In this document: positions 1-36,173 of the stretch, one piece after another | How positions within the stretch are numbered: the stretch's first letter is position 1 | How the letters are laid out: the number at the start of each line of letters is the position of its first letter | Source of the DNA: PVC group bacterium | GTDB taxonomy: Bacteria > Verrucomicrobiota > Kiritimatiellia > SS1-B-03-39 > UBA6053 | NCBI GenBank assembly: GCA_003565035.1 | Contig: PXDP01000306.1 | Coordinates: 1 to 36,173 of the forward strand | Length of the DNA: 36,173 nucleotides | Direction: 5' to 3' | Notes under the pieces: model-generated | What the model saw: only the letters and a program-made list of their open reading frames with translations | What the model was told of the DNA's origin: nothing | Database searches by the model: none | Program-made: the position numbers and the translations under genes

Positions 1-417
1 CTGGACCCGGAAACTGGTCACCCGGCCGATGAGCAGATAATCCACTCCGCGCACTTCGCCCATTTGCGCCATTTCATCAAAGCGGACAATGCCTTCGAGT
101 TCCTGCTCTTTGAGGAGCTGCTCCAGCTGAGCGCGCTCAATCACACCAAAACGTCCGGTGTTCATCAGCAGCGTGGTGGCCTGATCGGCAGCCACCACAT
201 TCATCCCTTCGACTGCACCCTGCCGGGTGTCCACCTGGAACATGGGCACGCCCACGCGCACACGCTGAATGCCGGCGGGCGGCGGGGGATATTGGCCCAC
301 TTGATTGGTGACCTGGGCGCGGTTGGCGGAGGTTGTCGGTCCGGGGGCCTGACATCCGGTGAACACAAGCGAGGCTGTGGCCAAAGAAACGGAGAAGACT
401 TTGCTGAGGGTATTCAT
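1..417 (-). CDS. CsgG/HfaB-like lipoprotein, partial (C-terminus beyond the window)
   Basis: Reading minus strand from ATG at 417 gives MNTLSKVFSVSLATASLVFTGCQAPGPTTSANRAQVTNQ...RVRVGVPMFQVDTRQGAVEGMNVVAADQATTLLMNTGRFGVIERAQLEQLLKEQELEG...VDYLLIGRVTSF: lipobox (FTGC) plus CsgG-type 'GRFGVIERAQLEQLLKEQ...DYLLIGRVT' pattern. Open to window edge. Confidence 0.75.
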   Translation of the reverse strand, partial: MNTLSKVFSVSLATASLVFTGCQAPGPTTSANRAQVTNQVGQYPPPPAGIQRVRVGVPMFQVDTRQGAVEGMNVVAADQATTLLMNTGRFGVIERAQLEQLLKEQELEGIVRFDEMAQMGEVRGVDYLLIGRVTSFRVQ

Positions 418-498
418 GAGGATTTCCTGTTTGTTGTTTTGAGTTGCAAGTTCAAGCGTAGAAAAAAATGCGGGCAGGTCAAGAGAGAACAACGGATT

Positions 499-3400
499 CT
501 AAAGCCCCGCCGCCTGTTCCCAGTTCATGGCGAGTCGCGTGGACCTGCCGGGATGCAGCCAGAATTCCGTGATGTGCACCGAATCGGAAACGGTGGTTTC
601 CATGCGGTATTCTCCGGGCTCCAAGGTGTCCAGCGTATCCCCGAAGCGCCCTTCGGCCACCAGCTCGCCTTCCGGAGTCAGCAACCGAAACGCGGGCGGG
701 GGCGGCGAAACAATGGCGACCAGATCCCGGGCGAGATTCGCGGCGTCCTCCACCGGCATGTACACGCCGCCGGAGGCCTCCGCCATCCCCTTGAGCTGAC
801 GGGTCCAGTTGGGCCGGTTGATGTCAAAGCCGAGAATTCGGAAGGTCACGGAATCCAGGTCGCGGTAGGCGGCCGCGGAGGCCACGGGGTTGGAGCGGGT
901 GTCGTCTCCACCGTCGGTGAAGAGCACCACCAGCGTTTCCGCCCCGCGTCCGCCCCGGAGATCGCCCCGTGCCTCATCGAGGCTGAAGGCCAGCGGGGTT
1001 CGTCCCACAGGGCGCAGGCTGTCGAGCGTTTCATTGATCAACGCCCGGTCCAGCGGAGCAAAGGGCAGCACCAACTCGGAATCCCGCACCGCATCATCGT
1101 GCAAAGCATTATAGCGGTGTCCGTACACCCGCATGGCGAATTCAACACCGTCGGGCAGCGCGTCCACCAGTTCCCGCACCGCGTCCCGGGCCATGTCGAA
1201 TTTGGTGACATTCTCCAGCGGCGCCCGCATGGACCCGGATGCGTCAAAGATTAAATAAAGCCTCGGGGGCGGCGGCGGCGAGGTGAACGAGGTCACCAGG
1301 GTGGCCGGTCCTTCGGGCTCCTCGGGTATGATATCCTCATCCATGGACGGGGTGGCCCGCACCAGAAACAGCAGCGCATAGGACGTGGTGAGTGCTGAAT
1401 TGCTTTCCCCACTCCGGGTCGGCCAGCTGCCGGCTGCCGACTGGGTATCCACCAAATGCTTTGCCCCCAGCGGATACCATTCATGTTCGCCGATAAATTC
1501 GGTGCCGAGAATTTGCCCGACTCGCTCCAGAGAGTACAAGTAGTAATAGTGAGTCCCATTTTTGTTAGGATGATCGCTGACACTGAACTGATTGGCCAGC
1601 CAGCCGAGCGCATTCAGGATGCGGGGATGGCGGCGCACATCCGCGTCTGCGTCGAGGTGCCGCATGGCCAGCGCATAGGTGCACAATCCTGCCGCCGTCA
1701 TGGCCCCGTAGGTGTTCCGGGCCATGCCGCGATAACCGAAACCGCCCAGATCATCACTCATGTCCAGACTTTGATTGATAGCCGCCCGTATCAGGGTGCG
1801 CTCCCAGACATCCGGGTCCAGGCGCATACCGGCGCGTTCAATGGACCAGAGTCCGAGCACCGCGAACTGGGTGGTCGAATTGTCTCCGTCCCGGCCCTGC
1901 CGGAAGGAAATCGTCCGGTGCATCGGTTCCCGGAGATCCCGACGATCCATCGGAGCCCGTCCGCCTTCCACCGCAAACACCTCCCCGGCATCCGCCCCGT
2001 CTTCCGCCAGCGACGGAAAAAAGTGATCCGGCACATCCGCGGAATAATGCCAGGTGCCTTTTTCTCCCTGCGCCTCCACCAGCCAGCGGGAAATCTGTTC
2101 GAGCTTTTCATGAAATTCCGGATCACCATACGCCCGGATAATCATGGCCAGCAGGCCGATCTCGTAAACTTGCAGCTGGTTGGGATTGACCCGGTGCAGA
2201 TACTCCCGGAGCAGCTCATCGAACTCGGGGTATATCTTATGCGCCTCCACATTCACCAGCGCATAGAGGGAAATAATCATATACCGGCGGCCGCTCAGAC
2301 GCCCCCTGGCCGTGTAACGGGTCTGCAGATGTTCCCAGAGAAACTCGCGGCCGCGGTCAATGGCTTCGTTCACCTGTTCCGGGGTGAGGCCCACGCCCTC
2401 AAGACCTTTGGGCTCCAACGCCAAATCCCAAAGCCGTATTCCATGGCCGGAGGATGACAAATCCAGTGCAGGGACCGGCTCCGCCTCATCCTGCGGCCCC
2501 ACCGGATGCAGCGCATATGTCCTGACCCCGCCGTGCAGCAGCCGCAGATTTTTCTGTTCCTCCTCCGGAATCCGCCAGACCATGCGCAGCGGAATCTCAA
2601 CCCCCGGCGGAAACCACCGTTCACTCATGCCGCGGGCGGACTGATGATTTTTCTCCCCCCAAAACAAATGAATGGGACGGTACACGCTTCCGTTCGACGA
2701 CAGCAGCTTGAAGCGGTGGGTCGGATCCAGAAAGGCCCCCTCCGGATGCGTGGCGTTCAGCAACAAATCCACGGCGAACCAAACCCGGCCCGACCGGGAC
2801 CCTGGAATATCTTCGGGAAAATCATAGCCGGTGATGCGCAGATCAAGATCGACATCCAAATCCCGGGCAAGCACCTCTTCAGGTACAGCCGGAGCCACGG
2901 GCGTGCCTTTCACCGGAATTCGGATCAGCTCGGGAACGGTCAGACGCTCTCCCGGTCCGACGGTGTGTGGACCAAAGCCAAAAAGCAATTCCGCGGAGTC
3001 TGAAGCGTCCCAAACGCCTTCCGGCAACGAAAAGGCGATGCGGCCTCCCGCATGACGCTGCGGCAGAAAGTGCCAGAGATCCGGAAGATCCGTGCCCCGT
3101 GAGGGAATTGAGAACAGATGCCGCCCATCCAGCAGGAGAAACACCCGCTCCTGCCAGTCGCGTGGCCGCAGCACCTCCGCATCGCGGTTTGTGCCCACCG
3201 GCGTTCTCAGACTGCGCCCGCGAACATCAAACACCCGCCAAACCATACCGGAATTGGAGCGGCCCTCAAATTCTTCCGCGCTCCAGGTGCCATGCACCTG
3301 CACAGAAGCCAGTTGATTTGTCCCGGCCACCAGGGGATCCGGTTCGGGAACCGTTTCACCCACAGGGAAGATCGGAAAATGCATGTGCCCGTACTCCGCA

Positions 3401-6177
3401 TCCAGCCAGTGCAGCTCCACATGCCCGAGATTTTCCGGCGCAATCGGAAAATACAGGATTCCCTCGGCCACACGCCCCGTCCGCTGCAAACGGACACCGC
3501 TCGGCATGGACAACGGATCATTCCGCACACTGTCCGCCGGAATCAGCCGCCCGCCGCCGTCCACGACGAAAACAGTATCCTCCCAGTTGCGCTGCGTGTA
3601 GTGTTGATCCCGTCCGGCATCCGTGTCGGACCGGCGCTGCAGGGTCACGTGCACCCCCAGCATTACCCGCCCGTCCTCCACCGGCGTGCCGTGGATGGAT
3701 TCAAACAAAAATGCGTGCGGAATCTCCACCGAAATCTGTTCATTCTGTCCGGAAAGATTCAGAGCAATCGGGTGCTCAGGCGGCTCCTGTTCCGGATCCT
3801 CGGCCAGCCGGGACAGCGGGAATTCCAGGGGCGGCAGACTCGGTGCCGGCCGCTGATCCGCCTTTGCGGAATCGGGCGCGGCCGCATCGTCATCCCGGGC
3901 CTCCACCACCGCGGCCAGCCCGTCCGGCTCCACCGAAGGATCCGCCTCCGCCATGTCAACCGCTTCGGCACGCACCGTGCCGTTTTCAAAATCAATCGGC
4001 ACGGTACCGCCCGAGGTCACACCGTTGTAATGAAAATCCACCCGCCGGGCTGCGGTTTCCGGTTCAAACACAAACCAAAAACGCCGGGGTTCGCCCCGCG
4101 GCGGCAGCCACAGTTCATCGTCAAAGGGCATACCACCGCGAAAATGAGTGGACGCCGCCTGGAGGATGGACCCGTCCGGCATCCGCAGGCGCGCCCGCTG
4201 CACCCCTTTGTACATTCCGCCGGTGCCGCTGACATTGCGGATTTGCACCTCCACCTCCAGCGCCACCGGATTTTCGCGCCAGCGGGCGGAGAGAATCTCC
4301 AGGGGCAGCGGATTGTCCTCTATCCGCGCCAGCACCGCCGGTTCAGGAACCGCCTGCGGATCCCCGCGGAGGGTAAAGCGGATCGGGTCCGGAAACTGCG
4401 CCCCGGCCGCGCGCTGATACTCCGGAAAATCAAAAACCAGCTCCAGGGCCTTTGCATCCGCCGGAACCGGAAACACCATGCGGCCGCCGGTCCGAACATC
4501 CGGCAGAAAGGTGGGATTCATCGGCAACGTTGAAAGCACCGGATCGCGGACCGATCGGTCGCGGCCGTCGGCGACAACCTGCAAAAGGTCGTCAGCTCTT
4601 AAATAATCTGTCACCCGCGCGTTGGCCACGGTGTCATTTGGATCGGCACCCCGCTCCACCGCCAGCGCGTCGATTTCATCCATGCGCTGCCCTTCCCCTT
4701 TCACATCCACCGCCAGCCACACCATGCCTTCAGGCGCGGACACACCGTTGAGGGATTCCGTCTCCTCCACAGCTGTGACCCACACCTCCATTTGATTCTC
4801 GGAGATCCCCTGATGCAACGCGGTCACCTCTTCACGGTCGGGAGCGGCCATCAACTCCGCACGCAACGGGGGAAACAGATCATGATAATAATGAAGGGAG
4901 AGCGCGTAAACCGGTTCATCCGGAACCACGAACGCCACCCGCCCGCGCACTCCGTCTCCGGTATTCAGCAGCCGCACCGAATCAGGCAGCACTCCCGGCA
5001 CGCGGGAATCGGGCCGCACCGCCGGCCGCGCATGAACGCCGTTCACCACTGCAAACAACTGACGATGCAGCGGTCCCAGCAAAAGGGCTTCCTCATAATT
5101 CAGCTCCAGCAGCAAATCGATCGCCTGATCATTCACAAAGCGCGCATCCATCACCAGCCACTTCATGCCGTTCGGAGCCGGGTCCCCGGCCAGTTCGTCC
5201 AGCAGTTCAACCCCAAAGACACTCACCGAGAATCCCCGGTTGTTTCCCCGGACCGGGGGCGAAAGCACCTGAGGACCCGCCGACAAATCCATATCTGCCC
5301 CGGCGGGTTCCGTCCCGCGGGTCTCTGCCGGGGTCTGCGCCTGCAGCCGTTCGCGGAACAGTGCGGTTAAGGCCGGTTCCGGCTCCAGTGCGGTCACATC
5401 CAGCGGCTCCGCCCGGCCACTGACCGCCAAAGATTTTCCATCGGAAACCGCGACGGTGATCTCCACCCCGTCAACCCGAGCGTCCGCGGCGCCGCCGGAC
5501 AGGCCCATGCGCACCTCGCGGCCCGCAAACACCTCCGCCGCGACCTTTGCGAGATCCGACGCCCCCCGGGGACCGCCATAATAGAGCAGCACCACCGGGC
5601 CGGAGCCCGGAAGGCGCGGAGCCAGTTCCCGCAGCGCGGCGGCAGGATCGACAATCTCCACCCCGTCCAACTGCTGACGCAAATGCGGCAAAAAAGCCAT
5701 GCCGGCCGGCGGTTCAGTCAGCCCGACCACCGGGGTGCCCCGCACCGTGCGGAAAGGTTCAAACAGCCGGGCCCCGTCTGCCGCCCGCACATTCGCGGAC
5801 ACCGCGGGCAGCCCGCTTTCCGCCAGCACCTCCAACAAACGTGCGGCGCCAAACCGGAAATCGCGGTGGCTGATGTTCATGGCATCCGGACGAAGGCGCA
5901 TCAAGGCCTCGGCGGCCAGCGCCCCGCGGGTTGCGGCGCTGTCACTTCCCATCAGCGCATTTCCGGCATCGACAAATAAGAGATCCGTGTGACGGGAGCG
6001 CAGATCCGCGATGCCGGAAGCAATGCGCGCCAGACCGGGATAGCCCGACGCGGCCGGACAGGCGGCGCAGGGAAGTAAACGCCCCTCCAGATCGGAGGTC
6101 ACCACCATCGATGGCGCTGCATGAACGTTCAGGCAGGCGGCAAAAAGAATAAACAGGAGAAATGTTTTCATTTTCAT
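499..6177 (-). CDS. Giant exported mosaic protein: signal peptide, degenerate 5'-nucleotidase/metallophosphatase-like domain, several beta-sandwich-like repeats, prenyltransferase/squalene-cyclase-like toroid domain, vWA domain
   Basis: ORF 499..6216; start placed at internal ATG 6177 (MKMKTFLLFILFAACLNVHA signal peptide). Metallophosphatase-like N-terminus (VTSDLEGRLLPCAACP...LFVDAGNALMGS...MNISHRDF); toroid-like region (NPNQLQVYEIGLLAMIIRAYG...TTQFAVLGLWSIERAG...NSALTTSYALLFLVRA); C-terminal vWA MIDAS (RLYLIFDASGSM...VVLFTDGGDD). Confidence 0.85.
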   Translation of the reverse strand: MKMKTFLLFILFAACLNVHAAPSMVVTSDLEGRLLPCAACPAASGYPGLARIASGIADLRSRHTDLLFVDAGNALMGSDSAATRGALAAEALMRLRPDAMNISHRDFRFGAARLLEVLAESGLPAVSANVRAADGARLFEPFRTVRGTPVVGLTEPPAGMAFLPHLRQQLDGVEIVDPAAALRELAPRLPGSGPVVLLYYGGPRGASDLAKVAAEVFAGREVRMGLSGGAADARVDGVEITVAVSDGKSLAVSGRAEPLDVTALEPEPALTALFRERLQAQTPAETRGTEPAGADMDLSAGPQVLSPPVRGNNRGFSVSVFGVELLDELAGDPAPNGMKWLVMDARFVNDQAIDLLLELNYEEALLLGPLHRQLFAVVNGVHARPAVRPDSRVPGVLPDSVRLLNTGDGVRGRVAFVVPDEPVYALSLHYYHDLFPPLRAELMAAPDREEVTALHQGISENQMEVWVTAVEETESLNGVSAPEGMVWLAVDVKGEGQRMDEIDALAVERGADPNDTVANARVTDYLRADDLLQVVADGRDRSVRDPVLSTLPMNPTFLPDVRTGGRMVFPVPADAKALELVFDFPEYQRAAGAQFPDPIRFTLRGDPQAVPEPAVLARIEDNPLPLEILSARWRENPVALEVEVQIRNVSGTGGMYKGVQRARLRMPDGSILQAASTHFRGGMPFDDELWLPPRGEPRRFWFVFEPETAARRVDFHYNGVTSGGTVPIDFENGTVRAEAVDMAEADPSVEPDGLAAVVEARDDDAAAPDSAKADQRPAPSLPPLEFPLSRLAEDPEQEPPEHPIALNLSGQNEQISVEIPHAFLFESIHGTPVEDGRVMLGVHVTLQRRSDTDAGRDQHYTQRNWEDTVFVVDGGGRLIPADSVRNDPLSMPSGVRLQRTGRVAEGILYFPIAPENLGHVELHWLDAEYGHMHFPIFPVGETVPEPDPLVAGTNQLASVQVHGTWSAEEFEGRSNSGMVWRVFDVRGRSLRTPVGTNRDAEVLRPRDWQERVFLLLDGRHLFSIPSRGTDLPDLWHFLPQRHAGGRIAFSLPEGVWDASDSAELLFGFGPHTVGPGERLTVPELIRIPVKGTPVAPAVPEEVLARDLDVDLDLRITGYDFPEDIPGSRSGRVWFAVDLLLNATHPEGAFLDPTHRFKLLSSNGSVYRPIHLFWGEKNHQSARGMSERWFPPGVEIPLRMVWRIPEEEQKNLRLLHGGVRTYALHPVGPQDEAEPVPALDLSSSGHGIRLWDLALEPKGLEGVGLTPEQVNEAIDRGREFLWEHLQTRYTARGRLSGRRYMIISLYALVNVEAHKIYPEFDELLREYLHRVNPNQLQVYEIGLLAMIIRAYGDPEFHEKLEQISRWLVEAQGEKGTWHYSADVPDHFFPSLAEDGADAGEVFAVEGGRAPMDRRDLREPMHRTISFRQGRDGDNSTTQFAVLGLWSIERAGMRLDPDVWERTLIRAAINQSLDMSDDLGGFGYRGMARNTYGAMTAAGLCTYALAMRHLDADADVRRHPRILNALGWLANQFSVSDHPNKNGTHYYYLYSLERVGQILGTEFIGEHEWYPLGAKHLVDTQSAAGSWPTRSGESNSALTTSYALLFLVRATPSMDEDIIPEEPEGPATLVTSFTSPPPPPRLYLIFDASGSMRAPLENVTKFDMARDAVRELVDALPDGVEFAMRVYGHRYNALHDDAVRDSELVLPFAPLDRALINETLDSLRPVGRTPLAFSLDEARGDLRGGRGAETLVVLFTDGGDDTRSNPVASAAAYRDLDSVTFRILGFDINRPNWTRQLKGMAEASGGVYMPVEDAANLARDLVAIVSPPPPAFRLLTPEGELVAEGRFGDTLDTLEPGEYRMETTVSDSVHITEFWLHPGRSTRLAMNWEQAAGL

Positions 6178-6188
6178 CTCATGGATCG

Positions 6189-8450
6189 TCAGGATAAGCC
6201 TATGGCGAGTGCACAACCAATCGTCCTGTAAACTCCGGCAAACAGCAATCCTACTGCTGCTCCCGGACCGGAAAGTGCAGAAAAGACCAGCAAGAGTGCT
6301 CCGATATAATTACAAATAAAACATCCAGCGGTCATATTTTCATGACACACATACATTGACGCCAGAAGGGCAACCAATTTCGCACCGATCAGGACTACTT
6401 TCGCGCCGTACATGGCGGTTCCGCCGCCCCATCCTTCATCGCCGATCCGGCCCAGTATTTCACCGGTTTCGGGATTGAGTTCCCACCATGCTGTTTTTTC
6501 AACCGGGAGACGGTCCAGTGAATCGGGGATCATCAGCACCAAATCCTGCTCAAGGGCTTTTTCAAGGTGATGTTGAATTCTTGGAGAAAACGAGTGAGCC
6601 TTGAGATCCTCGCGGGATTCAAGGGTAACCCAGGCATCCGCCCCGGTTTGCTCCATTAACAAGGAGGTGCTGACCATCTTCGGGTTACGCATTTCCACAA
6701 TGACGGATTCCACCAGTGCATCCACCATCCCCTGCATAAACACCGGCCCGGTTTGCCGGTCCGTGGAGTTCACACGGTTGCCGAGAATATCTATACCGGT
6801 ACGGAGATAGGTCTCATTTTCTTCTCCAAGCATCGGCTGATTATGCCAGGCGACAAGATTCGCTTCGGCCAAAAACACATGATTCATGGATGGATTGAAT
6901 TCAGCGCGGGTGGTGGCCCAGTCATACAACTCTTCGGGGAAAACATCTAAGTTTTCCAATGAGGCCTGGACCTGAGCCGGGTTATTTCCGGCTTCAAAAT
7001 GCAGGGCTCCCAGCATGGCCGGCCGGCTGGCAAGCAGATGATCGAGCTGCCGGGCGGATGCAAATTCACGCTGTATGAAACCCGTTTGCATTAACACGCT
7101 GGACTGACGGCTCAGGGCCATTCCACGAAAGATTTTTTCTTCGTCGTTCAGTTCCACCACATCCGCATGGGAGCTATTCCGGGCAGGGTCTTCCGGAAAC
7201 ACATCGTAAACACGCCGGACCTCTTCGCGCACCTCTCCGCCGGGATGCTCCCATTGAAACACCAGATCCACTCCCGTCAGGAGACTCTGCGGGCGGCGGT
7301 CTGCGCCTCTGAGCCCGATGGCCCCCAAAGCACCTGTCGCTTGGGTGACCGCCCGTCCAGTAGCCGTTTGCATATGATTATCGTTCAGGACACCTTGTTC
7401 ATCGAACCCCATCTGGAGGATCAGATCATTTCCGATTTCGAGAAAAGGAACCCAGTTTGAGCTTACTTTCATTTGCCGCAACACTTCGTCAAGGTACCCT
7501 TCTCCAAGCTCCCGCATCCTTTCAAAACTTAAGTTCATCTCGTCGTTCATCAACCCGACCTCAAAATGTGCATGGGTATAATCCGCCGGGCGCAGCGTGT
7601 GTTCCAGAGCGGTCTCGGTATGAAATCCATTTGCATCCCGGCGTTCAACCCGGACCACAAATGTGACCCGCTGATACAGCGCATCGTCAAGATCCTCAAT
7701 ACTCACCTCCGTGTCGGGATTCGGAACAGCGCCCCCGGCAGGGTTGAGACTCCGCTTGTCGCCGTCATGTTCCAGGACCACCCACCAAATCCTGGATGGC
7801 GTGAGGAGTGGAGACTCTTGCGGGGATTCGACCGCCTCAAGCCAGGATTGCAAAACGGGAATCTGCGTCTCCATCCGCCCGGCAATCCTTTCCATGCGCC
7901 GCTCCAAAATACCGGCCATTTCTGTGAACTGGGCAAGGCCATCGGGGTCTCCCTCCCCCTCAGGAATTTCCTGGACCGGTGGAAGCCACGCATCCCGGAG
8001 AGGGGCGTCGACAGTGAACGGAGCCTGTTTCACTTCGGCGGAGGCCAATTCAACCTGATGGCCGCCTAATTCCAAAAGCCGGGCCAGCAGAACAGCGCGG
8101 TCAATAGAATTTCCTGTGCCGTCCATCATGACGGCAGATGGCGAACGCAAGCGCCCCTCATACGGCACTTCCACCGTGTGCTCCATTACCCAGTCCAGCA
8201 GAGTTTGAGGATCATTTCCTATTCTGCGGATCAACTCGGCGGGATCGTAGCCCTCTCCGGTCAACATGTCCCGGTAGGCGCGAGCGGAACGAAAAAAGTC
8301 CTCCATAGCGGCAAGCTGCTCTTCGGCGGTCGGCCCGCCGTTCACCTCATCCGCAATCAGTACCGCCGATGGAAACAGCGTGGCGGCAAAGAGAACGACG
8401 GTTAAACAGGAGGCCTGAATACGACGCGTGAGGGGATGGCAGGTAAACAT
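6189..8450 (-). CDS. Exported transglutaminase-fold protein with hydrophobic C-terminal segment(s)
   Basis: 753 aa; N-terminal hydrophobic signal; transglutaminase-like core DPQTLLDWVMEHTVEVPYEGRLRSPSAVMMDGTGNSIDRAVLLARLLELGGHQVELA; C-terminal hydrophobic stretch VVLIGAKLVALLASMYVCHENMTAGCFICNYIGALLLVFSALSGPGAAVGLLFAG. Confidence 0.7.
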   Translation of the reverse strand: MFTCHPLTRRIQASCLTVVLFAATLFPSAVLIADEVNGGPTAEEQLAAMEDFFRSARAYRDMLTGEGYDPAELIRRIGNDPQTLLDWVMEHTVEVPYEGRLRSPSAVMMDGTGNSIDRAVLLARLLELGGHQVELASAEVKQAPFTVDAPLRDAWLPPVQEIPEGEGDPDGLAQFTEMAGILERRMERIAGRMETQIPVLQSWLEAVESPQESPLLTPSRIWWVVLEHDGDKRSLNPAGGAVPNPDTEVSIEDLDDALYQRVTFVVRVERRDANGFHTETALEHTLRPADYTHAHFEVGLMNDEMNLSFERMRELGEGYLDEVLRQMKVSSNWVPFLEIGNDLILQMGFDEQGVLNDNHMQTATGRAVTQATGALGAIGLRGADRRPQSLLTGVDLVFQWEHPGGEVREEVRRVYDVFPEDPARNSSHADVVELNDEEKIFRGMALSRQSSVLMQTGFIQREFASARQLDHLLASRPAMLGALHFEAGNNPAQVQASLENLDVFPEELYDWATTRAEFNPSMNHVFLAEANLVAWHNQPMLGEENETYLRTGIDILGNRVNSTDRQTGPVFMQGMVDALVESVIVEMRNPKMVSTSLLMEQTGADAWVTLESREDLKAHSFSPRIQHHLEKALEQDLVLMIPDSLDRLPVEKTAWWELNPETGEILGRIGDEGWGGGTAMYGAKVVLIGAKLVALLASMYVCHENMTAGCFICNYIGALLLVFSALSGPGAAVGLLFAGVYRTIGCALAIGLS

Positions 8451-8547
8451 TTTGTCTTCCTCGTTTCTGGATACGTTCGATGATAATCTACACTATCCCT
8501 ATAGAAAATCACATAATCGATAGGAGGTCAAGAAACGATCCGGGATA

Positions 8548-8976
8548 TCATCGCAGAGGTGCGGGCTCCTGAACCCAGCCCTCCCGGCGGGCGCTGGGTG
8601 CATGTAAGTAGGTCTCGATGCGCTCCATGCCGGAATTCAGGAAATCCCCCCACTCGATCCGGGTCTCGATCCGGTAGAATTCATCCTCCTCGGCTCCGAC
8701 CGGCTCCACAATCCGCCGCCAGCGGTAGTCCCGGAAGTCTCCGTCAAAGCGGCCGCTGAATTCGCCGCGGTCCAAATCCTCCAAATCGAGCGGTTCAATC
8801 AAATCCACAAGGTTCATCAGCGTCCGCGCGGTCTCGTATTGCCGCGCCGAGGTCACCACCGCAATCCCCTCGCCCACCGCGCCGAAAAAAGCCACCAGCG
8901 ACAAGCCCAGCACCAGGATGGCCAGCAAAACCTCCAGCAGCGAAAAGCCCTCCGTCCTGGCATGATTCGTTTTCAT
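8548..8976 (-). CDS. gspI: Type II secretion / type IV pilin-like minor pseudopilin (GspI-like)
   Basis: 142 aa with prepilin peptidase motif TEG^FSLLEVLLAILVLGLSLVAFFGAV; position after gspG/gspH-like genes. Confidence 0.7.
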   Translation of the reverse strand: MKTNHARTEGFSLLEVLLAILVLGLSLVAFFGAVGEGIAVVTSARQYETARTLMNLVDLIEPLDLEDLDRGEFSGRFDGDFRDYRWRRIVEPVGAEEDEFYRIETRIEWGDFLNSGMERIETYLHAPSARREGWVQEPAPLR

Positions 8977-8979
8977 GGA

Positions 8980-9657
8980 TTACCGTCCGTCTCCCAAGGT
9001 AATATCTCCGGTCATCCCGTTCACCCGGATGCGCATGCGGTCGTTGCGGTTGTCCCGCAAAATCACCGTATGCGGATCGGTCATTCCGGATGGCGCATAA
9101 ACCACAAACCAGGTGCCATCCACCTCCTCAGCGCCCCGAACCGCCTCCACCACCACATGCGCGCTGAGTTGACGGCGCCGAATGCGCTCGATCTGATCCG
9201 ATCCAAAATCCGGGTCCTCCTGAAGGCGCGCCGCCGGACTGTCCAGAAAAGGACCTAAAGCCAGCTCCTGCACCGGTAACTGCAGCAATTCCACAACCCC
9301 GCCCTCCCGGTCATAGAGCACCGCCACCGGCCGACGGTCCAAAATCGCCCGTGCCCGCGCATAGCGGTTCAGCGACACCACATCGCGGGTGGCCGAGCGC
9401 AGCCGAACCCCCTCGATCGAATCCAGCGCAATCGGCATAAACGCCCCCGCCACAATCGCAATCACCAGCACCACCAGCAGAATTTCCAGCAGCGTGAAGC
9501 CGCGTGCGGAGTGCGGAACGCGGAGCTTGCCCGCTAAAGAATTTTCGGAATGCTGAATAGAAGAAGAGGTCAGAGGGCAGAAGTCAGAGGGCCGTTGCGT
9601 CGGCGGCCATTCTGACCTCTGACCTCTCACTTCTGACCTCTCCCCAAACACGTTCAT
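8980..9657 (-). CDS. gspH: GspH-like pseudopilin
   Basis: 225 aa ORF with motif SARG^FTLLEILLVVLVIAIVAGAFMPIALDSIEG...RDVVSLNRYARARAILDRRPV. N-terminal ~53 aa is repeat-derived, so the start is uncertain. Confidence 0.7.
   Translation of the reverse strand: MNVFGERSEVRGQRSEWPPTQRPSDFCPLTSSSIQHSENSLAGKLRVPHSARGFTLLEILLVVLVIAIVAGAFMPIALDSIEGVRLRSATRDVVSLNRYARARAILDRRPVAVLYDREGGVVELLQLPVQELALGPFLDSPAARLQEDPDFGSDQIERIRRRQLSAHVVVEAVRGAEEVDGTWFVVYAPSGMTDPHTVILRDNRNDRMRIRVNGMTGDITLGDGR
9504..9524. repeat. Heptamer repeats GTGCGGA-GTGCGGA-ACGCGGA inside the gspH leader-coding region
   Basis: Direct reading; inverted relative to heptamers at 9686..9717. Confidence 0.85.
9566..9644. repeat. Imperfect inverted repeat of GAGGTCAGAGGG-type words with GGCC-containing tip
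   Basis: Left GAGGTCAGAGGGCAGAAGTCAGAGGG (9566..9591); right TCTGACCTCTGACCTCTCACTTCTGACCTCTCC (9611..9644). Confidence 0.85.
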
Positions 9658-9685
9658 CCAGGTCCATCCATGGTTGAGTCTTCAA

Positions 9686-9717
9686 TTCCGCACTCCGCAC
9701 TCCGCATTCCGCATTCC
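9686..9717. repeat. Heptamer repeats TTCCGCA-CTCCGCA-CTCCGCA-TTCCGCA-TTCC
   Basis: Period 7, between gspG stop and the gspH ORF start. Confidence 0.9.
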
Positions 9718-9718
9718 T

Positions 9719-10141
9719 CTAAAGGTCGTTGCTGCTGATGGGACCGCCCTCGGTCCCGCCGGCGTTGGAGCGGATTTCAAAAGACGAACCGCTGGAAGTG
9801 AACACATATTCCTCGCCCCAGGGGTCCTGATTGATCCGGGTGGCATAGGGGCCCTTCCAATTGTTTACCCCGGGATTGGTGCGCAGCGCCTCCAGATTGG
9901 ACGGCATCCGGCCTGTATCCATGTAAAAGCGCTGTACGGCCGTGGCAAGCTGGCCAATCTGCACCTGTGCCTGCGTGCGCCGCGCGTCGCGGGTCGCGCC
10001 GCCGGGGTCGATAATACTGATCGCGGTCGCGGCCACAATGCCGATGATCACAATCACCAGCATGATTTCCAGCAGGGTAAAAGCGGATTTGGCGTGCGGC
10101 GTGCGGCCTGCGGCGTGCGGAGTGGAATGGGGTAATTTCAT
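9719..10141 (-). CDS. gspG: Major pseudopilin GspG
   Basis: 140 aa; KSAFTLLEIMLVIVIIGIVAATAISIIDPGG...AQVQIGQLATAVQRFYMDTGRMPSNLEALRTNPGVNNWKGPYATRINQDPWGEEYVF is highly characteristic of GspG. Confidence 0.93.
   Translation of the reverse strand: MKLPHSTPHAAGRTPHAKSAFTLLEIMLVIVIIGIVAATAISIIDPGGATRDARRTQAQVQIGQLATAVQRFYMDTGRMPSNLEALRTNPGVNNWKGPYATRINQDPWGEEYVFTSSGSSFEIRSNAGGTEGGPISSNDL
10092..10130. repeat. Heptamer-like repeats GCGTGCG-GCGTGCG-GCCTGCG-GCGTGCG in the gspG leader-coding region
   Basis: Direct reading; encodes STPHAAGRTPHAK upstream of the prepilin cleavage motif. Confidence 0.85.
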
Positions 10142-10304
10142 GAGGAAGGCTCCTGGGTTTTATCTATGATACTGCGACGGTATGAAAAAGAAATACCCGA
10201 TTTTATATATTCCGGGTGTTCGTTGTTACATTGCATAAGATCCGTGTCCATCCTGTGAATCCGTGGTAAATTCCCCTGCTTGTTTTCTTTTCCTGCGAAA
10301 CGGC

Positions 10305-11612
10305 TCACTGGATCCCCTTGCTCAACTGAAAAACCGGAAGCAGCATACTGATGGCCACAAAGCCGACCGCCCCCGCGATAAAAATCATCAACACCGGTTC
10401 AATCACGGTGGTAAACAGCTTAATGTTGCGGGTGAGTTCATCATCATAGCGCCGGGCAATTTGCGCCAGGGACCGGGGCACCTCTCCGGCCTCCTCGCCA
10501 ATGGCCAGCATGTCCGTGAACACCTCCGGAAACACCCCGCTCTCGGCCAGCGGCCGCGAAAGCGAGGAGCCATCCGTCACCCGCGATTTCAAGGCCCCGA
10601 TTTCTTTTTCGAGCACCGCGTTGCCCACGGTTTTCTGGACAATGTCCAGCGCCCGAAGCACCGGCACCCCGTTGGTCAGCAGGTTCGACAGCGTCCGCGC
10701 AAAATTCGCATACGCGCCGGTGCGGATCACCCGGCTGAATACCGGAACCTTCAGCAAAAAGCCGTGCCACGTGTAACGCCCCGCATCGGTATGCCGCCAG
10801 ACATGAAAACCATAACCGATGCCGCCAAATGCCAGGGCAATGAAAATTCCGTATCGCATCAGGCCGTCACTCATGGCAATCAGCAAAGCCGTCGGCCAGG
10901 GCAGGGCCTGCCTCAAATCAATGAAAATTTCGGTGAACTGCGGAATCACCCAGATCAGACAGGCCACAATGGTCAGCACCCCGAACACCGCGACAATGCA
11001 GGGATACACCAGCGCGCCGACCATTTGCTCCTTCGCCGCCGCCGCCCGCTCGTAGTGCCGCACCGCATTCTCCAGAGCCTGCTGCAACTGACCGCCCGCC
11101 TCCCCGGCGCGGATGACGGAGGTATAAAATTCCGGAAAACTCCGGGGATGCTTTTTCAGGGCCTCCGACAGACTTTTCCCCTGCACAATATCCTCATGCA
11201 CCGTTTTGAGCACCGCCGAGCGCGCCGGGTTTCCGCTCTGACGGCTCAGCTTCTGCATGCTCGCCCCCAGCGTCATCCCGGCCGAGAGGAGATCCCGCAG
11301 ATCGATCGAAAACTGCAACAGGACCCGCATGGAAAGCTTGCCGCCGCGCGGCGCCGAGTGGATCAAGGCCGGGCGGGCTTTTCCGGGAGCGGACGTTCCC
11401 ACAGGCTTTTTCGCCGCCGCTTTGGCGGAACCGGGTTTTTCCGGCCTACGCTTCGCGGGTGCAGACACGCTCCCCGGCCGCTCCGCCACCTGAATCGGCG
11501 TCAACCCCCGCCCGCGCAGAAGCGAAACCGCCGCAAGACGGTCCGCCGCCTCCAGCTCTCCGCTGGCGCGCTCCCCCGTCCGGTCTCTGGCTGTGTAAGT
11601 AAATGTTGGCAT
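10305..11612 (-). CDS. gspF: Type II secretion inner-membrane platform protein GspF
   Basis: MPTFTYTARDRTGERASGELEAADRLAAVSLLRGRGLTPIQV N-terminus; T2SSF repeats (LLSAGMTLGASMQKLSRQSGN..., NLLTNGVPVLRALDIVQKTVGN); C-terminal FTTVIEPVLMIFIAGAVGFVAISMLLPVFQLSKGIQ. Confidence 0.93.
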   Translation of the reverse strand: MPTFTYTARDRTGERASGELEAADRLAAVSLLRGRGLTPIQVAERPGSVSAPAKRRPEKPGSAKAAAKKPVGTSAPGKARPALIHSAPRGGKLSMRVLLQFSIDLRDLLSAGMTLGASMQKLSRQSGNPARSAVLKTVHEDIVQGKSLSEALKKHPRSFPEFYTSVIRAGEAGGQLQQALENAVRHYERAAAAKEQMVGALVYPCIVAVFGVLTIVACLIWVIPQFTEIFIDLRQALPWPTALLIAMSDGLMRYGIFIALAFGGIGYGFHVWRHTDAGRYTWHGFLLKVPVFSRVIRTGAYANFARTLSNLLTNGVPVLRALDIVQKTVGNAVLEKEIGALKSRVTDGSSLSRPLAESGVFPEVFTDMLAIGEEAGEVPRSLAQIARRYDDELTRNIKLFTTVIEPVLMIFIAGAVGFVAISMLLPVFQLSKGIQ

Positions 11613-11630
11613 GTTCTTTAACAAAATTCT

Positions 11631-11665
11631 CTACCCTCTGCCCTCTACCCTCCAACCTCTTCCTC
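11631..11665. repeat. CTACCCTCTGCCCTCTACCCTCCAACCTCTTCCTC short-word repeat at the gspE/gspF junction
   Basis: CTACCCT/GCCCTCT-type words; spans the gspE stop codon (11645..11647). Confidence 0.75.
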
Positions 11666-13372
11666 ATATTCCTCCTCCGCATCCTCCGACACCCGCAGCA
11701 CCTCCTCAATGGTGGTCACCCCGGCCAGCACTTTGCGCCAGCCGTCCTCGCGCAGCGTGGTCATTCCGTCCGCCGTGGACACACCGCGGATGCGGCTGGC
11801 CGGTTCGCGCGACACCACCAGCTGCCGGATTTCATCGGTCACCGTCAGAATTTCGTAAATCCCGCTCCGGCCGCGGTATCCGCTGTTCCGGCAGGCCTCG
11901 CAACCCACCGCCTCGTAGACCGTCCCCTCCTTCATGCGGTGCACCGGGAACTGAACCTCCCGCAAATAGGCCCGGTCCATCTCTTTCGGACGCTTGCAGT
12001 CCGGACACAGCGTGCGGATCAGCCGCTGAGCCACAATCGCCTCGATCGACGACGCGACCAAAAACGGCTCCACCCCCATGTCCAGCAAACGCGTGAACCC
12101 GCTCGCCGCGTCATTCGTGTGCAGGGTGCTGAACACCAGGTGACCCGTCAGCGCCGCCTGAATCGCAATCTCCGAGGTTTCCTTGTCGCGGATCTCCCCG
12201 ATCATGATCACATCGGGATCCTGACGCAGAATATGACGCAGGCCCACCGCGAACGTCAGCCCGATCTCCGGTTTCATCTGAATCTGGTTGATCCCCGCCA
12301 TTTCGTATTCAATCGGATCCTCACAGGTGATAATCCGTTTATCCACCGAGTTGATCGTATTGAGATAGGTGTACAGCGAGGTCGATTTCCCCGAGCCCGT
12401 CGGCCCCGTCACCAGCACAATGCCATGCGGGCGGTGGATGATTTTATCGAGTTTCTTCACGTCCTCCGGCACCAGGCCCAGCTTGCCCATGCCGAAAAGT
12501 GTGGACTGACGCAGCAGCAGACGCAGGCTCACGCTTTCGCCGTAGACCGTCGGCATCGTCGACACCCGGATATCGATCTCCTCCCCCCGGATCCGCAATC
12601 CGATACGCCCATCCTGCGGCAGGCGCTTTTCGGCGATATCCATGTTCGACATCACCTTCAAACGGGAAATAATCGCCGATTGAAACCGCTTCAGGCTCGC
12701 CGGCACCGGTGTCTGCACCAGCAGCCCGTCAATGCGGTAGCGGATACGCAAATCCTTCTCCATCGGCTCCATGTGAATATCGGTGGCCCCGTCCTTGTAG
12801 GCCTCCCAGATAATCTGGTTCACAAATTTCACCACCGAAGCCTCCTCATCCAGATCCGCCAAATCCGCATCCAGCAGGTCATCCTCGTCCGACATCTCCA
12901 GCCGTCCGTCATCCAGCATCCGTTCAATGGTTTCGCCCCCCACCCCGTACAGACGTTTAATCGCCTTTTCCAGATCGCTCTGCAGTGCCAGCGCGAAGCG
13001 GATCCGGCGACCGCCCGAGGCCAGCCGCAAGGCCTCCGTCAGTCCCGCCCGGAACGGATCGCGTGTCACCACCCGCAGCACCCCGCCCTCCGCCTCCAGC
13101 GGCAGCACCTGATACTGGTACACCGCCTTGGCCGGCAGCATTTCCAGCACCTCCGGTGCCGGAGACACCTCCGCCAGCCGCACAAACGGCACCTTCATCG
13201 CCTCCGCCAGCGCCCGCAGAAACACCTCCTCGCTTGTCCCGCCCTGCGCCACCGCCCGCTCCGTAATCGACCCGCCCTCCATCCGCTGCGCGGACAGCCA
13301 CGACAAAATCTGGTCCTCTGAAAACAGACCGGTTTGATGCAAAAGAGATGAACAGCGCGAGGCAACAAGCAT
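11645..13372 (-). CDS. gspE: Type II secretion / type IV pilus assembly ATPase GspE/PilB
   Basis: 575 aa; Walker A GPTGSGKS, Asp box, Walker B-like DPDVIMIGEIRDKETSEIAIQAALTGHLVFSTLHTNDA, CxxC pairs (CPDC, CEAC). Confidence 0.95.
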   Translation of the reverse strand: MLVASRCSSLLHQTGLFSEDQILSWLSAQRMEGGSITERAVAQGGTSEEVFLRALAEAMKVPFVRLAEVSPAPEVLEMLPAKAVYQYQVLPLEAEGGVLRVVTRDPFRAGLTEALRLASGGRRIRFALALQSDLEKAIKRLYGVGGETIERMLDDGRLEMSDEDDLLDADLADLDEEASVVKFVNQIIWEAYKDGATDIHMEPMEKDLRIRYRIDGLLVQTPVPASLKRFQSAIISRLKVMSNMDIAEKRLPQDGRIGLRIRGEEIDIRVSTMPTVYGESVSLRLLLRQSTLFGMGKLGLVPEDVKKLDKIIHRPHGIVLVTGPTGSGKSTSLYTYLNTINSVDKRIITCEDPIEYEMAGINQIQMKPEIGLTFAVGLRHILRQDPDVIMIGEIRDKETSEIAIQAALTGHLVFSTLHTNDAASGFTRLLDMGVEPFLVASSIEAIVAQRLIRTLCPDCKRPKEMDRAYLREVQFPVHRMKEGTVYEAVGCEACRNSGYRGRSGIYEILTVTDEIRQLVVSREPASRIRGVSTADGMTTLREDGWRKVLAGVTTIEEVLRVSEDAEEEYEEEVGG

Positions 13373-13423
13373 AGGCGTACCTTGCGAAGAACCACCCCTC
13401 CTGTCAAGTGCGGGCTTTGGAAT

Positions 13424-14686
13424 TTACCGTACCGTCATCACCTCCTCCAGCCGGGTGGTGTAGCAGGGACTGACCCGTTCCTGGCGCAATTTCCACTGCT
13501 CGCGCCGAAAGCCGGCCGCAGCCGTGCGCAGTACCGCTTTGCCGTATTTTTGGTTCACCGCGTCCATCACCCCCATCACCTTTCTCCGATGCAGCCCCGG
13601 ATCCACGGCAAACAAATCCTGCTGCACCGCGCCGGGCCGCACCAGACCCGACAGCCAGACCCCCACTTTTTTGTAACGGTATCCCGCCCGGAAAATCCGC
13701 TCCAGCCCGCGCTCCGCGTGCCGGGTCAGTTCCAGTGTATCATCCGTCGGCACCGGCAGACGGACCTTCGTCTGGTTCACGTACTGGGCATCCCCCTCCC
13801 GGAAACGATTGGTCTCCAGATAGACCGTCAAATGCCCCGCCAGCGAGCCCTGCCGCCGCAGCTTTTCCCCGCACTCCGCCACATAATAGGCCAGTGCCTC
13901 GCGGATCAGCCCTTCATCCTCCAGGGTCTGCCCGAAGCTTTTGGCGGTGCCGATCATCTGTTTTGCCGGCGGGGTCAGTTCCAGAGCCAACTGCGGTTCG
14001 CCGAGCAGCTCCCGTTTCAGGCGCAGGCCCACCACCGTCAGTTCTTTGCGCACCCAGGCATCCGGCAGGCGGGTGAAGTCCGCCGCCGTCCGCACCCCGT
14101 GCCGCGCCAGGCGTTCGGCAATGCGCCGCCCGATCCCCCAGACCTCCTCCACCGGAAATGCCGCCAGCGCCGCCGCCCGGGACGCTTCATCCGCGATCAC
14201 AAACACATTCCGGGTCCGGTCCCGCTCCCGTTTCGCCAAATGATTCGCCACTTTCGCCAGAGCCTTGGTTTCCGCAATCCCCACCCCCACCGGCAGCCCC
14301 GTCCACTGCATCACCCGCTCCCGCACCCGGTGCCCGTATGCCGTCAAATCAGATTCCAACACCGGAACCTCCACAAAGGCCTCGTCAATGCTGTACACCT
14401 CCAGCGAAGCCCCCAGCGTCGCCAGCGTCTCCATCACCCGCTGGCTCATGTCGCCATACAGGGGATAATTCGACGAAAACACCGTCACCCCGTGACTCTC
14501 CATAAGCGTCATATTCTCAAACGCCGGACGGCCCATGGAAATGCCCAGGGTCTTGGCCTCCCGGTTCGCCGCGATCACACAGCCGTCATTATTGCTCAGC
14601 ACCGCGACCGGACGCCCCCGGAGATCCGGCCGGAACACCTGTTCGCAACTCGCATAAAAACTGTTCACGTCCACCAAAGCAATCAT
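13424..14686 (-). CDS. umuC: Y-family DNA polymerase, UmuC (Pol V catalytic subunit-like)
   Basis: 420 aa; [56 protein letters not shown] and [11 protein letters not shown] catalytic motifs; UmuC-like C-terminus. Confidence 0.94.
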
Positions 14687-14811
14687 AACTACATGCGTAT
14701 ACCCTTTACTTCAGATCCGTCAAGCGCGATCCGCGATCAGGAAACCGGCACACCTCTCCCTTTTTCGTCAAAAAGATTGATCTATGGACCCGCGTTTGCG
14801 ATAGGGCCCAC

Positions 14812-15444
14812 ATGAAACCCATTCTCCCCCTTCAACACCCGCTCGCAGCCGACGCGCTGCGCACCCTCCGCGACAAACACACGAGTCCCTGCCGGTTCCG
14901 CGAGGCCGTCCGCCGCCTCACCACGCTGCTCGTGGCGGAAGCCACCCGGGATCTCACCACCGAACCGGTCCAGATCGAAACCCCGATCCAGACCACCACC
15001 GCGCAGGAGCTGCGCAGCCGAATCGGCATTATCCCCATTCTGCGTGCCGGCCTCTCCATGGTGGATCCCTTTCTGGACCTGCTGCCCCACGCCGAAGTCT
15101 GGCATCTGGGCTTCTACCGCGATGAACGCACCCTTCAACCCGTCGCCTACTACCAGAAACTTCCAGCCGGCCGCCCCGTGGATGTGGCCTTTGTCCTCGA
15201 TCCCATGCTGGCCACCGGCGGCAGCGCCATCGCCGCACTGCAGGATCTGAAAACCTGGGGCGTCAAACAAACCTGTTTTCTCGGTCTCCTCGCCGCCCCC
15301 GAAGGCATCGAACGCGTACAGCACACCTTCCCCGACACCCGCATCCACCTCTGCGCCATCGATGAACGCCTCAACGAACACGGCTATATCGTTCCCGGCC
15401 TCGGCGATGCCGGCGACCGCGCCTTCAACGCCGCCGCCAACTGA
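14812..15444 (+). CDS. upp: Uracil phosphoribosyltransferase
   Basis: 210 aa; HPLAADALRTLRDKHTSPCRFREAVRRLTTLLVAEATRDL, IPILRAGLSMVDPFLDLLPHAEVWHLGFYRDERTLQPV, VLDPMLATGGSAIAAL (PRPP loop). Confidence 0.95.
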   Translation: MKPILPLQHPLAADALRTLRDKHTSPCRFREAVRRLTTLLVAEATRDLTTEPVQIETPIQTTTAQELRSRIGIIPILRAGLSMVDPFLDLLPHAEVWHLGFYRDERTLQPVAYYQKLPAGRPVDVAFVLDPMLATGGSAIAALQDLKTWGVKQTCFLGLLAAPEGIERVQHTFPDTRIHLCAIDERLNEHGYIVPGLGDAGDRAFNAAAN

Positions 15445-15520
15445 GATCCTGTCCCCCTCCGCCCGAAACAGCCCCACACGAATACTTGACCCGCCCGGCC
15501 AGCAGGATAAGATACTCCCC

Positions 15521-15997
15521 ATGAATGACACCCCCAACCGAACCATGCTTTTTGTCTGCACCGGCAATACCTGCCGCTCGCCAATGGCGGAGCGGCTGAT
15601 GGCGGATCGTTGCAAAAACCTCTCCGGCTGGACCTTTTCCTCCGCCGGCCTGTTCGCCCGGGACGGTGCCCCCCCCAGCGAACTTGCCGTCAAAGTGCTC
15701 AATGAATCCGGGATCGACCTCAGCACACACCGCGCCCGCCTCCTGACCCCCCAACTCATCCGCGAAGCCGATGTCATCATCACCCTCACCGGAGCCCACC
15801 GCGATCTGATTCTCGAAGCAGATCCCGCCGCCGCCGGAAAAACCCGGACCCTCCACAGCTACGGTTCCGAAAAGCCCGATGCGGATGTTATGGACCCCTT
15901 TAGCGGCGCCATCGACACCTACCGCATTACCCGCGATGAAATTTCCTCCGCACTCAACGATATTCTCCTGGCGGTCGTCCGCCCCCAAACCCCTTAA
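15521..15997 (+). CDS. Low-molecular-weight phosphatase family protein, YwlE-like (possible protein-arginine phosphatase)
   Basis: ORF 15362..15997 with best start at ATG 15521: MNDTPNRTMLFVCTGNTCRSPMAERLMADRC; C(X)5R P-loop CTGNTCRS; DVMDPFSG Asp motif. Confidence 0.88.
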   Translation: MNDTPNRTMLFVCTGNTCRSPMAERLMADRCKNLSGWTFSSAGLFARDGAPPSELAVKVLNESGIDLSTHRARLLTPQLIREADVIITLTGAHRDLILEADPAAAGKTRTLHSYGSEKPDADVMDPFSGAIDTYRITRDEISSALNDILLAVVRPQTP

Positions 15998-16033
15998 CCC
16001 TCTCCACCTTAACCCACGACCGAAAGAGTCTCC

Positions 16034-17713
16034 ATGCACGTCATTGTAGGATCCGACCACGGCGGTTTTGATGTCAAAACCCTCATTATCCAGCTTCTTG
16101 AAGAACAGTCCGCAGCCGTTACCGACGCCGGCACCCACGAAAACACCTCCGTGGACTACCCCGATTTTGTCCCGGCCGTCTGCGAGGCCGTCACCCGCGG
16201 TGAAACGGATTACGGCATTCTCATCTGTACCAACGGACTCGGCATGTCCATCGCCGCCAACCGCTACCCCCGCGTCCGCGCCGCCCTCTGCGCCAACGCC
16301 CGGCTGGCCAAAATGGCCCGCCTGCACAACAACGCCAACGTCCTGGTCCTCCCCGGCGAACTCGAACCCCCGAAAATCGCCGAAATCCTCGCCGCCTGGA
16401 ACGAAAATCACTTCGAAACCGGCACCCGCCATGAACGGCGCGTCAACAAAATGACTCTCCTCGCCGAAAAAGCCTACGATCCGCTCACCCTCGGCGAAAC
16501 CGACCCCGAAATCTACGCCATCGTGCAGGACGAAGCCAAGCGGCAGCGCCAGAACATCGAGCTGATCGCCTCCGAGAACTACACCAGCCGCGCCATTCAG
16601 CAATGCAACGGCTCCGTACTCACCAACAAATATGCCGAAGGCTACCCGGGGAAACGCTGGTATCACGGCTGCGAATTCGTCGACAAAGCCGAACAGCTCG
16701 CCATCGACCGGGCCAAAAAGCTCTTCGGCGCCGAACACGCCAACGTGCAGCCCCCCTCCGGCTCCACCGCCAATCAGGCCGTCTACTTTGCCGCCCTTCA
16801 GCCCGGCGACACCATCCTCGCCATGGACCTCGCACACGGCGGACACCTCACCCACGGCATGAAACTCAACTTCTCCGGCCGATTCTTCAACGCCGTCCAC
16901 TACGGCGTGGACCCCGAAACCGAGTGCCTCAACTACGACACCATCGCCGCCCTCGCCAAAGAGCACCAGCCCAAAATGCTCGTCTGCGGCGCCAGTGCCT
17001 ACAGCCGCATCATCGACTTCCCGCGTATGCGCGAAATCGCCGATTCTGTGGGGGCACTCCTCTTCGCCGATATCGCCCATATCGCCGGCCTCGTCGCCAC
17101 CGGACTGCACCCCTCCCCCTTCCCGCACTGCGATTTTGTGACCACCACCACCCACAAAACCCTGCGCGGCCCCCGAGGCGGCCTCATCCTCTGCAAAGAA
17201 AAATACGCCGCCGATATCGACAAACAAGTCTTCCCCGGCGTCCAGGGCGGCCCCCTCATGCACACCATCGCCGCCAAAGCCATCTGTTTCCACGAAGCCC
17301 TGCAACCCACCTTCAAAACCTACGGAGAGCAGGTTATTGCCAACGCCAAAGCCCTCGCCGAAGGTGTCGAAGCTGAAGGACTCCGGGTGGTTTCCGGCGG
17401 CACCGAAAACCATGTCATGCTCGTGGACCTCAGCCCCATCGGCCTCACCGGCAAAGATGCCGCCGAAGCCCTCGACCATGCCGGCATCACCGTCAACAAA
17501 AACGGCATTCCTTTCGACAAAAAGAGCCCCTTCGTCACCTCCGGCATCCGTCTCGGCACCCCCGCCATGACCACCCGCGGCATGAAAGAGCCGGAGATGA
17601 AACAAATCGCCAAATGGATCGGCCAAATCCTCAAAGCACCCGAAGACAAAGCCCTCCAGGAAAAAATCCGGGCCGAAGTCATCGCCCTCACCGCCGGATT
17701 CCCGGTCCCCTGA
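16034..17713 (+). CDS. Fused ribose-5-phosphate isomerase B / serine hydroxymethyltransferase
   Basis: 559 aa single ORF: RpiB part [22 protein letters not shown]...[32 protein letters not shown] part from ~16451 ([48 protein letters not shown]...[16 protein letters not shown]-lysine motif). Confidence 0.93.
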
Positions 17714-17734
17714 TCCAAAAAACAAAGCTTGCAT

Positions 17735-17753
17735 TTTTCCGATCATCGGAAAA
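17735..17753. repeat. Second copy of the palindromic core TTTTCCGATCATCGGAAAA
   Basis: Identical 19-nt core also occurs inside the 17759..17791 palindrome (17766..17784). Confidence 0.85.
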
Positions 17754-17758
17754 TAATC

Positions 17759-17791
17759 AACCGTCTTTTCCGATCATCGGAAAAGACGGTT
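17759..17791. terminator. Perfect 33-nt palindrome; probable bidirectional terminator between convergent genes
   Basis: AACCGTCTTTTCCGATcATCGGAAAAGACGGTT followed by TTCTGTTT; located between stop of rpiB-glyA (+) and stop of GNAT-nitrilase gene (-). Confidence 0.8.
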
Positions 17792-17798
17792 TTCTGTT

Positions 17799-19337
17799 TC
17801 AGCCTTTAAACTGAACGGAATAGAGATCGTCCCGGCGGTCGATGAGATTGCGGACGCTTCCGTGGGCGTGGAGTTCTTTGAGCAGGTCGAGATCGACATC
17901 GGCAATGAGAACCATCTCGGTGTTGGGCGTGGCTTCGGCTTTGACGACGTTGGTCGGGAAGGCGAAATCCGACGGCGTGAGAATGGCACTCTGCGCGTAT
18001 TGAATATCCATGTTGTTCACGTTGGGCAGGTTGCCCACCGCCCCGGCAATGACCACATAGCATTCGTTTTCGATCGCCCGGGCCTGCGCACAGTGGCGCA
18101 CACGCTGATACCCGTTCTGGGTGTCGGTCAGAAAGGGTACAAAAAGAAGATTCACGCCCTGATCCGCCAGGATGCGGCCCAATTCGGGGAATTCGACATC
18201 ATAGCAGATCAGAATCCCGATCTTCCCGCAGTCGGTGTCGAAGGCTTTGACTTCATTTCCGCCGCGCATGCCCCAGGCGGTGACTTCCGAGGGGGTGGGA
18301 TGGATCTTGTTGAACACTTCCCAGGTGCCGTCCCGGCGGCAAAGGTAGGCCGCGTTGAGCAACTGGTCGCCCTCGAGGGCCGGCATGCTGCCGCAGATGA
18401 TATTCACGTTGTAGGACACCGCCAGTTCCAAAAATCTGCGCCGCAGCGGATCGGCGGTTTCAGCGAGCTTGCGCATGGCCGCAGCCTCGCCCAGATGGTT
18501 GAAGGGTGCCATCAGCGGCGCATTGAAAAACTCGGGAAACACAATAAAATCGGATTCGTAATCTGACACCGCATCGATGAAATATTCCGCCTGCTCCATC
18601 AGGCGGTCCATATCGGAAAACGGGCGCATCTGCCACTGCACCACCCCGAGGCGCACGACGGATTTCTTGGTTTCGACCAGGGGCTGCTCGCTTTCCTGAT
18701 AGTAGATATTCGACCATTCAAGCAGGGTGGCGAACTGATGCGATTCTTTGTCGCCCGGCAGATAGTTTTCGAGAACCTTGCGCACATGGAAGCCGTTACT
18801 GAGCTGAAAACTCAGCACCGGATCCACAATCTCTTTTCGCCGGACTTTTTCGATGTATTCGTGCGGCTTCATTTCGTGCGCGTACTTGCCATAGTTCGGA
18901 ATTCGGCCGCCCGCCATGATCGCGCGCAATTCCAGATGCTCGCAGAGATCTTTGCGGGCATCGTACAGACGCCGACCCAGGCGCAGCCCGCGGTAATCCG
19001 GGTGCACAAACACCTCAATGCCATAAAGGACATCCCCCTCGGGATCGTGATTTTTAAAACTTTCCCCCGCAACAATCTGATCGTAGGTATGGTTGTCGCC
19101 GAATTTTTTGTAGTCCACAATCACCGACAGGGCACTGGCGGCGACTTTTCCGTTCACGGTCACGCAGAACTGACCTTCCGGAAAGAGGTCAATCAGCCGT
19201 TCCAGGCTTTCCCGCCGCCAGGAGACATGTCCCCAGCTCGAGTACGCCTGGCGCAGGCTCATGTTCAAATCCAGATAATCTTCAATGCGAAGATTGCGAA
19301 GTTCAATAACCGGAGAGGGTGTTTCATTATCCATCAA
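17799..19337 (-). CDS. Bifunctional GNAT N-acetyltransferase / carbon-nitrogen hydrolase (nitrilase superfamily)
   Basis: 512 aa; GNAT motif YGIEVFVHPDYRGLRLGRRLYDARKDL; nitrilase E-K-C triad contexts FIVFPEFFN, FNKIHPTPSE, GILICYDVEFPELGR. Confidence 0.92.
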   Translation of the reverse strand: MMDNETPSPVIELRNLRIEDYLDLNMSLRQAYSSWGHVSWRRESLERLIDLFPEGQFCVTVNGKVAASALSVIVDYKKFGDNHTYDQIVAGESFKNHDPEGDVLYGIEVFVHPDYRGLRLGRRLYDARKDLCEHLELRAIMAGGRIPNYGKYAHEMKPHEYIEKVRRKEIVDPVLSFQLSNGFHVRKVLENYLPGDKESHQFATLLEWSNIYYQESEQPLVETKKSVVRLGVVQWQMRPFSDMDRLMEQAEYFIDAVSDYESDFIVFPEFFNAPLMAPFNHLGEAAAMRKLAETADPLRRRFLELAVSYNVNIICGSMPALEGDQLLNAAYLCRRDGTWEVFNKIHPTPSEVTAWGMRGGNEVKAFDTDCGKIGILICYDVEFPELGRILADQGVNLLFVPFLTDTQNGYQRVRHCAQARAIENECYVVIAGAVGNLPNVNNMDIQYAQSAILTPSDFAFPTNVVKAEATPNTEMVLIADVDLDLLKELHAHGSVRNLIDRRDDLYSVQFKG

Positions 19338-19455
19338 TCCTACTTGAACTGAATTTGCTTAAAATCAAGCATACAGATTTGACCGGCCCCTCTCCGGAAG
19401 AAGAAAGGAAAGAATATCCCTTTATATTTCACAGTGATTTTCTTAGGGTGAACAC

Positions 19456-20307
19456 ATGGAACTGAAGCAACTGATCCGGCCACTGTGCCTTCTGCTGTTT
19501 ACCGGCTGCGCCAACGGGCTGTTTTATCATCCCGACCGGCAGATCCGGGCCCTGCCCTCCGACCGGGCGCTTGCGTTTGAAGACGTGTATTTTGACTCCA
19601 CCGATGGCACCGCGCTGCATGGTTGGTGGCTGCCGGCACAAACCGATCCGCCTCTGGGCACTGTGATCCACTTTCACGGAAACGCCCAGAACCTCTCCAC
19701 ACATGTCCGGTTCTCCGAATGGCTGCCCGCAAACGGCTACAACCTCTTTATCTTCAGCTACCGCGGATACGGAAAATCCGAAGGCGTCCCAACCCGAGCC
19801 GGAATCATCCGGGATAGCATTGCTGCGCTCAACCGGGTGTCCGAGCGGCCAGAAACCACGCCCGACACCCTCTTTGTCTGGGGACAGAGCCTCGGCGGCA
19901 CCGCCGCGCTCAATGCCCTGGCCCAAAGCAAAGTTCCGGTGCGGGCGGTGCTGATTGACTCCACCTTCTCCAGCCATGCCGCCATCGCCGGAGAAAAAAT
20001 GCGCGGGCTGCCACTGCTCCTGCAGCCCCTGCGGCTTTTCCGGCCCCTGTTCATTTCCCGTGGAAACGACGCCCGCACCGCCGTCAAAGAATTGAACATG
20101 CCGATTGCCTTCCTGCACGGCGAAAACGACCGCATCACCCCCCCCCACCACAGCCGGACACTCCATGCTCTCGTACCCAATCCCGGCCCCCTCTGGATCA
20201 TTCCCGGTGCCGGACACTGTGACGCGGTTCTGCGGTATCCCGAAACGGTGCAGCCCCTGATCCTGACCTTTTTCGAAGATCCTGAAAAGGCTTTTCGATT
20301 GCCATGA
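19456..20307 (+). CDS. Alpha/beta hydrolase (S33-like), putative lipoprotein
   Basis: 283 aa; lipobox-like LLFTGCANG; HFHGNAQNLSTH, VWGQSLGGTAALNAL nucleophile elbow, C-terminal GAGHCD. Confidence 0.87.
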   Translation: MELKQLIRPLCLLLFTGCANGLFYHPDRQIRALPSDRALAFEDVYFDSTDGTALHGWWLPAQTDPPLGTVIHFHGNAQNLSTHVRFSEWLPANGYNLFIFSYRGYGKSEGVPTRAGIIRDSIAALNRVSERPETTPDTLFVWGQSLGGTAALNALAQSKVPVRAVLIDSTFSSHAAIAGEKMRGLPLLLQPLRLFRPLFISRGNDARTAVKELNMPIAFLHGENDRITPPHHSRTLHALVPNPGPLWIIPGAGHCDAVLRYPETVQPLILTFFEDPEKAFRLP

Positions 20308-20333
20308 CGCATCGCCGGAACTAAGACAGCCGG

Positions 20334-21263
20334 ATGCACAGGCCACTTCATGCCGCAACCACCTCCGCCCCCGGTTCTCTCATGCTTATGGGTGAACATG
20401 CCGTCCTCCACGGTCACGCCGCCCTGTGCGCCGCCATGGATCAGCGGATCACGGTTCATCTGACCCCCCGCACGGACCGCCGGGTGCATCTGCGCTCCGC
20501 ATTAGGCGAACTTGAAACCTCCCTGGATGCCCTGGAACCGGTCCGGCCCTTTCAATTTGTCCTTGGTGCGCTGACTCACCGCCCGCCGCCAAGCGGGCTG
20601 GATCTCCGGATCGCGGCGGACTTTTCCGCCGACATCGGCTTTGGCTCCTCCGCCGCAGTCACCGTCGCCACCGTCGCCGCCCTCCACGCCGCCCGGGGCG
20701 AGCCGCTGGACCGGGCCATGATCTTCTCCGATGCCCGGGCCGTACTGCATGCGGTGCAGGGACGGGGCTCCGGCGCCGATCTTGCCGCCGCCACCTACGG
20801 CGGCATTGTCCGCTACCGCGCCGAACCGCTGGAAATTGAGCCCCTGGTTCAATCGCTGCCCCTCAGCGCCCACTACGTCGGCCACAAAACCCCTACCGCC
20901 GAGGTAATCCGCATTCTCGATACGCAGTGGGTCAACCGCGAAACGGAACGCGCACAAATTTTCCGTGAAATAAATGACCTCACCCTTCAGGCCACCGCCG
21001 CGGTGCGCAATGGGGATGTTCCCGCACTGGCCACCCTCTTCCGCCGACACCGCGACTGCCAAAAAACGCTGGGCTGCGAAGACCCCCCCACCACCGCGCT
21101 CCTGAAGGCACTCGATGCCCATCCGGACACCCTCGCCTGCAAAATTTCCGGTTCCGGACTCGGCGACTGCGTGATCGCGCTTGGACCGTCCGCCCTTGAA
21201 ATCCCCGGGGTCAAGTCCTGGCCCGTTCACATCACCAGCGAGGGCGTCACCCACCATGTCTGA
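20334..21263 (+). CDS. Mevalonate kinase (GHMP kinase family)
   Basis: 309 aa; SAPGSLMLMGEHAVLHGHAALCAAMDQRITV, GFGSSAAVTVATVAAL (GHMP motif), CKISGSGLGDCVIAL C-terminal motif. Confidence 0.87.
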   Translation: MHRPLHAATTSAPGSLMLMGEHAVLHGHAALCAAMDQRITVHLTPRTDRRVHLRSALGELETSLDALEPVRPFQFVLGALTHRPPPSGLDLRIAADFSADIGFGSSAAVTVATVAALHAARGEPLDRAMIFSDARAVLHAVQGRGSGADLAAATYGGIVRYRAEPLEIEPLVQSLPLSAHYVGHKTPTAEVIRILDTQWVNRETERAQIFREINDLTLQATAAVRNGDVPALATLFRRHRDCQKTLGCEDPPTTALLKALDAHPDTLACKISGSGLGDCVIALGPSALEIPGVKSWPVHITSEGVTHHV

Positions 21264-22245
21264 TCCTATCCGTCATCTTCAGTCCCTGCTTCCCCCGCAC
21301 AATACCCGGCACGAAAGCGCCACCGCCTACGCCCCGGCCAATATCGCCCTCTGCAAATACTGGGGCAAACGCGACAGCCGCCTCAAACTCCCCGTCACCG
21401 GCAGCCTTTCCGTCTCTCTCGGCGCACACGGCACCCGCATGACCCTCCGGCGCGCGGAGGCCGACACCCTGGTCCTCAACGGCGAAGCGGTCGATCCCGG
21501 AACCGCAACCTTCCGCCGGTTGTTTGCCTTTCTGGATCTCATCCGCGATCCCGCCCACCGGCTGACGATCAACAGCCATAATACCATCCCCATTGCCGCC
21601 GGACTCGCCAGCAGTGCCTCCGCCTTTGCCTGCGCGGTCAAAGCCCTCGAAGCCCTCTACGGCTGGGATCTCCCCCCCCAGCTCCGCAGCATCCTCGCCC
21701 GCCTCGGCAGCGGCAGTGCCTCCCGAAGTGTGTTCGACGGCTTTGTCGAATGGCATGCCGGGTCTGCGCCCGACGGCATGGACTCCTTCGCCGAACCCGT
21801 CGCACCCGTCTGGCCCGAATTCCGCATCGGCATCCTCACCGTATCCGAGGCCCCCAAACCTGTCGGCTCCACCGAAGCCATGGAGCGCACCGTCCGCACC
21901 GCCCCTCTCTACACAGCCTGGCCCGCCCAGGTCGCCCATGATCTTCCCCGCATTCGGCAAGCGGTGCTGGACCGCGATTTTGAGACCCTCGGCCAAACCG
22001 CCGAGCATAACGCTCTCGCTATGCACGCCACCATGATCGCCTCCTGGCCGCCGGTGATCTACTGGCTCCCCGAAACCACCGACCACCTCCATGCCGTGCA
22101 CCGACTCCGCGCCGAAGGCCTGCCTGTCTATGCCACCCTCGATGCCGGTCCCAACCTTAAACTCCTCTACACCGCTGAAGCCGGGAACGACCTCAAAGCC
22201 GCCTTTCCCCAACTCATTCAGATCGAACATACCCCTGCCCCATGA
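21256..22245 (+). CDS. mvaD: Diphosphomevalonate decarboxylase
   Basis: ORF 21181..22245, start placed at ATG 21256 (MSDPIRHLQ); ATAYAPANIALCKYWGKRDSRLKLPVTGSLSVSL, IPIAAGLASSASAFACAVKAL, GSGSASRSVFDGFVEW are diagnostic. Confidence 0.95.
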   Translation: MSDPIRHLQSLLPPHNTRHESATAYAPANIALCKYWGKRDSRLKLPVTGSLSVSLGAHGTRMTLRRAEADTLVLNGEAVDPGTATFRRLFAFLDLIRDPAHRLTINSHNTIPIAAGLASSASAFACAVKALEALYGWDLPPQLRSILARLGSGSASRSVFDGFVEWHAGSAPDGMDSFAEPVAPVWPEFRIGILTVSEAPKPVGSTEAMERTVRTAPLYTAWPAQVAHDLPRIRQAVLDRDFETLGQTAEHNALAMHATMIASWPPVIYWLPETTDHLHAVHRLRAEGLPVYATLDAGPNLKLLYTAEAGNDLKAAFPQLIQIEHTPAP

Positions 22246-23942
22246 AAATCTCCCCGCACCAGGACCTCCGCGTCGAAGGATTCTCCCGCTATGGCAGCTA
22301 CATGGTCTTCCGCCAGATGGATGCCGACAGTTCCCCGGACGAGGGCTGCCGCGGGCTGCACCTGCGCCACTGTCACGGGGCCCGGTTTTACAAGCCCACG
22401 CTTGCCAAACTGCTGATCAACGGCAACGAACCGGTCACCGCCTGGGACGAAGCCCTGCTCACTTTGCGTCCCGAAACAGGCTCCGGACAGATTGAAATCG
22501 TTTTCGACGGCGAAAAGGCTGTTCGTTTCCGCGGACGCGACTGCACCCTCGACCTGATCTTTGAGTCACATCCCGGCGCATCCATCTATCCCGCCCGGAA
22601 CGGGGCGCTGGAAGTGAACGCCCGTGCCTGTCACAGCAAAGTTCTTCTGCATGCTCTGCAGGGGCGACTCCAATCACTCAGCGACTGGCAGGGCGAACAC
22701 AGCACCCGCCTCCAGGCCCGGGTGGAGCCCGGCCCGGACGGTGTCTGGGAACTTGCATTCGATCTGTTCTCCGGCACCTGGACACCCCGTACTTTTCGTC
22801 CGTTTGATCTTTGCGTTCTGGAGGTCCGTAACGATTTTGCCGCCTTTCTCAAAGGCATTCCGGACGGAGCACCCGAATACGAGGAGGCCCGCCGCCGCGC
22901 CGCCTGGGTCACCTGGGCCGCCACCGTGCATCCCTCCGGCCACTTCAAACGGCCAGCCATCCTCATGAGCAAAAACCACATGTGCAACGTCTGGAGCTGG
23001 GACCACGCGTTCAATGCCATGGCCCTTATGCCGGGTCACCCCGAACTCGCCTGGGACCAAATGATGCTCATGGCCGACCGCCAAAACGAGCACGGAGCCT
23101 TTCCCGACGCCCAAAACGACGTGCACGAACACTTCAACTTCTGCAAGCCCCCCATTCACGGCTGGGCCCTCTCCCATCTGCGTGCCGACCGTCCGGACTT
23201 TTTCGATCCCGCCCGCCTCCGCGAAAGCCTCTCCTGGCTCGAACCCTGGACCCGCTGGTGGCTCAACCACCGCCTCTGGCAGGACGGCGGACTTCCGCTC
23301 TACCTCCACGGCAACGACAGCGGCTGGGACAACAGCACCTATTTCCTGCGCGGCGTGCCGGTGCTCACCCCCGATCTGCCCGCCTTCCTGGTCCTGCAGT
23401 GCCGCGAACTCGCCGAACTCCACCGGCTGCTCGGTCAGCAGCACGACGCCGACCTCTGGACCGCCAAAGCGCAGCAACTCCTCGATCAGCTCCTGGAAAC
23501 CCTCTGGGACGGCGAACGCTTTCATGCCCTCTATCTGCCTGAAAACGAAAAAATCGTCACCGACACCCTGATCGAAACCATGCCCCTTGTGCTCGGCGAT
23601 CTGCTGCCCGAAGTCATCCGCACCCGGCTCAAAACCCGGCTGCGCAGCTATCTCACCGACTACGGTCCCGCCACCGAACAGCCCGACAGTCCCCATTACC
23701 GTGCCGACGGCTATTGGCGCGGCCCCGTCTGGGCGCCGTCCACGCATCTCCTGATCGACGGCCTCCGGCGCGGCGGCGACCCCGAATTCGCCGCCGACAT
23801 CGCCCGCCGTTTCTGCACCCTCTGTGCCACGTCCGGTTTCGCCGAAAACTTCAACGCCCTCACCGGTGCCCCCCTCCGCGACAAAGCCTACACCTGGACC
23901 TCCAGCGTGTTCCTGATCCTGCTGAGAGAATATACCGGCTGA
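22242..23942 (+). CDS. GH63/trehalase-like (alpha/alpha)6 glycoside hydrolase
   Basis: 566 aa; CNVWSWDHAFNAMALMPGHPELAWDQMMLMADRQNEHGAFPDAQND...WALSHL, GNDSGWDNSTYF, GYWRGPVWAPSTHLLIDGLRR. Confidence 0.85.
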   Translation: MKISPHQDLRVEGFSRYGSYMVFRQMDADSSPDEGCRGLHLRHCHGARFYKPTLAKLLINGNEPVTAWDEALLTLRPETGSGQIEIVFDGEKAVRFRGRDCTLDLIFESHPGASIYPARNGALEVNARACHSKVLLHALQGRLQSLSDWQGEHSTRLQARVEPGPDGVWELAFDLFSGTWTPRTFRPFDLCVLEVRNDFAAFLKGIPDGAPEYEEARRRAAWVTWAATVHPSGHFKRPAILMSKNHMCNVWSWDHAFNAMALMPGHPELAWDQMMLMADRQNEHGAFPDAQNDVHEHFNFCKPPIHGWALSHLRADRPDFFDPARLRESLSWLEPWTRWWLNHRLWQDGGLPLYLHGNDSGWDNSTYFLRGVPVLTPDLPAFLVLQCRELAELHRLLGQQHDADLWTAKAQQLLDQLLETLWDGERFHALYLPENEKIVTDTLIETMPLVLGDLLPEVIRTRLKTRLRSYLTDYGPATEQPDSPHYRADGYWRGPVWAPSTHLLIDGLRRGGDPEFAADIARRFCTLCATSGFAENFNALTGAPLRDKAYTWTSSVFLILLREYTG

Positions 23943-24013
23943 CGGTATGGCAGCATGACCCGGATTCTTGCGTTTTAAGGGCGCATCCCCGATTTCCAGG
24001 TTTTCTTTATTGA

Positions 24014-24080
24014 AAAAGTTTCGTTTATAAACTAAACTTAATCTAATTCATGAAAAACATCATCTATAAACGAAACTTTT
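24014..24080. repeat. Perfect 16-bp inverted repeat spanning the start codon of the DUF4143-type ATPase
   Basis: AAAAGTTTCGTTTATA (24014..24029) and TATAAACGAAACTTTT (24065..24080). Confidence 0.9.
24016..24039. promoter_or_regulatory. 24-nt near-perfect palindrome (putative operator) 10 nt upstream of the ATPase ATG
   Basis: AAGTTTCGTTTATAAACTAAACTT; one mismatched pair. The left arm recurs inverted inside the CDS at 24065..24080. Confidence 0.6.
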
Positions 24081-25276
24081 ACCAGAGACAAATTACCCCG
24101 TGGATCGATAAAAGTGTGATCAAAGTGCTCACCGGAATGCGCCGTGTTGGAAAAAGCTGTTTGCTGCGCCAGGTGATGGATGAGCGGGAAGCTGCTGGGA
24201 TCCCGAAAGGAAACTTAATTTGGATCGACAAGGAGTCTGTAGACTTTGATTTTATAGAGACCTACAAACACCTGATTGAACATCTTGAGGGCCTGCGCAT
24301 ATCCAGCCCATTTGTGGAGGGGATGAAATATTTGTTCATCGATGAAGTTCAGGAGATCACCGGCTGGGAGCGGGCGGTCACTTCGTTGCTCAAAGACGGG
24401 GACTGGGATATCTATCTGACCGGGTCCAATGCCCACATGCTGTCCTCGGAGCTGGCCACCCTGCTTTCCGGGCGGTATGTTGAAATAGCCGTTTATCCAC
24501 TGAGCCTGCCTGAATTTCTGCGCTTCAACGGCCTGGAAAAGGACCGGGCCCGCGAAATCCTTCCCCTCTATCTTCGCCATGGCGGTTTTCCTGCCCTGCA
24601 CCAGTTTCAGGGCAATGAAACCACCGTGTATCAGTATATCAATTCCCTTTACGACACCATTGTCCTCAAAGACATTGTAAGCCGGCACGAACTCCGGAAT
24701 GTCCCTCTTTTTCAGCAGATCAGCCGGTTTGTTTTCGACAACATTGGCAATCCCTTTTCCGCCAAGCGGGTGGCAGACTACTTGAAATCCCAACGGCTGA
24801 AGGTGACGGTGGACACCGTTCAGAACTATCTCGGATACCTCACGGAAACCTTCGCACTGTATCAGGTCCGCCGATATGACATTAAAGGACGCAGACACCT
24901 GGAAATCTACGACAAATATTATCTGGGGGATATTGGTCTGCGCAACGCCCAGCTTGGATATCGGAATGACGCCATCAGCGGACTCCTCGAAAACCTTGTT
25001 TTTCTGGAACTCCGCCGCCGGGGGCACCGCGTGGATATTGGCAAAATTGGCGATGCGGAAGTTGATTTTGTGGCAAGCTCAGAAAACGGGGTGCACTATT
25101 GGCAGGTCTGTTACCTGCTGGCTTCGGAAGAGACCCTTGACCGGGAGTTCGGTGCGCTGGCCCGAATCCCTGACAACCATCCCAAAACCGTACTCAGCCT
25201 CGATCCTGTATCCCCGGGGAACAGAAACGGCATTTCCTGGATGTCGATCATCGATTTTCTGATGGGCAATGGCTGA
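24050..25276 (+). CDS. AAA family ATPase, DUF4143 type
   Basis: 408 aa; Walker A LTGMRRVGKSCLLRQ, Walker B YLFIDEVQEITGWE, GSNAHMLSSELATLLSGRYVEIAVYPLSLPEFL, C-terminal LENLVFLELRRRGHRV...GDAEVDFVA. Confidence 0.93.
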   Translation: MKNIIYKRNFYQRQITPWIDKSVIKVLTGMRRVGKSCLLRQVMDEREAAGIPKGNLIWIDKESVDFDFIETYKHLIEHLEGLRISSPFVEGMKYLFIDEVQEITGWERAVTSLLKDGDWDIYLTGSNAHMLSSELATLLSGRYVEIAVYPLSLPEFLRFNGLEKDRAREILPLYLRHGGFPALHQFQGNETTVYQYINSLYDTIVLKDIVSRHELRNVPLFQQISRFVFDNIGNPFSAKRVADYLKSQRLKVTVDTVQNYLGYLTETFALYQVRRYDIKGRRHLEIYDKYYLGDIGLRNAQLGYRNDAISGLLENLVFLELRRRGHRVDIGKIGDAEVDFVASSENGVHYWQVCYLLASEETLDREFGALARIPDNHPKTVLSLDPVSPGNRNGISWMSIIDFLMGNG

Positions 25277-25281
25277 ACAGA

Positions 25282-26658
25282 CTATCTGCGGTTCACGGAC
25301 AGTGGATTATGGAGGGTCGGTTCGCATTCCGGACCGCCGCCGGTGTGGATGCGGTCCACGCACTCCCGGCCCTGCATGAAGCTGTGATCCTGATTCGAGA
25401 CCTCGTACTTCCAGGCCCCGAAGCGTCCGCGACTGTAAATTCCGCTGGTTTCAAAGGCGCGCAACAACGGATCCACCACTTGGTCCCGCCCCAGAAACGG
25501 CACCGGATATCCGCGCGGCAAAAAGCGGTGCGCGGTGCTGAGGATTTCCGTCTCCTCCGGCAGGAGTCCGTCCTCCCGCAGGCCCCGCACCGTTTCACGC
25601 AGCAGCGTATCCGCATCCACCGGCTTATGCACCGTCTCGGAAATCTCCGCCATCAGCGACCACTGTTCGCCCGGCTTCGGCACATTGTGCGGACTGTAAT
25701 GACTGAACACCGTCACCCGGTAATACGGACTGTTCGCCCCCGGAAAATACATCCAGCATTTTCCCCGCAGGGCGTCCGGGGGCTGTCCGTTCAGTCCCAG
25801 CCCCACCACATGCGTGGAGGTATATCGCAGGCGGTCGGCCGCGCCCGCAGTGGGCACACAGGGACACATCCGTGCCAGCGAGTCCAGCGGGACGGTGCTG
25901 ATGAGCGCGTCATACTGAATGTCTTTTCCCCGGCGGGTGCGCACCGCGCGGCCGGCCGGATCCACCGCCACTGCCCCCTCGCTGTAGCGGAACCGTTCCG
26001 GAGGAAGTCCACCGGCCACCGCCCGCCAGACCGCTCCAGTTCCGCCCCGTTTCGGAAAACGGAAAGTCGCGTTCGGTCCCCAGCTCCGGTTGTCCTCGCC
26101 GGTTTCAATGGCCCGCAGCACGGTGTCCATCTCCGGGGCGGCCACCCGGTCCCCGACCCATCCGCAATCCATCGCCTCCGGGGGGAACCCCCACACCTTA
26201 AAATTGTACGGGCGCATGAACAGCTCGGAAATTCCCTCGCCGAATGCGCGGTCCATCCAGTCCCCGAACGAACGCGGGGTGCCGCCCGGCGCCGCGCGAA
26301 GACCCGCCAGACAGCGCCCGCAGTCCTCCGCACTCAGGCGGTGAAGATTTGACTGAAACGGATAGGGCACCCAACGGTCTCTGAACCGCACCCAGCTCTC
26401 CCGCTCATGCGTCAGCCACCCCCTGGACCCCAGAGCGGCGTCCATCACCCGGTCAAATTCGGGATAATGGGAGAACTGCACATGCCCCCCCAGATCCCAG
26501 GTGAAGCCCTGTTCATCCACAAACGAGGCGGCCAGACCACCCGGTCCCGGCGCGGCCTCCAGAATCAGCCAGTCCAGGCCCAACGCTTCCGCCCGCATGG
26601 CTGCGCCCAGTCCCGTGGGACCGGCACCGAGGATGAGAAGCCGGGTTTTATGGCTCAC
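25282..26658 (-). CDS. NAD(P)/FAD-dependent amine-oxidase-like protein (protoporphyrinogen oxidase/UDP-galactopyranose mutase-like)
   Basis: 458 aa; N-terminal Rossmann motif LLILGAGPTGLGAAMRAEALGLDWLILEA and GGLAASFVDEQGFTWDLGGHVQFSHYPEFD. Confidence 0.87.
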   Translation of the reverse strand: MSHKTRLLILGAGPTGLGAAMRAEALGLDWLILEAAPGPGGLAASFVDEQGFTWDLGGHVQFSHYPEFDRVMDAALGSRGWLTHERESWVRFRDRWVPYPFQSNLHRLSAEDCGRCLAGLRAAPGGTPRSFGDWMDRAFGEGISELFMRPYNFKVWGFPPEAMDCGWVGDRVAAPEMDTVLRAIETGEDNRSWGPNATFRFPKRGGTGAVWRAVAGGLPPERFRYSEGAVAVDPAGRAVRTRRGKDIQYDALISTVPLDSLARMCPCVPTAGAADRLRYTSTHVVGLGLNGQPPDALRGKCWMYFPGANSPYYRVTVFSHYSPHNVPKPGEQWSLMAEISETVHKPVDADTLLRETVRGLREDGLLPEETEILSTAHRFLPRGYPVPFLGRDQVVDPLLRAFETSGIYSRGRFGAWKYEVSNQDHSFMQGRECVDRIHTGGGPECEPTLHNPLSVNRR

Positions 26659-29288
26659 AGAAAATCAGCCACCACGTTTTCCACCAGGCCCCTGGCCCGG
26701 TCCAACGTCACTGCGCAAGCCTCCTGCTCTTTTCCTTTGCTCCGGTAGGCGACCGCGTACTCCCGCAGGGCTTCCGGAAGCCTTTTGACATCGTTTTGCA
26801 ACTGCTGCCATTCGCCGTGAAATGTGTCAGGATTTAAACTGATCCGGTTGCCGGTCTGGGCCGCACGGACCGCGAGCCGCTCGTCTTTGTGGATCGGCCG
26901 GGCCGGGCTCACCTGACAAGTATACGCCCGGGCTTTTTCCAGCCGGGTCATCATGCCTTTCAGACCCGGTGCCTCCACCGACTCGGTCACCACCACCTCG
27001 GCCCCGGTATTCAGATCACACTTGCCCAGCTCCAGCGTCAGGGTGGCCGTATCGCCGTCGTAGGACCACTTTGCGCCCTCGACCGTTTTGGGAGGAGCCA
27101 TGCCTTCCAGTTTCACGGTGACGTTTCGCATGGCTTTGAATCCCTTGAAGTCCCCCATGGCACTTTCCAGGAGGAGCGTGCGGGTGTTGCGCGATTTCCT
27201 GTGACTGAAGCGGATCACTGCGCATTCGTCCTGCTTCCAGCCCATGCTTTCGCCATCGTCCTCGTACACCTCACAGCCGCCCTCTTTACCGCCGAACACC
27301 CGGAAGACCAGATCCGGATAGGACCCGGATTTGAGCCGCCGCGTGAAGGACTGCTCCGGAATCACCGCGCCCGGGCGGACGAAGACCGGAATTTCCTCCA
27401 GTGTGTACCGCGCGGTCAGCCAGCGGCCTCCCCGCAGGGTCAGGCCCCGGGCGGTGTCCACCCAGTCCCCTTCCGGCAGCCAGACCTTTACCGGGGCGGT
27501 TTCCGTCATCGGGTCCATCGGCTCAATCACCGGAGCCACCAGCAGATCATCCCCGAACATGTACTGGTTCGGACAGGCATACGCCTCTTTCACTTCCGGA
27601 TATTCATAATACATCGGGCGGATCACCGACAGGCCGGTTTCCGCGCACTTCCGCATCTCGCCGTACAGATAGGGCACCAGCTCATAACGCCGGCGCAGGG
27701 CCGTCATCATCACACTCCGGTCCGGATCGGGAAAATGGAACACCCGCCGCTCGCAGTCGATCGACTTCGAGGTGTGCGTCCGCAAAATTGGTGAGAACAT
27801 TCCGAACTGCAGCCAGCGCGTGTACAGCTCCGGGGTCAGTTCCCCGCCCATATGACCGCCGATATCATGACTCCAGTAGCCGTACAGCACGTTCGCGGAG
27901 GTCGCAGTGAAGTAGGGCTGGTAGGCCAGCGACTCCCAGGTCACAATCGTATCCCCCGAGAAGCCCACCGGCATACGCCCCGCGCCGATACCGCCGAAGC
28001 GGCTGAAATTGATCGGCCGTTTCACCGCCGGATTGCGCACCTGATCCTGCCAGTGCAGTTCATTGATCCAGGGCAGTGTGTCCAGATTCGGCAACTGACT
28101 CCCCCCGCGGCCCTGCTGCCAGTCCATCCACCAGAAATCGACGCCGATTTTTTCCTGCGGATGGTGCAGACATTTAAAATAGGCCCGCATGTAATTCGGA
28201 TCATTGATGTTCAGGGGAATCCGTTTGGCCTGAGTCGGGTCCAGCCCCATCAGCTCATACAGCGGGTAATGATGTTTTTCCAGGTCCGGCAGTTCCTCGC
28301 GGGTCAGTCCCATTTCCCGGAGCATGTCCGAAAAAGCGTCTTCGAAATCATACACGCCGTCGGCCGGGTGCAGGTTCAGGGTGATTTTGATCCCGCGTTT
28401 GCGCAGCCAGCTCAGCAGTTCTTTTGGATTCGGGAAATAATCCGGATCCCAGGAATAGCCGGTCCAGCCCAGCTTATGCCAGTCCATATCGATCACCAGC
28501 ACATCCAGCGGCAGATCCATGCGGTCGAAATCTTCGACCAACTGCTTCAGCTCTTTATCCGTGTAGGCCCAGTAGCGGCTATACCAGTAGCCCAGCGCAT
28601 AGCGCGGTGGCAGCGGCTGTTCGCCGAACACCTTGGCACCGTCGCGGACAGCGGCCTTGTAGTCGTGACCGTAGCCGAGAAAATACAGATCCCGTCGTTC
28701 ACCCGGATGCCGTTCGCGCGGAAAAGGCTGCCAGTCGCATAGAGCCGGATCCAATACCGGCGACGTGGAATCGTCCACCACCGCCCAGCCCGAACGCGAA
28801 ATCAGGCCGTCGCACAATTTCAGAGGCTCCATATCGCCCTGCCAGATCCAGTCTCCGCTGGCGCTGGCGGCCCGGATCGGTTTGTCGGGGTCTTTGTCAT
28901 CTATGCTTATCCAATGCTTCTGCATGGACCCGTCCACGCCGTCCAGCGTCTTCGCAGTTCCTTTTAAATTCTGTGCATCCTTCTTGCCGGGAACCCATTT
29001 CACCTCTTTGCCGTTCAGCTTCAGGGTCACCGAAAGATTGTTCCGTGAAAACGGCTTTCCGTTTTCCGTGTACACCAGCGTCAGCGCCTTGGTCTTCAGG
29101 GTCAGCGTGTTTCCTTTCACCGACTGCCGGAACGGCACCGGCTCCAGCGAGCGATTCGAGACCGTCAGGGTCAGCAGATCTTCAAAAACCTCATCCTCCG
29201 CCCACTCCATCCGGATCATCCGGTCGGTGAGAAAGGTAAAACGGGCATGGTGAAAAACAATCGTGGTTTCAGGGTGTGCAGAGTTCAT
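26655..29288 (-). CDS. Glycoside hydrolase family 31 (alpha-glucosidase/alpha-xylosidase-like)
   Basis: ORF 26655..29312, start placed at ATG 29288 (MNSAHPETT); VLVIDMDWHKLGWTGYSWDPDYFPNPKELLSWLRKRGIKITLNLHPADGV, VDFWWMDWQQG, FSGDTIVTWESLAYQPYFTATSANVLYGYWSHDIGGHMGG...RWLQFGMFSPILRTH. Confidence 0.94.
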   Translation of the reverse strand: MNSAHPETTIVFHHARFTFLTDRMIRMEWAEDEVFEDLLTLTVSNRSLEPVPFRQSVKGNTLTLKTKALTLVYTENGKPFSRNNLSVTLKLNGKEVKWVPGKKDAQNLKGTAKTLDGVDGSMQKHWISIDDKDPDKPIRAASASGDWIWQGDMEPLKLCDGLISRSGWAVVDDSTSPVLDPALCDWQPFPRERHPGERRDLYFLGYGHDYKAAVRDGAKVFGEQPLPPRYALGYWYSRYWAYTDKELKQLVEDFDRMDLPLDVLVIDMDWHKLGWTGYSWDPDYFPNPKELLSWLRKRGIKITLNLHPADGVYDFEDAFSDMLREMGLTREELPDLEKHHYPLYELMGLDPTQAKRIPLNINDPNYMRAYFKCLHHPQEKIGVDFWWMDWQQGRGGSQLPNLDTLPWINELHWQDQVRNPAVKRPINFSRFGGIGAGRMPVGFSGDTIVTWESLAYQPYFTATSANVLYGYWSHDIGGHMGGELTPELYTRWLQFGMFSPILRTHTSKSIDCERRVFHFPDPDRSVMMTALRRRYELVPYLYGEMRKCAETGLSVIRPMYYEYPEVKEAYACPNQYMFGDDLLVAPVIEPMDPMTETAPVKVWLPEGDWVDTARGLTLRGGRWLTARYTLEEIPVFVRPGAVIPEQSFTRRLKSGSYPDLVFRVFGGKEGGCEVYEDDGESMGWKQDECAVIRFSHRKSRNTRTLLLESAMGDFKGFKAMRNVTVKLEGMAPPKTVEGAKWSYDGDTATLTLELGKCDLNTGAEVVVTESVEAPGLKGMMTRLEKARAYTCQVSPARPIHKDERLAVRAAQTGNRISLNPDTFHGEWQQLQNDVKRLPEALREYAVAYRSKGKEQEACAVTLDRARGLVENVVADFL

Positions 29289-29350
29289 AAGTAGATCTCT
29301 ACCCAAGCACAAATACGAGTCAACTGCGGATGTCTCGATGAGAACGCAAA

Positions 29351-29540
29351 AACACCCGGAGGCGCCGCATCCTGCGGCGGAATTTTAGCAGTGGGTTCCT
29401 GCCGCTGGAAAACAACCGGAGGCGCCGCATCCTGCGGCGGGATTTTAGCAGTGGGTTCCTGCCGCTGGAAGCGGCACCTCCGTGTGTCAATTAGAGGCCG
29501 CATCCTGCGGCGGGACTTTTTCAGTGGATTTCCGCTGAAA
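29351..29540. repeat. Structured ~60-bp tandem repeat (two near-identical copies plus a degenerate partial third)
   Basis: Unit 1 29351..29410 and unit 2 29411..29470 differ at two positions (AACAMCCGGAGGCGCCGCATCCTGCGGCGGRATTTTAGCAGTGGGTTCCTGCCGCTGGAA); degenerate third from ~29495 (GGCCGCATCCTGCGGCGGGACTTTTTCAGTGGATTTCCGCTGAAA). Confidence 0.92.
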
Positions 29541-29620
29541 AAAATATCGCTTTCCACGGACACCTTACATTATAACGATATCGTATACGCGACTTCTGTA
29601 TTCAAATCTCAAGACTATGG

Positions 29621-32600
29621 GTGAAACTCATGAAAAAACTTCTGAAAATCGTTCTGTTTTTCTTTGTTGGCATTTTTTTGCTGATCTTTTTGGCCTTGGC
29701 CTTCATCCTGAACAGCGCCGGCACGCAAACCAATGTTGTTCGGCAGGGCCTGCCCGAGGGAATGACCCTCGAAAAAGCGCACGTTGGCCTCGGCGGGCTG
29801 ACCGTGGAACAGCTCCACGGCGAGGTGGATTCCGTGAAAGTCTCTCTGGAGCGCCTGCGCGTTGACTTCCCCCTGATGCGGACTCTGTTCAGCCGCAAAC
29901 TTCATATCCGCGAACTCAGCCTGTCTGGATTTGTTTTGGATCTCACCGACTTCGAACCCAAACCGGCGGAAAAAGCCCCTACCGCCCCCCCGCGACAACC
30001 TGCTCCCACCACCCAAACGACCCGCTCTGCCCCTGCCGATGATTTCAACGGACTGTTTCAGGACATCAAATTGCATGGACTGATTGTCGACAAGGTGTCC
30101 ATCGATGCCCGCGTCATCCTTCCCGGCGGCGAACAAAACGCGCGGATTACAATCTCCGGTCAGGATATCACGCCGGAAAACCAACCCTCCTTAACCCTGG
30201 TCCTGGCCTATGAAGATCAACAGGCTGAAGCCGTTATTCCCTTGGCCCGGCTTACCGCAGATCTCGGCCTGATCCTGCGCGATGAAAATATTCTGAGCGG
30301 AATCCTCCTCGAACTGCTCGCCGATGTCGACGTTCGTTCCGAGGATCAGAGGGAAACCCTCCAACTCGGCGGACGGATTGATCTGGCCGAAAACACCGAC
30401 CGGAGCGGTGAAACCTATTCCCTGCGCCTGACCCTTTTCCCGGGATCCGAAAACGAGGCGGACCTCGTTGACCTGAATGCGGTCTTCGCTTTCGCGGAAC
30501 GCGCCCTCACCGGGAACGGCACGATCCGGGCGGACACCCGCTCGGTTGCCTTTTTTGTCGATCCGTTTTTAAAAGGTGCCTGGGCCAGAGCGGACGGTGA
30601 AGTCGCGTTTGCCTTCTCCACCGCCACAGAGGTCCAGTCCATGCAGGGAACCCTTTCCGTTCAGGCCAATGACCTGGAAAATTTCCGCCCGGAACTGGCC
30701 TCCGTTCCCACCGTCCTCCTTGAGAGTGCTTTTGATCTGTCGGCCGATTCCGAAAAAGCCGAAATCCGTGAGCTGCGCGTGCTCCTGGCCGCCCCCAGGG
30801 AAACCCCGCTGCTGCAAGTCGACACCCGGCAGACCTTTGGCGTTCATCTGAAGACAAACGAGCCCTTTTTCAGCACCCCCGGAGAACCGCTGGTTGAAAT
30901 GGCGCTGTCCGGTCTGCCGGTCGATTTGGTCAACGGACTTGTGCCGGACCTGAACCTCTCTCTCGAAGCCTTTGTCGGACGTCTGATCCTTTCCGGCGAA
31001 GGACAGCGTTTCCGCCTGGCCACAACCGAGCCGATCACGCTGCGCGGTCTGAGCCTCTCCCCGGAGGGTGTTCCCCTGGTGTCAAATCTGAACATCTCCG
31101 TCTCCCCCTCCGCCGCGTACGATCCGGAAAGCCTGAGTTTCGACCTGGGCGCATTCACCCTCACGGGTAACGGTATGGACATCGCCGAAATCCGCGCCAG
31201 CGGTTCAGTCACCCAACTGCCGGAAGATCCTGAACTGGATGTCACCGCCACCTGGCGGATTGATCTGCCCGCTCTGCTTGCGCAGCCCTTTGGCGAACCG
31301 TTCCGAAACAGCTCGGACGGAGAACTCACCGGAACCCTCAACGCCAAAGGCGGCGAAGACGATTTCAAGGCCTCCCTCGATGTGGCCCTGCGCGAACTCC
31401 GCGTGGCCGACACCGGAGAAACCGTCGACAACCTGACGCTCTCGCTGAACGTTCTTCCCGACGGGTCTGATCGCTTCGACGTATCCGGCCCCCTCCGCAT
31501 TACCGCCGCGGATCACACCACCGGCTTTGATCTGAACCTCTCCCTTGACCTGAGCGGTGATGTCCCCGATCTGCGCCTCCAAAGCCGGAGCAAACAGATC
31601 CACAGTCAGCATTTCACCACCCTCGCAGCCGCATTCGCCAATCCGGAGGCCACCTCTCCCGAACCCTCCGGCGCAGCCCAGGAGACGGACCGAGCGGAAG
31701 CCCGGCCCGCCTCCCGCGAACCGGATACCAAACCGGTTTGGGACGGCGTGCTCGCCCATGCGGATCTGGAAGCCGGCCGAATCTTTCTGCCCGGGAACAT
31801 CCGGCTCAAAAACCTCAAACTTCAGGCCTCGGTGACGGAACGGGAAGCCAAACTCGACACTTTTTCAGTCATGATCGATGATGCCATAGCCCGCGCGGAA
31901 GGCGGACTCCGCTTCCGGGATGATCACCCGGAACACCCCTACCGACTGCATACCGAACTCAGTTTCCGGGATTTTAATGTCGGGAATTTTCTTCGCAGTG
32001 TGGCCCCCGATGAGGAACCCGCGCTTGAAGCGGTCATTTCCATGGAGGGAGCCGCCGCCGGTGAATCCCCGAACCTCGGGATCCTCGCCGAATTTGTTAC
32101 CGGGGAATTCAAATTTTCCGCTGAAAACGGAACCCTCCGCGCCCTGCGTCGCGGCGCGGTGTCCGCCGGAGCCCAGGTGGGCGGCGTGACCGGCCGACTT
32201 GGCGGCATGGTCACCGGCCGGGGGGATGCCGAGGCGGTCGGTCAACTCGCCACATACTTTAATGCAATTGAATTTGAAACCCTGGCGCTGGATGTCCGCC
32301 GTGAGCCAAACTTTGATCTCTCCCTCACCGACTTCACCCTGCACAATCAGGATCTTCGGCTGCAGGGAAGCGGAAAGGTCACCCATATGGAGGATCAACC
32401 CATGACCGAACACCCGCTTCGTCTGGAATTGGCACTGGCCGCCCGTCCGCCTCTGGCCAATTTGTTTGAGTCCATTCACCTCCTGCAGGAAATACCCGAT
32501 GAACGCGGCTTCCGTTCGCTCCTTCGGCCGGTGGTGATCCAGGGTACGGTGGCAAAACCGGATGCGCGCGCCCTCTGGACGATCATCGCCGAAGCCGGTG

Positions 32601-32701
32601 CCCGCGCCGCCGCCGAAAGGGCCGTTCGGCCCGCGGAACCTCAGGAGGGCGAACCATCGGAACCCGCCGAGCGCCGCCGCCCGCGCATTCCAAGTTTTTA
32701 G
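29621..32701 (+). CDS. AsmA-like envelope protein
   Basis: 1026 aa; single N-terminal TM (LLKIVLFFFVGIFLLIFLALAFILN), long beta-rich body, C-terminal AsmA-like region (GNFLRSV...LEAVISMEGAAAGESPNLGILAEFVTGEFKFSAENGTLRAL...QDLRLQGSGKVTH). Confidence 0.7.
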   Translation: MKLMKKLLKIVLFFFVGIFLLIFLALAFILNSAGTQTNVVRQGLPEGMTLEKAHVGLGGLTVEQLHGEVDSVKVSLERLRVDFPLMRTLFSRKLHIRELSLSGFVLDLTDFEPKPAEKAPTAPPRQPAPTTQTTRSAPADDFNGLFQDIKLHGLIVDKVSIDARVILPGGEQNARITISGQDITPENQPSLTLVLAYEDQQAEAVIPLARLTADLGLILRDENILSGILLELLADVDVRSEDQRETLQLGGRIDLAENTDRSGETYSLRLTLFPGSENEADLVDLNAVFAFAERALTGNGTIRADTRSVAFFVDPFLKGAWARADGEVAFAFSTATEVQSMQGTLSVQANDLENFRPELASVPTVLLESAFDLSADSEKAEIRELRVLLAAPRETPLLQVDTRQTFGVHLKTNEPFFSTPGEPLVEMALSGLPVDLVNGLVPDLNLSLEAFVGRLILSGEGQRFRLATTEPITLRGLSLSPEGVPLVSNLNISVSPSAAYDPESLSFDLGAFTLTGNGMDIAEIRASGSVTQLPEDPELDVTATWRIDLPALLAQPFGEPFRNSSDGELTGTLNAKGGEDDFKASLDVALRELRVADTGETVDNLTLSLNVLPDGSDRFDVSGPLRITAADHTTGFDLNLSLDLSGDVPDLRLQSRSKQIHSQHFTTLAAAFANPEATSPEPSGAAQETDRAEARPASREPDTKPVWDGVLAHADLEAGRIFLPGNIRLKNLKLQASVTEREAKLDTFSVMIDDAIARAEGGLRFRDDHPEHPYRLHTELSFRDFNVGNFLRSVAPDEEPALEAVISMEGAAAGESPNLGILAEFVTGEFKFSAENGTLRALRRGAVSAGAQVGGVTGRLGGMVTGRGDAEAVGQLATYFNAIEFETLALDVRREPNFDLSLTDFTLHNQDLRLQGSGKVTHMEDQPMTEHPLRLELALAARPPLANLFESIHLLQEIPDERGFRSLLRPVVIQGTVAKPDARALWTIIAEAGARAAAERAVRPAEPQEGEPSEPAERRRPRIPSF

Positions 32702-32705
32702 CAGA

Positions 32706-33791
32706 TTAAGGCCAATCCTTGGCGACGGTGAGCATACTGCCGCGGGTATCGACCGCCAGGCGCCAGTAGGCGATGGCCGCGCCGGGATCGCCTTCGAGAT
32801 AGAAAAGCATGGTGTTGACCGGGATGCCGCCCGGAATACCCCGCACCGCCTCCTGAAACAACTGCATCCGCCGCGCGCCGCTCACCGCCCGGCGCAGCGC
32901 GGGCGGTCGTCGGTCCATGGTCGGCAGGCTGTCGGTGAGCAGAATAATATTGTCGGGCCTGGGGCTCATCGCCGCAGCCCAGTCGAACGCCAGATGCAGG
33001 CTCGATCCGCTGGACGGAACAATCGCCTCCAGCGCCTCCGCCGCCGCATCGCGCACCGCCGGATCCGCCGCCGACCACCAGCCGGCGTCGGTCAGCAGTG
33101 AGCGGGCCTGGTCGTGAAACACCGCGACTTGAAACTGTCCTTCGGCCGGGAGATTTGCCAGCAGCCATTCCACCGTCCGCCGCACCTGCACCCATTTTGT
33201 GGCCTCTTGCTGCTCCGCCGCCGGCAGGTTGCGGATCCGCAGCACATCCACCAGATTTTCCGCCAGCATACTCGCGCTGATGTCCACCAGAACCAGGGTC
33301 CGCTCCCCGCGCAGTTGCAGACCGGTGAGATACTGCCTGCGGCCGTCGCCCCTGAACATCCGCAGCGCCTCGCCCTCCTCCTCCGCCTCGGCCCCGGCCC
33401 GCAGGCGCTTGAGTCCTTCTTCAAGACTCAGCAAATCCGTTTTGAGCTGGTTCACATGCTCCTCGGTGGCCAGGGTCTCCCCCTCAAAGCGCGCCAGCTC
33501 CTCCCTCGCCTCCTCCAACAGCGTCAGCACCTCCCGGCTCAACCCCTGTGTCTCCTCAATCTCTTCGATCAGTTCATCCAGCGCATTGCGGGCCAGGACC
33601 TTTTCGCGCTCCAGATTCAACACCTCGATCTCCACCAGATCCACCTCCCCGCGTAAATCCTGCACCCGTTCCTCACGGATTGTCGATGAACGGGCGTTCA
33701 TGAGCACAAACAACAGAATCACCGCCCCGAAGCCGCAGCAAATGCAGTCGAGAAAACTCAGGCTGAAGACGGTAAATTTACGCCGCGCCAT
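32706..33791 (-). CDS. Membrane-anchored vWA-domain protein with ExbD/TolR-like N-terminal helix and coiled coil
   Basis: ORF 32706..33863; start placed at ATG 33791 (MARRKFTVFSLSFLDCICCGFGAVILLFVLMNARSS). Coiled coil (LRGEVDLVEIEVLNLEREKVLARNALDELIEEIEE...), then vWA MIDAS LVLVDISASM and IILLTDSLPTM. Confidence 0.87.
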   Translation of the reverse strand: MARRKFTVFSLSFLDCICCGFGAVILLFVLMNARSSTIREERVQDLRGEVDLVEIEVLNLEREKVLARNALDELIEEIEETQGLSREVLTLLEEAREELARFEGETLATEEHVNQLKTDLLSLEEGLKRLRAGAEAEEEGEALRMFRGDGRRQYLTGLQLRGERTLVLVDISASMLAENLVDVLRIRNLPAAEQQEATKWVQVRRTVEWLLANLPAEGQFQVAVFHDQARSLLTDAGWWSAADPAVRDAAAEALEAIVPSSGSSLHLAFDWAAAMSPRPDNIILLTDSLPTMDRRPPALRRAVSGARRMQLFQEAVRGIPGGIPVNTMLFYLEGDPGAAIAYWRLAVDTRGSMLTVAKDWP

Positions 33792-34803
33792 GGTGCCCCC
33801 GGACATGCACCGCCAAGGCCGTGCGGCCGTCCGGCAGCGTGACGCGTTCCCCGGGCGCGGCATCCCCCGGCCAGGGCTCAGCCACCCCGTCGATCACCAC
33901 ATGCGTGGCCCGCAAACCTTGACCGGCGCTCAACGGCCCCAAATGCTCGCGCCAGCGCGCCGAAGGGGCATCATGATCCTCCACCTCCACCTCCGCGCCC
34001 GGGGAGGGTTCGGCGGTGGCACGCGACCAGCCCAGCATCCGCAAGAACGCCGCCGGCGCGACGACCGTCTCCGCATCCGTCACATCCGCCAGCACATTCG
34101 TGTGCAGACGGGCAAAGCGCTCCCGTTCATCCGACAAGGCCATGCGCCCGCCGTCCGGAGTTGAAACGGACCAGGCCTTGCCCTCCCCCAGTGCGGTCCA
34201 CCATCCCGAAAACAGACCCTGCTCTGTTCGGCCCGAGTAAAGGGGGTCAAAGCGGAATTCTTCCAGTGCCAGATCCTGCACCGCCAGGGCCTCCCGCCGG
34301 AAACAGGCCAGAATTCCGGCCTCCGCAAGGTTCCTCCCCCCCTCCTGCCGCCATCCGCCGTCCTCGCCCCGCACAAAATGCACCTGTTGCAAACGGGTCC
34401 ACGACCATTCCAGCACCGAGCAGGTGTCTCCGTCCAACGCCGCACGCGCCGCGACCGCCCCTGCCCGGGAGCTCAGCCAGCGAACCGGAATGTCCGCCGC
34501 CGCCGCCGCGCCGAGAAACACCCGCATCTCCTCTTTTTCCCAGCCTGCGGGCACCAGCGCGACACAGGGCTCTTTTCCGGCATCGCCCGCCGCCTGCAGC
34601 ATGCGGACCGCCAGATCGGCGCGGTGCCGCACGCCATCTCGCTTTGCCGCCAGCGGGATCAGCGACATCGCCTCCCATACATCCCAGCAGGTCGCCAGCG
34701 GATCCACCCGGCAGGCGGCCATGGCCTCCGCGCCGAAGCGCCAGGCCCCGCTGTTCCACACCGCCAGCCCCCGGGTCACCGGATGTAAATCCAGCAACTT
34801 CAT
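33778..34803 (-). CDS. Putative actin/Hsp70-fold-like protein (divergent)
   Basis: ORF 33778..34947; start placed at ATG 34803 (MKLLDLHPVTRGLAVWNSGAWRFGAEAMAA), overlapping the TolQ-like gene stop by 4 nt. Hsp70-like order of elements: RFGAEA, CVALVPAGWEKEEMRVFLGAAAAADIPVRWLSSRAGAVAARAAL. Weak similarity by eye. Confidence 0.5.
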   Translation of the reverse strand: MKLLDLHPVTRGLAVWNSGAWRFGAEAMAACRVDPLATCWDVWEAMSLIPLAAKRDGVRHRADLAVRMLQAAGDAGKEPCVALVPAGWEKEEMRVFLGAAAAADIPVRWLSSRAGAVAARAALDGDTCSVLEWSWTRLQQVHFVRGEDGGWRQEGGRNLAEAGILACFRREALAVQDLALEEFRFDPLYSGRTEQGLFSGWWTALGEGKAWSVSTPDGGRMALSDERERFARLHTNVLADVTDAETVVAPAAFLRMLGWSRATAEPSPGAEVEVEDHDAPSARWREHLGPLSAGQGLRATHVVIDGVAEPWPGDAAPGERVTLPDGRTALAVHVRGHHGAA

Positions 34804-35627
34804 CCCGCCAACTCCGCACGCGCCTCGCGGGTCACGTGCAGGTGCCGAATCAGTTTCTGTTCCGCGTAATCCTGCACATCCAGCACATAGCGCTCCTGCT
34901 GCAACTGCAACTGATGCACCACAAACATCAGCAGGATACTCAGACACAGCGCAATCAGCGTCGAATTAAACGCCGTGCCCAGACTCTGGGTCACAGGCCC
35001 GATCTCCCCCTCCACCGCCGCGTGCGCTTTGGACAGTGCCAGCCCGATCCCGCGCACAGTCCCGATGAACCCAATACTCGGAATCGCCCAGGCGATATAG
35101 CGGATCATGCTCAGTTCCGACTCCTGCCGCTCCCCCTCCGTCAGGCAAATCTGCGTCACGGTCTCCGACACGTCCTGCACATTCCTCGTCGATTCAAAAC
35201 GGTGAAGTGCCGCCAGAAGTGTCCGCGGAAGCAGGGCCGAACGCTGATCCTCGGGGAGAGCCTGGACCTGACGGCTCAGATCCCGCGCGTCCACCGGCAG
35301 AATGCGTTTCCCCTCCTCCACCTCAATAAACTCCCTCCGCAGCAGCCCCAGATCGTCCCGCAACAGTTTGCCTTTATAGGCCATCGAGGCCAGCGCCCAG
35401 AACAGCAGAATAAAGCAGGCCTCCTGCTCATAGTCCTTGAGAATCACCGCCAGGGATTGGGGAACATCCACATCCGGCTGTGTCTCCCGGATTTCCGCCG
35501 CCTGCTCCATCGCCACCATCGCCCGGGGGCGGATGATCAGCTCGTAGGCCGTATGAACCAAAACCACAATCACTGCCAGAGCCAGAGCCTGGAATACAAA
35601 TTCTTTAGAGCCGTTTCGGGTACGCAT
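34800..35627 (-). CDS. MotA/TolQ/ExbB proton channel family protein
   Basis: 275 aa; C-terminal TolQ/ExbB hallmark RYIAWAIPSIGFIGTVRGIGLALSKA...GPVTQSLGTAFNSTLIALCLSILLMFVVHQLQ; additional N-terminal TMs. Confidence 0.87.
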   Translation of the reverse strand: MRTRNGSKEFVFQALALAVIVVLVHTAYELIIRPRAMVAMEQAAEIRETQPDVDVPQSLAVILKDYEQEACFILLFWALASMAYKGKLLRDDLGLLRREFIEVEEGKRILPVDARDLSRQVQALPEDQRSALLPRTLLAALHRFESTRNVQDVSETVTQICLTEGERQESELSMIRYIAWAIPSIGFIGTVRGIGLALSKAHAAVEGEIGPVTQSLGTAFNSTLIALCLSILLMFVVHQLQLQQERYVLDVQDYAEQKLIRHLHVTREARAELAG

Positions 35628-35682
35628 CGTTAGAAGGTAGAATGTCCGGGATGAGATGTCAAGCGCACCGGAGGCTCCCGGA

Positions 35683-36173
35683 TCAATTCAGCCCCTCCAC
35701 CACCCGTACATCCACCTCCAGGCCTTCGCTGCCGGCGGGGACTGTAAACGGCACCCGGACATCCCGGTATCCCAGGCGCGAACCCACCGCCACATAGTCC
35801 CCCGGCAGCAAGTCCTCCGTGCGCGCCACAAAAACACCCCACCGCCCCACCCGCAGCAGCGTAACCTCCGTCTCGGCATCGGAGGTGAAGCGCACCGGCA
35901 CCGGCGTCCTTTCCAAACGCCAGGCTTCCAAAAAAGCATCCGCTTTGGATTTGAGGCCCTCCGGCAGCGTCGGCCCCTCCCACGCCTGCAAATCCGCAGC
36001 CACCCCGTCCGACAAGGTGCTTCGAATCGCACCCGAAGCCCGGTCAATCCGCTCCTCCAGCACCCGGAACACCCGCGTGCGTTCCAGTCCCACCGACACT
36101 GCGGCCTCCGGGTCTAAACGCCCCAACTGCAGCCAGGCCCGGTGAGCGCCCTCCCAGTCCTCCTCCGCCTCCA
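35683..36173 (-). CDS. PEGA-domain-like protein, partial (N-terminus beyond the window)
   Basis: Frame stays open past the listed start (…EDWEGAHRAWLQLGRLDPEAAVSVGLERTRVFRVLEERIDRASG…); C-terminus LLPGDYVAVGSRLGYRDVRVPFTVPAGSEGLEVDVRVVEGLN resembles a PEGA-type beta module. Confidence 0.65.
   Translation of the reverse strand, partial: EAEEDWEGAHRAWLQLGRLDPEAAVSVGLERTRVFRVLEERIDRASGAIRSTLSDGVAADLQAWEGPTLPEGLKSKADAFLEAWRLERTPVPVRFTSDAETEVTLLRVGRWGVFVARTEDLLPGDYVAVGSRLGYRDVRVPFTVPAGSEGLEVDVRVVEGLN

Follow-up and report, generated by a model that had tools for sequence, protein, structure and literature searches.

An operon joining a TolQ-like channel to paired von Willebrand-type proteins probably encodes an ion-driven trans-envelope motor

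To our knowledge, understanding of ion-driven motors with a 5:2 architecture is limited to a few systems (Mot, Exb-Ton, Tol-Pal, Gld and Zorya). The locus analyzed here encodes a TolQ-like channel protein next to a protein with a von Willebrand factor A (vWA) domain, with no gene for an ExbD/TolR partner alongside. It lies in a stretch of 36,173 nucleotides (the window) that makes up the entire contig C114. The initial annotation had proposed that four tightly packed minus-strand genes (vWA, actin-like, TolQ-like and PEGA-like) form an undescribed envelope machine in which the vWA protein takes the place of TolR. The four reading frames are real and have the coordinates given there (Table 1); the tolQ-like and act genes overlap by 4 nt (34800-34803, TCAT on the plus strand and ATGA on the minus strand), act and vWA1 overlap by 14 nt (33778-33791), and 55 nt separate the PEGA-like gene from tolQ. 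Because the window ends where the contig ends, the PEGA-like frame runs off the contig on its 5' side, leaving 162 residues visible. Contig C114 has no ExbD gene, and a profile built on five good ExbD seeds found none in any related locus retrieved, so that the TolR/ExbD-fold gene that marks canonical Tol-Pal and ExbBD operons is missing from all of them, as the annotation had noted for the window.

Table 1 Features of the locus in the window
Feature	Position	Strand	Evidence or remark
vWA1: one TM helix after a short basic N-terminus, then a coiled coil of ~100 residues and a C-terminal vWA domain	32706..33791	(-)	
vWA1 TolR/ExbD-like TM helix, residues 9-31 (FSLSFLDCICCGFGAVILLFVLM)	33699..33767	(-)	Best-conserved vWA1 region
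vWA1 Asp15 codon, candidate ion-binding residue	33747..33749	(-)	Invariant in 22/22 vWA1
vWA1 MIDAS motif DISAS, residues 170-174	33270..33284	(-)	D170, S172 and S174 invariant (A3 alignment)
act: Hsp70 nucleotide-binding-domain-like, degenerate nucleotide motifs, without C-terminal FHA	33778..34803	(-)	AF2, Foldseek, profile match
TolQ/ExbB/MotA-family channel subunit, extra N-terminal hydrophobic segment	34800..35627	(-)	Pfam MotA_ExbB 1.4e-12
TolQ-like Thr190 codon in GFIGTVRG, TolQ/ExbB pore-threonine position	35058..35060	(-)	Invariant in A2
TolQ-like Thr223 codon in AFNSTLIAL, second pore-threonine position	34959..34961	(-)	Invariant in A2
PEGA1, 3' part: TPR-containing, PEGA-like C-terminal domain; start beyond contig end	35683..36171	(-)	68% identity to congener protein

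The channel protein belongs to the MotA/TolQ/ExbB family, as it has both the MotA_ExbB domain (PF01618, above cut-off) and the two pore threonines. Thr190 lies in a motif that aligns to TolQ GLFGTVWG and Thr223 in one that aligns to TolQ ALIATAIGL. Further matches are to TIGR02796 (tolQ; 6e-5, under its cut-off) and, in a profile comparison with the PDB, to TolQ (8odt; E 0.005).

The vWA1 protein contains the motif SLSFLDCICCGFGAVILLFVLMNA reported initially, and the Asp residue of its N-terminal helix lies within SFLD. The AF2 model of vWA1 contains helices 11-102 and 107-134 and a vWA domain with pLDDT mostly >90; Foldseek matches (best 2e-7) were vWA domains, including that of BatB (3ibs), while Pfam VWA_2 matched at 1.7e-4, under the curated cut-off. 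The MIDAS signature DxSxS of this fold is also present in most relatives. The fold search was needed, as comparing the vWA1 and vWA2 sequences with the PDB returned mainly coiled-coil noise, and a viral structure library searched with vWA1 gave generic vWA proteins only. The mean frequency of the top residue is 0.80 in the TM helix of vWA1 versus 0.56 in the coil and 0.62 in the vWA domain. The invariance of Asp15 rests on alignment A3, and that of the equivalent D19, found in 18/18 aligned vWA2, on alignment A4, rather than on a regular-expression count in raw reading frames (197/203), in which the other six may be out-of-frame text. Most relatives encode vWA1 and vWA2 as an adjacent pair, and the motor partner would normally be this heterologous pair and not a single vWA protein. 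The proposal of a TolR-like vWA subunit is sustained as regards the helix and its Asp but incomplete as regards the subunit. The window lacks vWA2, and in its genome (assembly ~91% complete) the vWA2 of a congener used as query matched only vWA1. In the congener itself, vWA2 sits on a separate contig.

Could the channel instead recruit an ExbD or TolR protein encoded elsewhere? The vWA proteins would then be mere membrane-anchored periplasmic binders and the operon a TolA/TonB-like transducer of the other published vWA type, a distinct family that comes with tolQR genes (PMC12204202). Seven ExbD genes lie on other contigs of the window genome, and ordinary ExbD genes occur elsewhere in 20/20 genomes checked, as this explanation would have it. 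We nevertheless regard it as unlikely, given that ExbD is absent from all retrieved loci, that the helix with the invariant Asp is the best-conserved part of the vWA proteins, and that the second family in the published account is described as being without SHLS and with an Asp helix (PMC12204202). As possible partners in trans for the TolQ-like protein, the canonical ExbD genes do count against a motor built on vWA proteins; in one genome (G299) such a gene lies ~6 kb outside the retrieved locus.

A survey of gene order across genomes, which had been suggested with the initial annotation, revealed strong co-conservation. Of 80 related loci from several phyla, 56 share the arrangement lipoprotein X, (kinase)-TPR-PEGA-like protein, (FHA-like)-PEGA-FGE protein, tolQ, act, vWA1 and vWA2, and most of the other loci end at contig ends. 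The recurrence of the same string of genes in dozens of genomes from several phyla places this gene set far from chance. Within the phylum, 18 of 289 genomes encode a full-length vWA1 and 15 encode the act domain, which in all 15 lies directly upstream of vWA1 (P ~2e-22, uncorrected for kinship); vWA2 adjoins vWA1 in 16 of the 18. Likewise, vWA2 is adjacent in 18 of the 20 positives in a sample of 274 genomes of the gammaproteobacterial class. Compared with its relatives, the window holds a shortened operon, with lipoprotein X, the FHA-like/PEGA/FGE protein and the kinase falling outside it, and we think it fairly probable that a conserved trans-envelope system is represented here in a rearranged and partly reduced form.

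The annotated PEGA-like component is the C-terminus of a TPR membrane protein whose versions in relatives carry a Ser/Thr kinase. The fragment shares 68% identity with a 432-aa TM-TPR-PEGA-like protein of the congener and scores 171 bits with the PEGA1 family HMM; Pfam PEGA (PF08308) gave no match up to E 1 for the fragment or up to 0.5 for the congener protein, and membership of that Pfam family was dropped. True PEGA repeats sit in the FGE gene of relatives. Lipoprotein X matched no informative Pfam family.

The act protein has the nucleotide-binding-domain fold of Hsp70/actin ATPases (AF2 pLDDT 91; Foldseek 1.4e-11 to Ssz1/Hsp70), which bears out the structural half of its designation as an actin/Hsp70-like regulator. 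Unlike Hsp70 and Ssz1, it has neither a substrate-binding domain nor the phosphate and adenosine glycine loops, GGGT and GG, which are missing in its profile match to Hsp70 and are not conserved across the aligned family. With these nucleotide-binding motifs lost, a role as an ATP-driven regulator is unlikely, and an ATP-driven actin filament was rejected. An FHA domain is fused to act in most relatives and is absent from act of the window; outside this domain, no informative family was found in Pfam, NCBIfam or PADLOC. Since divergent operons exist without act, the protein lies outside the core of the system. The absence of act from these operons, like that of vWA2 from the window genome, counts against the motor reading.

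In relatives, the kinase carries catalytic motifs, and in 41 loci it occurs together with an FHA domain on act and an N-terminal domain on the FGE protein that is FHA-like by eye only, Pfam giving no FHA there. Loci whose act is without FHA have either no kinase or a degenerate one, an association that partly reflects shared ancestry. In the window lineage the FHA domain of act is gone, as is, judging from the congener, the kinase. The presence in one operon of a kinase that has its catalytic motifs, an FHA domain on act and periplasmic PEGA/TPR parts might suggest that signalling is the main role, with the channel and the vWA pair sensing the state of the envelope and generating no force. Yet it is the kinase and FHA that can be dispensed with: both are absent from divergent gammaproteobacterial operons, which retain tolQ, vWA1, vWA2, X, PEGA1 and FGE, and the FHA of act is lost in the window. 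We therefore give this explanation little weight.

The operon could also serve in conflict or in defence against phages, as Zorya does, with a MotA/ExbB-type motor that detects a disturbed envelope and sets off an effector. PADLOC did return weak similarity between the TolQ-like protein and ZorA2 (2.7e-5) and between the kinase found in relatives and PD-T4-6 kinases, and vWA, FHA and FGE domains co-occur in conflict systems described in PMC7159879. The ZorA match reflects the common channel domain, however, and vWA and act had no PADLOC match. Zorya ZorAB likewise combines a MotA/ExbB-type channel with a TM partner that has a periplasmic domain, but the partner here is vWA and not OmpA, and the PADLOC search revealed neither a ZorB-type partner nor any other Zorya gene. 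The conserved set includes no nuclease or other effector gene, the plasmid search gave no match, and the gammaproteobacterial loci have steady housekeeping neighbors, making a Zorya-like function very improbable; a defence island was rejected on account of the missing effector and stable neighbors.

Other force-generating systems share individual elements with this operon. Tol-Pal (TolQ-TolR-TolA) has a TolQ-family channel with pore threonines and an Asp helix in the partner; the window locus, in contrast, lacks the TolR fold, TolA, TolB and Pal, its partner consists of a coiled coil and a vWA domain, and its channel protein has an additional hydrophobic segment. ExbBD-TonB uses a channel of the same superfamily, but neither ExbD nor TonB is encoded here. 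GldKLMN of the T9SS combines a PMF motor with a periplasmic FGE-fold protein, and the GldK model picks up the FGE gene of relatives at 2.8e-21 (under cut-off); however, there is no GldL or GldM, and the FGE protein, besides bearing PEGA repeats, has an inner-membrane anchor. The closest precedent is a study of the origin and evolution of bacterial periplasmic force transducers (PMC12204202, Mol Biol Evol 2025, Fig. 4c-d), which predicted that TolQ pentamers associate with heterologous vWA pairs (TPH-vWA) bearing a TolR-like helix with a proton-binding Asp, and in which AF3 models put this Asp inside the TolQ pentamer. Shared features are a tolQ-like gene adjoining one or more vWA genes, the TolR/ExbD-like Asp helix, the absence of tolR/exbD and occurrence in Proteobacteria and Verrucomicrobia; the heterologous vWA pairs of that study have a counterpart in the adjacent pairs of most relatives. 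The two families are very probably one and the same; the Idiomarina family is likened by description. The pairing itself had thus already been predicted. The text of that study, however, mentions neither a kinase nor a PEGA, Hsp70-like or FHA-domain protein as a partner, and a search of open-access papers returned nothing further on the wider operon. What appears undescribed is therefore the cluster beyond the motor core, with its outer-membrane lipoprotein, kinase, phospho-binding and chaperone-like regulators.

Altogether, we favor a model in which the gene cluster probably encodes an ion-driven inner-membrane motor whose moving shaft is the pair of von Willebrand-type proteins and which is phospho-regulated in most lineages. 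A TolQ-like pentamer would conduct ions around two Asp-bearing helices, one each from vWA1 and its paralogue vWA2, which would stand in for the TolR/ExbD dimer in a 5:2 complex. As ions flow, these helices would rotate or tilt, and their motion would be passed along the coiled coils to the periplasmic vWA domains. These domains may act on a periplasmic or outer-membrane assembly that comprises the TPR/PEGA-like and PEGA-FGE proteins together with lipoprotein X. On the cytoplasmic side, Ser/Thr phosphorylation would exert control in most lineages, with the kinase end of PEGA1 placing a mark that the FHA domain of act, presumably docked on the cytoplasmic domain of TolQ, would read. This phospho-control is apparently missing in the window lineage, where act may persist as a scaffold after the loss of FHA (and of the kinase). 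More tentatively, we suggest that lipoprotein X, kinase-TPR-PEGA-like, PEGA-FGE, TolQ, pseudo-Hsp70-FHA, vWA1 and vWA2 form one larger trans-envelope machine, in which the published TolQ/vWA motor would be the engine, the shaft a heterodimer and the dead Hsp70-FHA adaptor the reader of a Ser/Thr-phospho switch that some lineages, including that of the window, do without.

Such a motor seems to have a shaft of two different subunits and would be tied to a eukaryotic-like kinase/FHA pathway. With the whole operon known, the published two-component prediction becomes a system that can be tested, its parts named and its regulatory switch predicted. The gene cluster is widespread in bacteria yet unstudied: it occurs in Verrucomicrobia/Kiritimatiellae, Gammaproteobacteria, Desulfobacterales, Acidobacteria (Vicinamibacteria) and Phycisphaerales, and Desulfosarcina alkanivorans (L058) is a cultured carrier of the operon.

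Altogether, the simplest reading of these genes is an ion-driven motor of the 5:2 type whose shaft, a heterodimer of vWA proteins, would act on an assembly spanning the envelope, under optional phospho-control. The reading frames of the window bear out the strand, overlaps and quoted motif given for the four genes in the initial annotation; the PEGA-like frame is interrupted by the end of contig C114, which is the window in whole. Pfam backs the TolQ-like gene at 1.4e-12 and gives the vWA gene weaker support, at 1.7e-4; a Pfam search of the window's PEGA-like and actin-like (Act) proteins matched nothing. As also noted there, ExbD/TolR is absent from C114 by profile search. The genome, a draft of 526 contigs that is ~91% complete and whose close relatives are labeled Verrucomicrobia/PVC, carries seven ExbD genes, all on other contigs. 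That one of these supplies an ExbD partner in trans is unlikely, and we favor the vWA proteins as the shaft. Within vWA1, conservation is highest in the SFLD helix (0.80 versus 0.56 for the coil and 0.62 for the vWA domain); its Asp15 is invariant in 22/22 aligned sequences, with an equivalent Asp in 18/18 of the paralogue vWA2. The TolQ-like family, which has an additional hydrophobic segment at the N-terminus, retains Thr190 (GFIGTVRG) and Thr223 (AFNSTLIAL) in its alignment, and both line up with TolQ in a PDB profile match. We infer that these proteins form a complex in which ion flow would set the shaft in motion. The AlphaFold2 model of vWA1 comprises two helices, the first of them long, and a vWA domain predicted with confidence. 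That of Act (pLDDT 91) best matches Ssz1/Hsp70 domains, and its sequence profile aligns to Hsp70, yet the DLGGGT and GG loops are missing, making ATP binding by Act doubtful.

The motor core, initially taken as undescribed, already appears in a recent paper (PMC12204202, section 8, Fig. 4c-d) on vWA proteins anchored by a TMH and found together with tolQ in the absence of tolR/exbD, mostly as heterologous pairs, in Proteobacteria and Verrucomicrobia. Their TolR/ExbD-like helix with a conserved Asp is AF3-predicted inside a TolQ pentamer, and they are very probably the same family as ours. Kinase, PEGA, Hsp70 and FHA-domain partners are unmentioned in the paper's text, and we found no description of the wider operon in the open-access literature searched.

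One scan with the vWA protein as query yielded 80 related loci in Verrucomicrobia/Kiritimatiellae, Desulfobacterales, Gammaproteobacteria (many Woeseiaceae), Vicinamibacteria and Phycisphaerales. Read with profiles built from these loci, the order X – PEGA1 – FGE – tolQ – act – vWA1 – vWA2 is fixed in 56/80 across several groups; most of the others end early on short contigs. X has a lipobox at its start and no Pfam family. Full-form PEGA1 is a Ser/Thr kinase – TM – TPR – PEGA-like protein (Pkinase 1.8e-29, TPR_2), the kinase being present in 45/64 frames. FGE comprises a cytoplasmic FHA-like domain (assigned by eye), a TM, four or five PEGA repeats and an FGE-sulfatase fold (8.7e-47 and 5.4e-36). 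Act of relatives ends in an FHA domain (2.8e-12) bearing the SRRH and NG signatures. The SFLD helix, coiled coil and vWA domain are common to vWA1 and vWA2, which nevertheless align as distinct families. An OmpA-type protein follows the operon in 40 loci, those checked being gammaproteobacterial. The resemblance of FGE to GldK, together with the OmpA, lipoprotein and PEGA parts, points to a role in the cell envelope, where the target of the shaft would lie. Two groups of loci carry a small secreted protein ending FPYDI or PYPTDI before tolQ, possibly a further subunit. In one genome, G007, vWA1 is disrupted by several stops or frameshifts.

Because the 80 loci were picked by vWA1, co-conservation was assessed separately in genomes of the phylum. 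Of 289 such genomes, 18 have full-length vWA1 and 15 the Act domain; in all 15, vWA1 is present and act lies directly upstream of it; G174 has one further weak Hsp70-domain match (4e-8). Three vWA1 genomes (G180, G048 and G057) lack a strong Act match, and the two mapped, G180 and G057, have tolQ-vWA1-vWA2 alone. A glycine-zipper lipoprotein gene lies divergently beside such minimal loci. In the gammaproteobacterial sample, vWA1 occurs in 20/274 genomes, with vWA2 adjacent in 18/20; operons of G496 and G432 retain X, PEGA1, FGE, tolQ, vWA1 and vWA2, and kinase, FHA and act are all absent from them.

Phospho-control would be similarly dispensable in the window's lineage. Here tolQ-act-vWA1 are contiguous, PEGA1 immediately precedes tolQ with no FGE in between, and FGE lies away from the operon, probably divided between contigs C497 and C505. 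vWA2 was not found in the ~91% complete assembly; a congener with a 94% identical vWA1 carries it on a different contig from vWA1. Since PEGA1 of this congener has only a short cytoplasmic tail ahead of the TM, without kinase, and Act of the clade lacks FHA, the phospho-signaling modules appear to have been lost together. Across the loci, 41 combine the kinase with the Act FHA and FGE FHA-like domains, three whose kinase is degenerate have neither domain, and nine Desulfobacterales keep the Act FHA without kinase or FGE FHA-like domain, counts that are inflated by shared ancestry of the loci.

The window also holds a type IV pilus/T2SS-like cluster, in which pseudopilin, PilC/GspF-like and PilB/GspE-like genes are accompanied by one for a giant vWA protein, and the AsmA/YhdP-like gene beside vWA1 adjoins it in the congener as well.

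Coordinates of features in the window and in related loci (L)
Location	Position (strand)	Feature
Window	499-6216 (-)	1905-aa protein, C-terminal vWA domain (PF13519, 3.4e-6)
Window	8980-9657	Pseudopilin
Window	10305-11624	PilC/GspF-like
Window	11645-13372	PilB/GspE-like
Window	13424-14686 (-)	UmuC-type Y-family DNA polymerase
Window	17799-19337 (-)	GNAT acetyltransferase fused to carbon-nitrogen hydrolase
Window	24050-25276 (+)	AAA_14/DUF4143 ATPase
Window	29621-32701 (+)	Large AsmA/YhdP-like protein (weak Pfam), convergent with vWA1, 4 nt away
L029	5297-5680	Small secreted protein, immediately upstream of tolQ
L046	5321-5800	Small secreted protein, immediately upstream of tolQ
L109	9193-10536	Disrupted vWA1 (G007)
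L136	10091-10762 (+)	Glycine-zipper lipoprotein
L138	7019-7642 (-)	Glycine-zipper lipoprotein
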